A stretch of 64,000 nt of DNA from Eurosta solidaginis (taxonomy: Eukaryota > Arthropoda > Insecta > Diptera > Tephritidae), in the NCBI RefSeq assembly GCF_040869045.1, contig NC_090319.1, positions 173,636,645 through 173,700,644 on the forward strand. The letters are read 5' to 3'. Within the stretch, counting starts at the first letter, position 1. Every line of letters begins with the position of its first letter. Below, piece after piece: positions 1 through 64,000 of this stretch. A model generated the notes under the pieces. That model worked only from the letters and a program-made list of their open reading frames with translations, was not told the DNA's origin and did no database searches. Position numbers and translations under genes: made by a program.

Positions 1-168
1 CCTAACCCGCTGGGGGGCTTCATCGCTCATCACTTTTCGCCACATCATTTTTATGAAGCGTATGGAATTGCCACAAACTATAGTTTGGAGTTCAACAACC
101 TAAAGAAAAAAGAGAGTACGAAGTATACAGTAGAATAGAATATATAAATAAAATAGCTTATAAAGCTC

Positions 169-699
169 TTATAGTAGAAAATTTGTATGGAAATATATAT
201 TTAAAAAGCTATTGGCAGCTGCATTTGTAATATTGAATTCTACTGCCCAACTAGCTAACTCATCATTTATGTTGGGCAAATCATCAGCAATCTCTTCTGA
301 ATCGCTTTCCGAGGAAGTTTCTTCAGTTGCAAAGTTTTCCAAAGGAGGATTGTATGCAGCAGTTGACGGGGAAGGCTCCATTGGCAAACTTTCAATTGTT
401 GGTGAGCACTCCGACAGCCAAGCCACTACCTGCCTTACCTCACTTCTAATTTTCTTGCTTCTATGCATTTTAATAGTTTCACATATGTATATTAAATTAA
501 CTAAATACTTACCATATTAAAATTGGGTACTTCCCCGAAATATATCAATTAATTCACTTTTTCCACTACTTTCAGTTTCACTGCTATCCAATCTTTTGAC
601 AGATGATTGGCCAACATTGCCACACACATAATGAATAAACGCGTTACCATGTGAACAAATTTTAAGTAATATCTCAAATTGACCTCCAAGAGCACTCAA
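169..699 (-). other. Unrecognised acidic ORF pair, possibly one decayed gene
   Basis: Two short minus-strand reading frames lie side by side, 699-517 (60 codons) and 468-169 (99 codons). The second is acidic and serine-rich (SSESDSEEIADD) and ends with a LASWAVEFNIT stretch. That stretch resembles the L-x2-WA-x4-NI motif seen in some insect transposon-associated proteins. A splice-donor-like GGTAAGTA at 513-506 and an AG at 462-461 would make a 52-nt intron between them on the minus strand, but the upstream frame has a stop just before the donor. No domain is secure, so this may be a relic of a DNA-transposon gene or chance. Confidence 0.22.
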
Positions 700-779
700 T
701 TTGAAAACAAACTTTGGAAAAACGATTTGATCTTCAATTGTTGTAAAAGTTGGATTTCCATTTGAGAACTAAATATTTC

Positions 780-1296
780 TCAAAGGTTGGAAAAAAGTTG
801 TACTTGCGCATATTGGGAACGTTGTGGCTGATGCTCTTTCACGCATTAGTATAGACGAAATAAAAGAATCTACAAAGCATGTTTTAGCAGTCCAAACGCG
901 ATCACAAACTTACAAAATAAAGACGATAATTTTACGGATACCTTTTGCGAAACGCCTAAAGTACAAGTTTATGACAAATTTTCATACAATTTTTCAAAAA
1001 TGATACCGCGAATAAAGTCGACTATACAATTGAATAAAAATAATGAGATCTCCAATATACAAATTTATGCGCATTTAAAACATAAAAAACTAAATTTACT
1101 TAATTTTGTGAATGCTAACGGAAAAACAAATTTAGATGAGTTATTTTCGAGGCTTGAATAAGCAGCCGGCAGTCACAATATTAACCAGTTAGAATGGCCA
1201 AAAAATGCAATATTTTTCAAAGAATTTTCAATTGCAAATTTTAAAATCAGCGGTAATAAAATTTTAAAATCATTACAAATAATACTAACAGACCCT
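780..1296 (+). pseudogene. Ty3/Gypsy pol relic: RNase H tail and linker
   Basis: The plus-strand translation contains VVADALSRI at 821-847, the usual end of a Gypsy RNase H domain. It runs on as an A-rich linker, in a shifted frame with stops near 1002 and 1159, toward the integrase at 1297. The upstream protease and RT are missing, so the copy is truncated at its 5' side. A-rich codon use matches the integrase part. It cannot encode a functional enzyme. Confidence 0.6.
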
Positions 1297-2343
1297 GTGG
1301 AAACTGTAGCAGAAACAGAGCAAAAACAAAAACTTATGACAATTTATCATGAGAACCCTTTGTTAGACGGTCATTGCGGTACAAAACGATTATATTCCAA
1401 ATTAAGAACAAAATACTATTGGAAAAATATGACAAGAGACATTGCGAAATTTGTCAAAAATTGCAATAAATGCCTTTTAAATAAAGTAAAACTAAAAACA
1501 AAGGAAAATCTTGTCTTGACTCCAACGCCCTCCAAACCCTTTGACATAGTAATTGTCGATACAATAGGTCCACTTCCGGAATCCTAATATGGTAACAAGT
1601 TCGCTGTTACTATGATTTGTGACTTTTCTAAATACCTGGTAACAGTAGCTGTACCAGATAAATAAGCAAAAACTATTGCTTGTGCTATTTTTGAAACCTT
1701 TATATTAACATATGGTACAATGAAAGCTATTAGATCCGATTTAGGAACGGAATATAAAAACAAATTATTCTCTGAATTGACAAAACTTTTAAAGATTGAT
1801 CATAATTTCTCAACAGCCTACCACCACGAAACTGTTGGTACTGTTGAAAGAAATCATAGAGTCTTTAACGAATACTTGCGTGCATATCTAAATGAAACGT
1901 ATTCAGATTGGGATACATATTTAAAATACTTTACATTTATACACAATACTACAAGTAGTTCGGTTTTTGATAATAAATTTACTCCCTTTGAATTAATATT
2001 TGGCAGAAAAACTACAATGCCACATGAATTGCAAAAAGAGCAAATTGATCCGATCTACAATGTAGAAAACTACACAAAAGAGCTTAAGTTTAGAATGCAA
2101 AAATCGCATAAAATGGCAAAAAATTTGATTAATAAGCATAAGATTAGAAATAAAGATTTATACGATAAAACGGCTAAGCCTTTAGAAATTAAAATTAATG
2201 ATAGAGTTTTAGTAGAAACAGAACCTAGAAATAAACATAAAAATATATATCAAGGTCCCTACGTAGTAAAGAATATTGATGGGCCAAATGTAGCAATTTG
2301 TGAGATAAGTAAAGAAAACGAAAAAATTGTACACAAAAATTGA
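1297..2343 (+). pseudogene. Ty3/Gypsy integrase relic
   Basis: Integrase would insert the element cDNA into the genome. An HH-CC zinc finger is visible in the first frame (1297-1587): histidines in YHENPLLDGHCG and cysteines in NCNKCLLNK. The first catalytic aspartate sits in DTIGPL just before a stop at 1585. A second stop follows at about 1663. The frame reopens at 1720-2343 with the second aspartate (IRSDLGTEY) and the glutamate (TVERNHR), then a basic C-terminal region. Two in-frame stops make this a pseudogene. The RNase H tail lies immediately upstream and a polypurine tract downstream, so the order is that of a Gypsy element. Confidence 0.75.
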
Positions 2344-2734
2344 GTACAAAAAATTAATTAATTTAATAGTCTATTACTAATCATCTTCAGATATAGATAT
2401 ATTTTAAAAATCCGCCAATGAAGGCTAAAAAATGTAACAAATAAATATACATTTAATTAGGTAGATTTTACAATAAGAAGAAAAAAAAACCGGTTTACTT
2501 CAAACATTAAATCAAATATTGCAAACTAACTTTTATATATTTCACTTTATTTAAAATTTTCTTTTCATTTTTAATCATCTTTTTAGAAGTTGCACTGTGA
2601 TGAACGAATGAGTCCTGGGTTAGAGCACCCTAATGCTAGCAAACTCCTTCGTTCATAACATTGCAACAACATATTAAAGTCCAAAGAAGAATGTGGCAAG
2701 ATTAATTACTAATCTTACCAAATTCTTCTTTTCT

Positions 2735-3318
2735 AAAGGGGGATGATGTAGTGTCATAGTAAATTGCATTAAAATAAATTGCAGCTGGCAACCCTCTTTA
2801 GAAAAGTGCAAGATGCAACCATACATCAGATGCACTTGGCATCACTAAAATTTCTTGGAGTCGAGCAACTCGGAGAGTTTCTGATTGGTTGAAACTGCCG
2901 TTGCTCGACGCCATGATTAATTTCGACGCCATCATTAATTTCGTTGCTAAGCAACGTAAAGAAAAGCTGCCTAGCTACAGAGTTGCGTTAGCGGCAGTTT
3001 TTCAGTTTAAAGTGAACCGGCAGGTGCATAAGTACGAAAAATAATTAACTCGCAACCTAAACCTAGTGGTACAGAAAAAAAAGTTGTTAAATCATAAAAA
3101 CACAAGTGCCATAGAATCAAAAGATTTTAGAACGAAAATTAAAAGAAACTAAGGTAGAACGTAAAAAATTAAAAATAGTCTATTGCACCAACAGTAACTA
3201 AAAAGAACTAAGTTAGTTAACTAAAAAGTATACTACAACTTGTCGTGGAAACAGAAAACAAGAAAGATCAATTTTAAAAATAAATGAACTGAACTTAAAA
3301 TTAAAAGTAGTTTTTTTC
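2735..3318 (+). repeat. Polypurine tract and candidate 3' LTR of the Gypsy relic
   Basis: AAAGGGGGA (2735-2743) is a typical polypurine tract 390 bp after the integrase stop, and TGATGTAGTGTCAT starts directly after it. The following non-coding stretch would be the 3' LTR. I could not fix its end because no second LTR lies in the window, and a BEL fragment starts at about 3319. It contains an 18-bp tandem duplication at 2906-2941 with one mismatch. Confidence 0.4.
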
Positions 3319-3970
3319 ACTAGTGGCAGTGTGTATCGCGGAACGCTCCTGCAGGATTCCAACATGGATCCTCGATACCGTTTTTGTCTGTTTCGTGACA
3401 AAAGCTATCCACCTTGAGCTGTGCTCGGACTTAACAACCAATGCCTTTCTCGTAGCATTTGCTCGCTTCGTCGGCCATCGTGACAACGCCAAAACGTTTA
3501 TTGGAGCTAAACGAGCGACTTAGAAGGAGCTCGTTGACTTCCTGAAAACTGCCTCTCAAGAAGTAATCGCGAAATACTCTCCCCAGGGCATCAATTGGAA
3601 ATTCATTCCGCCCGGAGCTCCCCACATGGGCGGCTTGTCGGAGTCTGCAGCGAAGAGTCTAAACCGAAGGGACAGGGTAAAAAGCTTACATCATCAATTC
3701 AGCAAAAGGTGGAAGGAAGACTACCTAAAGGATCTCCAGAAAAGGTAGAAGTGGAAAAATCCACAACCCGAACCCAAGGTCGGTGAGTGTATCTGCATTC
3801 ACGACGACTCACTTCCCCCGACTGAATGGCGCCTTGGACGTATTGAAAAAATACATCCAGGACCTGACGGCCATATACGTGTTGTTGACGTTCGTACTCA
3901 AACCGGCACCCTCACACGACCACTTGTCAAACTCTGTTTCCTCCCTCAAACGGACAGCCCACCGTCTCGG
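3319..3970 (+). pseudogene. BEL/Pao integrase relic
   Basis: Three plus-strand frames join into one BEL/Pao integrase. TKAIHLELCSDLTT lies at 3400-3440 (between the first and second catalytic aspartates), PPGAPHMGGL at 3608-3638 (the region of the catalytic glutamate), and the C-terminal WRLGRIEKIHPG type sequence around 3820-3870, ending with LTRPLVKLCFLP. The second aspartate region is deleted (the frame jumps to FIGAKRAT and a stop at 3521). The glutamate itself appears lost, since GGLSESAAKS replaces the usual GG.WE. This is a degraded copy. Confidence 0.7.
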
Positions 3971-4133
3971 GAAACCCCGGAGAATACGCAGCTACTCTCA
4001 GATTACCTCTGCCCACTCTTACCACATCACCGTCAATAATATGTCGTATTTCGCAACATAATGCCAGCTAAAACCCCCTGCATTAGTATTTGTCTCCACT
4101 AAAATACTTTCACAACTGTAATTACAGATCGCT

Positions 4134-4729
4134 ATGCATCGTGCAAATCAATCGTCGTCACGTATACCAGTGCGGTCGGAGATCGTTGCTCCCAACCGCG
4201 CCAATGAATCACGCGGCTCGACGTTATTAACTGATTACCGACGGTGCCGCATATGCACCCATCAGCACGCTCTTCGGAACTGCGTCATTTCAAAAAAATT
4301 AAACCACCCTAGAGATGGATGCTTGCACGAGCCCATAAATTTTGCCTGAATTGCTTGGCATTATCTCACGTCACCAGCGAGTGCAGCTCGTACGACAGAT
4401 GCCGGATTTGTGGAGCGCGACATCACTCCCTACTCCATCGGCGGGACGCTACTCCAAGCGCCCAACGCGCCATCCAGGCACCCCGGCCTGGCAGATCCGC
4501 CGTACCAATTCCCCTGCCGGCACCCCCTGCCGCCACCGGGCGACACCGTTCTCGCCCGGGAAACAACATTCCTTCAGAAGCACCTAGCATCGCCCGACGC
4601 ACCACTCGATGCACCGCACAAGGGCTGCAGACCGCCAACGCTAGAGGAAAAGTATCCGAAATTGTCGTGCGAGATGCGTTGCGGACCCTTAAGGAACTAC
4701 AGGAGGCTCTAGCCGCTGAACGCGTCTAG
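4134..4729 (+). pseudogene. Zinc-knuckle (Gag-like) reading frame 3' of BEL integrase
   Basis: Starting about 160 bp after the integrase C-terminus on the same strand, one frame (4134-4349) carries CRICTHQHALRNC. An overlapping frame (4319-4729, 136 codons) carries CLNCLALSHVTSEC and CRICGARHHSLLH. These three knuckles are the set normally found at the end of BEL/Pao Gag, before protease. A frameshift between them shows decay. No protease motif follows; the tail is proline/arginine-rich and then helical. Finding a knuckle ORF after integrase rather than before protease parallels the second Gag-like ORF of the large dimer at 11701-13134. It could instead be a juxtaposed fragment of another element. 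Confidence 0.6.
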
Positions 4730-4740
4730 GGCGGGGACGA

Positions 4741-5254
4741 TGGCTGAGCGACTATTGCAGTCATCAGCAGCCAACTTCAGTCAACATTATATTTTTATAG
4801 CTAATTTACAAGAAAAGAAAAAGACCTGAATTTTAACTGAATTTTATATTGAACATATATTGAATTTGAACATGTACCTTATTTATAATTACCGTAACTA
4901 AGTTACATATATATATAAATATGTACATTGAACCTTTTTATACATTACCATTTGTTGTATAGCTATTTTATTTAAGACTCATGAATTACGTTAAATCCAT
5001 GAATTATATCTATATTTATATCTAATATAGTATAACAGTCCACAACAGTCCAACCCCATCCGTGAGTTGACAGATCGGGTTGGTGTGTACATACATATAT
5101 ACATATGATTAGTTTTGACATTTGCTTTTATACTCACTCGAAATCTTTAGTCATTCCGTGTGTGACAAATAAAATTGTAAACCCGCTTGAATTTAAGAAA
5201 AGCCTGCATTTTTCGCCAAGTGATTTTAATTAGGCATTCCCGGCAAGTTCAACA
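4741..5254 (+). repeat. Candidate 3' LTR of the BEL relic
   Basis: A purine-rich GGGCGGGGACGA (4729-4740) is followed by TGGCTGAGCG, and an AT-rich stretch runs to ...GTTCAACA at about 5254. It has TG...CA ends, about 514 bp, and an AATAAA near 5168. No second copy is present for comparison, so the limits are a guess. Confidence 0.35.
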
Positions 5255-5479
5255 CTCTAAAACCAAAACTCAAAACCACTATCTGGTAAAATCCATCTGA
5301 AAAAGCAACGCAATCCAAAGGTATTTAAACCTCCACCATTGACAAGTTCTCAGGAGAAATTATGCAACCACCATAATCAACCATCACCACTACATCATCG
5401 CCATCACCGCAGCAGCCGTGTCCGCCAGCTACATCCCACAGCAGAAAAAAAGGAAGGAAAATGTTGTACTGCCACCCCG
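5255..5479. other. No gene seen; CAT/CAC-rich low-complexity stretch
   Basis: It holds a low-complexity run of cat/cac/atc triplets around 5360-5430. No reliable coding signal on either strand. Confidence 0.5.
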
Positions 5480-6454
5480 TAACACTCTCTATAGACGATG
5501 ATTCCGTACTTTGGCCGTCACTCATGCAAAATTTTCATCAAAGAAAAACCGATTCGTTTTGGATTCAAGTCATGGTGCTTATGCCCCGAAAATGGATACT
5601 TATTTTCTAGTTCATTTTACGGTGGTGCAGCAACCCCTCACAATCAGAATATCGGCCTAGGCGCACAAACTGTCTTAGACCTGCTTTCAAATGTATCTGA
5701 CCCTGAGCCACATTATTTACTTTGATAACTTTTCTCTTCATATCACCTTATGTGCTTTTTGAATGAGCGTCGATTTTTTGCAACTGGTACTATTCGCGAA
5801 AATAAAATGGGCAAATCTCCGTTGAGGAATTTAAAAAAAGTAATACGCGAAACATTTGACCAGTAACTGGATCGTAACCAAGAAATATTGACTGTTCGGT
5901 GGAACGATAATGCTTTGTCAATGTTATAACTAAAAACTCCACAATCGAACCAATTGTTTCCGCTAAATGGTATTGTCGCAAGCAAAAAAAGACTATCACA
6001 ATCCCACAGCCAAAAGTTATTCAACAATATAATCACGGAATGGGTGGTGAATATGTATACGAGGAAAGAAATGGTGGTGACCAATATGGACAAACGCTCT
6101 TGGTAACTCAATGGTCAATGAATGGAAGCTCCACTGTATGATATCAAAAATCGAAAAGACGAAATCACTTTCACAAATTGATTTTCGTTCCAAAGTCACA
6201 ACCGAATTATCGACTTACGACAATAACGACGAGGATAAGATGAGGACGAGGATGAGGATGGAGATGAAGATGAAGATATACGTCATCCGTCAAATCTTCC
6301 TCGCAGCAACGAAGGAGTACACGCTGTCACGAAAAGCGTTGAAAACAAATATCGGCGATGTAAGTTATGCAAAAAACACACTATTTTTACTTGCAAAAAA
6401 TTAAATATTTATTTACATACTAAATGTTTTGATGATTATCATAAAAAATTTTAA
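5480..6454 (+). pseudogene. piggyBac-type transposase relic (C-terminal half)
   Basis: A piggyBac transposase cuts and pastes DNA at TTAA sites. After a frameshift near 5490 the frame 5498-5725 reads MIPYFGRHSCKIFIKEKPIR and FGFKSW, the segment around the second catalytic aspartate of the family. Further shifted pieces match the downstream core, for example WNDNALS near 5900 and VVNMYT near 6045. The end of the protein is a C-terminal cysteine-rich domain in one frame (6353-6454) with RRCKLCKKHTIFTC and YLHTKCFDDYHKKF. One expected cysteine of its second CxxC is replaced by leucine. Many frameshifts and stops make it non-functional. I could not fix its terminal repeats. Confidence 0.7.
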
Positions 6455-7530
6455 GCTGATGTATCTATCAATGTCACATCAAAAAATACTTTTACTTGGA
6501 ATAAAATGAAATAAATTGACTTCGTGCGCTAAATTTTTTTCAAAAAAGAGGTTTTTTTGTTGCTTACTAGACCGTTTTCGGCCAGCGGTCGATTTTTCGA
6601 CCAACCCATATCTAATTAACGGTTGATCGAATTTTTTTTTTTTTTTTAATTTTTCTTGATAATGGTCATAAAAGCCCTGCTTTAGAAGGAAATTGAATAA
6701 TTAAAGATGGGTTAACGAAGATGCAAAACTCTCTTTAAATGTAGATTTATTTATTTTATTTATTTATTTATTACAGCTTAATTAAGTATAGCTTATATCT
6801 ATTTACAACGTATTCATATAATTATCTTAACTAAACTAACATATTCTAATAGCGTTTTCTTTTCTGAAATAAATTGCCCCCTAAGTAAATGGTAAAGCCT
6901 TAATAGAGTTACTGCTACCCCAGAAAATGTTCAACATTATAGTGCATACAAAGAACATTTCAACTCACCATATTCAATATTAAAAGAGTATATGTGGAAC
7001 TTAAGAGCGAATTGGGAGTTTCACAGAGTTGCACTGCCACACCGCCATTTTATACAGGGTTAAAGTGTAACGCTTTTGCGTTGCGAGCAGGCAAAAATTT
7101 TCACAAAAGAACGAAATACCCCGTAAAGGCGGTTCCTGTTTTTTAGAATAGAACAACAACCCTTGCGCGGTGTACAAAAAGCGAAACACTTTAGCCAGAA
7201 AAGAAAACGCTATATACTAGTTATATCTATGTACCTACTACTGAATTGTAGCAGACCTCCGAATCATGCCAACAATATTTTGATGCCAGTTATCTCTGGT
7301 ATGAAGGCCATTTACGCATAAGCGACATCCGAGCGGCGATGCACTGATATGATCGAGTGATGAGTTGCAGTATGTGCTTCGGCGACTTTTACGCATGTTC
7401 GTAAAGGGCGAAGACAACATCCGAACGGCGACTTTTATTGTATGCGCACGAGAGCTTGGGAGGCGCTTCATATCAGAATATTTAGCATCCATGCATTTGT
7501 ATTGATGTTATGGAAGCCTGCCTGAACAGT
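6455..7530. other. No confident gene; A/T-rich with simple repeats
   Basis: A TTTA-rich microsatellite lies at 6746-6774, which could be the reversed tail of a further LINE remnant. An 84-codon minus ORF (7492-7238) has no recognisable motif. Nothing else can be supported. Confidence 0.45.
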
Positions 7531-7537
7531 ACTAAAT

Positions 7538-7569
<32 letters not shown>

Positions 7570-9628
7570 GTTCAGTCTACAGAATTTAATTCTTACAGAC
7601 TAGATATAATACGCAGTTAATCAATTAAAAATAGTGTATAATTTTAATTTAAATATACTTATACTATCATTAAACTCAATAACGCTTGCATAGGTATTGC
7701 ATAATCTAACGCTCCTAGCAATCGGCTCATTCATGGCGTAATTAGTAGAGTGGAATGTGTCTACCAATAAGCGATTATTTCTTAAGTTACGAGGCGGGTC
7801 ATATAAATTGCCCAAATTAGATAAGTCGTCACAGTGTATGTTATTATTAATGACATTATAAATAAAAAGTATTGAGAAGTATATTCTCCTATCATATAGG
7901 GACTGCAAGCCCATTAGTTTCCGTCTACCAATATAAGAAGGAAGATTACCTTGCCACAGTAACTTTCTTAGAGCAAATTTCGTGAAAACTTTTTGAACTC
8001 TTTCGATTTTGTTTGAGTGGGTTTCATAGTATGGGCACCATATTAGAGAACAATACTCTAGTCTGCTTCGAACAAGAGATATGTAAAGAGCTTTTAAAGT
8101 GCAAGGATCTCTGAAATCCATTGAATTTCTTCTTATGAACCCTATCATAGAAAAAGCTTTTGATACTATTAAGTCAATGTGTTGAGAAAATGTTAGCTTT
8201 GAGTTGAAAATAACACCCAAATCTTTCATTTTGGTACTTCTAGCTAGAGCACAATTGTCTATATTGTAACTAAATATTATGTTGTTAGACTTCCTAGAGA
8301 AGGTGACAACACAGCATTTATTGATGTTCAGTTTGAGACAATTCAAAGTGCACCACTGATTCAGTGAATTGAGATCGACTTGTAACTTATGGCTATCACT
8401 TGCATCACGAACGGTACAAAAAAGTTTGACGTCATCCGCGAACATTAGGCACTTAGCGAATTTAAAGCAATTCGGTAGGTCGTTAATAAATAAAAGAAAT
8501 AGCAGTGGTCCGCAGTGAGTACCCTGAGGTATACCTGACCACGCGTCGATAAATAGTCTTGAGGTTGTATTCCCTAACTTAATAAATAGTTTCCTGTTTG
8601 ACAGAAAACTAGCGAAGAAATTAATGAGAATGCCACTAACTCCGTAACTTCGTAACTTCTGCAAAAGTATGGTATGACATACCTTATCGAAGGCTTTGGA
8701 GAAGTCTGTGTAAATCACATCAAGTTGTGCCTGCTTTCCGAACGCACCCACTATACTATTCGATAATAGGGTCAAGTTCGAACAGGTTGATCTTCCAGGA
8801 AAGAAGCCGTGTTGATCTTTAGAGATAAAATCCCGAACATGGTAAAATAACTTTGATTGGATTATGTAGTCGAACAATTTGGCCAGTGTCCCCTGTATAA
8901 CGATAGGCCTATAATTACAAACATCATTACGATCACCAGACTTAAAGACCGGAACAATGTGACATAACTTCCACTGGTCGAGGAAAGTACCCTTATTGAT
9001 ACAATGCTGGAAAAGCTGGGATATGGGATTAGCTAAAGTATAGCAGCAACGCTTGAAAAATACAGGCGCAAATCCCTCGGAGCCATGTTTGGAGCTGGAC
9101 TTTAGCGATGAAATAGCGGATAGTACATCCTCTTCGGCGATTGAAAAGGAGGTTATAAAAGGTAAAGGTATGGAATGAAATGTAGGCGATATAGGAATGC
9201 TATGATTCTCATAAACTTTCTGAAAAAACTTTGCAAACAAGTCGCAGGACTCGACAGTATTATCAGAGATAGCGCCATCATATTCCAAGTTCGTTGGGAA
9301 TCCATTTGTTTTCCTCCTGGAATCTATGAATTTCCAAAATCCTCTCGGATTGGACTTTAAATTCGTTTCAACGGTATACATGTAGTGCCTAAATAAGAAG
9401 TTATGAAGATGATCATACTCCTTTCTTAAATGAATGAAGTTAAGACGATTGATTTCAGAACTATTATTCTTGAACTTCTTAAAAGCCTTATTCTTTTTAT
9501 TTCTCAAGTTAGAGAGTCTTAGATTGAACCAAGGTGGCTTGTTTTTAGCTGCGCATCTTTTTAGGGGAACAAAATTAGAGATGGCTTCAGAAAAAATGGA
9601 GTAGTGTTTACAATGCAAATACAAATTT
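7531..9628 (-). mobile_element. 5'-truncated jockey/CR1-group LINE
   Basis: On the minus strand a long RT ORF (9624-7621) is followed by a short 3' UTR and a tail of repeated TAAA (plus-strand 7538-7570). The endonuclease half is missing, as usual for 5'-truncated LINEs. The 3' UTR block with TTACAGACTA near 7595 resembles that of the LINE at 39466-42459, which suggests related families. Confidence 0.75.
7621..9624 (-). CDS. LINE reverse transcriptase ORF, uninterrupted
   Basis: 667 codons without a stop. RT would copy element RNA at the nicked target. After a lysine-rich linker (residues 1-150), the fingers contain KLCHIVPVFKSGDRNDVCNY. Then come HGFFPGRST, the catalytic YTDFSKAFDKV, PQGTHCGPLL and the FADD box (residues 395-398). 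The thumb and a C-terminal region with SRLEYCSLIW follow. The ORF starts inside the RT protein because the element is truncated, so the first methionine is not a true start. A fragment of another LINE abuts it at about 9630. The lack of stops suggests a fairly recent insertion. Confidence 0.8.
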   Translation of the reverse strand: MYLHCKHYSIFSEAISNFVPLKRCAAKNKPPWFNLRLSNLRNKKNKAFKKFKNNSSEINRLNFIHLRKEYDHLHNFLFRHYMYTVETNLKSNPRGFWKFIDSRRKTNGFPTNLEYDGAISDNTVESCDLFAKFFQKVYENHSIPISPTFHSIPLPFITSFSIAEEDVLSAISSLKSSSKHGSEGFAPVFFKRCCYTLANPISQLFQHCINKGTFLDQWKLCHIVPVFKSGDRNDVCNYRPIVIQGTLAKLFDYIIQSKLFYHVRDFISKDQHGFFPGRSTCSNLTLLSNSIVGAFGKQAQLDVIYTDFSKAFDKVCHTILLQKLRSYGVSGILINFFASFLSNRKLFIKLGNTTSRLFIDAWSGIPQGTHCGPLLFLLFINDLPNCFKFAKCLMFADDVKLFCTVRDASDSHKLQVDLNSLNQWCTLNCLKLNINKCCVVTFSRKSNNIIFSYNIDNCALARSTKMKDLGVIFNSKLTFSQHIDLIVSKAFSMIGFIRRNSMDFRDPCTLKALYISLVRSRLEYCSLIWCPYYETHSNKIERVQKVFTKFALRKLLWQGNLPSYIGRRKLMGLQSLYDRRIYFSILFIYNVINNNIHCDDLSNLGNLYDPPRNLRNNRLLVDTFHSTNYAMNEPIARSVRLCNTYASVIEFNDSISIFKLKLYTIFN

Positions 9629-9629
9629 T

Positions 9630-9854
9630 TTTGAACCTATTGGCATTACAAGATTTGATATCATTAGGTAGCTCGTTATAGCATTTTAATCCCTTATAGT
9701 ACAAGTTACATTTATCTGCTTCGGTTTTATAAGCAGGTAGATTGAAGTTATTTTTGCTTCGAATATTTACAGAATGCATATCTTTAACATATTTGATGTT
9801 ACTCTTTAAGTACACAGGCAAATCACCGTCTATTATGTTCTTAATAAATTTCAT
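9630..9854 (-). pseudogene. C-terminal RT fragment of another LINE
   Basis: The minus-strand frame from 9854 encodes about 75 residues with DGDLPVYL, FNLPAYKTE and YNELPNDIK. These are characteristic of the C-terminal end of CR1/jockey-type LINE polyproteins. Beyond 9630 the frame runs into the neighbouring LINE and loses similarity. Only this tail remains. Confidence 0.55.
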
Positions 9855-9884
9855 AGCAAAATAAAAAAGTTGCTTAATAATTTG

Positions 9885-9925
9885 GGAAAATGTTTACAAC
9901 GTGACATCAGGACGGCGCTTAACCG
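9885..9925 (-). repeat. Short piece matching the 44-47 kb repeat unit
   Basis: AATAATTTGGGAAAA followed by AACGTGACATCAGGACGG matches part of the repeat units at 44119-47150. It directly abuts the 3' end of the RTE-like LINE. It is either a SINE remnant next to the LINE or a shared LINE/SINE tail. Confidence 0.55.
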
Positions 9926-10674
9926 TCTAAACGGTTATGGCCGTCCAACAAGGCTCGCCAGTCGCTCTCTCGCTCCGCCAACCGGCGCCAATTGGTCACA
10001 CCAAGGGAGTTTAAATCGTTTTCCACCTGATCCTTCCAACGGAGTGGGGTCGCCCTCTACCTCTGCTACCATAGGCGGGTTCCGATAGAAACACTTTCTT
10101 GGCCGGAGCATCATCTTTCATTCGCATAACATGGCCCAGCCAGCGCAGCCGCTGCGTTTTAATTCGCTGGACTATGTTGATGTCTGCGTATAGCTCGTAC
10201 AGCTCATCATTAAATCTTCTTCGGTACTCGCCATCGCCAACGCGTAGAGGTCCATAAATCTTTCGAAGAACTGTTCTCTCGAACACTCCCAAACCCGCTT
10301 CATCTGCTGTTGTCATGGTCCATGCTTCTGCCCGATATAGCAGGACGGGTAAGATAAGTGACTTGTAGAGTATGATTTTCGTTCGCCGAGAGAGGACTTT
10401 ACTTTTCAATTGCCTACCTAGTCCAAAGTAGCATTTATTGGCAAGATTGATTCTTCGCTGGATTTCAGTGCTGATGTTGTTGCTAGTGTTGATGCTGGTT
10501 CCCAAATAAACGAAGTCTTTTACTATTTCGAAATTATGGCTGCCAACAGTAGCGTGGTTGCCAAGGCGCATATGCGCTGACTCTTTGCTCGATGACATCA
10601 AGTACTTCGTTTTGTCCTCATTCACCATCGAACCCATCTTTACCGCTTCTTTTTCCAGTTTGGAGTAAGCAGAG
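9926..10674 (-). mobile_element. RTE-like LINE, part 3 of 3 (RT C-terminus and 3' end)
   Basis: Minus-strand coding from 10674 down to 10011 begins in KLEKEAVKMGSMVNEDKTKY, the region after the RT catalytic box. It continues through INLANKCYFGLGRQ and the C-terminal RLRWLGHVMRM that is typical of RTE-like polyproteins. The longer ORF that appears to start at 10772 takes its first 33 codons from the inserted LTR and is not a real protein. The rest of the LINE is at 38973-39465 and 42460-44118. Bases 10670-10674 (CAGAG) are the left target-site duplication of the BEL insertion. Confidence 0.75.
10670..10674. repeat. Target-site duplication CAGAG, left
   Basis: CAGAG stands immediately before the first LTR and again immediately after the third LTR (38973-38977). 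Removing everything between them restores a continuous LINE reading frame. Confidence 0.85.
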
Positions 10675-11176
10675 TGTTCGGCCTGGGTGCGCCTGAAACC
10701 GGCAGTGGGTAGGCGCACACGGGTCGATCTCGGAATGGTTGGGTCTCTCGAAATAAATAAAGAAGAACGCAAAAGAGGATTTCCTCGTTATAATATAATA
10801 TTTAATTTAGAGTGAAGGAAAATACAATGTGGTTACAATATTACCTTGGTGTTTTAAGTGACGATGGTGATCCTTGCGATGTGTGCTGGTTGGCGGTCAA
10901 TCGAGAAAAAGGGCCGGTTATCCCGTTGAGGACAACCGCTAAGCCGCGAAAAAGTCCTCTGGTATTAAGGAGGGGAAAAAAGCCACACACACACCAACCC
11001 CCACATATACGTGCATGGGTGCTGACAACCCGCACACACACGCGCATGCGTATGAAACGCATGCATGTGCATGCATGCACACAAATGCGGCGTGAGTGTG
11101 GGTGGCTGGAAATATTATTAAAACGTTAGGGAGGGGCGCCGTCAATCAGATAAAAGTTAGGCATTGGGCCTAAACA
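10675..11176 (-). repeat. LTR 1 (3' LTR in element sense)
   Basis: In sense direction it begins TGTTTAGGCC and ends CCGAACA. Diagnostic bases on the plus strand are C at 10692, C at 10700, C at 10844 and A at 11095. It contains a GT/CA-rich stretch with nested palindromic GCATGC motifs near 11041-11080. Confidence 0.9.
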
Positions 11177-11189
11177 TGCCGCCCCCCTT
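11177..11189 (-). other. Polypurine tract, internal copy 1
   Basis: AAGGGGGGCGGCA in sense direction, directly before the TG of LTR 1. This is the plus-strand primer position for reverse transcription. Confidence 0.7.
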
Positions 11190-11700
11190 GCGGTACGCAA
11201 CAAATGCACAAATACAAATTCATTGGAAATTCTATGCTTGTGAATTTTGTATGAAGAAAATTCAATAAAAAATAACTTATTGTAATGATACAAGCTTTTA
11301 AAACGCACACCTCCATTGTGAATTCATACAAGTGGCGAATTTTCGATAAAACGTTCACAATAGTGAACGGCGAGTGAGTATTAATATGTAGTCTGATTTT
11401 CTGTATACAAATTTAAAGGAAAAGCTGATTTGAAACAAATGTGCAATTCATGGCACTTCAATTCAAAAACGGCGAACACAAGAAAAAGAAACCTTTCTTC
11501 CGTTCTCTGACCCTTCGCGACAGCCGTTCTCCCTGTCAGCTATAATTTGACACGTAGGTATGGCAATGGAGGGATAGAAAGATTTTTCACTTGTACGAAA
11601 TCACAATGCACACCTCTTGCGACTGTGTACAGCAGAAATTCAATAAAAATAAAAAAGTGTAAAAATTCATGGATTTCGGTCGTTACCGAACATTTTCATG

Positions 11701-13134
11701 TTAGGCCTTGGTTGTGCCCGAGAGTACCCAACCGAAGATGGTACTCTGAGCCAGCAAAGGGCCAAACGTGGTGGGCAGAATCCCTGGTAGCATTGTTTCG
11801 GCATATACGTCTGTCTCTAGTACGAGGCGGATCGGGGCGGATGAATAAAACTGTGGAATCGCCAGACGGAGATGTGCGTACGGGGATGCGATGGCGCTGT
11901 CGACGCTGGTCGTGGGGGCCATTCGCCGAAAATTGGACACGACCGCCGCATGGGTTGCAATCCGTTTATTTTGGCCGTGTCTTCCTCGTATACGTAGTAG
12001 GCATCCTGCTTGCCCGCCAATGGTGCTGGTAGGGAGTTGGAGCTCCCGGGCTAGCTCATCTGCGATCACGGTGGTGGGGGAGCATCCGTCAATCAAGGCA
12101 CGGACGAGGTGTAGCCGCCCCCCAGCTTCTATCTTCACGACCGCGGTGGGTGTGATCGCTACCGTTGGTATCATGGTGGCGGTGGCTGCTGAATGCTGGG
12201 CTACAAGCCCTGACCGGAAGGCGGGCACGGTGGTGAGCTGCAGCGTGTTGCCTCCGTGGCTGCGATCCTGTGGCTGATGTCGTTGGTGCAGGCGAAGAGG
12301 CCTTGTCTCCGCTCTGCGGTCGCGCGGATGTCGTCTCCGTTGGGGGTTCCTGGTTTGCCGGCGAAGAGACCGGGTCTCCGCTCGGCCGTTATATGTATGG
12401 CGCTGTGCTGTCGCTGTCCCTTGTTGGAGCCGCTTCCTCTCGTGCTGCAGAAGTGGTCGAAATGATTTGGCTGTAGGTGGTATGGTCGGGCGAAGAGACC
12501 GCGTCTCCGCTCCGGTTCGGCTGGCATCTCGGTTTCGGTGTGGACGAAGAGGTCCAGTCTCCGTTCCAGCGTCCGACGCATATAACGAGATTGAGTCGTC
12601 TATCCGCTCTCGGGGTGAATCTATGTCCTCTTCCACTTGGACGCTCCATGGCTTGGAGCGGGCTTCTTCTAATAGCTGCTCCTCTTCGTCGATCGAGGCG
12701 ATGTGCAGCATCGTGTAGTGCTTCTCGCCGCACCGTTTGCATCGCCCTTGGCTTGGGCGCGCGTTCGAGCGGTGATCAGGCGCCAGACAATTTCCGCAGT
12801 AGCTTTCGCGAATGGTTACGTAGAGGCGCTCTTCTGGCCTTTTCGCCCGAAAGGTTGGGCACAAGCGGATAGGGTGTCGCTCAAGACACACTCGGCATTC
12901 CGACGGATAACGCGCTGCGTTCGTCGCAACATTACGTTTCAAAGCGGCAAAACGACCCATTTTCCTGAAAGAAGTGCAATATGTTTGACTGGGTCGAGTC
13001 ATTCTCGAGATGCAGGGGCGAGTGGTCTCTAGTTGTATTATTGGGGATTTGGGAAATTTTATTAGCGCGCGCATAAGGGGAAACATCTGTCGCTGCATAA
13101 AAAAATATTCATATGTGGCGTGCATTATGTGCAT
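11701..13134 (-). CDS. Second Gag-protease-like ORF, intact, 3' of integrase (copy 1)
   Basis: 477 codons with no interruption, ending 524 bp before the 3' LTR. Residues 80-144 hold three zinc knuckles: C80-C83-H87-C92, a second starting C113-C116-H121, and C132-C135-H139-H144. An arginine-rich linker (190-290) repeats ET[RG][SP]LR four times, at residues 192, 210, 253 and 276. A retropepsin-like region follows, LVRALIDGCSPTTVIADELA. It keeps the aspartate (D349), but the usual S/T-G is G-C. The end, LAQSTIFGWVLSG, is the standard BEL/Pao segment after protease. The Gag capsid part and all of RT are absent. Its place after integrase is where other BEL elements may carry env. It could be an accessory nucleic-acid-binding protein or a captured piece of a related element. 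The true start may be M at residue 59 or nearby. Confidence 0.75.
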   Translation of the reverse strand: MHIMHATYEYFFMQRQMFPLMRALIKFPKSPIIQLETTRPCISRMTRPSQTYCTSFRKMGRFAALKRNVATNAARYPSECRVCLERHPIRLCPTFRAKRPEERLYVTIRESYCGNCLAPDHRSNARPSQGRCKRCGEKHYTMLHIASIDEEEQLLEEARSKPWSVQVEEDIDSPRERIDDSISLYASDAGTETGPLRPHRNRDASRTGAETRSLRPTIPPTAKSFRPLLQHERKRLQQGTATAQRHTYNGRAETRSLRRQTRNPQRRRHPRDRRAETRPLRLHQRHQPQDRSHGGNTLQLTTVPAFRSGLVAQHSAATATMIPTVAITPTAVVKIEAGGRLHLVRALIDGCSPTTVIADELARELQLPTSTIGGQAGCLLRIRGRHGQNKRIATHAAVVSNFRRMAPTTSVDSAIASPYAHLRLAIPQFYSSAPIRLVLETDVYAETMLPGILPTTFGPLLAQSTIFGWVLSGTTKA

Positions 13135-14544
13135 GGCCTCTTTCCCCGCACGTTATGTGCCTGGGTCTTTAGTGCCTTATTTTGTTTATTTTGTGTCACC
13201 CGGCAGCGTTTTAGTTGGCCACGGGCACACTAGTGCTGCAGAAAATGAGCATTTACGATTTTCGGTTCACACATTCTGGTGCCGAACCGGGTAGAAAGTG
13301 TATAGCGTGAGTTCTTTTGAGTCGCTGTTATTTGTGTTGTTGGTGCTAAAACCCAACAACTTCCCTGCCCGCCACAAAAAAAATGTTTGGACAGCAAAAT
13401 TGTATGCGATGTAAAGAAAAAATAAAAAAATGTTCGTTTTGGATGAGGATAATCATTTGTAGAATGTATCATTTTCCTCTTTTTGTATTACCTTTCGGTT
13501 ATTTATGAGAGTTGTTTATTCAACCTTTACCCAAGTACGCTTCTAGTCCTGTTTAATTGATGGCCTTTAGCAAATGGCACGGTTCCCGAAGGGTGTTTGG
13601 CTCCGGTACCGATTTTTCGGAAACGGGTTCTTCGGTACCCGTTTGCATCATTTTATGCATCCCTAATATAATGTACATTTAAAACTCGGCATGTATATGT
13701 ACATACGTTGGTATAAGTATATGGACAGTCAGTGCAAGGACTTTACCGAATTGGTAGATTTACTAACTTTTCCGACCCAATTTCATTTTCTACTACTCCG
13801 AGCACCAAATCCCAAAATACTAGCAACATTTCAATCTATTCGCATTGGTACTAAAATACTTGATCATTTGGTACTAAATACGTGTACTAAGCCATCGCCG
13901 ATCCCACCCGAATAACATTTAGGGGTGACACTAACCAATTTTGAAAAAATTTGTGTACAAATTCGGAGATAACTGTCGCAAATGAGTACGCAAATACTTC
14001 CATACGCTATTTTCATCACTTTTTGTGATTTAATTTGAACGAAAAATCCACGTTTTAAGAAAATGCAATGCCAAAAAGGTGAGTATTATATTGGCATAAG
14101 CTCTGGAGGTATTTACCAATGTACACGTAATTTTGTCTTTGTCCGTGTTTTAAAAAGTGTAATTTCCTTGAAATGCGCGTTATTTGTTTTACAGTACATT
14201 ATTAATTGTTGGGTATAAATATGAACAGTAGCTATGGTTTTCTTGGTACAAAAAAAAAACTGCCGCCTACTACACTTTTTCATTTTTAGAATTCCGCTCA
14301 CTGGTACCAGCATACCAACGGCAAAGACAAAGAACGCACATTCATACATACCCGTGTATAGAATGTAAAATTCTTATGAATTGAAACAACGGGAGATGTA
14401 TCAAGTGATTTTCCGTTCTTTCACTCTCTACTACGGCGTGGCCTGGCGTACAACCTATATATTTGTGGTAATTAGGAAAAAAATTAATTTTTGAACAGTT
14501 GTGGCCCAGAAAAAAAATTTTTGATTTAAAAATACGCCCGCCCG
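13135..14544. other. Non-coding spacer in internal copy 1
   Basis: No protein can be recognised. Notable are an imperfect inverted repeat around GGTACCG / CGGTACC at 13606-13642, and a splice-like pair on the plus strand (GGTGAGT near 14079 and TTTTACAG near 14193). The stretch joins the LPCAT piece to the second Gag ORF and is the same in copy 2 (27033-28442). Confidence 0.45.
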
Positions 14545-15600
14545 GTCACAGTGAGCATTATTTTGAGGCAAGACCATCAATTTCGATAATATCGCCAGGA
14601 AAGGGAGCACGCATATCATTTGCACGGCTCATTGTAATTACATCTTCAAAGGAATATTCTGACGCAATATTTTACGCATCTGATTTTTCCTCTTCTGACG
14701 GCGTATAAGCAGGTAAATACTCAATTTCGCAACGATTATAAAATTGTGCCATTGTTACCCAAATAAGCTTGAATATGCCTGGACCTTGCCAAGTCCATGT
14801 GAATATGTCATACCTACTTGTTGGGATACTTTAGCAATACCGGATGCACTGGTACGCCCGGATAGAAGCGCCAGACTTAAAATTAATCAATGCCTTACGA
14901 TTTGTGCAGGTACCCTCATACAAAATTACCACCTGTGGCCATTCTTCCTCCGAACGTGCACGCTGTACAATCTGACGTATCGTATTTGCACATAAATCGG
15001 TTGAGCGAAGTTGATGATTTTGCCCAATAGAGGTATATCAGCGCTATCACGCTTTGCTACAATTGATGGCGGCCCAGCTGTTACAACAATAATCGAGTCG
15101 ACGTAGGAAGAGTGCGGTGCTACCACCAGAATTGGAGCTTGTTTAGGTGAGGCACGTTGCCCAACCATTTTGACATGATAAAAGACCCTGAAGCGTATAA
15201 CATGCGCAGAGAAGCGGGTGTTACTCGTTTAAAATGTCTACGCCAACCACTAATTGTTTTGGACATCATATCATCAACTGTAAGACCATATAGACCAATG
15301 CAGGCAACCCTCCACGCAGATAAAAGTGATAAAAAAACAGCCAACAACGCGAATGGGAAGCAAAAGCACGGTAAGCATATAAATCTTTGCCAAATCAATT
15401 CTGTTGTCGATCTGCAAATTATGGACAAATGGATTAATGTAATTATATCCTGTTGATGACCAAGTATCATCTTCGGAATCCGTCTTTTCAAGAGAATTAT
15501 TTCGATTCGTGGCATTAATTTCGGTTGTTTCTTGACTTGCAATGTCTGCATCACTGTGTGAAGCGTTTTTACGTTGATTATTAAATATTGATGTTATCAT
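14545..15600 (-). pseudogene. LPCAT-like acyltransferase fragment captured in the element (copy 1)
   Basis: LPCAT enzymes acylate lysophosphatidylcholine in ER or lipid-droplet membranes. The minus strand starts at ATG 15600 with a polar N-terminus, then NPFVHNLQIDN and a hydrophobic segment TVLLLPIRVVGC. After frame changes comes VDDMMSKTISGWRRHFKRV, then the HX4D acyltransferase box in APHSSYVDS (15120-15095), KRDSADIPLLGKI, and EEEWPQVVI with EGTCTNR (near 14910). It ends near YSFEDV (about 14610). At least three frameshifts and a stop disrupt it. The family order is kept with no visible intron, which suggests an mRNA-derived copy. It follows Sin1 sequence directly and in the same sense as the retroelement. 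Family assignment is firm, function is lost. Confidence 0.8.
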
Positions 15601-15639
15601 TTTGGTTATTTGGCTTGGTGGGTTGAACGGTGGGGAAGA

Positions 15640-16550
15640 CTTACGCCATATGCGAGGCGTTGCCTTTACATTGCGCTTTTCGATTATTTCACAATACGCG
15701 ATGACATCAAGTGTATAGCCTTTTGTTTACTTCAAAATTTGGCGTTCTTATGTTGGTCACTTGGGATTTCAGGTGATCGAATCGAAATTGACCAAGTGCT
15801 ACTTCCGTTTTAAAGAAAGGTTTTTCGATTATGTTTAGACGATATGTACGATACATAGGTGCTTCCAACATAGCATTAGGAGTCATTAGACGTTCTTCAT
15901 AATCATCATTGTGACTTATAGTAAGACAGTTAGAGTCGCCTTCATCAACCCCTTCGCCATTTTTTTGATAAATTTTTTGTATAGAGCGTACAGCTGCCGC
16001 TGCCACTCTCGCTTTGTCATCTTCAGATTTCATAGATTTTGTTGCTAAATTTTTGGCATAATCAACGCGTATTACTTGAGCCACTGGCCCACGTTCTGCC
16101 AATTTTAGATGAGAAAAGCCAAACTTAGAACAAGGGGGACAGTCTTCCATACCATCTCTCGTCGTGTGTAAAGCATAATGCCTAATGGATTTTAACGGAA
16201 TCTCGGGGTACTGTGTTGTTGCTTTGTAACCTACAAGGCCAATTACCTCAATTGTCTTTGCGCTGGCTAGTACGCAAATTCTTATTGGATAGTTACTACC
16301 TCTTTCCGGCAGCATACTTAGAAAAAACATGTACGCTTTTCGTTTGTATTTCTGTCATATAAGTGCCATCAAATCGTGCATATTCCATAAATTTATTTTT
16401 GCGCTTGGTTGGGACTATTCGCTAATTGTAGAGCGAGTTTACTTTTTATTGTTGATGCGGTACCGCCACCACCTCCAGCATCATCAGTTACAAAAGAGGT
16501 GTGACCTTTTTCCGTCAGTGAAAAGGCAAACGACCAAGAGGATTCCGTGA
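15640..16550 (-). pseudogene. Sin1-like (TORC2 subunit) fragment captured in the element (copy 1)
   Basis: Sin1/MAPKAP1 recruits substrates to the TORC2 kinase. The minus strand reads EYARFDGT (near 16385), then in the ORF 16330-15707 ASAKTIEVIGLVGYKATTQY, YALHTTRDG and CSKFGFSHLKLAERG. These line up with the CRIM domain of Sin1 (human MASARVQDLIGLICWQYT and KFGFSTLAL). Later MYRTYRLNIIEKPFFKTEVA matches the segment leading into the PH-domain side. The normal continuation is interrupted by a 27-bp micro-inversion (15765-15791), after which similarity resumes. A frameshift also lies near 16330. The piece is internal to the protein and has no intron that I can see. It is joined to LPCAT sequence about 40 bp downstream. 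Confidence 0.7.
15758..15798. repeat. Micro-inversion bounded by CACTTGG / CCAAGTG (copy 1)
   Basis: CACTTGG (15758-15764) and CCAAGTG (15792-15798) flank 27 bp. The surrounding Sin1 frame is on the minus strand, but the bounded segment reads LGISGDRIEIDQV on the plus strand. That is the conserved Sin1 piece missing from the minus frame. The same arrangement is at 29656-29696. Confidence 0.75.
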
Positions 16551-16756
16551 AAAACAAATTACAAGAGGAGGAAGGGTAGTATGATCAGGTCCCAAGTTGA
16601 GCGATCAAGGGACCAAATGCTAGCTGGTTGAGAGCACAAATGTCACGAACATATTAGCGAGCTTACTCTTGAAACTCTTACTCGCCAAAATTGCATTATA
16701 GGTTGGTAATGGTTGACGCCAATGCTTAAAACGCATTGACAGTTATGATGATTTGA

Positions 16757-16960
16757 GGCATTACCGACTTTGAAGCAGATTCTCACACTGCCGAACATAT
16801 TCTTAATAAATTAATTTGCATTTATAAAATGAAACCCAGTGAGGTTCGGCGTGAATTCCTACAATCAAGGGAACGAAAACTGGAAAAAAAGGCACACCTC
16901 TTTGGCCAACGATTATTATTATTTTTTTTTTCTCAGCTTAGTTCTTTTGTGGAGGTATAA
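16757..16960 (+). other. Unassigned protein-like stretch on the opposite strand
   Basis: Between stops, this plus-strand frame reads [20 protein letters not shown] and then [20 protein letters not shown]. The composition looks like real helical protein rather than noise. It is vaguely reminiscent of a vesicle-tethering-complex subunit such as Vps51, but I cannot assign it. It lies between the RRBP1-like and Sin1-like pieces and runs against their direction. Confidence 0.25.
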
Positions 16961-17073
16961 GAGTTAGTTCGTAAAATATTCCGTGTGAAAGCTAATTTTG
17001 TATGCCCAATTTAAATCAAATTATTGTGCTCATCAGATAAATTTTGTTTTTTTTTTTATTAATGTCATTATAG

Positions 17074-17944
17074 TTACGAAAACTTGGGTTGAAGTTTTTC
17101 AAGATATAATTTTACAGTAGCACTAATTTGGGCGCTTTCGGTATTGATTTCGGTGCGCAATTCACGTAATTTTGCTTGAACCCCCATAGGAGCTTCTTGC
17201 TCTTCGACAAGGGCCTTTGCTTTCTCCACCAGCTGACGTTTCAACTTCTGACCTATGTCATCGGACCATTCAGAGTGTGTTGCTGGTGTATCTTGCTGTG
17301 TATTCAATAAATAATCGATGAGGATTTGTATTTCGGACCGATTAAGTTCAGCACGACGGAAGAGATTCATTTGCAATGAAACGTCAATTGTACCGGATTC
17401 GGAAAGTTTATCTAACGCCAAAATTAATTCTTTCGTAGCGGCAGTTTCTTTGTTTTGGTTTTTATTTTGTTGCATGGTTTTACTATTACCGCCGCTGATA
17501 TTTTTGGCGTTGTTTGCATGTCTTCGGTGAACCATGACGTATCTTTTCCTCTTGCTGTTTCAATTCTTTAGCAACGTGCACATAGGCGACTGGTTCGACT
17601 ACCGGTTGTTGTTGCTGTTGCGGTGGTGGTGGTTGTTCAACAACTGCTCCAACTATTGGCTTTTTTTCCTTTTTAAAAAAATTTTTTTTTTTCCTTGAGA
17701 GTGATACATCCTCTAGTGTAGGAATGGCGGGTTCGTTTAACGCCGTTTCGTTAAATCGTGCCATTAAATTACGACGACTTATGCCAAAAGTTGATGGCAC
17801 AATCCTCCAATCATATCGAATATGATGAAAAAAAAAACAAAAGTGGTTAAGAATATGAATCATAAATGATACCTTGATGTTTCGATTAAAAAATACTTGT
17901 AAATTTGAACCTTTGCAATAATCTGTGGTATGGTGGTTGAACAT
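17074..17944 (-). pseudogene. RRBP1/p180-like fragment captured in the element (copy 1)
   Basis: p180/kinectin-type proteins are ER-anchored coiled-coil proteins. The first frame (17944-17486) has RRNLMARFNE, a lysine-rich run, then PPPPQQQQQP. A shifted frame (17535-17074) has NRSEIQILIDYLLNTQQD, then KLKRQLVEKAKALVEEQEA and VQAKLRELRTEINTE. This resembles human RRBP1 around LKRQLEEKEKLLATEQEDAA and SKLREVNKEM. The N-terminal membrane anchor is not visible. A frameshift near 17530 splits it. It begins about 60 bp after the integrase reading frame of copy 2 ends, on the same strand. The assignment is by eye and less certain than LPCAT. Confidence 0.55.
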
Positions 17945-18158
17945 CCTTTTTTTTTTGATGAGTCTGGCAATGTTCTTATCGTATTGAGTACATTAAAACT
18001 TCTAAAATCTGAATACTTTAGTAATGGTGATATCTGGGGCAGATGGGTTTTCCATCTGCGTTAGGCTTGCGATGGGCCTCGTTGCACGCCAACGAGTGCA
18101 GTTGTTTTCTGTGGCAGAGCGGTTCGCCCTTCTGCGGTAGGTTTTTCTGTTGTCCTCG

Positions 18159-19643
18159 TTATGGTATAACGAGTGAATTGTGAGTTTGATTTTTTTTTTT
18201 TTTTTTGGTGTCCTCGTTATGGGAGAACGAGTGAGTGGGAAGATTTCTGGTGTCCTCGCTCGGGGTGAGCGAGTGAATTTGTGGGATATTTTTTGAAAAT
18301 GAAAAAAAAAAACAAAAAAAAATAGAATTTTGTGGCAGATGGGGATCTGCATTAGGGTGGTTTGGAATCCGTAGTGGGAGCCTCCCACGGTGAGTCTCGG
18401 CGTAGGGGTAGCGGAGTGGATAGATTATGCTCTTACGGGGACGAAATGAGTTCTCGCAGTCCATCTCCTCCGTTGGAAGAAGGATCAGTTTGACCAAAGG
18501 TCGTCTGACTTGACCCTTCTCGGTTATGAGGTCGACTACACGAACTTGGTTGTCTTCGCCGGGGTGTATGTTGACGACTCGACCTAACCTCCATTCGTTG
18601 GGAGATAAGTTGTCCTCCTTGATGACAACTAGATCATCCACTTTCAGATTTTGTTTTGTGTGTTTCCACTTCACTCGTTTTTGAAGCTCGGAAAGATATT
18701 CGGTTTTCCACCGCTGGCAGAAGGTTTGATGGAGGGCCTTGAGCTTCTGCCATCTGTTTATTATGGAGGCCGGGCTTTCGTTCACATCCGGTTCTGGCGG
18801 CGCCAGAAGATGGCTGCTCGTTAGGAAATGTCCTGGGGTTAGTGGTTCCAGGTCCGTTGGGTCATTCGACCCCGGACTGAGAGGGCGCGAGTTGAGGCAC
18901 GCCTCAATCCGGCACAAAAGTGTTTGGAACTCCTCCATAGTATATTTGTGGGGAGAAGCGATCTTTTTGAAGTGGCGCTTGAAGCTCTTCACTCCAGCTT
19001 CCCACAGGCCGCCCATATGTGGAGCGGCGGCGGGAATAAAATGCCAGCTCAATGCTTGATGGCTATACTTTAAGACTGTTTTGTCTCGGCTTTCGGCCAG
19101 AAAGGCTTTAAATTCGGATCGTAAAGATCTTGATGCTCCGACAAAGTTTGTACCATTGTCGGAGTAGATATTTTTCGGACATCCTCTTCTCGCGATAAAA
19201 CGCGAGAAGGCAGCAAGAAAGCATGGGGTGCTGAGGTCACTAGTGGCCTCTAAGTGGATGGCCTTAGTGGAGAAACAGACAAAAAGGCATACGTAGCCTT
19301 TTGACAGTCGACATCCCCTACCGCGGTAGCTTTTGATGTCGAAAGGCCCTGCAAAGTCTACCCCGGTATTGGTGAACGCGCGGGTAAAAGTAGTCCGCTC
19401 GCAGGGAAGGGTCCCCATAAGTTGGGACTGTGCCTGCTTTCGGTGAATAATGCAGGTTTTGCAATTGTGGATGATGGCTCTGATCATGGTCTTGACAGTC
19501 GGTATCCAGTATTGGGTTCGGATGAGACGAAGCATGAGCTGGTTCTCGCCATGAAGGGAGTCATGATGAGCCATCATAACTGTAAGGCGAGACAGCCTGC
19601 AATTGTAAGGCAAGATGATCGGATGAGGCTCGTTGTATGACAT
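18159..19643 (-). CDS. BEL/Pao integrase (copy 1)
   Basis: Inserts element cDNA into the genome. There is an N-terminal HHCC finger (H27, H31, C61, C64). The core carries D96 in GVDFAGPFD, D162 in YSDNGTNFVG and E215 in GGLWEAGVKSF, so the DDE triad is complete. The C-terminal domain has NEWRLGRVVNIHPG and VKLILLP, followed by a low-complexity tail. It would normally be fused to RT. Here a frameshift near 19667, in a run of five Gs, separates it from the upstream part. The tail differs from copy 2 because the A-run near 18302 has 11 rather than 10 bases. Confidence 0.85.
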   Translation of the reverse strand: MSYNEPHPIILPYNCRLSRLTVMMAHHDSLHGENQLMLRLIRTQYWIPTVKTMIRAIIHNCKTCIIHRKQAQSQLMGTLPCERTTFTRAFTNTGVDFAGPFDIKSYRGRGCRLSKGYVCLFVCFSTKAIHLEATSDLSTPCFLAAFSRFIARRGCPKNIYSDNGTNFVGASRSLRSEFKAFLAESRDKTVLKYSHQALSWHFIPAAAPHMGGLWEAGVKSFKRHFKKIASPHKYTMEEFQTLLCRIEACLNSRPLSPGSNDPTDLEPLTPGHFLTSSHLLAPPEPDVNESPASIINRWQKLKALHQTFCQRWKTEYLSELQKRVKWKHTKQNLKVDDLVVIKEDNLSPNEWRLGRVVNIHPGEDNQVRVVDLITEKGQVRRPLVKLILLPTEEMDCENSFRPRKSIIYPLRYPYAETHRGRLPLRIPNHPNADPHLPQNSIFFCFFFSFSKNIPQIHSLTPSEDTRNLPTHSFSHNEDTKKKKKNQTHNSLVIP

Positions 19644-19657
19644 GTCTTTTGACGACC

Positions 19658-20104
19658 CTAGACGCCCCCTGTTCTAATAATATCATCTTTGTCGATATAT
19701 GGGTTTAGGGACAGTATTTCACTCTTGCGATCGATAGGCTCCCTATTTTTTAATTTTAAATATTCTGTCCCGTAAAATTGTTTCTGGCAGACTCGTATTA
19801 ATGCTTGAGTCGTTGCCTTAATCTCATCGGCTGAGATTATACACAACCTTTCGTGGAACGTTGCTTTAGTTTTTGGGTGAGTTCTTTTATAAAACCTCCT
19901 AACATAGGATAGAACCTTCAAAGCCCTGGGTAAATGCGAAAAACGGTCGAGAATATCTACCTGATTTACCCTTGTCGTGGCATATGTTTGTGCCCTCTTC
20001 TCCTCAATTGACGTTTTGTATTCGGTCTCTTGTGCTGGCCAGTGGGAATTGTTTTCTTGCAGCCAAGAAGGCCCCTGCCACCACAACGAATTGTTGACCA
20101 AATC
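19658..20104 (-). CDS. BEL/Pao pol segment between RNase H and integrase (copy 1)
   Basis: About 148 codons with LVNNSLWWQGPSWL, the standard sequence that follows RNase H in BEL/Pao, then a helical linker and LNPYIDKDDIIRTGG before integrase. It is in frame with the upstream RT ORF, from which an ochre stop (20107-20105) separates it. A frameshift follows at its 3' end. Both copies share these breaks, so they predate the duplication. Confidence 0.75.
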   Translation of the reverse strand, partial: DLVNNSLWWQGPSWLQENNSHWPAQETEYKTSIEEKRAQTYATTRVNQVDILDRFSHLPRALKVLSYVRRFYKRTHPKTKATFHERLCIISADEIKATTQALIRVCQKQFYGTEYLKLKNREPIDRKSEILSLNPYIDKDDIIRTGGV

Positions 20105-23100
20105 TTATGCAATTAGGCCTCTGCTTCCTAGATCCGCTGGATTAGATTCCGAGTCCACGTGAAGCCAGTCCTTGCTACCGACCATATCGATGATCTTAGT
20201 GATTCGGTGTGCGACGAAGGTTGACCAGGAACAGGGCGGCTTTCTTATCCACGCTAGTACGATGGTTGAATCCGTCCAGAGGTAAACTTTTGCTGATCCC
20301 AAATGAATGTTTCGGAATATTGATTCCATGATTTCTGCAAGCAGCACGGCGCCGCAGAGTTCTAAACGTGGTAGCGAGATGGTTTTCACTGGAGCTACTC
20401 TGGTTTTTGCTAAAAGTAAGTGTATGAAAACCTGATCGTCACTTTTCACGCGCATGTATACCGCTGCCGCATATGCTTTCTCGGAAGCGTCACAGAAGCC
20501 GTGGATTTCTATGTCGTCTTCCGGTGAAAAATTTACCCACCGGGGTATCCTAATGTTATCTATTTCGCTATAGTGTTGGGTGAAATTTTCCCACCGTTCT
20601 AAGGTAGTTGGAGAGACAGGTTCGTCCCACCCGGTGCCCTCTAACCAGATATGCTGCATTAGTATTTTTGCCACTATGACCATTGGTGCAAGCCAGCCTA
20701 AAGGGTCGAAAAGTTTGGCTATAGCGGATAGGATTGCGCGTTTGGTGGTGTTCTCACCATTCCCTAAAGCTCCTGCTGTAAAGTAAAACATGTCTGAGTG
20801 CGCGTTCCATCGTATTCCGAGTGCCTTCACTGAGCTAGCCTCTTCAAACGCTAGGAAGTCCTCGCTGAGCAAATCCGTTTTGGGGATGTCCTGAAGGATT
20901 TCCTCACAATTTGATGTCCACTTACGCAATGGAAGGCCAGCTGAGTGTAATGCTTCGCAAATCTCGTTTCTTGCTCTGATGGTTGACGCTATTGTATGTC
21001 CTCCAGATAAAACGTCGTCGACATACATACTTTCTCGTAATATACCCGATGCTATTGGGTGCGTATTTTCTACATCATCAGCCAATTGTAGAAGTGACCC
21101 TATCGCGAGGTAGGGGGCGCAGTTTACACCAAAGGTGACAGTCTTTAGTTCGTAAAGACTGGTGGGTTCGTTGGGGGATGTTCGATGGACAATCCGTTGA
21201 AATTTGGTGTGATTTTCGTTCACCCAAATTTGCCTATACATCTTTTCGATGTCGCTATTAAAGACGAAGCGATACTGTCGCCAACGTAAAATTAAAATAG
21301 GCAAGTCTGCTTGGAGTACTGGACCTGGGTGGAGTATGTCGTTTAGACTAATGCCATTTGCTGTCGGACTTGACGCATTGAAGACGACGCGCACCTTGGT
21401 AGTGGTACTCTCTGCCTTTACAACGGCGTGGTGGGGCAGGAAATAATTATCCGAATCGTCGGATGGTACATTATTCTTGATTTTTCTCATATGTCCAAGT
21501 GTTTCGTATTCTGACAACACCCGGACATACTCTTTCCCTAACTCTTGGTTTTTTAGTAATCGCCCCTCATTTCTGAAGAATTGTGAACATGCGCGCTTTA
21601 GGGACGGTCCTAATTTAATATTCTCAGGGTAATCCTGCCTGAATGGTAGCGAAACTATATACTTCCCATTTTCATCACGTTTTGTCGTTTCCTTAAATAG
21701 TTGTTCGCAATACCTTTCTTCTTCATTAAGCATTTTGTTTTTGGGAACATTTTCTATCTCCCAGAAAGCTTTTAATTGGTTGTCCAATGCAACCTCGTTA
21801 TAAAATGACATGATGCTCTTCGTTGGACTCGGTGCTTCGATGCGACCGGTTAGTATCCAACCGAACACTGTCTCTTGGGCCAAAAGTGTATTTAGTACAT
21901 TCTTTTTCAGACCGCTCAGTATAATTTGGGGATATATGTCTCCTCCAAGTATGAGGTCTACGTCTTCGTTGATGTAGAACCTTTTGTCTGCCAACACCAA
22001 GTCTGGGAATGCCTGCATAGTCATGGCGTTGATATGACAGGATGGAAGATTCCCAGTGAGTTTGGCTAGGACTAGAACGGGTGTAGTCAGGCTGAAGCAG
22101 GCATCCACTGGTGAACGTAATCCAATTTTGGATGCCTCTTTCACCTGAGCTGACACCGCATTTGTGATGCCTGAAACTTGGGCATGCATTTTTCTCGCTG
22201 GCAAATTGATTCTGCGTTTCAGTCTTTCAGTTATAAAGGAACATTCAGACCCTGAATCAATTAATGCCCGTGCGGAGAAGTCGGTACCATTATGGCGAAT
22301 GTGTAAGCGAGCAGTTCCTAATAGCACGCCTGTGCTGGAATTGGCATGACAGGATCTTACACTCTGGTTCGCAGATTGTCGCGCCTGAGCCGAAGTTGTT
22401 GGGATGTTATCCGCATCTTTGAAAGGATTGCGTACAGCCGTGTGCTGAGATGTATCCGCATGCAGGAGCGTGTGGTGACGAGAGTGGCATTTGGAACAGT
22501 TGTAGGAACTGGTGCACTTCGTCACGGTGTGTCCTGAGGATAAGCAATTCAGGCAGCCACTTGTGGATTTTATAAATTTAATCCTTTCTACTGGGGTTAA
22601 CTCGCAGAAGCGTGAACAGTTGCGTAATCTGTGTTCAGGGGATTTACACATTTTACAAATTGATTTTATTGTTTGTTTGGATACTTTCGTTTGGAAAGCA
22701 CCAAGTCTTTTCGTAGGGGTTTCTGACGAATGTCGCGACGCGTTTGGTTTTTGCACTTTCGAAGTGGCATGCCCTGTAAAACTAGACACTGTTTCAAGTG
22801 TCTGAAACCGATTAGACAGGAATTTATCCATATCCTCCCATTTGGATATGTCCATTTTATGATCTATACTTTGCTCCCATAGAGCCAACGTGCTCTCTGG
22901 TAGCTTGGTTGAGCAGAGATAAGTCAGGATTGCATCCCAATTGGAAGTGTCAATTTTGTGGCATTTGAGGGACGAAATACAATTATTTATATCATTTTGC
23001 AGCTTTTTTATTGAACTGCCACACTCACTTTCTACCTTTTTTAAGTTAAATAAAATTTGTAGTTGTGTGTTAACTAAGATACGTTTGTTTTCGTATCTTT

Positions 23101-23269
23101 CACACAAGTTTTTCCAGGCCATCTCGAAACCTTCATTTGTGAGAGGGCATTTTTTAACGATATCTTTTGCTTCGCCCTGCGTTTTGTTGTTGAGATGGAA
23201 TAACTTTTCCACCCCTTTCAAACTAGAATTGTTTATATATATTGCCGCGAAAAGGTCGCGAAAAGTTGG
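20105..23269 (-). CDS. BEL/Pao Gag C-terminus, protease, RT and RNase H (copy 1)
   Basis: 1,038 codons from the first methionine at 23221; the same frame is open from 23269. Numbering from that M, capsid-like helices occupy 1-150. Zinc knuckles are at about 190-255 (CKMCKSPEHRLRNC, CLNCLSSGHTVTKC, CSKCHSRHHTLLH). Retropepsin ALIDSGSECSFI is near 320 with the normal D-S-G. The RT catalytic box YVDDVLSGG is near 732. RNase H begins with HGFCDASEKAYAAAV near 905 and contains LWTDSTIVL. The reading frame ends in an ochre stop within the normal RNase H/integrase linker. RT is intact here but frameshifted in copy 2. Confidence 0.88.
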   Translation of the reverse strand, partial: PTFRDLFAAIYINNSSLKGVEKLFHLNNKTQGEAKDIVKKCPLTNEGFEMAWKNLCERYENKRILVNTQLQILFNLKKVESECGSSIKKLQNDINNCISSLKCHKIDTSNWDAILTYLCSTKLPESTLALWEQSIDHKMDISKWEDMDKFLSNRFQTLETVSSFTGHATSKVQKPNASRHSSETPTKRLGAFQTKVSKQTIKSICKMCKSPEHRLRNCSRFCELTPVERIKFIKSTSGCLNCLSSGHTVTKCTSSYNCSKCHSRHHTLLHADTSQHTAVRNPFKDADNIPTTSAQARQSANQSVRSCHANSSTGVLLGTARLHIRHNGTDFSARALIDSGSECSFITERLKRRINLPARKMHAQVSGITNAVSAQVKEASKIGLRSPVDACFSLTTPVLVLAKLTGNLPSCHINAMTMQAFPDLVLADKRFYINEDVDLILGGDIYPQIILSGLKKNVLNTLLAQETVFGWILTGRIEAPSPTKSIMSFYNEVALDNQLKAFWEIENVPKNKMLNEEERYCEQLFKETTKRDENGKYIVSLPFRQDYPENIKLGPSLKRACSQFFRNEGRLLKNQELGKEYVRVLSEYETLGHMRKIKNNVPSDDSDNYFLPHHAVVKAESTTTKVRVVFNASSPTANGISLNDILHPGPVLQADLPILILRWRQYRFVFNSDIEKMYRQIWVNENHTKFQRIVHRTSPNEPTSLYELKTVTFGVNCAPYLAIGSLLQLADDVENTHPIASGILRESMYVDDVLSGGHTIASTIRARNEICEALHSAGLPLRKWTSNCEEILQDIPKTDLLSEDFLAFEEASSVKALGIRWNAHSDMFYFTAGALGNGENTTKRAILSAIAKLFDPLGWLAPMVIVAKILMQHIWLEGTGWDEPVSPTTLERWENFTQHYSEIDNIRIPRWVNFSPEDDIEIHGFCDASEKAYAAAVYMRVKSDDQVFIHLLLAKTRVAPVKTISLPRLELCGAVLLAEIMESIFRNIHLGSAKVYLWTDSTIVLAWIRKPPCSWSTFVAHRITKIIDMVGSKDWLHVDSESNPADLGSRGLIA

Positions 23270-23659
23270 CTAAGACAGATAATCCCCTTTAAAAACTTCC
23301 GTGTCGCAAGCAGGGAGGCGAATTTTATGCCCATGAGGTTCTTGCTCAGGGTTGACGTTCTTTTCATCCTTCTTGTATTTTTCTGCCTCAGCAGATATAG
23401 ACGCTGAACATCGCACGTAGATTGCGTATGCTGCCTTTTGCTTCTTTCTGATCGCCATAACGTCATCCGCTGACACCTCATCAGATCCCAATAGCGAATC
23501 AAACGCAGACTTTACCTTCTTCCACAAGAGCCGCAACTCTTCCTGCTGTATTGCAAGGGTGTGTTTGCTATGGTCGCTCTCCGGAATAAGGCTGTAATCT
23601 TTATCAAACTCTGCGATTGATTCTGATAAACGGATGTAGGTTTCCATGGTCTTGGTCAC
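23270..23659 (-). CDS. BEL/Pao Gag N-terminus, ended by in-frame amber (copy 1)
   Basis: 129 codons from M at 23659, helical and charged, ending KIRLPACDTEVFKGDYLS. The motif LP...EVF.GD is usual just before the main capsid region of BEL/Pao Gag. A TAG at 23272-23270 follows, and the downstream frame is the same one and open, so a single nonsense codon separates the two parts. The same amber is in copy 2. Readthrough is possible in principle but nothing in the sequence demonstrates it. Confidence 0.75.
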   Translation of the reverse strand: MTKTMETYIRLSESIAEFDKDYSLIPESDHSKHTLAIQQEELRLLWKKVKSAFDSLLGSDEVSADDVMAIRKKQKAAYAIYVRCSASISAEAEKYKKDEKNVNPEQEPHGHKIRLPACDTEVFKGDYLS

Positions 23660-24555
23660 GTTTATTAAAGAGAAAATTGCCGATTAGAAATAATGAGAGT
23701 CTCCTGAATTAAGATACCTGGCCTAGCAGTAAATTAAAAACTTTGAATTTCGACGTTTTATATTTATTACTTTTATTTCAGACTTTGTCAGCGTAGCGAC
23801 AACGGAAAAGGGTTAATTTTTTGGACTTCTTGTCACAGCAATGAAAAATAGCAAACGATATTATGTACAAACTTTTTGTCTCAGCGGCAACAACAAAAAG
23901 GGGACCACTCGCCACCTCCACAAATAATAGGTGTATTTTTGAGAAAGTGAAAAAATGCGTGCAATATACGAAACTAAGCGCAAAAAAAAAGTGTAAAAAG
24001 TGTTTAAAAAGTGAAGTGAGCACCGGATTAATTAATTAAAGTGAACTTAATTTCGTGTTTGTGAAGTACAAAAAAACAACAACAAAACCTATTTAGTATG
24101 GTGCGGAAAGTGAGGTTAGGTTGCCCTCTTCCTTGTGTTGTGTCTGGAAAACCTTACCACTGGTGGGGGGATAGACCAGATAATCACAAGGACTGAAAAT
24201 AAACGCTAACAAACCGAGTGATTTAACCTTTGAAATTAGAAAAATAAAGTGGTGCTCACTAAATCACTTCACTGTTTTCACTTTTATTTTCAATTTTTCG
24301 CGCACTGCACGGGGTTCTTTTTTCTTTATTTTGCAAAAAAAAAACAACACTCAAAAAAAGTGGCAAGAAATATAAACTTACTTCTCTTTGTGCTGTGGCT
24401 CACGTATTTGTCTAATATAAAGCTCCAACTTTTTCCTTGTCAACAATTGGTGGCAAATAAATTTTTATTAGGCAAAATCCTTCGGCAAATTGTCTAGTAG
24501 GCAAAATTGTGCTGCGTTGTGGACTGTAATTTGTAGGTTCTTTTAGTTCCTTTTT
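23660..24555 (-). other. Leader between primer-binding site and gag (copy 1)
   Basis: An A/T-rich untranslated leader of about 0.9 kb in element sense. It contains short out-of-frame ORFs only. Confidence 0.5.
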
Positions 24556-24571
24556 CGGGGAGTAAGGACCA
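24556..24571 (-). other. Candidate primer-binding site (copy 1)
   Basis: In element sense, one base after the CCGAACA end of LTR 2, the sequence is TGGTCCTTACTCCCCG. The TGG start fits a tRNA 3'-CCA primer. I could not match it to a particular tRNA. Confidence 0.5.
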
Positions 24572-24572
24572 A

Positions 24573-25074
24573 TGTTCGGCCTGGGTGCGTCTGAAACTGG
24601 CAGTGGGTAGGCGCACACGGGTCGATCTCGGAATGGTTGGGTCTCTCGAAATAAATAAAGAAGAACGCAAAAGAGGATTTCCTCGTTATAATATAATATT
24701 TAATTTAGAGTGAAGGAAAATACAATGTGGTTACAATATTACCTTGGTGTTTTAAGTGACGATGGTGATCCTTGCGATGTGTGCTGGTTGGCGGTCAATC
24801 GAGAAAAAGGGCCGGTTATCCCGTTGAGGACAACCGCTAAGCCGCGAAAAAGTCCTCTGGTATTAAGGAGGGGAAAAAAGCCACACACACACCAACCCCC
24901 ACATATACGTGCATGGGTGCTGACAACCCGCACACACACGCGCATGCGTATGAAACGCATGCATGTGCATGCATGCACACAAATGCGGCGTGAGTGTGGG
25001 TGGCTGGAAATATTATTAAAACGTTAGGGAGGGGCGCCGTCAATCAGATAAAAGTTAGGCATTGGGCCTAAACA
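24573..25074 (-). repeat. LTR 2 (middle LTR), mosaic
   Basis: It shares T at 24590 and T at 24598 with LTR 3, but C at 24742 and A at 24993 with LTR 1. The switch therefore lies between offsets 26 and 170 of the LTR. No target-site duplication flanks it. Confidence 0.9.
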
Positions 25075-25087
25075 TGCCGCCCCCCTT
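25075..25087 (-). other. Polypurine tract, internal copy 2
   Basis: Same AAGGGGGGCGGCA as in copy 1, directly before LTR 2 in sense direction. Confidence 0.7.
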
Positions 25088-25598
25088 GCGGTACGCAACA
25101 AATGCACAAATACAAATTCATTGGAAATTCTATGCTTGTGAATTTTGTATGAAGAAAATTCAATAAAAAATAACTTATTGTAATGATACAAGCTTTTAAA
25201 ACGCACACCTCCATTGTGAATTCATACAAGTGGCGAATTTTCGATAAAACGTTCACAATAGTGAACGGCGAGTGAGTATTAATATGTAGTCTGATTTTCT
25301 GTATACAAATTTAAAGGAAAAGCTGATTTGAAACAAATGTGCAATTCATGGCACTTCAATTCAAAAACGGCGAACACAAGAAAAAGAAACCTTTCTTCCG
25401 TTCTCTGACCCTTCGCGACAGCCGTTCTCCCTGTCAGCTATAATTTGACACGTAGGTATGGCAATGGAGGGATAGAAAGATTTTTCACTTGTACGAAATC
25501 ACAATGCACACCTCTTGCGACTGTGTACAGCAGAAATTCAATAAAAATAAAAAAGTGTAAAAATTCATGGATTTCGGTCGTTACCGAACATTTTCATG

Positions 25599-27032
25599 TT
25601 AGGCCTTGGTTGTGCCCGAGAGTACCCAACCGAAGATGGTACTCTGAGCCAGCAAAGGGCCAAACGTGGTGGGCAGAATCCCTGGTAGCATTGTTTCGGC
25701 ATATACGTCTGTCTCTAGTACGAGGCGGATCGGGGCGGATGAATAAAACTGTGGAATCGCCAGACGGAGATGTGCGTACGGGGATGCGATGGCGCTGTCG
25801 ACGCTGGTCGTGGGGGCCATTCGCCGAAAATTGGACACGACCGCCGCATGGGTTGCAATCCGTTTATTTTGGCCGTGTCTTCCTCGTATACGTAGTAGGC
25901 ATCCTGCTTGCCCGCCAATGGTGCTGGTAGGGAGTTGGAGCTCCCGGGCTAGCTCATCTGCGATCACGGTGGTGGGGGAGCATCCGTCAATCAAGGCACG
26001 GACGAGGTGTAGCCGCCCCCCAGCTTCTATCTTCACGACCGCGGTGGGTGTGATCGCTACCGTTGGTATCATGGTGGCGGTGGCTGCTGAATGCTGGGCT
26101 ACAAGCCCTGACCGGAAGGCGGGCACGGTGGTGAGCTGCAGCGTGTTGCCTCCGTGGCTGCGATCCTGTGGCTGATGTCGTTGGTGCAGGCGAAGAGGCC
26201 TTGTCTCCGCTCTGCGGTCGCGCGGATGTCGTCTCCGTTGGGGGTTCCTGGTTTGCCGGCGAAGAGACCGGGTCTCCGCTCGGCCGTTATATGTATGGCG
26301 CTGTGCTGTCGCTGTCCCTTGTTGGAGCCGCTTCCTCTCGTGCTGCAGAAGTGGTCGAAATGATTTGGCTGTAGGTGGTATGGTCGGGCGAAGAGACCGC
26401 GTCTCCGCTCCGGTTCGGCTGGCATCTCGGTTTCGGTGTGGACGAAGAGGTCCAGTCTCCGTTCCAGCGTCCGACGCATATAACGAGATTGAGTCGTCTA
26501 TCCGCTCTCGGGGTGAATCTATGTCCTCTTCCACTTGGACGCTCCATGGCTTGGAGCGGGCTTCTTCTAATAGCTGCTCCTCTTCGTCGATCGAGGCGAT
26601 GTGCAGCATCGTGTAGTGCTTCTCGCCGCACCGTTTGCATCGCCCTTGGCTTGGGCGCGCGTTCGAGCGGTGATCAGGCGCCAGACAATTTCCGCAGTAG
26701 CTTTCGCGAATGGTTACGTAGAGGCGCTCTTCTGGCCTTTTCGCCCGAAAGGTTGGGCACAAGCGGATAGGGTGTCGCTCAAGACACACTCGGCATTCCG
26801 ACGGATAACGCGCTGCGTTCGTCGCAACATTACGTTTCAAAGCGGCAAAACGACCCATTTTCCTGAAAGAAGTGCAATATGTTTGACTGGGTCGAGTCAT
26901 TCTCGAGATGCAGGGGCGAGTGGTCTCTAGTTGTATTATTGGGGATTTGGGAAATTTTATTAGCGCGCGCATAAGGGGAAACATCTGTCGCTGCATAAAA
27001 AAATATTCATATGTGGCGTGCATTATGTGCAT
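25599..27032 (-). CDS. Second Gag-protease-like ORF, intact (copy 2)
   Basis: Same 477-codon product as 11701-13134, with identical translation including the three zinc knuckles, the four ET[RG][SP]LR repeats and the altered protease box ALIDGCS. In sense direction this copy belongs to the upstream unit and lies before the middle LTR. Confidence 0.75.
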   Translation of the reverse strand: MHIMHATYEYFFMQRQMFPLMRALIKFPKSPIIQLETTRPCISRMTRPSQTYCTSFRKMGRFAALKRNVATNAARYPSECRVCLERHPIRLCPTFRAKRPEERLYVTIRESYCGNCLAPDHRSNARPSQGRCKRCGEKHYTMLHIASIDEEEQLLEEARSKPWSVQVEEDIDSPRERIDDSISLYASDAGTETGPLRPHRNRDASRTGAETRSLRPTIPPTAKSFRPLLQHERKRLQQGTATAQRHTYNGRAETRSLRRQTRNPQRRRHPRDRRAETRPLRLHQRHQPQDRSHGGNTLQLTTVPAFRSGLVAQHSAATATMIPTVAITPTAVVKIEAGGRLHLVRALIDGCSPTTVIADELARELQLPTSTIGGQAGCLLRIRGRHGQNKRIATHAAVVSNFRRMAPTTSVDSAIASPYAHLRLAIPQFYSSAPIRLVLETDVYAETMLPGILPTTFGPLLAQSTIFGWVLSGTTKA

Positions 27033-28442
27033 GGCCTCTTTCCCCGCACGTTATGTGCCTGGGTCTTTAGTGCCTTATTTTGTTTATTTTGTGTCACCCG
27101 GCAGCGTTTTAGTTGGCCACGGGCACACTAGTGCTGCAGAAAATGAGCATTTACGATTTTCGGTTCACACATTCTGGTGCCGAACCGGGTAGAAAGTGTA
27201 TAGCGTGAGTTCTTTTGAGTCGCTGTTATTTGTGTTGTTGGTGCTAAAACCCAACAACTTCCCTGCCCGCCACAAAAAAAATGTTTGGACAGCAAAATTG
27301 TATGCGATGTAAAGAAAAAATAAAAAAATGTTCGTTTTGGATGAGGATAATCATTTGTAGAATGTATCATTTTCCTCTTTTTGTATTACCTTTCGGTTAT
27401 TTATGAGAGTTGTTTATTCAACCTTTACCCAAGTACGCTTCTAGTCCTGTTTAATTGATGGCCTTTAGCAAATGGCACGGTTCCCGAAGGGTGTTTGGCT
27501 CCGGTACCGATTTTTCGGAAACGGGTTCTTCGGTACCCGTTTGCATCATTTTATGCATCCCTAATATAATGTACATTTAAAACTCGGCATGTATATGTAC
27601 ATACGTTGGTATAAGTATATGGACAGTCAGTGCAAGGACTTTACCGAATTGGTAGATTTACTAACTTTTCCGACCCAATTTCATTTTCTACTACTCCGAG
27701 CACCAAATCCCAAAATACTAGCAACATTTCAATCTATTCGCATTGGTACTAAAATACTTGATCATTTGGTACTAAATACGTGTACTAAGCCATCGCCGAT
27801 CCCACCCGAATAACATTTAGGGGTGACACTAACCAATTTTGAAAAAATTTGTGTACAAATTCGGAGATAACTGTCGCAAATGAGTACGCAAATACTTCCA
27901 TACGCTATTTTCATCACTTTTTGTGATTTAATTTGAACGAAAAATCCACGTTTTAAGAAAATGCAATGCCAAAAAGGTGAGTATTATATTGGCATAAGCT
28001 CTGGAGGTATTTACCAATGTACACGTAATTTTGTCTTTGTCCGTGTTTTAAAAAGTGTAATTTCCTTGAAATGCGCGTTATTTGTTTTACAGTACATTAT
28101 TAATTGTTGGGTATAAATATGAACAGTAGCTATGGTTTTCTTGGTACAAAAAAAAAACTGCCGCCTACTACACTTTTTCATTTTTAGAATTCCGCTCACT
28201 GGTACCAGCATACCAACGGCAAAGACAAAGAACGCACATTCATACATACCCGTGTATAGAATGTAAAATTCTTATGAATTGAAACAACGGGAGATGTATC
28301 AAGTGATTTTCCGTTCTTTCACTCTCTACTACGGCGTGGCCTGGCGTACAACCTATATATTTGTGGTAATTAGGAAAAAAATTAATTTTTGAACAGTTGT
28401 GGCCCAGAAAAAAAATTTTTGATTTAAAAATACGCCCGCCCG
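27033..28442. other. Non-coding spacer in internal copy 2
   Basis: Matches 13135-14544. No recognisable gene. Confidence 0.45.
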
Positions 28443-29498
28443 GTCACAGTGAGCATTATTTTGAGGCAAGACCATCAATTTCGATAATATCGCCAGGAAA
28501 GGGAGCACGCATATCATTTGCACGGCTCATTGTAATTACATCTTCAAAGGAATATTCTGACGCAATATTTTACGCATCTGATTTTTCCTCTTCTGACGGC
28601 GTATAAGCAGGTAAATACTCAATTTCGCAACGATTATAAAATTGTGCCATTGTTACCCAAATAAGCTTGAATATGCCTGGACCTTGCCAAGTCCATGTGA
28701 ATATGTCATACCTACTTGTTGGGATACTTTAGCAATACCGGATGCACTGGTACGCCCGGATAGAAGCGCCAGACTTAAAATTAATCAATGCCTTACGATT
28801 TGTGCAGGTACCCTCATACAAAATTACCACCTGTGGCCATTCTTCCTCCGAACGTGCACGCTGTACAATCTGACGTATCGTATTTGCACATAAATCGGTT
28901 GAGCGAAGTTGATGATTTTGCCCAATAGAGGTATATCAGCGCTATCACGCTTTGCTACAATTGATGGCGGCCCAGCTGTTACAACAATAATCGAGTCGAC
29001 GTAGGAAGAGTGCGGTGCTACCACCAGAATTGGAGCTTGTTTAGGTGAGGCACGTTGCCCAACCATTTTGACATGATAAAAGACCCTGAAGCGTATAACA
29101 TGCGCAGAGAAGCGGGTGTTACTCGTTTAAAATGTCTACGCCAACCACTAATTGTTTTGGACATCATATCATCAACTGTAAGACCATATAGACCAATGCA
29201 GGCAACCCTCCACGCAGATAAAAGTGATAAAAAAACAGCCAACAACGCGAATGGGAAGCAAAAGCACGGTAAGCATATAAATCTTTGCCAAATCAATTCT
29301 GTTGTCGATCTGCAAATTATGGACAAATGGATTAATGTAATTATATCCTGTTGATGACCAAGTATCATCTTCGGAATCCGTCTTTTCAAGAGAATTATTT
29401 CGATTCGTGGCATTAATTTCGGTTGTTTCTTGACTTGCAATGTCTGCATCACTGTGTGAAGCGTTTTTACGTTGATTATTAAATATTGATGTTATCAT
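28443..29498 (-). pseudogene. LPCAT-like fragment (copy 2)
   Basis: Identical arrangement to 14545-15600: ATG at 29498, NPFVHNLQIDN, the HX4D box in APHSSYVDS and EGTCTNR, with the same frameshifts. The disruptions therefore predate the duplication. Confidence 0.8.
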
Positions 29499-29537
29499 TT
29501 TGGTTATTTGGCTTGGTGGGTTGAACGGTGGGGAAGA

Positions 29538-30448
29538 CTTACGCCATATGCGAGGCGTTGCCTTTACATTGCGCTTTTCGATTATTTCACAATACGCGAT
29601 GACATCAAGTGTATAGCCTTTTGTTTACTTCAAAATTTGGCGTTCTTATGTTGGTCACTTGGGATTTCAGGTGATCGAATCGAAATTGACCAAGTGCTAC
29701 TTCCGTTTTAAAGAAAGGTTTTTCGATTATGTTTAGACGATATGTACGATACATAGGTGCTTCCAACATAGCATTAGGAGTCATTAGACGTTCTTCATAA
29801 TCATCATTGTGACTTATAGTAAGACAGTTAGAGTCGCCTTCATCAACCCCTTCGCCATTTTTTTGATAAATTTTTTGTATAGAGCGTACAGCTGCCGCTG
29901 CCACTCTCGCTTTGTCATCTTCAGATTTCATAGATTTTGTTGCTAAATTTTTGGCATAATCAACGCGTATTACTTGAGCCACTGGCCCACGTTCTGCCAA
30001 TTTTAGATGAGAAAAGCCAAACTTAGAACAAGGGGGACAGTCTTCCATACCATCTCTCGTCGTGTGTAAAGCATAATGCCTAATGGATTTTAACGGAATC
30101 TCGGGGTACTGTGTTGTTGCTTTGTAACCTACAAGGCCAATTACCTCAATTGTCTTTGCGCTGGCTAGTACGCAAATTCTTATTGGATAGTTACTACCTC
30201 TTTCCGGCAGCATACTTAGAAAAAACATGTACGCTTTTCGTTTGTATTTCTGTCATATAAGTGCCATCAAATCGTGCATATTCCATAAATTTATTTTTGC
30301 GCTTGGTTGGGACTATTCGCTAATTGTAGAGCGAGTTTACTTTTTATTGTTGATGCGGTACCGCCACCACCTCCAGCATCATCAGTTACAAAAGAGGTGT
30401 GACCTTTTTCCGTCAGTGAAAAGGCAAACGACCAAGAGGATTCCGTGA
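29538..30448 (-). pseudogene. Sin1-like fragment (copy 2)
   Basis: Same as 15640-16550, including the CRIM-like ASAKTIEVIGLVGYK and KFGFSHLKL, and the micro-inversion bounded by CACTTGG/CCAAGTG at 29656-29696. Confidence 0.7.
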
Positions 30449-30971
30449 AAAACAAATTACAAGAGGAGGAAGGGTAGTATGATCAGGTCCCAAGTTGAGC
30501 GATCAAGGGACCAAATGCTAGCTGGTTGAGAGCACAAATGTCACGAACATATTAGCGAGCTTACTCTTGAAACTCTTACTCGCCAAAATTGCATTATAGG
30601 TTGGTAATGGTTGACGCCAATGCTTAAAACGCATTGACAGTTATGATGATTTGAGGCATTACCGACTTTGAAGCAGATTCTCACACTGCCGAACATATTC
30701 TTAATAAATTAATTTGCATTTATAAAATGAAACCCAGTGAGGTTCGGCGTGAATTCCTACAATCAAGGGAACGAAAACTGGAAAAAAAGGCACACCTCTT
30801 TGGCCAACGATTATTATTATTTTTTTTTTCTCAGCTTAGTTCTTTTGTGGAGGTATAAGAGTTAGTTCGTAAAATATTCCGTGTGAAAGCTAATTTTGTA
30901 TGCCCAATTTAAATCAAATTATTGTGCTCATCAGATAAATTTTGTTTTTTTTTTTATTAATGTCATTATAG

Positions 30972-31842
30972 TTACGAAAACTTGGGTTGAAGTTTTTCAA
31001 GATATAATTTTACAGTAGCACTAATTTGGGCGCTTTCGGTATTGATTTCGGTGCGCAATTCACGTAATTTTGCTTGAACCCCCATAGGAGCTTCTTGCTC
31101 TTCGACAAGGGCCTTTGCTTTCTCCACCAGCTGACGTTTCAACTTCTGACCTATGTCATCGGACCATTCAGAGTGTGTTGCTGGTGTATCTTGCTGTGTA
31201 TTCAATAAATAATCGATGAGGATTTGTATTTCGGACCGATTAAGTTCAGCACGACGGAAGAGATTCATTTGCAATGAAACGTCAATTGTACCGGATTCGG
31301 AAAGTTTATCTAACGCCAAAATTAATTCTTTCGTAGCGGCAGTTTCTTTGTTTTGGTTTTTATTTTGTTGCATGGTTTTACTATTACCGCCGCTGATATT
31401 TTTGGCGTTGTTTGCATGTCTTCGGTGAACCATGACGTATCTTTTCCTCTTGCTGTTTCAATTCTTTAGCAACGTGCACATAGGCGACTGGTTCGACTAC
31501 CGGTTGTTGTTGCTGTTGCGGTGGTGGTGGTTGTTCAACAACTGCTCCAACTATTGGCTTTTTTTCCTTTTTAAAAAAATTTTTTTTTTTCCTTGAGAGT
31601 GATACATCCTCTAGTGTAGGAATGGCGGGTTCGTTTAACGCCGTTTCGTTAAATCGTGCCATTAAATTACGACGACTTATGCCAAAAGTTGATGGCACAA
31701 TCCTCCAATCATATCGAATATGATGAAAAAAAAAACAAAAGTGGTTAAGAATATGAATCATAAATGATACCTTGATGTTTCGATTAAAAAATACTTGTAA
31801 ATTTGAACCTTTGCAATAATCTGTGGTATGGTGGTTGAACAT
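30972..31842 (-). pseudogene. RRBP1/p180-like fragment (copy 2)
   Basis: Same two shifted frames as at 17074-17944 (31842-31384 and 31433-30972). The coiled-coil segment KLKRQLVEKAKALVEEQEA is unchanged. Confidence 0.55.
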
Positions 31843-31899
31843 CCTTTTTTTTTTGATGAGTCTGGCAATGTTCTTATCGTATTGAGTACATTAAAACTT

Positions 31900-33540
31900 C
31901 TAAAATCTGAATACTTTAGTAATGGTGATATCTGGGGCAGATGGGTTTTCCATCTGCGTTAGGCTTGCGATGGGCCTCGTTGCATGCCAACGAGTGCAGT
32001 TGTTTTCTGTGGCAGAGCGGTTCGCCCTTCTGCGGTAGGTTTTTCTGTTGTCCTCGTTATGGTATAACGAGTGAATTGTGAGTTTGATTTTTTTTTTTTT
32101 TTTTGGTGTCCTCGTTATGGGAGAACGAGTGAGTGGGAAGATTTCTGGTGTCCTCGCTCGGGGTGAGCGAGTGAATTTGTGGGATATTTTTTGAAAATGA
32201 AAAAAAAAACAAAAAAAAATAGAATTTTGTGGCAGATGGGGATCTGCATTAGGGTGGTTTGGAATCCGTAGTGGGAGCCTCCCACGGTGAGTCTCGGCGT
32301 AGGGGTAGCGGAGTGGATAGATTATGCTCTTACGGGGACGAAATGAGTTCTCGCAGTCCATCTCCTCCGTTGGAAGAAGGATCAGTTTGACCAAAGGTCG
32401 TCTGACTTGACCCTTCTCGGTTATGAGGTCGACTACACGAACTTGGTTGTCTTCGCCGGGGTGTATGTTGACGACTCGACCTAACCTCCATTCGTTGGGA
32501 GATAAGTTGTCCTCCTTGATGACAACTAGATCATCCACTTTCAGATTTTGTTTTGTGTGTTTCCACTTCACTCGTTTTTGAAGCTCGGAAAGATATTCGG
32601 TTTTCCACCGCTGGCAGAAGGTTTGATGGAGGGCCTTGAGCTTCTGCCATCTGTTTATTATGGAGGCCGGGCTTTCGTTCACATCCGGTTCTGGCGGCGC
32701 CAGAAGATGGCTGCTCGTTAGGAAATGTCCTGGGGTTAGTGGTTCCAGGTCCGTTGGGTCATTCGACCCCGGACTGAGAGGGCGCGAGTTGAGGCACGCC
32801 TCAATCCGGCACAAAAGTGTTTGGAACTCCTCCATAGTATATTTGTGGGGAGAAGCGATCTTTTTGAAGTGGCGCTTGAAGCTCTTCACTCCAGCTTCCC
32901 ACAGGCCGCCCATATGTGGAGCGGCGGCGGGAATAAAATGCCAGCTCAATGCTTGATGGCTATACTTTAAGACTGTTTTGTCTCGGCTTTCGGCCAGAAA
33001 GGCTTTAAATTCGGATCGTAAAGATCTTGATGCTCCGACAAAGTTTGTACCATTGTCGGAGTAGATATTTTTCGGACATCCTCTTCTCGCGATAAAACGC
33101 GAGAAGGCAGCAAGAAAGCATGGGGTGCTGAGGTCACTAGTGGCCTCTAAGTGGATGGCCTTAGTGGAGAAACAGACAAAAAGGCATACGTAGCCTTTTG
33201 ACAGTCGACATCCCCTACCGCGGTAGCTTTTGATGTCGAAAGGCCCTGCAAAGTCTACCCCGGTATTGGTGAACGCGCGGGTAAAAGTAGTCCGCTCGCA
33301 GGGAAGGGTCCCCATAAGTTGGGACTGTGCCTGCTTTCGGTGAATAATGCAGGTTTTGCAATTGTGGATGATGGCTCTGATCATGGTCTTGACAGTCGGT
33401 ATCCAGTATTGGGTTCGGATGAGACGAAGCATGAGCTGGTTCTCGCCATGAAGGGAGTCATGATGAGCCATCATAACTGTAAGGCGAGACAGCCTGCAAT
33501 TGTAAGGCAAGATGATCGGATGAGGCTCGTTGTATGACAT
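31900..33540 (-). CDS. BEL/Pao integrase, longer frame (copy 2)
   Basis: 546 codons, with the same HHCC finger and DDE core as copy 1. A 10-base rather than 11-base A-run near 32200 keeps a different frame open. The protein therefore runs 52 residues further, to ITKVFRF at 31900, through a stretch of low-complexity hairpin-like repeats (GTGTCCTCG...). Residue W-H-A-T here is W-R-A-T in copy 1, from the single substitution at 31985. Which frame is ancestral cannot be told from two copies. Confidence 0.8.
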   Translation of the reverse strand: MSYNEPHPIILPYNCRLSRLTVMMAHHDSLHGENQLMLRLIRTQYWIPTVKTMIRAIIHNCKTCIIHRKQAQSQLMGTLPCERTTFTRAFTNTGVDFAGPFDIKSYRGRGCRLSKGYVCLFVCFSTKAIHLEATSDLSTPCFLAAFSRFIARRGCPKNIYSDNGTNFVGASRSLRSEFKAFLAESRDKTVLKYSHQALSWHFIPAAAPHMGGLWEAGVKSFKRHFKKIASPHKYTMEEFQTLLCRIEACLNSRPLSPGSNDPTDLEPLTPGHFLTSSHLLAPPEPDVNESPASIINRWQKLKALHQTFCQRWKTEYLSELQKRVKWKHTKQNLKVDDLVVIKEDNLSPNEWRLGRVVNIHPGEDNQVRVVDLITEKGQVRRPLVKLILLPTEEMDCENSFRPRKSIIYPLRYPYAETHRGRLPLRIPNHPNADPHLPQNSIFFCFFFHFQKISHKFTRSPRARTPEIFPLTRSPITRTPKKKKKIKLTIHSLYHNEDNRKTYRRRANRSATENNCTRWHATRPIASLTQMENPSAPDITITKVFRF

Positions 33541-33554
33541 GTCTTTTGACGACC

Positions 33555-34001
33555 CTAGACGCCCCCTGTTCTAATAATATCATCTTTGTCGATATATGGG
33601 TTTAGGGACAGTATTTCACTCTTGCGATCGATAGGCTCCCTATTTTTTAATTTTAAATATTCTGTCCCGTAAAATTGTTTCTGGCAGACTCGTATTAATG
33701 CTTGAGTCGTTGCCTTAATCTCATCGGCTGAGATTATACACAACCTTTCGTGGAACGTTGCTTTAGTTTTTGGGTGAGTTCTTTTATAAAACCTCCTAAC
33801 ATAGGATAGAACCTTCAAAGCCCTGGGTAAATGCGAAAAACGGTCGAGAATATCTACCTGATTTACCCTTGTCGTGGCATATGTTTGTGCCCTCTTCTCC
33901 TCAATTGACGTTTTGTATTCGGTCTCTTGTGCTGGCCAGTGGGAATTGTTTTCTTGCAGCCAAGAAGGCCCCTGCCACCACAACGAATTGTTGACCAAAT
34001 C
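33555..34001 (-). CDS. BEL/Pao RNase H-integrase linker (copy 2)
   Basis: Same product as 19658-20104, between the ochre stop at 34004-34002 and the frameshift before integrase. Confidence 0.72.
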   Translation of the reverse strand, partial: DLVNNSLWWQGPSWLQENNSHWPAQETEYKTSIEEKRAQTYATTRVNQVDILDRFSHLPRALKVLSYVRRFYKRTHPKTKATFHERLCIISADEIKATTQALIRVCQKQFYGTEYLKLKNREPIDRKSEILSLNPYIDKDDIIRTGGV

Positions 34002-34982
34002 TTATGCAATTAGGCCTCTGCTTCCTAGATCCGCTGGATTAGATTCCGAGTCCACGTGAAGCCAGTCCTTGCTACCGACCATATCGATGATCTTAGTGAT
34101 TCGGTGTGCGACGAAGGTTGACCAGGAACAGGGCGGCTTTCTTATCCACGCTAGTACGATGGTTGAATCCGTCCAGAGGTAAACTTTTGCTGATCCCAAA
34201 TGAATGTTTCGGAATATTGATTCCATGATTTCTGCAAGCAGCACGGCGCCGCAGAGTTCTAAACGTGGTAGCGAGATGGTTTTCACTGGAGCTACTCTGG
34301 TTTTTGCTAAAAGTAAGTGTATGAAAACCTGATCGTCACTTTTCACGCGCATGTATACCGCTGCCGCATATGCTTTCTCGGAAGCGTCACAGAAGCCGTG
34401 GATTTCTATGTCGTCTTCCGGTGAAAAATTTACCCACCGGGGTATCCTAATGTTATCTATTTCGCTATAGTGTTGGGTGAAATTTTCCCACCGTTCTAAG
34501 GTAGTTGGAGAGACAGGTTCGTCCCACCCGGTGCCCTCTAACCAGATATGCTGCATTAGTATTTTTGCCACTATGACCATTGGTGCAAGCCAGCCTAAAG
34601 GGTCGAAAAGTTTGGCTATAGCGGATAGGATTGCGCGTTTGGTGGTGTTCTCACCATTCCCTAAAGCTCCTGCTGTAAAGTAAAACATGTCTGAGTGCGC
34701 GTTCCATCGTATTCCGAGTGCCTTCACTGAGCTAGCCTCTTCAAACGCTAGGAAGTCCTCGCTGAGCAAATCCGTTTTGGGGATGTCCTGAAGGATTTCC
34801 TCACAATTTGATGTCCACTTACGCAATGGAAGGCCAGCTGAGTGTAATGCTTCGCAAATCTCGTTTCTTGCTCTGATGGTTGACGCTATTGTATGTCCTC
34901 CAGATAAAACGTCGTCGACATACATACTTTCTCGTAATATACCCGATGCTATTGGGTGCGTATTTTCTACATCATCAGCCAA
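34002..34982 (-). pseudogene. BEL/Pao RT 3' part and RNase H, cut off by frameshift (copy 2)
   Basis: 326 codons in the normal pol frame, beginning just downstream of the extra G near 35011. It contains the RT catalytic YVDDVLSGG and the RNase H GFCDASEKAYAAAV. It is separated from the upstream gag-RT ORF by the G-run indel (six Gs here, five in copy 1). A homopolymer sequencing error cannot be excluded. Confidence 0.75.
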
Positions 34983-37167
34983 TTGTAGAAGTGACCCTAT
35001 CGCGAGGTAGGGGGGCGCAGTTTACACCAAAGGTGACAGTCTTTAGTTCGTAAAGACTGGTGGGTTCGTTGGGGGATGTTCGATGGACAATCCGTTGAAA
35101 TTTGGTGTGATTTTCGTTCACCCAAATTTGCCTATACATCTTTTCGATGTCGCTATTAAAGACGAAGCGATACTGTCGCCAACGTAAAATTAAAATAGGC
35201 AAGTCTGCTTGGAGTACTGGACCTGGGTGGAGTATGTCGTTTAGACTAATGCCATTTGCTGTCGGACTTGACGCATTGAAGACGACGCGCACCTTGGTAG
35301 TGGTACTCTCTGCCTTTACAACGGCGTGGTGGGGCAGGAAATAATTATCCGAATCGTCGGATGGTACATTATTCTTGATTTTTCTCATATGTCCAAGTGT
35401 TTCGTATTCTGACAACACCCGGACATACTCTTTCCCTAACTCTTGGTTTTTTAGTAATCGCCCCTCATTTCTGAAGAATTGTGAACATGCGCGCTTTAGG
35501 GACGGTCCTAATTTAATATTCTCAGGGTAATCCTGCCTGAATGGTAGCGAAACTATATACTTCCCATTTTCATCACGTTTTGTCGTTTCCTTAAATAGTT
35601 GTTCGCAATACCTTTCTTCTTCATTAAGCATTTTGTTTTTGGGAACATTTTCTATCTCCCAGAAAGCTTTTAATTGGTTGTCCAATGCAACCTCGTTATA
35701 AAATGACATGATGCTCTTCGTTGGACTCGGTGCTTCGATGCGACCGGTTAGTATCCAACCGAACACTGTCTCTTGGGCCAAAAGTGTATTTAGTACATTC
35801 TTTTTCAGACCGCTCAGTATAATTTGGGGATATATGTCTCCTCCAAGTATGAGGTCTACGTCTTCGTTGATGTAGAACCTTTTGTCTGCCAACACCAAGT
35901 CTGGGAATGCCTGCATAGTCATGGCGTTGATATGACAGGATGGAAGATTCCCAGTGAGTTTGGCTAGGACTAGAACGGGTGTAGTCAGGCTGAAGCAGGC
36001 ATCCACTGGTGAACGTAATCCAATTTTGGATGCCTCTTTCACCTGAGCTGACACCGCATTTGTGATGCCTGAAACTTGGGCATGCATTTTTCTCGCTGGC
36101 AAATTGATTCTGCGTTTCAGTCTTTCAGTTATAAAGGAACATTCAGACCCTGAATCAATTAATGCCCGTGCGGAGAAGTCGGTACCATTATGGCGAATGT
36201 GTAAGCGAGCAGTTCCTAATAGCACGCCTGTGCTGGAATTGGCATGACAGGATCTTACACTCTGGTTCGCAGATTGTCGCGCCTGAGCCGAAGTTGTTGG
36301 GATGTTATCCGCATCTTTGAAAGGATTGCGTACAGCCGTGTGCTGAGATGTATCCGCATGCAGGAGCGTGTGGTGACGAGAGTGGCATTTGGAACAGTTG
36401 TAGGAACTGGTGCACTTCGTCACGGTGTGTCCTGAGGATAAGCAATTCAGGCAGCCACTTGTGGATTTTATAAATTTAATCCTTTCTACTGGGGTTAACT
36501 CGCAGAAGCGTGAACAGTTGCGTAATCTGTGTTCAGGGGATTTACACATTTTACAAATTGATTTTATTGTTTGTTTGGATACTTTCGTTTGGAAAGCACC
36601 AAGTCTTTTCGTAGGGGTTTCTGACGAATGTCGCGACGCGTTTGGTTTTTGCACTTTCGAAGTGGCATGCCCTGTAAAACTAGACACTGTTTCAAGTGTC
36701 TGAAACCGATTAGACAGGAATTTATCCATATCCTCCCATTTGGATATGTCCATTTTATGATCTATACTTTGCTCCCATAGAGCCAACGTGCTCTCTGGTA
36801 GCTTGGTTGAGCAGAGATAAGTCAGGATTGCATCCCAATTGGAAGTGTCAATTTTGTGGCATTTGAGGGACGAAATACAATTATTTATATCATTTTGCAG
36901 CTTTTTTATTGAACTGCCACACTCACTTTCTACCTTTTTTAAGTTAAATAAAATTTGTAGTTGTGTGTTAACTAAGATACGTTTGTTTTCGTATCTTTCA
37001 CACAAGTTTTTCCAGGCCATCTCGAAACCTTCATTTGTGAGAGGGCATTTTTTAACGATATCTTTTGCTTCGCCCTGCGTTTTGTTGTTGAGATGGAATA
37101 ACTTTTCCACCCCTTTCAAACTAGAATTGTTTATATATATTGCCGCGAAAAGGTCGCGAAAAGTTGG
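34975..37167 (-). pseudogene. BEL/Pao Gag, protease and RT 5' part, frameshifted (copy 2)
   Basis: 714 codons from M at 37119. It matches copy 1 through zinc knuckles, protease ALIDSGSECSFI and the RT fingers to TFGVNCAP, then runs out of frame (LPRDRVTSTIG) because of an extra G. The catalytic YVDD box is therefore no longer in this frame. Confidence 0.8.
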
Positions 37168-37557
37168 CTAAGACAGATAATCCCCTTTAAAAACTTCCGT
37201 GTCGCAAGCAGGGAGGCGAATTTTATGCCCATGAGGTTCTTGCTCAGGGTTGACGTTCTTTTCATCCTTCTTGTATTTTTCTGCCTCAGCAGATATAGAC
37301 GCTGAACATCGCACGTAGATTGCGTATGCTGCCTTTTGCTTCTTTCTGATCGCCATAACGTCATCCGCTGACACCTCATCAGATCCCAATAGCGAATCAA
37401 ACGCAGACTTTACCTTCTTCCACAAGAGCCGCAACTCTTCCTGCTGTATTGCAAGGGTGTGTTTGCTATGGTCGCTCTCCGGAATAAGGCTGTAATCTTT
37501 ATCAAACTCTGCGATTGATTCTGATAAACGGATGTAGGTTTCCATGGTCTTGGTCAC
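37168..37557 (-). CDS. BEL/Pao Gag N-terminus, ended by in-frame amber (copy 2)
   Basis: Same 129 codons as 23270-23659 with the same TAG. The nonsense codon is shared, so it was present before the unit was duplicated. Confidence 0.75.
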   Translation of the reverse strand: MTKTMETYIRLSESIAEFDKDYSLIPESDHSKHTLAIQQEELRLLWKKVKSAFDSLLGSDEVSADDVMAIRKKQKAAYAIYVRCSASISAEAEKYKKDEKNVNPEQEPHGHKIRLPACDTEVFKGDYLS

Positions 37558-38453
37558 GTTTATTAAAGAGAAAATTGCCGATTAGAAATAATGAGAGTCT
37601 CCTGAATTAAGATACCTGGCCTAGCAGTAAATTAAAAACTTTGAATTTCGACGTTTTATATTTATTACTTTTATTTCAGACTTTGTCAGCGTAGCGACAA
37701 CGGAAAAGGGTTAATTTTTTGGACTTCTTGTCACAGCAATGAAAAATAGCAAACGATATTATGTACAAACTTTTTGTCTCAGCGGCAACAACAAAAAGGG
37801 GACCACTCGCCACCTCCACAAATAATAGGTGTATTTTTGAGAAAGTGAAAAAATGCGTGCAATATACGAAACTAAGCGCAAAAAAAAAGTGTAAAAAGTG
37901 TTTAAAAAGTGAAGTGAGCACCGGATTAATTAATTAAAGTGAACTTAATTTCGTGTTTGTGAAGTACAAAAAAACAACAACAAAACCTATTTAGTATGGT
38001 GCGGAAAGTGAGGTTAGGTTGCCCTCTTCCTTGTGTTGTGTCTGGAAAACCTTACCACTGGTGGGGGGATAGACCAGATAATCACAAGGACTGAAAATAA
38101 ACGCTAACAAACCGAGTGATTTAACCTTTGAAATTAGAAAAATAAAGTGGTGCTCACTAAATCACTTCACTGTTTTCACTTTTATTTTCAATTTTTCGCG
38201 CACTGCACGGGGTTCTTTTTTCTTTATTTTGCAAAAAAAAAACAACACTCAAAAAAAGTGGCAAGAAATATAAACTTACTTCTCTTTGTGCTGTGGCTCA
38301 CGTATTTGTCTAATATAAAGCTCCAACTTTTTCCTTGTCAACAATTGGTGGCAAATAAATTTTTATTAGGCAAAATCCTTCGGCAAATTGTCTAGTAGGC
38401 AAAATTGTGCTGCGTTGTGGACTGTAATTTGTAGGTTCTTTTAGTTCCTTTTT
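37558..38453 (-). other. Leader between primer-binding site and gag (copy 2)
   Basis: Matches 23660-24555. No coding signal. Confidence 0.5.
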
Positions 38454-38469
38454 CGGGGAGTAAGGACCA
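38454..38469 (-). other. Candidate primer-binding site (copy 2)
   Basis: TGGTCCTTACTCCCCG in sense direction, one base from LTR 3. Same as at 24556-24571. Confidence 0.5.
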
Positions 38470-38470
38470 A

Positions 38471-38972
38471 TGTTCGGCCTGGGTGCGTCTGAAACTGGCA
38501 GTGGGTAGGCGCACACGGGTCGATCTCGGAATGGTTGGGTCTCTCGAAATAAATAAAGAAGAACGCAAAAGAGGATTTCCTCGTTATAATATAATATTTA
38601 ATTTAGAGTGAAGGAAAATACAATGTGGTTACAATATTATCTTGGTGTTTTAAGTGACGATGGTGATCCTTGCGATGTGTGCTGGTTGGCGGTCAATCGA
38701 GAAAAAGGGCCGGTTATCCCGTTGAGGACAACCGCTAAGCCGCGAAAAAGTCCTCTGGTATTAAGGAGGGGAAAAAAGCCACACACACACCAACCCCCAC
38801 ATATACGTGCATGGGTGCTGACAACCCGCACACACACGCGCATGCGTATGAAACGCATGCATGTGCATGCATGCACACAAATGCGGCGTGGGTGTGGGTG
38901 GCTGGAAATATTATTAAAACGTTAGGGAGGGGCGCCGTCAATCAGATAAAAGTTAGGCATTGGGCCTAAACA
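38471..38972 (-). repeat. LTR 3 (5' LTR in element sense)
   Basis: Diagnostic plus-strand bases are T at 38488, T at 38496, T at 38640 and G at 38891. It ends directly at the second CAGAG. Confidence 0.9.
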
Positions 38973-39465
38973 CAGAGCTAACAGCGCGGGTGTTTAGGCC
39001 GATGATATCAATGTCATCAGCATATGCCAGTAATTGCACGCTTTTATAGTATATTGTTCCAGTGCGGTTAAGTTCTGCAGCTAGTATAATTTTCTCCAGC
39101 ATCAAATTAAAGAAATCGCACGATAGGGGGTCACCCTGTCTGAAACCTCGTTTAGTTTCGAACGGCTCGGAGAGGTCCTTCCCAATTCAGACTGAGCTGA
39201 TGGTGTTGCTCAACGTCATTTTGCACAGCCGTATAAGTTTTGCGGGGAAACCAAATTCAGACATAGCGGCATATAGGCAGCTCCTTTTCGTGCTGTCGAA
39301 GGCGGCTTTAAAGTCGAAGATTTGGCGCATTGTGAAAATCTGGTCGATGGTAGATTTACCAGGTCTGAAGCCGCACTGATAAGGTCCAATCAGCCGGTTT
39401 ACGGTGGGCTTCAATCTTTCGCACAATACACTTGACCTTATATGCGATATTGAGAAGGCTGATTC
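38973..39465 (-). mobile_element. RTE-like LINE, part 2 of 3 (RT core)
   Basis: Minus-strand coding begins at 39460 and includes CERLKPTVNRLIGPYQCGFR, PGKSTIDQIF, DFKAAFDS, GFRQGDPLS and the RT box LAYADDIDIIG (around 39030-39000). It runs to the BEL target site, where the frame continues at 10674. An in-frame stop lies near 39187. Bases 38973-38977 are the right CAGAG and 39461-39465 one copy of GATTC. Confidence 0.78.
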
Positions 39466-39571
39466 TTTATTCTTTATTCTTTATTTCAATTAGTCAGTGG
39501 ACTTAAATCCTTACAGACTATGATACAAACTAAAATTAAGAGATAGTTAATTGAAAAATAATACATGCTAC

Positions 39572-41195
39572 TTAGAAAGCATATTTTAACATATTTAACA
39601 GTTTCGCTTTTGGAGCAGAAAAGTCTAGAGTTACAACAGTACTGATAGAGTTAAACTCACGTAGAGCACGAGCAATGGGAGCATTACTGGAATAGTGGGT
39701 TTTAAAATTGTCACAATAAAATGGATAAAAACTGCGAAGACACCTCCAGGGAATATTAAATCGAATCCTATCCAATAAATATGGACAGTCAACGGACCCA
39801 TTAATAATATCATACGTAAATGACAAGCAGAGTATTGATCTGCAATTTTCTAGAGACTTAAGGCTTAAAAGCATAAGTCGCGCAGAGTAGGCGGGTATAG
39901 GATCAGAGAAGTTTAAAGGACGAAGGGCACATTTGAGAAACATTTTTTGTATTCTTTCAATTCTGGTAATAGCAGTTTGACTACTTGGTCTCCAAATAAA
40001 TACACCATATTCCAGATTACATCTAACAAAGGACGTGTAAAGTAGCTTAAACGTGTAGGGATCAGAGAATTTGGCAGCATTGCGCCTCACAAAGCCAAGC
40101 ATAGAATATGATTTAGAGGTTATGAAATTTATGTGCTTACTAAAAGAAAACTTATTGTCAAAGACAACACCAAGGTCCTTAATCTCATTAACACATTGAA
40201 GCTCACAATTAGAAATTCTATAATTTGTAGTTAGAAGATTAATTGACTTCGAGTAGGTCATTTGAAAGCGTTTGGACGGATTCAAAGAGATACCGGAGTT
40301 CAGGCACCATTGGTGCAACTTATTAATATCATTCTGCAACACTAAGGCATCATCTGGCGTCTTAATGGCAGAAAATAGCTTTAAGTCATCGGCGTATAGC
40401 AAACACTTCTTGAATGAAAATCAACTACTTACGTCATTAATAAATAAGATAAATAAAAGTGGACCTAATATACTCCCTTGGGGAGCCCCAGATGTGGCTA
40501 CAAACGGACTAGACGATTGTCCATCAATGGAAACAACACACTGTCTGTTACTTAAATAAGACTTTTTCCATAAAAGAAACGAAGAGTGGAAACCAAGGCA
40601 ACCTAATTTTTTAATTAAAACACTATGATGGATTTTGTCAAAAGCTTTTGAAGTCAGTATAAATGCAATCAACCTGAAAACCTGCAGAAAAAGATTTAAC
40701 ACAATATTCACTAAACACAGCAAGATTAGAAACTGTTGACCTGTGTTGTGATCAATGTCTGTTTGAGACGAAGATTTAAATTTGAGAATATTATTACTAA
40801 TATCATCAGAAGAGAGACAGAGGGCACCAAAGTTTAGAGCAGTGTTAAGATTCGAGGAGGCATCAAACGATTGATAACTATCGTCGGCAGAAAAATTTGA
40901 TTTAAAAAACTCCGCAAATAAGTTGGCTGTATCACCTGGTGTTCGCGCTGAGTGGCCATCAAGGAACACTCCAGACGGTATACTGGAGCAACCTTTTTTG
41001 CAGTTGATATAGCTCCAAAATATTTTCGGATTCATTAATGTTAGACTCGATTGTATGAATATAGTTGGTGTACAGAAGCTTATCCAAATAATTAAATTTC
41101 TTCAAGTATTGCTTGTATTTAGTGAAGAACAAATGGTTCTTCGTATGTTTAAACTTACGCAAATATTTATTTCTGAGATTCCTCAATTTTTTCAA
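39572..41195 (-). pseudogene. RT of the inserted LINE
   Basis: The linker frame (41195-40959) has YIHTIESNINESENI. The RT frame (41035-40421) holds SKAFDKIHHSVLIKKLG and APQGSILGPLLFILFINDV, then a TGA stop at 40423-40421. The same frame reopens with LLYADDLKLF (YADD catalytic box, near 40395), then the thumb and C-terminal RCNLEYGVFIW down to 39572. The TGA and one frameshift near 41000 are the only breaks noticed, so the copy is young but inactive. Confidence 0.78.
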
Positions 41196-41337
41196 CTATT
41201 TCGTATACCACGGCAGTTTGTAAGGCCTCATTCTTCTCATAGGAATTTTATGCAGGCAGTGATTTAATAGAATAGATTTGAAAGTTAGGAAACTATCAGA
41301 AGTATCCAGTCCCTCAAGTACCACTTCCCAGTCTATT

Positions 41338-42199
41338 TTAAATAAAAAAACTATTAAAACTGGGAAAATCAAACGAATTAAAGTTAAAAGTAAATCTGCT
41401 TTCAGAAGTATCCTGTGCATAACTATAAAAACTAAAATTAATAACCAAGGGTAGGTGATGCCCGTCCTTGTGAGTGATTGGATTTGTACATTCACTGATT
41501 TCACAATTAATATTATCACTAATAAATATGAGATCGAGTAATATATTTAAAGTATTAACACATTTGTTGATTTGCAATAAATTAAGACTAAGTAAATTAT
41601 CAATGAAATATAATTCGTGATTTGCAAAGAGATTATTAGGTGTAAAAACAAAATTACAAACATTAGTTGACCAGCCAATATTGCATAAGTTGAAGTCACC
41701 AAGCACGCAGAGATAATTATCACTTTGGTTATTAATAACTAGCGAAACTATGTTGTCAGCGTGTGCCTTGTATAGTTCAAATGAACTGCCTGGTGGCACG
41801 TATTATGCAAGGAGATATAGGGAGCCTTGTGAATCAGAACCATTAATGCAGACACAAATTTGGTCGAGCAGAACGTCACCAATACTAAGCGGAAAGAAAC
41901 AGGAGGATAACTGACGTTTGACCGCAATTAAGACCCCACCGCCACGAAGACAACCAGTAGCGTTAGCATCTCGATCTTTGCGGAATACATTAAAAAGATT
42001 AGAGTCGAAGAACTCACTGTCGAAAAAAACTTCCATTCAGCCATGTTTCGATGAAAACAAAGACGTCATAATCCAATTGGGAACTGAAGGTGTGAACAAG
42101 ATAGGCTTTGGTCCTCATCCCAGAAAGGTTTTGGAAATATACCTTTATCTCACTATGACCATTAATTGGAGGCAGAGCACTCACCACATTGTTCAGTGA
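41338..42199 (-). pseudogene. Endonuclease part of the inserted LINE
   Basis: An apurinic-type endonuclease would nick the target. Minus-strand pieces carry VYFQNLSGMRTKAYLVHTF (near 42140), IETWLN (near 42040), RGGGVLIAVKRQ (near 41930) and LCVLGDFN (near 41710). The frames break at about 42036 and 41803. The catalytic GDFN is present; other active-site residues are in different frames. Confidence 0.65.
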
Positions 42200-42459
42200 T
42201 TGCTAATCGTCACATGACACTGGGTCCGAGCTTCTTGCTTGCTTCCGAACATTTTTAAACGGTTTATCTTTCACATTTTCTGGTCATAGCAAGGGATCCA
42301 TAATTGCGTCCAGGAGAGTAGATGACACGCCAAGCTTAAAATTTACTCTGGAGAGTTTTGTAAAATCTGTATCTTTTTTAACCAGAGGGAAGCAGGCAAG
42401 TGCCATCGATTTTCGTATTTTTAAACACATAGGTGATTATATTATCAGCAGTGACATTA

Positions 42460-44118
42460 GATTCCACGATAGTTGGTGCATTTTGCAGTATCCCCCTTCT
42501 TGTGGACTGGGCAAAGAACACTTAGATTCCAACCGTCGGGCATGCACTCTTCCGCCCATATTTTGCTAAGAAGCTGCTGCATGCGCCTTACCAACTCCTC
42601 GCCGACGTACTTGAATAGCTACGCAGGCAATCCATCAGCGCCCACGGCCTTGTTGTTTTTCAATCTGGTTATTGCTATTCTTACTTCGTCATAATCGGGC
42701 GGGGGGACATATATTCCATCATCATCTATGCGGGATCGGGTTATTCATCTCTGAATTGCTGCCTCCATTTAGGAGAACAGAGAAGTGTTCCCTCCATAAT
42801 CTAATCACTCTCTGGACATCAGTTACAAGGTCGCCGTTTTCGTTCCTACAGGAGTTTGCCCCGGTCTTAAAACCTTCCGCCTCTCGCCGTATTTTTTGGT
42901 AACATTTTCGGGCGTTATTCCTGGTGGCTAGCAGCTCAAGCTCCTCGCACTCACGCCCTTATGCTTCTGCTTTTTTCTTCCTGAAAAGGCGTCTCGCTTC
43001 CTTTTTCAACTCACGATAGCATTCACACACTCCTCTTGTCGCGCTCGCTTTTAACGTAAACTTGTAGGCAGCGTCTTTTCTTTCAGTTGCAACGCGGCAT
43101 TCTTCATCGTACCAGTTGTTTTTTCGTGGTCGCCGGTAACCAATTTTTTCCTCGGCGGCAGTACGAAGTGCTTTGGAGATATGCTGCCACTGCTCCTGTA
43201 TTCCTTCAGGATGAGTTGTGCTCTCAGAGAGCAGGTGTGAGAGTGGAGTTGCGAAATCATTGGAAGTCTGTTGTGATTGAAGCTTTTCGACATCTAGCTT
43301 CCCTTGTGTTTTTTGTTCTTTGGTTTTAGCCGCGTTGAGGCGGGTGCGTATTTTGGCTGCAACGAGATAATGGTCCGAGTCGAGGCATGCCGTCCGTCTA
43401 TCACAACGTGATCGATCTGATTGCGAGTATTTCGATCAAGATACAGCCATGTAGCTTTATGTATCTTTTTACGCATGAACCTCGTGCTGGATAGGACCAT
43501 GTTTCGAGCACCGGCAAAGTCAATCAGCCTCAGTCCGTTCGGAGAAGTTTCATTGTGTAGGCTGAACTTTCCGACTGTAGGGCCAAAAACACCTTCTTTG
43601 CCCACCCTGGTGTTAAAATCACCAAGCACGACTTTTATATCGTGCGGGGGCAGCGCTCGTATGTGCGTTCTAATTGTTCTTAAAAAGTGTCTTTCACCTC
43701 ATCGTCTTTCTTCTCTGTCGGCGCGTGGGCGCAGATGAATGATATATTCAAAAATTTTGCTATTAGTCGGATAACGGCGAGACATTCGTCGACAGGTGTG
43801 AACGCCAGAACTTGACGACAAAGTCTCTCTCCCACCACGAATCCGACGCCGAAACTGCGCTTATTCGTATGGCCACTACAATATATGTTACAATTTTTGA
43901 TCTTCTTTCTTCCTTGCTTCGTCCAACGCATTTCTTGGATGGCGGTGATCTCAGATTTTGCTTTGACGAGGACACCAACCAGCCGGGCATCTGCACCAAT
44001 CCCATTCAGGGAGCGGACGTTCCAGGTGCATGCCCTCAATTCATTGTCCTTCAAACGTTTGTCATGGTCGTCATAAATAGAGAGTGTATTTATCCGAGGC
44101 TTGTTATTATATTTCGAT
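42460..44118 (-). mobile_element. RTE-like LINE, part 1 of 3 (endonuclease to RT start)
   Basis: From ATG 44054 the minus strand encodes an apurinic-type endonuclease: ACTWNVRSLNG, ITAIQEMRWT and FICAHAPTEKKD (to 43680). After a frameshift comes MLGDFNTRVGKEG to IDHVVIDGRH (43629-43294). Further shifted frames carry a charged linker (NNWYDEECR near 43110) and the start of RT, WNLSVLCPVHKKGDT and NYRGI at 42466. The order and motifs fit RTE-like LINEs annotated as craniofacial development protein 2-like. Several frameshifts make it a relic. Confidence 0.78.
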
Positions 44119-47100
44119 GTTTCGATTATACCTTGTAAATCTCTTCAAAGCCTTTTCTCCCGGGAGTGGGAGTCGAACCCGCACCTCTACGATAGTTGAA
44201 AAATACTTCGTATGCAATTATGTGTTAAAGCTATGCTTGGTACGGCGGTTTTCACAGAAACTTTGGTATTGTTGCTGTGTTTGTTCTATTTATAGAACTA
44301 CAACGAATTAACCAATTTTGTCTGTTTGTATGATTTAATCGGGGATTGCCCGTATTGCTTTTTTAAATGTATGAAAACATTTATTTGAAGCAATTTTTTA
44401 ATTTTATAATTTCTTTAATAATTTGGAAAAAATTTAAACAACGTGACATCAGGACGGACAAGGCGGCAGCTGTTTCGACTATACCTTGTAAATCTCTTCA
44501 TAGCCTTTTCTCCCGGGAGTGGGAGTCGAACCCGCACTCCTACGATAGTTGAAATGGTTACAAACGCATTAAGCTACGTCATGCCTTAGTTGTTGTAACG
44601 TTTTTCCCAATTGCCTTCTTTTTGCATATTTTAATCTTTTACACATTGCATACTTCGTATGCAATTATGTGTTAAAGCTATGCTTGGTACGGCGGTTTTC
44701 AAAGAAACTTTGGTATTGTTGCTGTTTTTGTTCTATTTATAGAACTACAACGAATTAACCAATTTTGTCTGTTTGTATGATTTAATCGGGGATTGCCCGT
44801 ATTGCTTTTTTAAATGTATGAAAACATTTATTTGAGGCAATTTTTTAATTTTATAATTTATTTAATAATTTGGGTAAAATTTAAACAACGTGACATAAGG
44901 ACGGACAAGGCAACAGCTGTTTCGATTATACCTTGTAAATCTCTTCAAAGCCTTTTCTCCTGGGAGTGGGAGTCGAACCCGCACTCCTGCGATAGTTGAA
45001 ATGGTTACAAACGCATTCAGCTACGTCATGCCTTAGTTATTGTAAATTTTTTCCCAATTGCCTTCTTTTTGCATATTTTAATCTTTTACACATTGCATAC
45101 TTCGTAGAAGTAGGCAATTGGGAAAAACGTTACAACAACTAAGGCATGACGTAGTTGAATGCGTTTGTAACCATTTCAACTATCGTAGGAGTGCGGGTTC
45201 GACTCCCACTCCCGGGAGAAAAGGCTTCGAAGATATTTACAAGGTATAATCGAGACAGCTGTGGCCTTGTCCGTCCTGATGTCACGTTGTTTAAATTTTT
45301 CCCAAATTATTAAATAAATTATAAAATTAAAAAATTGCTTCAAATAAATGTTTTCATACATTTAAAAAAGCAATACGGGCAATCCCCGGTTAAATCATAC
45401 AAACAGACAAAATTGTTTAATTCGTTGTAGTTCCATAAATAGAACAAAAACAGCAACAATACCAAAGTTTCTTTGAAAACCACCGTACCAAGCATAGCTT
45501 TAACACATAATTGCATACGAAGTATGCAATGTGTAAAAAATTTAATATGCAAAAAGAAGGCAATTGGGAAAAACTTTACAACAACTAAGGCATGACATGA
45601 CGTAGCTGAATGTGTTTGTAACCATTTCAACTATCGTAGGAGTGCGGGTTCGACTCCCACTCCCGTGAGAAAAGGCTTTGAAGAGATTTAAAAGGTATAA
45701 TCGAAACAGCTGTCGCCTTGTCCGTCCTGATGTCACGTTGTTTAAATTTTTCCCAAATTATTAAATAAATTATTAAATTAAAAAATTGCTTCAAATAAAT
45801 ATTTTCATACATTTAAAATAAGCAATACGGACAATCCCCGATTAAATCATACAAACAGACAAAATTGGTTAATTCGTTGTAGTTCTATAAATAGAACAAA
45901 AACAGCAACAATACCAAAGTTTCTTTGAAAACCGCCGTACCAAGCATAGCTTTAACACATAATTGCATACGAAGTATGCAATGTGTAAAAGATTTAAATA
46001 TGCAAAAAGAAGGCAATTGGGAAAAACTTTACAACAACTAAGGCATGACGTACCTGAATGCGTTTGTAACCATTTCAACTATCGTAGGAGTGCGGGTTCG
46101 ACTCCCACTCCCGGGAGAAAAGGCTTTGAAGAGATTTACAAGGTATAATCGAAACAGCTGTCGCCTTGTCCGTCCTGATGTCACGTTGTTTAAATTTTTC
46201 CCAAATTATTAAATAATATATAAAATTAAAAAATTGCTTCTAATAAATGTTTTCATACATTTAAAAAAGCAATACGGGCAATCCCCGATTAAATTATACA
46301 AACAGACAAAATTGGTTAGTTCGTTGTAGTTCTATAAATAGAACAAAAACGGCAGCAATACCAAAGTTTCTTTGAAAACCGCCGTACCAAGCATAGCTTT
46401 AACACATAATTGCATACGAAGTATGCAATGTGTAAAAGATTAAAATATGCAAAAAGAAGGCAATTGCGAAAAACTTTGCAACAACTAAGGCATGACGTAG
46501 CTGAATGCGTTTGTAACCATCTCAACTATCGTAGGAGTGCGGGTTCGACTCCCACTCCCGGGAGAAAAGGCTTTGAAGAGATTTACAAGATATAATCGAA
46601 ACAGCTGTCGCCTTGTCCGTCCTGATGTCACGTTGTTTAAATTTTTCCCAAATTATTAAATAAATTATAAAATTAAAAAATTGCTTCAAATAAATGTTTT
46701 CATAAATTTAAAAAAGCAATACGGGCAATCACCGATTAAATCATACAAACAGACAAAATACCAATACCAAAGTTTCTTTGAAAACCGCCGTACCAAGCAT
46801 AGCTTTAACACATAATTGTATACGAAGTATGCAATATGTAAAAGATTAAAATATGCAAGAAGAAGGCAATTGGGAAAAACTTTACAACAACTAAGGCATG
46901 GCATAACTGAATGCGTTTGTAACCATTTCAACTATCGTAGGAGTGCGGGTTCGACTCCCACTCCCGGGAGAAAAGGCTCTGAAGAGATTTACAAGGTATA
47001 ATCGAAACAGCTGTCGCCTTGTCCGTCCTGATGTCACGTTGGTTAAATTTTTCCCAAATTATTAAATAAATTCTAAAATTAAAAAATTGCTTCAAATAAA

Positions 47101-47150
47101 TGTTTTCATACCTTTAAAAAAGCAATACGGACAATCCCCGACTAAATCAT
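44119..47150. repeat. Inverted array of about 448-bp SINE-like units
   Basis: Units repeat with spacings of 451, 448, 447 and 406 bp (measured at GTGCGGGTTC: 45191, 45642, 46090, 46537, 46943) on the right side. On the left, three inverted units have B-box-like sites near 44171, 44521 and 44967. Orientation switches at 45106/45107. Each full unit contains a tRNA-like head with an A-box-like TAGCTGAATGCG and a B-box GGTTCGACTCC. It also has a tail with CCGTCCTGATGTCACG and AAATTTTTCCC, and a 21-bp palindrome (arms ATTGCATAC and GTATGCAAT around GAA). Short ORFs across the units are not genes. The array directly abuts the 5' end of the RTE-like LINE. Confidence 0.85.
45091..45120. other. Orientation switch point of the array
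   Basis: The left arm runs to CATTGCATACTTCGTA (45091-45106). The sequence then changes to GAAGTAGGCAATTGGG of the opposite orientation. The palindrome is cut at this point and about 37 bp of a normal unit are missing. Confidence 0.75.
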
Positions 47151-47164
47151 AAAAAAGGTGCTGT

Positions 47165-47964
47165 TTAATGCTTAGCCAATTTAGAGTAAAGAGAATGTCT
47201 CTGATAGGTGTGTCATAGCGTTTTTTTGAGAATGTACATATCTCATAGCTCGGTTCTGTTGCTTTTGTAACCTATATATCTGACTATCTCGCAATATGAA
47301 AAATATAGTCGGGCAGTAAATAAAATGTGGTTCGATTATTGATCTGTAAACCATTACCTTCTATTTCTTATTTAAATATTTACAGGTTCTTTGTTTAAAA
47401 TATATATTTTTTAGCTATTTTTCCTACTGTATAATCAACATGATCATTGAAATTGAGTTTATCATCTATTTTTATTCCCAAATATTTGATGGTGTTGACT
47501 TGTTCGATTAGTTTATATTTAAATTTTGCAGGTCGCTATTACTAAATTTCGTCTGGAAATTACCATAAATTTGGTTTTGCTGACATTCAATTTAAGTCTG
47601 TTCACGCATAACCAATCATAAACACTATTTAGATCTACTTGCAACTTAGTATATATTTCATTTATATTTTCTCCACTAAGCATCAGTAGTGTATCATCCG
47701 CGAAGAGTTTAATATCACAGTACTTTATGGAGTTTGTTATGTCATTGATATAAATATTGAACAGTATTGCTGCCAGCACCGATCCTTGCGGAATGCCAAT
47801 TGGTGCCTGTCTATTGTTCTTTGATTTCTATTAATGTGGAAGTCTTCAAACAATTTTGATTCATTACCAGTGACACCTATGTTGGCTAGCTTTTTTATAC
47901 TCAGCTGAACAGAGCTCACAGAGTATATTGACGTTGTTCGCATAACGGTAATCCGTAACGGCAT
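47165..47964 (-). pseudogene. LINE RT fragment
   Basis: The minus frame 47779-47519 reads AAILFNIYINDI, the catalytic KLFADDTLLML and VNRLKLNVSKTKFMVISRR. An adjacent frame upstream (47964-47737) has SIKKLANIGVTGNESKLF, and one downstream (near 47480) reads IKYLGIKIDDKLNF. This is the palm and thumb of a jockey/CR1-type RT without endonuclease or C-terminus. Frameshifts near 47780 and 47520 show decay. Confidence 0.65.
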
Positions 47965-48960
47965 AAACTAATCGAGATAGATATAGACTGCTATATATCA
48001 AAATGATCTGGGCGAAAAAAGAAATTTATTTAGCCATGTCCGTCCGTCCGTCCGTAAACACGATGACTTGAGTAAATTTTGAGGATCGTGATGAAATTTG
48101 GTATGTAGGTTCCTGGGCACTCATCTCAGATCGCTATTTAAAATGAACGAAATCGGACTATAACCACGCCCACTTTTTCGATATCAAAAATTTCGAAAAA
48201 CCGAAAAAGTGCGATAATTCATTACCAAAGACGGATGAAGCGATGAAACTTGGTAGTTGGGTTGACCTTATGACGTAGAATGGAAAATTAGTAGAAAGTA
48301 ATTTTAAAATTTTGCAAGCTGTAATTTGGCAGTCGTTGAAGATATCATGATGAAATTTGGCAAGAGCGTTACTCTTATTCCTATATGTGAGCTAAATAAA
48401 AATAAGCAAAATCGGATTACGAACACGCCCACCTTTTAAAAAAAAATTTTTAAAAGTCAAATTTTAACCAAAAATGTAATATCTTTACAGTATATAAGTA
48501 AATTATGTCAACATTCAACTCCAGTAATAATATGGTGCAACAAAATACAAAAACAAAAGAAAATTTCAAAATGGGCGTGGCTCTACCCTTTTTAATTTAA
48601 TGTGTTTAGAATACTTTTAATACCATAAGTCGAACAAAAATTTACCAATCCTTGTGAAATTTGGTAGGGGCATATATTCTGTGACGATAACTGTTTTCTG
48701 TGAAAATGGGCGAAATCGGTTGAAATCGACTATAAGGAGTTTCAATTTTAATTCTTTATTAAACATAATTTATCTGTTCCAGAGGAACCAAATCTCGAAT
48801 ACGCGCTGCGAACTAGGTCGAACATCAGACAACGATTCTTTCGAACGGAAAAATTTATTAAAAACAATTAAGCTATCTTCTCGTACAAAAACAAGTTTTT
48901 TTTTAGAATATCTGTATTAATCTGAATGCTGTTATCAATAAAGAAAAAAAATTATAAATT
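47965..48960. repeat. Dispersed dipteran repeat with (GTCC)n and CCACGCCCAC motifs
   Basis: It contains GTCCGTCCGTCCGTCCG (near 48040), repeated phrases like GATGAAATTTGG (48089 and 48350) and ACCACGCCCACTTTTTCG (near 48160). I recognise this type from tephritid and other dipteran genomes as a high-copy interspersed sequence. No coding capacity is visible and its ends are undefined. Confidence 0.5.
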
Positions 48961-49084
48961 GTTACCATATATTTTTCTATTTCATTAATTTTTATCTAAG
49001 CTGTTACATATCTGTGAGGACTATGTCCGGTAGATAAATAAATAAATAAAAAAATAAATTGAAAGTTAAACAGAAGTGATAAGA

Positions 49085-49196
49085 TGGTACAATTTGTGGG
49101 AGGGACGCAACAAATTAAATAGGGTTACACTGAAATGACAGCCCTTGGTCGGGAAAAATCCCGAGTCGCTCCGATACATAGAACAGGCTGCCTGGT
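49085..49196 (-). repeat. Short 5' fragment of the LINE family found at 57480-60104
   Basis: About 110 bp closely matches the 5' end of that LINE (59995-60104), including GGAGCGACTCGG and the ATTTTTCCCGACCAAGG stretch, in the same orientation. It interrupts the hAT relic. Confidence 0.65.
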
Positions 49197-49740
49197 CATG
49201 AGTAACTTCGATATCTCTGTGACTATTCAACAGTGCCAATCCATTCAAACGTTCTTTTCCAATTTTATTACGCAAATACGTTTTTACTCTCACAGAGCCT
49301 ATAATAAGTAACTGGCACAATTTTTCATGTTCGAATGTATTAATGAATATTACCTTCTCCACATCTTCAACTCTGACTTAAACTCTTTAGTCGACTCAGT
49401 CACTTCATTTGGCTACTCTTTTTCGAAGATCTGAATGGTCTTATCCAATTCTCATCCTTCATTCCTGCACATCTTACTAAAATAATGTTCTGTATTTTGG
49501 AAATCAGTTCTTGGTGCTCCGAAAATCTTGACACATGCTCTTCTGAGTACTTATCCAGGAATGGGAGAAAAAAAGAACGTCGATAGTACTCCTCAGGATT
49601 TCCGTCATAACTATCACGATTCGTCTGACGAACCGCTCTGCGGGGCACAGTAAACGCAGTACCGATCAAATTTGCAAAATGAGTGGCTGATTTGAAGATC
49701 TTCTTGATCTTCTTTACTGTTCCTAAACAGTTTCGGATCG
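49197..49740 (-). pseudogene. hAT-type transposase C-terminal relic
   Basis: Minus-strand frames read RQTNRDSYDGNPEEYYRRSF, then FLPFLDKY (49669-49400), and RVKTYLRNKIGKERLNGLAL followed by LNSHRDI (49362-49200). The second matches the C-terminal dimerisation region of hAT-like transposases, and the first a segment upstream of it. The catalytic core is not visible. A stop separates the two frames. Confidence 0.6.
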
Positions 49741-49839
49741 GCGGAATGTCACTCGCGTGGAATATGATTCAGATTGTGATTGGCAAATCATGAATAATTG
49801 AATGTGCAGTGACAAAATAATACAGTTGTATAAAAATGC

Positions 49840-50030
49840 ACGGGATCGTGCATGGCATAGCAACCAGCAAACCAAAAAACAACCCGACTAACAGAATAAT
49901 TATTTAGTCAAAACAATTATTTTAAACTACTCATACATCTCGAAATGGCTGGAGAAAATTCATACTCAAAGTGATAAAATTAAAATATGATCATGCGCAT
50001 CTGTGCACACATGCATATAATTATCAATAA
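49840..50030 (+). repeat. Left long terminal inverted repeat (probable Polinton)
   Basis: About 190 bp from GGATCGTG through CATAGCAACCAGCAAACC, CAACCCGACTAACAG and TCATGCGCATCTGTGCACAC. It is closely repeated in inverted orientation at 62815-63010. The inner side holds Polinton-type genes only at the right end. Confidence 0.6.
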
Positions 50031-50254
50031 TACTTGACAGGTGCATATGCGCGTACTTTGTTTTTGTAATATAATGGTTTGCAATGGAAATATGCTATGC
50101 AATGATGTAAGACCAATTGCACCTGACCGTGAATTGCCCTATAGAATTGCTACTGTTTTTTTTTGTTTAACTTACTTCCAGATTAGTATGGTCCTAGTAT
50201 GGACCCCTGGACCCCCTTCCCACCAATCTGCCCCTGTTGAATATTGAACAGTGT

Positions 50255-50510
50255 AGATAGCTTTTAGGAAGGCGAATTTTTACTGTTTTCACTGATCACA
50301 AACCTTTATTATTTGCTTTAAATTCAAAGGCAGAAAGAAGCCCAGAGAAACTAAGCATATGGAGTTATTTAGTATAACTATAAATGGAATAGAGAATATT
50401 GTAGCTGACACATTATCTCGAGCTTTTGAAGTAGAAGCTAATAAAAACAGAACTAAATTTCAAAATTTTACAAGTTGAACAGGAAAAAGATGACGAATTG
50501 TATGTGCGAA
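50255..50510 (+). pseudogene. Ty3/Gypsy RNase H fragment
   Basis: Plus-strand pieces read FTDHKPLLFALNSKAE (50308-50335 region, shifted) and INGIENIVADTLSRAFEVEA (around 50378-50437). These are the end of Gypsy RNase H. The rest of pol is missing and frames change, so it is a small relic. Confidence 0.6.
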
Positions 50511-50529
50511 AACCTTCAGATACATCTTA

Positions 50530-50745
50530 ATTACTTACTTAATTTGGGCTTAACCGTTTACACGGTTATGGCCTTCCAACAAGGCGCGCCAGTCGCGTCT
50601 TCTCTTTGCCAAGCGGCGCCAATTGGTCACACCAAGGGAGTTTAAATCGTGTTCTTTCTTGGCCAGAGCGTTATCTTTCGTCATCTTTATCTAACATGGC
50701 CTAGCCAGCGCAGCCGCTGCGTTTTAATTCGCTGGACTACCTTAA
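50530..50745 (-). repeat. 3'-end fragment of the RTE-like LINE family
   Basis: GGCGCCAATTGGTCACACCA and CCGTTTACACGGTTATGG match 9930-10010. The piece then jumps to sequence matching 10088-10170, so it carries an internal deletion. Its tail is a TAAG/TAAT run (near 50525). Confidence 0.7.
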
Positions 50746-50769
50746 TTTTATTTCTATTATTTGACAAAC

Positions 50770-51040
50770 TTTGCAGCAGGTTAAAAAACTGGCATTCCGT
50801 GGCTGAATGCGTTTTTAACACTTCAACCATCGTAGGAGTGCGGGTTCAAATCCCACTCCCGGGGAAAGGCTTTAAAGAGATTTACAAGGTATAATCGAGA
50901 CATATGTCGCCATGTCCGTCCTGAGTTTTAAATTTTTCCCAAATTATTAATTAAATTAAAAATTACTTCAAATAAATGGTTTCATACATGTAAAAGCAAT
51001 AAGGGCAACCCCCGCTTAATTCATACAAATAAAAAACTTT
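50770..51040 (+). repeat. Solitary diverged copy of the 44-47 kb repeat unit
   Basis: The tRNA-like head has GGCTGAATGCG and a B-box GGTTCAAATCCC (near 50843), followed by the same body (TTTACAAGGTATAATCGA) and tail. Being outside the array, it suggests the unit was a mobile SINE-like element before it was amplified. Confidence 0.7.
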
Positions 51041-51049
51041 TAGTTTTGC

Positions 51050-52032
51050 TGCTTCCCGTTTCAAACGATTTTTTCAGAATGCTTTCGATACTAGCCACGG
51101 AATAGCCTTCAGAGGCGTCACCCTAGTTTTAATAGAAACCATGGCGCAGTCACCGATTTTCCCATCTGACAAGCGCAAGTAACAAACAGCTGCATAGCTT
51201 GAGTCACTAGCATCAAGGAATGTGTGCAACTCTATTTGAGGGGGCTAACGAAACCGGTCCTGGTGTATTGGCGTGGAATTCGTATCTTTTCTCCTTCCAC
51301 TTCGAGAACTGACCATCAGAAATGCGTTTATCTCAGTCGCACTCCGATCTCCTTATCCCCAAGTGATCTCCTTATATCCATGGATCCAAGTGAATCATAA
51401 ATGGGCATCACGAGACTTAATGTCTCACGTTGGGTTGGTCGACATTGGTGGATCAGTAAATCTGATTCCCTGTGCTTGGCTGATACTCTAAAGGCGAGAT
51501 CGTCCGTTGAGACGATCCACCATATTTCTAGGATCTTTTCAGTTGGTAGTTCATTTTCGAAGTTGAGGAAAAGAGATTCATTCGTCTTTGCACCTAGGGC
51601 TCCCAGTACTTTGTCCGATCTCGAAAGAAAAGTGCGGATATGAAACCCCTCTTTTTCATGGACACGTTTAACATCGAGTGCCAGGTGAACGGCCTCCTCT
51701 GCGGTGTCCACGCTATTCTATACTTTCGACGGCAGTATCCTCGCATATCCCTTTCGAAGGTAGTCAACCATTTTGGCTTGAAGTATCTCTGCAAGTCTAG
51801 GATCACGTTGCATTTTATTTAATAAACACTGAGCTCGGTATTTTGCCGTAGGCAGGGTGTCTGGTAGCCGCACCTTCGGGTACTTCCAAAGCAGTCCGAT
51901 TTCATATCGCTCACCTATTCGACCGTGAGGTGTTCTGAACAGCGAGCTACTCATCTTTGACATCAGAGCTGAGTCGTTAACTACCACGCTTAAATTTTCG
52001 AGGCAAAGAAATGATTTAACGACTTGTACCAT
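51050..52032 (-). pseudogene. BEL/Pao pol relic (post-protease, RT thumb, RNase H)
   Basis: The minus frame 52032-51718 has GERYEIGLLWK and LPDTLPTAKYRAQCL, the conserved sequence after BEL protease. The frame 51711-51328 has AVHLALDVKRVHEKEGFHIR and RPTQRETLSLVMPIYDSLG, the end of RT. Bases 51240-51050 contain RNase H-like ELHTFLDAS in broken frames. The RT catalytic box is missing, so a deletion joins the two. This lineage is distinct from the dimer. Confidence 0.68.
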
Positions 52033-52268
52033 CTCCTTATGCTCAGAGCAATCGCATATGTGACAAATATATTGCCCTGTGACTTGGAGTGGCGATGACC
52101 ACTGGTCTTTGATGGTCCACCCTAGCTAAGCTTTTTCGGCCATATGAAAATTATCACGCCATTGTTTAGACCTTACTGCCAAGCCAAGAGCAGCATTGCT
52201 TAGTCTGACCAAAAGCTGCGGGTAACCCTGAGTTGTAATAAAAATGCAATGGAATGTCCCTTAAATAC

Positions 52269-53296
52269 TTAAACTTTTATTTGAATTCCAAAGCGGATTG
52301 AGTAGGCAATTCTAGTTTCCTTTACGGAACGTACAGCTTTTAATAGAAAATTTTCATTGGCATTCTTGGAAGACATGGCTAGTTCGCCCATGATTGAGTC
52401 ATAGCGGTGTGTGTCGCCTGACCAACGTAGGCAAACAGGTTGCGATGTGCCCTTTCCGGCCAGTTTTTTTAAAAGCTCTTCATCGATGAGGGTGACAGAG
52501 GATCCATCGTCTATGAACGCATATGTCGACACTGTGTTAACGCATACTGCAAAATTACAAGTAGTACACGGAAAAACGTACTCCTCTCACTTAAGTTATG
52601 AGACCCAATATGAGGAGTTTTTGTTTTTTTGGTGATGTTAGGCGAATTATTGCCATTAAGAGGTACAAACTCGTTGTGCAATAGTGGGTGGTGTTACCGC
52701 ATGTAGCCATTTACCGCACATATGTTATTAGATATACAGTCATTAAATGTAAGTTCTCTCAAGCACTTGTAACACAATTTACTTCGACGTTGAGTGTCCC
52801 ACCTTTGAGGTCGCGTGATATCCTTGAAGGAAGTGCAATTAGAAAAAGAACCACAATTCTCGCTACATACGTTACAGCTTACCGATTTTGGGTGGTGATT
52901 AATAGTACCACGTTTCCGCATCTGTGTTTGCTCAGTTGGCACGAGCACACAGTTGGCTCCTTGTGCCAGTGGAAAGGGCCAATCACTGAAAATCTGATGA
53001 TTTCCGTTCGCTAGGTATTGTTTGTGTATGCCACAGTACGCCGGTAATAGTCTGTGTAACTTGGATACGAGTTTTTGCTCGAGATCCGTGTTGGTCAAAT
53101 GATTCACCCCTATTACGGTATCCGACGAATGCCATCCGCGGGGAATGCGAATCGAATTGAGAAGATCTGGTATTCTCATAACCGATCGGCAATGCAGCTC
53201 GCGAATAAAATTTTGAAGATAAAGCAGTTCGGAGATTCCCTGCATTCCGATAACCGCAATAGAAACGCAATAGCTGTAATTTGATCTAAGTGTCAT
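52269..53296 (-). pseudogene. BEL/Pao gag and protease relic
   Basis: The minus frame 53296-52694 has Gag-type sequence with CNVCSENCGSFSNCTSF and SKLCYKCLREL, zinc-knuckle remnants in which the expected pattern is incomplete. The frame 52532-52269 has TYAFIDDGSSVTLIDEEL, a retropepsin box with D-D-G in place of D-S-G. It lies upstream in sense of the pol relic at 51050-52032 and probably belongs to the same element. A gap with stops lies between them. Confidence 0.62.
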
Positions 53297-53469
53297 TCGC
53301 TAAAAAACTGTTGCAAATTGAAAAGAAAATTTTTACATAACGCGCAATAAAGTTACAATAGAATGGAATTCAATAAAAGGTTAGTTATTTTTTTATATTT
53401 TTTAGTAAAATTTATGTAATAGTTATATTCTTAAACAGAAGTCGCACCACAAATCGCGAACAGTTTACT

Positions 53470-54030
53470 TTGATTTTTGAACGGATGAAGCTCAACGAGG
53501 ACATCGCGAAAAACGTGTCCAAGCAGCCGCCAGACGTACTCTCAGTGTTTTGGACATCGCTAGGCACCGACTTAAATTCGTTGGGACCTCCAACAAAGTC
53601 CATTGCTGAGTGGAAAAAAGGAAAAAAAAAAGAAAAAACATCCTTAACTGTCGCGGTGAACAATGCAGAAACTGACATTGCTGGGAGCGAAGAAAATGGC
53701 AACCAGGATATTCCTGCAGCTTCCTCTTCGCAGCCACAGCAGAGAACACTACAAATAAGCAGCCAGATGACGTTGTTAAAAACGCAAATTGATTTGCAAA
53801 AAAAGTTTCACGATTACGTGTCATCTGCAATGAGGTCACAAAAAATAAAAATGGAAGATTTGACCAAAAGCATGAAAAATTTTGAAAAAGGTATAAGCAG
53901 CCTGAACAGGAACACTGAACAAATTTGCTCGGTATTAGCGGACTTAGTTGCAGAAACTAAAAGGCATATCTTTCCAACTGAAAATTTATTGTGGAACAAG
54001 ACTCAAGTAAACTGGAGATTGAAAGAGTGA
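53470..54030 (+). CDS. Myb/SANT-like protein, probably Harbinger accessory ORF
   Basis: 186 codons without a stop. The N-terminal part FERMKLNEDIAKNVSKQPP with WTSLGTDLNSLGPPTKSIAE and WKKGKKKEK matches the Myb/SANT-like DNA-binding domain of PIF/Harbinger second proteins and zeste-like proteins. That family helps bring the transposase to DNA. A C-terminal helical region (residues 110-165) could be a coiled coil. A piece of the domain seems to be missing after WKKGKK. A Harbinger transposase end lies on the opposite strand at 56970-57405, on the far side of a Penelope insertion. Confidence 0.6.
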   Translation: MIFERMKLNEDIAKNVSKQPPDVLSVFWTSLGTDLNSLGPPTKSIAEWKKGKKKEKTSLTVAVNNAETDIAGSEENGNQDIPAASSSQPQQRTLQISSQMTLLKTQIDLQKKFHDYVSSAMRSQKIKMEDLTKSMKNFEKGISSLNRNTEQICSVLADLVAETKRHIFPTENLLWNKTQVNWRLKE

Positions 54031-54307
54031 ATAATGCGCTACTACAACCTTCCCTTCCACATCCAAGCTTGCTTCCGCCACCCCCTCCCTCCTGTCTCCA
54101 TCCCCGCATCTCTGCAACAAAAAAAAAACTGATTAAAAAAATTATGTAATAAAGAAAATGAAATGATTTAAATATTAACTGCAATAAAATTAAAAAAAAA
54201 AAATAGTAAAAATGTTTGTAAATTGTCGAGCTCGAGGCCATACAATATTAAATAACAAACAAAGAAAACTGTTTATTTGTATATGTTATATATTGTCGTT
54301 TTTTATT

Positions 54308-54346
54308 TATCGATATTTCGACTTCAATTAGAAGTCATCTTCAGGA
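54308..54346 (-). ncRNA. Candidate hammerhead ribozyme core, left Penelope arm
   Basis: In minus sense: CTGAAGA, a perfect 6-bp stem II (GACTTC / GAAGTC) with loop TAATT, then GAAA and TATCGAT. This matches the CUGANGA...GAAA core of the minimal hammerheads described in Penelope-like elements. Stem I was not worked out. Confidence 0.45.
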
Positions 54347-54641
54347 CTAGAAATACAAAAATACAAGTATTATAATAAAAAACATAAAAGTACATGTATA
54401 CATTTGACTTACATCGTTGGATGTACCAGATCGACTAATTTAAAATTTGATATGACAAAAACGAAAATAAACATAAAAAGTAAACAAATAAGGAACCGTA
54501 ATTATAAACAAAATTCTTAACTAACAACAATATAGCATAAAAATTTAAACTGTGAGCGACACCCATAGCATTATGTATTAAATTCCCACCAGGTAAATGT
54601 TGTTGTATAACACTCTCAGCATTAATTTTTGCAATTTTGCT

Positions 54642-55223
54642 TTACCAATTGTCTGTATGCGTGAGCGCATTGGTCTGTGTCTCCAAAATATAGCGTTTCG
54701 TATAATGTTTTTCTTGTTGTAGAATTTCTACCTCATCGAAATCCGGAGAGTGTCCAGTTGTTTTGCAATGCTGAGTGAGGGCCGTTTTGTTATCATTAGT
54801 GTGGTCCCTATTTTTTATGTTTGATTTGTGAGCGGAAATCCTTGTCTTTAGTTTGGATTTAGTTGTCCCCACATATACCTTATTGCATACGTGGGACCCG
54901 TCGCCGTTGCATTTAATTTTATATATAACGTCAGATTTCTCATATTTTCCGATTTTGCTTTTTGCATTTGTAAATATTTTTTGTAAAGTGTTGTTATATG
55001 TGAAGGCAATTTGAAATTTTTCCCTGTGGTACAAATTCGAATGCTTTATCCTATTCGACAAACCTGGTACAAAAGTGGTGGATTTATATATTTTATCTGG
55101 TTTGGCTTTCTTGTCTCTAGTCGTCTTGAAATGGCTATGTATGAATTGTTTTATAAGTTGAGCAGGAAATTCATTATTTTGAAGAAATTTTTGAATTATT
55201 TCAATATTTTTCTTATGGTACAT
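54642..55223 (-). pseudogene. Penelope C-terminal GIY-YIG region, left copy
   Basis: 193 codons. HSNLYHREKFQIAFTYN is followed by VIYKIKCNGDGSHVCNKVYV and GTTKSKLKTRISAHKS, the GIY-YIG endonuclease typical of Penelope elements (here with VYVG), and HCKTTGHSPDFDEVEIL. The RT part is missing because the copy is truncated at the head-to-head junction. Confidence 0.75.
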
Positions 55224-55261
55224 CGCGTCGCTAATTGTGAGAACACGTCCTACGAAATTTT

Positions 55262-55735
55262 TTTTACAACAATAAGATTTATGAACAACGTGCAGGAATG
55301 CCTATGGGGTCACCGGCATCTCCGGTCATAGCAGATATTGTGATGGAAGAACTGCTAACTAAATTTGAGGAAGATACACCATATAAACCACGCCTCCTCA
55401 CTAAATATGTAGACGATCTGTTTGCCATTGCAAGAACCGACCATATTGAGAAAATGCTGGCTAACTTAAATGAATACAACAGATCTATAAAAGTTACGTT
55501 AGAAGTTGAGAAAGATGGAGAATTGCCATTTCTGGACACTCTGGTAATAAAAAACAACAACCACCTCACGTTCGATTGGTATAGAAAGCCTACTGCCTCC
55601 GGTAGATTATTAAACTTTTATTCGAAACACGACAAGTCTGCAATTGTAAATACGGCCAAAAATTTCGTAAGACGTGTTCTCACAATTAGCGACGCGATGT
55701 ACCATAAGAAAAAAATATTGAAATAATTCAAAAAG
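55262..55735 (+). pseudogene. Penelope RT fragment, right copy
   Basis: It begins exactly at the inversion junction with FYNNKIYEQRAGMPMGSPAS, then the catalytic LLTKYVDDLFAIA (YVDD), LPFLDTLV and FDWYRKPT, down to MYHKKKILK. A stop at 55724-55726 results from an A-run one base longer than in the left copy. The N-terminal half of RT is absent. Confidence 0.78.
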
Positions 55736-56352
55736 TTCTTGAAAATAATGAATTTCCTGCTCAACTTATAAAACAATTCATACATAGCCATTTCAAGACG
55801 ACTAGAGACAAGAAAGCCAAACCAGATAAAATATATAAATCCACCACTTTTGTACCAGGTTTGTCGAATAGGATAAAGCATTCGAATTTGTACCACAGGG
55901 AAAAATTTCAAATTGCCTTCACATATAACACCACTTTACAAAAAATATTTACAAATGCAAAAAGCAAAATCGGAAAATATGAGAAATCTGACGTTATATA
56001 TAAAATTAAATGCAATGGCGACGGGTCCCACGTATGTAATAAGGTATATGTGGGGACAACTAAATCCAAACTAAAGACAAGGATTTCCGCTCACAAATCA
56101 AACAAAAAAAATAGGGACCACACTAATGATAACAAAACGGCCCTCACTCAGCATTGCAAAACAACTGGACACTCTCCGGATTTCGATGAGGTAGAAATTC
56201 TACAACAAGAAAAACATTATACGAAACGCTATATTTTGGAGATGCTTCACATAATCAGCATACCCAACGATAAAAGAATGAATTTTAAGTCAGACACAGA
56301 CCAATGCGCTCACGCATACAGACAATTGGTAAAGCAAAATTGCAAAAATTAA
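55736..56352 (+). pseudogene. Penelope GIY-YIG region, right copy
   Basis: It continues after the frameshift with the same sequence as the left copy: HSNLYHREKFQIAFTYN, NKVYVGTTKSKLKTRISAHK, HCKTTGHSPDFDEVEIL. It then has an extra C-terminal stretch, MLHIISIPNDKRMNFKSDTD, that the left copy lacks by a short deletion. Confidence 0.75.
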
Positions 56353-56632
56353 TGCTGAGAGTGTTATACAACAACATTTACCTGGTGGGAATTTAATACA
56401 TACTTATGCTATGGGTGTCGCTCACAGTTTAACTTTTTATGCTATATTGTTGTTAGTTAATAATTTTGTTTATAATTACGGTTATTTATTTGTTTACTTT
56501 TTATGTTTATTTTCTTTTTTGTCATATCAAATTTTAAATTAGTCGATCTGGTACATCCAACGATGTAAGTCAAATGTATACATGTACTTTTATGTTTTTT
56601 ATTATAATACTTGTATTTTTGTATTTCTAGTC

Positions 56633-56669
56633 CTGAAGATGACTTCTAATTTAAGTCGAAATATCGATA
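56633..56669 (+). ncRNA. Candidate hammerhead ribozyme core, right Penelope arm
   Basis: CTGAAGA (56633-56639), stem II GACTT / AAGTC with loop, GAAA (56658-56661) and TATCGATA. One stem II pair is lost relative to the left arm, so the left copy is better preserved. Confidence 0.42.
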
Positions 56670-56969
56670 AATAAAAAACGACAATATATAACATATACAA
56701 ATAAACAGTTTTCTTTGTTTGTTATTTAATATTGTATGGCCTCGAGCTCGAAAATTTACAAACATTTTTACAAACTAAAGGCCAAAAAACCAACAAAAAA
56801 AAAAATAGTATTAAAAAAAGTATGTATATAGTATAAAATATTTGGCGTGGCCATGAAGGCAGTATTTTTATTTATAATTAAATGAATTTTTTAATTAATG
56901 AAAATGAACAAAAAACAGGCATAATTTATAAAATCTGCAATGTACTATAGTTTAAGTATAGTAAATATT

Positions 56970-57405
56970 TTACATGGCCATGAAGGCAGTATTTTTATTT
57001 TTATTAAAATAAAATTTTTTACAAAAAACTTTGAAGCATGTGATTTCGTAATTCAACTGCTTCACTATAATCCTTTCCGGTTGCTCAATTTCTTTAAAAA
57101 GAGTTTCTTCCTCCTCCTCATTGTTTACGTTATCGAGATACTCATCATGGATATTGTAGTGAATGCGTAAATTGTGAAGTGCTGCAGCTACATTGATTAT
57201 TTGCACAGACTTCTCAGTAGAGTAGTGAAGTTGCCGTGCAGACAGAAGACATCTACACCAGTTCTTCCAAACACCAATAGTTCTCTCTACAATGTTTCGC
57301 CCAGAACTATGCCATTTGTTGAAGCGGCTTTGAGGAGTATTAGGTGCAGGGTTGCGAAAAGCAGTTATAAGCCAGGGTGCAAGACCGTATCCGTGATATA
57401 AAGTT
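56970..57405 (-). pseudogene. PIF/Harbinger transposase C-terminal relic
   Basis: In minus sense the frame from about 57400 reads YHGYGLAPWLITAFRNPAPN, then SRFNKWHSSGRNIVERTIGV and the ORF 57206-56970 VQIINVAAALHNLRIHYNI. This is the last part of a Harbinger DDE transposase; the catalytic glutamate is expected in the ERTIG segment, which is present. The N-terminal part is missing, replaced by LINE sequence from 57440. With the Myb-like ORF at 53470-54030 it gives the convergent two-gene layout of a Harbinger element. Confidence 0.7.
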
Positions 57406-57443
57406 ATCGTTGAACAGTAAATTATTATAAAGATTTCTTATAC

Positions 57444-59183
57444 CTAATAGACGTAGACTTCTATTTCCGTTTTCGTATTGAGCTTGGAAGAATTGTGATG
57501 TTGATTCAAACCGCAATTTATCTGGGTGCTAATGACATTTAGCGCGGAGGTAGTGCTATAGAGTTTTCTGAAGCCATGCTGATGAGGGGCTAGCTGCAAA
57601 TGTGCTTGGAAATAAGGGAGCAAAATGGCTTCAAGCGTCTTTGCCACTGGCGATAGGAGAGATATCGGACGATATGACTCACCTACGTTAGCTGGTTTCC
57701 CAGGCTTTAGTAGCGGGACCACCTTGGCCATTTTCCATTTCTCGGGTATGGCAAAGGTGGAGAGAGACAGGTTGAAGACATGCGCTAAATATTTGAAACC
57801 CTCTTTCCCTAGGTTTTTAAGCATCGGCATGGCTATACCGTCTGGGCCCACTGCTTTGGATGGTTTAGCGCGACCAATGGCGTCCTCAACCTCTCTGGCG
57901 GTGATGGTGATTGGTGACGCGCTGAATTTGTGTTTATGTGCGTGTCTATTGGCTCTCCGTCTATCTTTGTCGACCGTAGGATGCATTATATATTGTCGGC
58001 AGAAAGCGCTCGCGCATTTTTCCGCATCCGACAGCACCTTATCGCCAAAGGCGATGGAAACTTTGTCTTTGTGCTTAGTCGGATTCGATAGGGACTTTAC
58101 GGTGGACCAAAGTTTACCTACACCGGTAGAGAGGTTACAACCTCTTAGGTGCTCTTCCCATTTCGCCCGCTTGTGTTCGTCCACAAGCAATCTGAAGCGT
58201 TGGTTTATATCCCTTATTTGGGGGTCGCCTGGATCAAGCTGTCTTATAAGGTCGCGTTCCCTCGCTAAGCTCGCGGCCTCCGCCGGGAAGTGGGGCCGGA
58301 TTTCGGGAATTCTCCCGGCGGGAATGAAATGTGCCGAGGCGGATTCAATGACCTTACGGAAGGCACGCTCCCCTTGGCGGGCATCAGTCGGGATAGGGAG
58401 GGCAGCAAAGCTGCTGTCTGTTGCAGATTTATATTCTTCCCACTTTCCTTTTTTGAAGTTTATGAAAGTGCGTTTTTCGGTGACGATGAAGTCGGCGGTA
58501 CGCTCGAACGAAATAAGTATGGGCAGGTGGTCGGATGCCAATGTTACCATCGGCTGCCAGTTGACGCAGTTTACGAGTTCTGTGCTCACGATTGACATAT
58601 CTGGCGAGCTATGACAGCTTCCTACCATACGTGTGGGGGCATCTCCGTTTATTGTGCAGAACGTCGTTTCTTCTATTTGATCCGCCAACATCTCACCCCT
58701 ACTGTCCGCCCGCAAGTTTGAATGCCATAGGTCGTGATGGGCATTGAAATCGCCTAAGATAATGCGATTGTTGCCAGGGAGTAAGGCCTCGATTTTAGGG
58801 CGGTATCCACTGGGGCAACAGGTGACAGGAGGGATGCAGATGTTGATGATTTCTAGATTTGCATCGCCTGACCGGACAGATAGGCCTTGACGTTCTAAGA
58901 CATTGTCCCTGCGGTCGATGCCAGGATCAAATATATGATATTGCACAGAGTGGTGTATAATAAACGCGAGGCCGCCTCCATTTCCGCTCTCGCGGTCCTT
59001 CCTGTGGACATTATACCCAGAGTAGGTCTGCAATGCAGATCTTGCTGTGAGTTTAGTCTCTTGAATCGCAGCAATGCGGATGTTGTGCCGCTTCATGAAA
59101 TCGACTATCTCCGTAATCTTCCCAGTTAGTCCATTACAGTTTAACTGCAGAATTCTGAAGTGCATGAGGGGTGACGCCGCCAC
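57444..59183 (-). CDS. LINE ORF2: endonuclease and start of RT, 3'-truncated
   Basis: 579 codons without a stop. Residues 1-230 are an apurinic-type endonuclease (LQLNCNGLTGKITEIVDFMK, AIQETKL, ILGDFNAHHDLW, ASDHLPILI). A linker follows, then RT fingers (GPDGIAMPMLKN, VVPLLKPGKPANVGESYRPI, QHGFRK). Similarity stops near residue 565, before the catalytic FADD box. The last residues come from unrelated sequence. A 3'-truncated LINE is unusual and implies a later deletion or replacement. The group is probably jockey/I-like. Confidence 0.82.
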   Translation of the reverse strand: MAASPLMHFRILQLNCNGLTGKITEIVDFMKRHNIRIAAIQETKLTARSALQTYSGYNVHRKDRESGNGGGLAFIIHHSVQYHIFDPGIDRRDNVLERQGLSVRSGDANLEIINICIPPVTCCPSGYRPKIEALLPGNNRIILGDFNAHHDLWHSNLRADSRGEMLADQIEETTFCTINGDAPTRMVGSCHSSPDMSIVSTELVNCVNWQPMVTLASDHLPILISFERTADFIVTEKRTFINFKKGKWEEYKSATDSSFAALPIPTDARQGERAFRKVIESASAHFIPAGRIPEIRPHFPAEAASLARERDLIRQLDPGDPQIRDINQRFRLLVDEHKRAKWEEHLRGCNLSTGVGKLWSTVKSLSNPTKHKDKVSIAFGDKVLSDAEKCASAFCRQYIMHPTVDKDRRRANRHAHKHKFSASPITITAREVEDAIGRAKPSKAVGPDGIAMPMLKNLGKEGFKYLAHVFNLSLSTFAIPEKWKMAKVVPLLKPGKPANVGESYRPISLLSPVAKTLEAILLPYFQAHLQLAPHQHGFRKLYSTTSALNVISTQINCGLNQHHNSSKLNTKTEIEVYVY

Positions 59184-59472
59184 TCTAGGGGTAAGTGCGG
59201 GTGACTACGCCTAGGTTGTGGAAGGCCAGGACGCAACTGCTGTTGTGGCCTTGGGACTGGGCGCTCTTGGGCAAGCATTGGGGTACCCGGATGATTTGGG
59301 TTTGCGACCTGGCGACATGGCGCGATGAAACCCGTCGAGGGGTTGCCGTCGCGGGAACCAGAACATCTAGGAAAGTGGCACCACCCAAGGCAGGAGCTGC
59401 ATTGAGCGGATGTCGCAAACCTATATATTCTGTGCTGGCAGACGGTGCAGACGGTGCAAACGGAGGTAGAGA

Positions 59473-60104
59473 CTAAGAGTCTGTTTCCCTGACCTGCACG
59501 ATTGCTGCCAGAAAAGAGGGGGGAGAAGAAGACGGGGGCAGGGGCTGATGCTCAGCATTGCTACCAGCTCTACTACGAAGGTAGTAGTTATGAGTGGTAT
59601 CAGCTGTTTGAGTTGTTGGCGCCGTGTAGCGCGAGCAGCAGCGGGTACTTGTTGTGGCTTGCTGAGCAGCGAGGCTGCTGGAAGGTAGTGGAGGGGCGCT
59701 TAGGCGTAGACTACGGGACGCCCTTGGGCGTGAGCAGCAAGGAGCCACAAAAGATTTATAAAAGTTACGTGGACGTCGGGTTTTGGGATCAAGCCCAGAA
59801 CAACCTGTCCGATGCAACCATCCCTTGCACGAGACACACTGAACAGAGTATGACCGTCCTAAAAAGATTCTTTTCTGGCAAATGCAGCAAAACCATTTCT
59901 CAGGACCGGGGTCAGGAGACGGACCCGGATTGGATTCGATACTTTCCCGGAGTAAGAGAATATGTAGCAGTCCTGCTGCAAGGAGCTGCTGGGAGGATGA
60001 CAATTTGTGGGAGGGGCGAAACAAATTAAATGGGGTAACACTGAAATGACAGTCCTTGGTCGGGAAAAATTCCGAGTCGCTCCGGTACTTAGAACCGACT
60101 GCCT
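59473..60104 (-). CDS. LINE ORF1 with 2A-like motif and PHD-like finger
   Basis: The open frame reaches 60168, but bases above 60104 belong to a Gypsy fragment, so the LINE-encoded part starts near residue 22. A hydrophobic LLAAGLLHILLL is followed by RESIESNPGP (residues 74-83), a match to the 2A ribosome-skipping core ending NPGP. The aspartate usual at the start of that core is serine. Directly after is a zinc-binding CCICQKRIF ... CVSCKGWLHRTGCSGL (C95, C97, C111, C114, H119, C123), a PHD-like finger, then a serine/proline-rich tail. ORF2 begins 290 bp downstream. Confidence 0.72.
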
Positions 60105-60983
60105 TGGGAAGCGACTGGACCATGTCAACATTGACATTATAGGGCCGCTGCCAATTCACAACGAACAACGCTATTGTTTAACCTTAATTTACCGATTCAC
60201 ACGCTGACCCGAGGCGGTTCCTATCCCTGACATGACAGCGGATAACGTCGCACGAGCTTTGGTCAGTACGTGGATATCCCGCTATGGTTGTCCGCAGTTC
60301 ATTACCACCGATCAAGGGCGTCAATTTGAGTCTCACCTATTGAAAGAGCTATTCAAAATTCTGGGAACAAAACACATCAGAACGACGCCGTACCACCCGC
60401 AGTCTAATGGCTTAATAGAAAGGTGGCACAGAGTATTCAAAGCTTCTATATTGGCAACCGGAAAAGAGGTTTGGACAGATAATTTACCATTAATCATGCT
60501 TTCTCTACGAACAGCGTATATGCCTGATTTGCAAACATCTTCAGCAGAATTGCTGTTCGGTACAACTTTGAAGATACCGGGAGAATTTGTTGAGGAAGCT
60601 CGTTCTGAGCAAACTCCCAAAATCCAAATCTGAAAAATTTAATGACTCAACTTCGTCCTACGCAAACAAAATTCCACTCAACTTCGACAAGCTACGTTCA
60701 TCCCGATATGATGAAATGCTCACATGTCTTAGTTCGGAACGATTCCATCCGTCCTTCACTAACGACGCCTTACGAAGGGCCACACAAAGTAATACAACGA
60801 AATACAAAATTGTTTACTATTTTGATCAACCAACGAAAAGTCAACATTAATATCGACCGGTTAAAACCTGCCTATATTTGGGAAAACGACGAACCAGCAC
60901 AGTTGACACCGACATCTACAAAGGGAGATAAACAGCCGATAGAAAAAAAAGCAGTCCAGCTTTTCATCGTCGCCATTCGTTGA
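60105..60983 (+). pseudogene. Ty3/Gypsy integrase relic
   Basis: Plus-strand pieces read HVNIDIIGPLPI (first catalytic D, near 60125-60160), a stop at 60205, then [31 protein letters not shown] (second D) and [18 protein letters not shown] sequence with the glutamate in IERWHR (near 60415). A frameshift near 60630 is followed by the tail to DRLKPAYIWEND. The zinc finger is missing, being cut by the LINE at 60104. Confidence 0.72.
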
Positions 60984-61079
60984 AAATCATGACGTAACTT
61001 AGTAAAAAGAAAAGGCAAAGCAGTCAGTCCAGTTAGTTCAGTTCTCACCGGACCAGCATAAAAACATATTCTTTTATTT

Positions 61080-61092
61080 GCGACAAGCATAC
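61080..61092. repeat. SINE target-site duplication, left
   Basis: GCGACAAGCATAC, repeated at 61448-61460. Confidence 0.8.
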
Positions 61093-61447
61093 ATAAAAAA
61101 AAAAATAATAAATGTAAGGCGCGATAACCTCCGAAGAGATCTAAGGCCGAGCTTCTCTTCCAATTTGCGTCGTGCTCCTCTTGATTTTTCCCTACAAATT
61201 GGCCGGATGTTTTATGCCGACTCCGAACGGCATCTGCAAGGCAGATGAGTTTTCACTGAGAGCTTTTCATGGCAGAAATACAATCGGAGCGCTTGCCAGA
61301 CACTGCCGAGGGGCGACCCCGCTTAGAAAAATTTTCTTCTAATTGAAAAATCTTATTTCTAAAATTTTGATGTTGCTTTGCCCGGGAGTTGAACCCAGGG
61401 CATACGGTGTGATAGGCGGAGCACGCTACCATCACACCACGGTGGCC
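61093..61447 (-). mobile_element. tRNA-derived SINE, complete with target-site duplication
   Basis: 355 bp on the minus strand. The head begins CGGCCACCGTGGTGTGATGG with a Pol III A-box (TGGTGTGATGGTAGCG) and a B-box GGTTCAACTCC (61382-61392 region). It ends in an A/T-rich tail next to GCGACAAGCATAC. I recognise this sequence as a very abundant SINE in tephritid genomes. A 78-codon ORF through it is not a gene. Confidence 0.82.
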
Positions 61448-61460
61448 GCGACAAGCATAC
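61448..61460. repeat. SINE target-site duplication, right
   Basis: GCGACAAGCATAC, identical to the left copy. Confidence 0.8.
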
Positions 61461-61661
61461 ACCAAATATATATATATATATACATACATACATTTAGATA
61501 AGGGCTACTTGCCTCACAGAGTTGACACTTGTTTCAATTGAATCGCTATTAAATTATTAGAAAATTTGCTTAGACTATGGAAATTTGGTTTTGCTATTAA
61601 GACCCTAGCACCCAATTTTTTCCTCCCCCAATACTAGTATTTTCCCAATCTTGTACTAATA
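61461..61661. other. No gene; AT microsatellite and Gypsy-side non-coding sequence
   Basis: It holds a TATATA/CATA run (61466-61495), then unique-looking sequence that may be the LTR side of the Gypsy relic. Nothing codes. Confidence 0.4.
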
Positions 61662-61995
61662 ATGAAGGAATTTATTGGTTTGAGAGCAAAAATGTATTCT
61701 ATTCACATCGATCAAGAAGAAAAAGAGATTAAAAAATTAAGGGTGTTAAACAATGTGTTACTCTCAAACTTTCTGCAAATGATTTTAAAAGATGTTTATT
61801 CGAAAAGAAATTGTACTTTGACTCAATGTATATTTTTAGATCAAAATATCATGAATTGTATACACAAGAAATAAATAAAGTAACGTTAAGTTTTTAGATG
61901 ATAAGAGACTTGTAAAAAATAATAGAATTAATACCTACGGTTGGGAAATGTTTGTACAAGAGAAAAAGTCAAAACATGCTGATAAGAAACCTTAA
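61662..61995 (+). pseudogene. Polinton-type DNA polymerase B, C-terminal relic
   Basis: The first frame has KEFIGLRAKMYSIH followed by a lysine-rich stretch with KKLRVLNNVLL. A shifted frame (61830-61995) has FRSKYHELYTQEINKVTLSF, then DDKRLVKNNRINTYG. These are the characteristic ending of Polinton/Maverick protein-primed DNA polymerase B (EF.GLR.KMYS and the DDKR end). The polymerase core is gone. It lies 0.8 kb inside the right terminal repeat, ahead of the 173-codon ORF. Confidence 0.62.
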
Positions 61996-62221
61996 CTGTT
62001 CAACACTGAATATATATATATATATGCATGCGAGAATTTCATAAAACCGCAAATAAATATGAAGGCTAAACATTTTGTTTATCTTCTTATTAGTTTGTAA
62101 GTTTAATTTTTAAAGGGTCCATATTTCTAAAGTATATAAGTGTGGGCGAAATATAAAAATTCTATTTTATGCCCAACTAAAAGCCTATCATTACAAAGAT
62201 ATTTCTTTATTAATTTTCATA

Positions 62222-62743
62222 ATGTTTGCGACAGTAGTTGTTCAAGGCTTTAAAGCATATGATAATAGATTTATTGTAAAGGAAATAGCGGTGGTCCTCA
62301 ACAATGAAGAATTCCATTGTTTCCACATGATCGCTCCATTTGAATTTTCGGATCTGAGTAAGGAAAATCAACGACAAGCTAATTGGTTAATGTTACACCA
62401 CCATAATTTATTATGTTCCTATGGAAGTCATAGTTTTAAATCTGTAAAAAACTATTTGATGTCAACATTGAAGAACATAAAAGTTCATGTTAAGGGGCGA
62501 CAAAAAAGTGTATGGATAGCAGAGTTCCTCCAAAAGTCGGTGTTTAACATTGAAGAGGAGAGTACAGGATGTGATGGAATGAATCTCTCTAGATTATATA
62601 GTTTACACCCAGATGTTGTGCGTTGTCAATATCATTTTCATACTGATTGTAGTGTGAAAATCAATCAACGACAAATTCGTTGTGCTTTAAAATCAGCATA
62701 TATTTTGTTCAAATACATATCGGGTAGTAATTTAAATTTATAA
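62222..62743 (+). CDS. Uncharacterised ORF next to PolB relic
   Basis: 173 codons, no stop. It begins MFATVVVQGFKAYDNRFIVK followed by EIAVVLNNEEFHCFHMIAPF. The pattern QGF...F.VKE.A...... H resembles an uncharacterised family seen many times in insect genomes, which could be an RNase H-fold domain; I cannot name it. The C-terminus has CQYHFHTDCSVK. Its position between a Polinton PolB end and the terminal repeat suggests a Polinton gene, but host or other TE origin is possible. Confidence 0.55.
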   Translation: MFATVVVQGFKAYDNRFIVKEIAVVLNNEEFHCFHMIAPFEFSDLSKENQRQANWLMLHHHNLLCSYGSHSFKSVKNYLMSTLKNIKVHVKGRQKSVWIAEFLQKSVFNIEEESTGCDGMNLSRLYSLHPDVVRCQYHFHTDCSVKINQRQIRCALKSAYILFKYISGSNLNL

Positions 62744-62814
62744 TGAAATAAAATAGAATTAGATATCTTAACTTTAGTGTTTTTATCTTAAAAGGGTGAG
62801 AATTAGAAGATTTT

Positions 62815-63010
62815 GATAATTATATGAATGTGTGCACAGATGCGCATGATCATATTTTAATTTTATCACTTTGAGTATGAATTTTCTCCAGCCGTTTCGA
62901 GATGTACGAGTGTTTTAAAATAATTGTTTTGACTAAATAATTATTCTGTTAGTCGGGTTGTTTTTTGGTTTGCTGGTTGCTATGCTATACACGATCCAGT
63001 GCATTGAGAT
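62815..63010 (-). repeat. Right long terminal inverted repeat (probable Polinton)
   Basis: Reverse complement of 49840-50030 with a few substitutions. It encloses, with the left copy, 13.2 kb. The outer boundary abuts Gypsy integrase sequence on the right. I did not find a clean 6-bp target duplication. Confidence 0.6.
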
Positions 63011-63310
63011 CCATTTCTAGCCATAATTGTTGATTTCCGTAGCCTGCAAAACCGTTCTAAGCAATCATCACTTGGGGATGATATGCAGAAGTTGTGATGT
63101 GATGACTACCAATCAATTTCGCTAATTCTCAAACAACTTTGACGTAATTTCAGCACCTCGATCAGTAGTATTTATTTGCTACTACTGTCGCTGAAATTTC
63201 GCTTAATGCATAAGCCTCTGGCTAAAGTGTAAACCTATCAATTATTGTTAAAATATAACGATGTCCCTTCGAACTAGGCGATATTGTTACGAACAGCCAG
63301 GCAGCATCAT
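63010..63310 (-). pseudogene. Ty3/Gypsy integrase relic
   Basis: Minus strand: PSSKGHRYILTIIDRFT (near 63285-63235), then PEAYALSEISATVVANKYY and, after breaks, ERFCRLRKSTIMARNGSQ (near 63060-63010). These are segments around the first aspartate and after the glutamate of a Gypsy integrase. There are several stops. The sequence ends where the terminal repeat begins. Confidence 0.62.
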
Positions 63311-63419
63311 AATCAAGAACTGTTCATTGCGACAAATAAAGCACATCACGTATCGATCGCCCATTGGTTGTTCAAATAAGGTAAGCGAGATTCCGTAATT
63401 TTACATGCTGTGTGGCTAG

Positions 63420-63500
63420 CAATTCGGAAAAGGGAATATGAAAAATCATTCTGAAAACATCGCTTGAAACGGGCAGCAGCAAAACTAAAAATTTTTAACC
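63420..63500 (+). pseudogene. Small BEL/Pao pol fragment
   Basis: About 70 bp are similar, in inverted orientation, to 51030-51090 (share GAAACGGG and GCAGCAAAACTAAAA). Too short to name the domain; the partner lies at the RNase H end of a BEL relic. Confidence 0.45.
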
Positions 63501-63538
63501 TGCGGCAAAGTTTCTCAAATAATAGAAATAAAATTATT

Positions 63539-63815
63539 GTTTAGGCAGGATGCCTAACTTTTCCCCATCTGATTGAGATCCCCCCAATGCAACTCTGCAA
63601 ATCGATACTCGATACTCGACTTAACTTATAACCACCCACACCATCACCCTCATGCATGTGCATGCATGTGTATGTGTGCTTTTTGTCAGGACTCATTCAT
63701 ATGCATGTCGGGCTTGATGTGTGGGTGCCTTTCCCCTCCAAAACGGAGGATTTTGCGGGTCAACGGTTGTAGCTTGCTATACAACCGGCCTCTTGATTTT
63801 CAACAGCCGTACAGC
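63539..63815 (+). repeat. BEL LTR related to the dimer LTRs, 3' part replaced
   Basis: It starts TGTTTAGGCAGGATGCCTAAC, against TGTTTAGGCCCAATGCCTAA in the dimer LTR sense strand. It keeps the same order of landmarks: ATCTGATTGA, CCACCCACAC, CATGCATGTGCATGCATG, TTTCCCCTCC, GCGG and ACCGGCC. So a second, diverged member of this BEL family stood here. It is cut off by the poly(T) of a LINE tail. Confidence 0.65.
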
Positions 63816-64000
63816 TCACATTTTTTTTTTTTTTTTTACGAGGAGGAAGCATCGAAAGCCTCATAGTCAGTGTGGGACTTTAACCGCACTAAACCTCCTA
63901 CCGTCTGAGTACCATTTACCCCCCGGTACTACCGTCAATTTTCCGTCGGGAGGTAGGTTGAGCACTAAGCTCTACGTCTGTCGGGGTCACGTTGCTGTAC
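63816..64000 (-). mobile_element. LINE 3' end with poly(A), continues past the window
   Basis: A run of 18 Ts on the plus strand is the poly(A) tail of a minus-strand element. The GC-rich sequence behind it (to 64000) is its 3' UTR. No coding part is inside the window. Confidence 0.5.

Follow-up and report, generated by a model that had tools for sequence, protein, structure and literature searches.

Pieces of spliced host mRNAs in a BEL/Pao retrotransposon family of Eurosta solidaginis, very probably captured by repeated template switching at one slot

LTR retroelements joined to foreign gene sequence have been described in several systems. According to the portions of the literature available here, the maize LTR retroelement Bs1 contains segments of three host genes, and the title of one reference there mentions a hybrid ORF (PMC13317346). 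In LTR-mediated retroposition (Tan et al. 2016), described in Drosophila and mosquito, switching between LTR RNA and cellular mRNA takes place at microsimilarities, and usually a limited part of the mRNA is copied (PMC5408686). The Anakin elements of mosquitoes are BEL-Pao elements with a chuvirus glycoprotein (PMC7642597). In the diamondback moth, Pxyfem consists of W-linked PxyMasc retrocopies in which partial host cDNA is combined with LTR retrotransposon sequence; template switching has been inferred, and Pxyfem, situated in degraded element graveyards, is a source of piRNAs (PMC9674220). Within these reviewed portions, multi-gene transduction by an LTR element is represented by maize Bs1, and the animal cases are partial retrocopies.

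The window (the whole stretch of 64,000 nt analysed here) contains on its minus strand a BEL/Pao LTR retrotransposon with three LTRs (Table 1). The cargo-bearing element that a preliminary description had recognized is real, but it is present twice in tandem, each time with its cargo. BEL/Pao elements combine a Pao-type pol (Peptidase_A17), a BEL gag domain and an integrase with DUF5641, and have paired TG..CA LTRs and target duplications of 4-6 bp. In tandem copy 2, Pfam detected DUF1759 (2.9e-17) and Peptidase_A17 (1.4e-53), and in tandem copy 1 DUF5641 (8.4e-32) and an integrase zinc-binding domain (H2C2, 1.1e-8). The domain set, the paired TG..CA LTRs and the target duplication all fit, and the element is a member of BEL/Pao. 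When the flanks were joined with a single CAGAG kept, the rebuilt empty site gave an open frame across the joint, which we take to be that of a LINE-type reverse transcriptase. In its left part the middle LTR resembles LTR3 and in its right part LTR1; it is thus recombinant between the two outer LTRs, in the way expected of unequal LTR-LTR recombination, through which the window copy would have been doubled.

One unit measures 13.9 kb and exceeds the usual BEL/Pao length of 4.2-10 kb given in the available part of a published account (PMC3118150); the surplus is made up of the cargo and the region of a second ORF. In pairwise comparison this ORF resembles the gag-protease of the same element at E 5e-16 with 26% identity; it also has a weak Pfam aspartyl protease match (E 0.21) and a CCHC motif recognized by eye. 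Frames like it, partly broken, were seen by eye at the same place in three of the dispersed copies considered below (B, E and G), and a search of viral contigs returned no relatives of the second ORF or the integrase.

Table 1. Features of the tandem element and its cargo in the window
Feature	Position	Strand	Remarks
Left target-site duplication	10670..10674		CAGAG
3' LTR	10675..11176	-	502 bp, TG..CA
Second ORF	11701..13134	-	477 aa, open; between cargo and 3' LTR
LPCAT mRNA	14577..15636	-	short 5'UTR to about aa 364; introns gone, frameshifted
Sin1 mRNA	15634..16492	-	aa 178 to about 470; intron gone, frameshifted
Microinversion within Sin1 piece	15758..15795	+	38 bp
LPCAT 5' region	16491..16551	+	antisense vs element
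LPCAT 5' region	16584..16729	+	antisense vs element
Sin1 3' coding piece	16721..16768	-	sense
Sin1 C-terminal piece	16758..16886	+	antisense vs element; protein match aa 543-590 at 16766-16900
LPCAT 5' region	16885..17082	-	sense; GTAAG..TTTAG stretch gone (presumptive 5'UTR intron)
RRBP1 piece	17083..17664	-	from inside one exon, about aa 196-397
Three CTCG..CGAG hairpins in sense RNA	18142..18290	-	integrase-side slot border
gag-pol of tandem copy 1	18162..23683	-	two in-frame stops, one frameshift
Middle LTR	24573..25074	-	common to both tandem copies
Cargo of tandem copy 2	28475..31562	-	100% identical to copy 1 cargo
5' LTR	38471..38972	-	4 differences in 502 vs 3' LTR
Right target-site duplication	38973..38977		CAGAG

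The cargo is an intronless mosaic of RRBP1, LPCAT and Sin1 mRNA at 14577-17664, in the order integrase, cargo, second ORF, with LPCAT and Sin1 pieces in alternation. The preliminary description had reported sequences of these three genes, broken by frameshifts and all in sense, at 14545-17944 between integrase and the 3' LTR region. The three genes and the frameshifts are real, and host-derived cargo does lie in that span, though it runs slightly inside it; segment 17706-17944, outside the host-derived part, recurs at many genomic places. The position relative to integrase also holds, with the second ORF intervening as well before the 3' LTR. The orientation has to be corrected, since one Sin1 and two LPCAT pieces are antisense. 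A protein search against 5.8 billion proteins gave best matches of 1e-60 for RRBP1, 6e-91 for Sin1 and 5e-85 for LPCAT, and DNA identity to the same genome's own genes is 93% for RRBP1, 88-94% for Sin1, and 85-97% (coding) and 79-89% (5' region) for LPCAT. Pfam on the raw ORFs (Sin1 and RRBP1 frames, no LPCAT frame) found no host gene at E<=0.001; at E<=1, an acyltransferase domain (9.9e-7 and 8.5e-4) and a weak CRIM (0.0017) appeared, and none for RRBP1. The identity of the cargo genes therefore rests on the protein and genome comparisons. In the Sin1 and LPCAT cargo, 16 of 160 invariant residues and 26 of 208 variable ones are changed, an about equal rate that matches the expectation for dead cargo; the Eurosta Sin1 and LPCAT proteins themselves deviate at six of the 160 invariant residues.

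The parent genes lie on three different contigs (C1, C3 and C4), and those of Sin1 and LPCAT have introns; adjacent intronless parents, named beforehand as an observation against RNA-level capture, are thus absent. Two exons on contig C3 account for 100% of the Eurosta Sin1 protein. Its one intron, with splice donor and acceptor in the parent, is missing from the cargo at an exact exon join. Four of the five LPCAT introns are likewise gone with exact joins, and copy E lacks the fifth with the same precision. The introns removed in this way measure about 45 kb, 4.4 kb and 55-91 bp. Truncated predicted proteins point to the same Sin1 intron, and an LPCAT exon border taken from a Drosophila isoform agrees with the genome comparison. 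The Sin1 and LPCAT cargo is of spliced origin, which bears out for these two genes the earlier remark that introns were not evident and supports the RNA-level capture proposed with it. In RRBP1, aa 1-675 form a single open exon of the parent gene, and the piece is uninformative on splicing because it lies within this exon. Both the RRBP1 and the LPCAT pieces stop within coding sequence and thus lack the poly(A)-bearing mRNA 3' end that marks a processed pseudogene made by a LINE.

Capture at the DNA level, whether by a Helitron, a DNA transposon or double-strand-break repair, is very unlikely for the cargo as a whole. The microinversion and the antisense pieces do resemble replication-based rearrangement; the inversion is absent in copy E, whose uninverted state suggests that it probably arose later than the capture. 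Introns missing at exact exon joins contradict this route for Sin1 and LPCAT, and the Helitron-type alternative of the preliminary description, which would take up genomic fragments with their introns, leaves their loss unaccounted for. In addition, among the 20 inverted pairs listed in 10600-19700 (longest arms 32 nt), none closely brackets the cargo. For RRBP1 alone, DNA-level capture is possible.

In a genome search for the cargo, in which 40 of 180 candidates were scored, all or part of it was found at no fewer than seven loci, namely the window (A) and six further ones. Copies B, C and E have the whole mosaic, and D, F and G part of it. The B, C and E cargo aligns across all junctions, barring the ends of the extracted stretches, and that of G across the junctions of its RRBP1-LPCAT-Sin1 side; junctions unique to the window locus, also named beforehand as an adverse observation, were therefore not what was seen. 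The per-gene alignments omit rows covering less than half a piece (F in Sin1), and D for RRBP1 and F for LPCAT are rows without a match. Paired LTRs are present at six of the seven loci, and target duplications at five of seven (CAGAG, CATAT and AATAC of 5 bp, GTGT and ACTG of 4 bp); none was found for copy F, and D was left out of that tally. The recurring cargo, the paired LTRs and the target duplications together indicate that the loaded element transposes. It is hardly credible that the assembler created the tandem copy and the mosaic, an artefact which the 99.9% identity of the tandem copies might suggest, since the mosaic is found, whole or partial, at seven dispersed loci that, where read, are unlike in flanking sequence, LTR divergence and target duplication, the middle LTR is recombinant, and an open frame returns when the empty site is rebuilt.

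Some copies agree better with each other in their cargo than in much of gag-pol and the LTRs. In the A-E comparison, cargo identity is 91-94% vs 72-75% in three consecutive gag-pol bins; the gag-pol bins span 72-94%, with 92-94% at 19000-19799, and hence not all lie below the cargo. This pattern in diverged copies suggests that the cargo probably passed between element backbones as well. The unrooted cargo tree places the parent beside E (support 0.951), which fits E branching first and is compatible with separate histories too. At three of the six junctions the pieces overlap by 11, 9 and 3 bp, the same in A and E, and at the other three by 0-2 bp in A, differing between A and E; all are raw overlap lengths.

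Seven further family members were read, with five distinct slot contents among them, and each has 3.5-6 kb of other sequence in the slot. This sequence includes an in-frame Moira/SMARCC-TRIP12 fusion of 968 aa, which recurs almost unchanged at ten loci, as well as genes of the Forkhead and SNF2 types, a Myt1-like kinase and an ORF of 1048 aa made from two genes. Different host genes thus occupy the same slot of related copies, an observation that goes beyond the one element described earlier to a family. Among the 40 scored 3'-region matches, 18 (two of them the window's own) are assignable to a cargo. At least three cargo types in the slot are spliced, as read from splice sites for the window cargo and as judged from exon coordinates for the other two. 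Alternatively, a chimeric processed pseudogene, made by LINE or LTR machinery, could have formed and decayed in the genome before DNA-level uptake by the element. The intronless and broken state of the cargo agrees with this, as do some RRBP1 fragments found elsewhere apart from the rest of the mosaic (for example C28:297844 and C6:144521331). However, no complete mosaic lies outside element loci among the 40 scored of the 180 candidates, the RRBP1 and LPCAT pieces have no mRNA 3' end, and each of the spliced cargo types would need an identical two-step history, which makes this route unlikely.

We therefore favour, on the strength of the sequence comparisons, direct capture: the BEL/Pao family very probably takes up spliced host mRNAs by repeated template switching at one slot. 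During reverse transcription, presumably inside the particle, the enzyme would leave the element RNA for co-packaged host mRNAs, in some cases repeatedly and onto either strand, where the two share short sequences, before rejoining the element RNA upstream of the 3' LTR; the mosaic would thereafter be carried as part of the element. A simple read-through model would not lead one to expect the antisense pieces. The captures appear to have been built up stepwise, and the cargo may have moved between backbones via recombination of co-packaged RNAs. A more speculative and rather doubtful extension is that the slot, beside hairpins putatively favouring switching, could act as a standing exon-shuffling machine, with recurrent mRNA uptake, additions, subfamily swaps and the spread of expressed intact fusion ORFs such as Moira-TRIP12 and the 1048-aa ORF.

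One insect genome thus offers a BEL/Pao family with captures of differing age, intact parents and traceable junctions, so that the mode and frequency of mRNA capture and the fate of fusions become directly measurable. Gene birth by retrotransduction can be tested on the young cargoes whose fusion ORFs are open, and cargo common to different backbones is a natural record of retroelement recombination. As far as the available parts of the cited sources allow comparison, the Eurosta element resembles Bs1 in that several host gene segments lie between LTRs, are mobilized by retrotransposition and are spliced (here Sin1 and LPCAT). However, Bs1 is described there as a single plant element with one gene set, whereas the Eurosta elements form an animal BEL/Pao family in which several different cargoes occupy one slot and cargo has apparently passed from backbone to backbone. 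LTR-mediated retroposition, as far as covered there, yields retrocopies, whereas the loaded Eurosta element has several genes on board, retains its gag-pol, and goes on to transpose again and to diversify. Anakin shares with it the gain of a foreign gene within the LTRs of a BEL/Pao element; the gene captured there is viral and env-like, in contrast to the host mRNA pieces found here. Pxyfem, in the part considered, is similar in the joining of partial host cDNA to LTR element sequence by inferred template switching, but it sits in degraded element graveyards and produces piRNAs, whereas the Eurosta cargo resides inside elements with paired LTRs.

Protein searches of the cargo that lies between the integrase and the second ORF (11701-13134) of the window's minus-strand BEL/Pao LTR retrotransposon returned Sin1 (stress-activated map kinase-interacting protein 1), LPCAT and ribosome-binding protein 1 (RRBP1). 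The top matches of the Sin1 and LPCAT pieces are from Eurosta solidaginis (83% and 73%), and that of the RRBP1 piece is from Rhagoletis pomonella (79%). Together with the parents found in the genome, these matches bear out the three identities given in the preliminary description. The parents are not adjacent and intronless genes; they are located on three contigs (RRBP1 on C1, Sin1 on C3, LPCAT on C4), and those of Sin1 and LPCAT contain introns. The Eurosta Sin1 protein can be read at 100% from two exons of C3. For RRBP1, the longest match is on C1, with aa 1-675 in an open exon, and two other loci give equally good but shorter matches.

The three genes had been described as all in sense, which is not the case. 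In element sense, the mosaic consists of RRBP1, an LPCAT 5' region, the Sin1 3' end in antisense, sense Sin1, an LPCAT 5' region in antisense, Sin1 aa 178-~470 and LPCAT aa 1-~364. Three of the six junctions show raw overlaps of 11, 9 and 3 bp that are the same in the window's own copy (A) and in copy E; at the remaining three, the raw overlap is 0-2 bp in A and different in E. In addition, the window Sin1 piece has a 38-bp microinversion, which is probably younger, since copy E is not inverted there.

The absence of introns, noted in the preliminary description, was borne out against the parents of Sin1 and LPCAT. The Sin1 piece lacks the one intron within its span (~56 bp), and the LPCAT piece lacks introns of ~45 kb, 55 bp, 91 bp and 4.4 kb, with GT..AG borders in the parent and exact exon joins in the element. 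The place of a fifth LPCAT intron (77 bp) is deleted in the window copy, and the intron is exactly absent in copy E. The RRBP1 piece derives from a single exon and is therefore uninformative on splicing. In a further piece, whose source precedes LPCAT exon 1 by 1.7-2.3 kb, a GTAAG..TTTAG stretch is missing that is presumably a 5'UTR intron; we infer that this upstream region is transcribed together with LPCAT. Part of the LPCAT exon encoding aa 134-182 occurs a second time (78% similar) ~3 kb upstream in a fetched stretch (L010:9591-9740); cargo DNA is 96.6% identical to this second copy, which is a possible alternative LPCAT exon.

The same junctions were sought in other genomic copies, and the cargo was found, whole or in part, at six further loci among the best-scored genome candidates (table). 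Six of the seven loci have paired LTRs and five have target duplications, so the element transposes together with its cargo. At 36 sites (17+11+8) of the host-gene alignment, which would also include changes on the parent side, all copies having the site share the same difference from the parent, as expected of a single capture followed by spread. The parent is placed beside E in the unrooted cargo tree, which may be read as E having branched first. Copy E contains 236-bp direct repeats of 98.7% identity (C6:204439430-204444078, L020/L026), probably a nested element, and at the end of copy G an 830-bp unit that includes an LTR is repeated identically in tandem, giving two units (L023, C5:101754112-101755768).

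Cargo loci (A-G) and slot contents of seven other family members (L031-L037); C1-C6 are contigs of the Eurosta genome
Locus	Position	Feature	LTR pair	Target duplication
A	window 14577-17664 (-)	RRBP1/LPCAT/Sin1 mosaic	4/502 different	CAGAG
B	C1:220.67 Mb	cargo locus	6 mismatches, 28 gap positions	CATAT
C	C5:88.99 Mb	cargo locus	7/515 different	GTGT
D	C1:176.43 Mb	rearranged; RRBP1 piece not found		
E	C6:204.43 Mb	cargo locus	11/447 different	ACTG
F	C2:109.06 Mb	lacks LPCAT and most of Sin1	11/511 different	none
G	C5:101.74 Mb	gap around Sin1-LPCAT joint	1.5% of 454 different	AATAC
L031		slot 98-99% identical to L036		
L032	2808-5711	open 968-aa ORF, element sense; SMARCC/Moira joined to TRIP12		
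L033		SNF2 domain		
L034		99% alike L035		
L035	3811-6954	open 1048-aa ORF		
L036		Forkhead, best FOXK1/2		
L037		kinase, best Myt1		

Self-comparison of the window showed that the element is doubled in tandem, with two 13.9-kb units and three LTRs of 502 bp. At the four positions where the outer LTRs (LTR1, 10675-11176; LTR3, 38471-38972) differ, the middle LTR equals LTR3 at the first two and LTR1 at the remaining two, the expected product of unequal LTR-LTR recombination. CAGAG stands on both sides of the array, and when the flanks are joined with a single CAGAG, a frame, which we take to be a LINE-type reverse transcriptase, stays open over the joint, giving the empty site. The gag-pol of tandem copy 1 is interrupted by two in-frame stops and a single frameshift in ~5.5 kb; Pfam searches detected integrase zinc-binding and DUF5641 domains in this copy, and DUF1759 and Peptidase_A17 in frames of copy 2. 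Elsewhere in the window are a cluster of direct and inverted repeats (44203-47155; units of ~390-450 bp, identity mostly 94-96%) and inverted pairs of ~480 and 585 bp (54206-56771; 98% identity).

Cargo and parents are 3-8% divergent. Changes in the Sin1 and LPCAT cargo fall about equally often on invariant (16/160) and variable (26/208) residues, so these pieces, at least, decayed unconstrained; the Eurosta proteins themselves depart at 6/160 invariant residues. The corresponding RRBP1 counts are 4/54 and 23/90, with the Rhagoletis rather than the Eurosta protein as reference. Judging by the relative numbers, the Sin1 and LPCAT cargo had probably long been dead by the time the window copy gained its LTRs (0.8% apart), while gag-pol was near intact. 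Between the window and E or G, the cargo is 91-95% identical, gag-pol ranges from 72 to 94% across 400-bp bins, with a minimum of 72-75% in three consecutive bins (20600-21799), and the LTRs are hardly alignable; at 19000-19799, gag-pol equals the cargo in identity (window versus E). Dead cargo would be expected to be the less conserved part; therefore, the cargo block and adjoining sequence were probably swapped between diverged backbones. Compared with B and C, the LTRs and second ORF are also more different than the cargo.

The window sequence at 12900-~14450 is repetitive in the genome (1613 first-look candidates, the best 40 of which were scored), and all counts from genome searches rest on such best candidates. 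A cargo could be assigned to 18 of these 40, two of them being the window's own. Seven further family members, distinct from A-G, were fetched and compared outside their LTRs. All seven have integrase DNA and second-ORF-region DNA flanking the slot. Likeness to the window ends at 14423-14492 and restarts at 18093-18245, and between these limits lie 3.5-6 kb foreign to the window, of five distinct types (table). In the window itself, short stretches of 17706-17944, from RRBP1 to the integrase end, are found again at many genomic places.

In the L032 ORF, the SMARCC/Moira part has a PDB match over residues 14-551, with SWIRM, and the TRIP12 part contains HECT (752-951); the slot also holds an antisense Na/H-exchanger-like piece slightly below the Pfam cut-off. 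This cargo occurs at ten near-full-length dispersed loci (99-100% identity, L032 counted) among the best-scored candidates. It derives from two exon series, one at C1:52.88 Mb and one at C1:120.44-120.48 Mb, and from a third stretch at C1:69.69 Mb; six introns are absent, judged by coordinates. The L035 ORF, for which the Pfam search gave no match, spans two captured host genes, with parents in ten exons across 164 kb on C2 and three stretches on C3; eleven introns are absent by the same judgement. The first of these genes was found without the second at nine more places (96-97%) among the scored matches, which suggests stepwise capture. An open frame of 366 aa lies antisense to the element in the L037 slot (5927-7024); Pfam and PDB searches with it gave no match, and we presume a resemblance to dolichol kinase. 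Mondo, adducin, XNP and dolichol kinase are our presumptive names for some of the captured pieces in these members.

The simplest account is that the reverse transcriptase of the element switches template onto spliced host mRNAs. Three CTCG..CGAG hairpins are predicted from sequence in the sense RNA beside the integrase end (18142-18290; z -5.2 versus 200 shuffles), and at least one raw match to the pattern is present at the slot border in all seven other members; we conjecture that they might help template switching. In the open-access literature searched, with most subscription papers outside its scope, no case was met of an LTR family in an animal that carries several multi-gene cargoes at a single slot. 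Template switching is reviewed for plants along with Bs1 (PMC13317346), and switching onto mRNA is described for LTR-mediated retroposition, where the host-mRNA template switching is as proposed here for this BEL/Pao family (PMC5408686).
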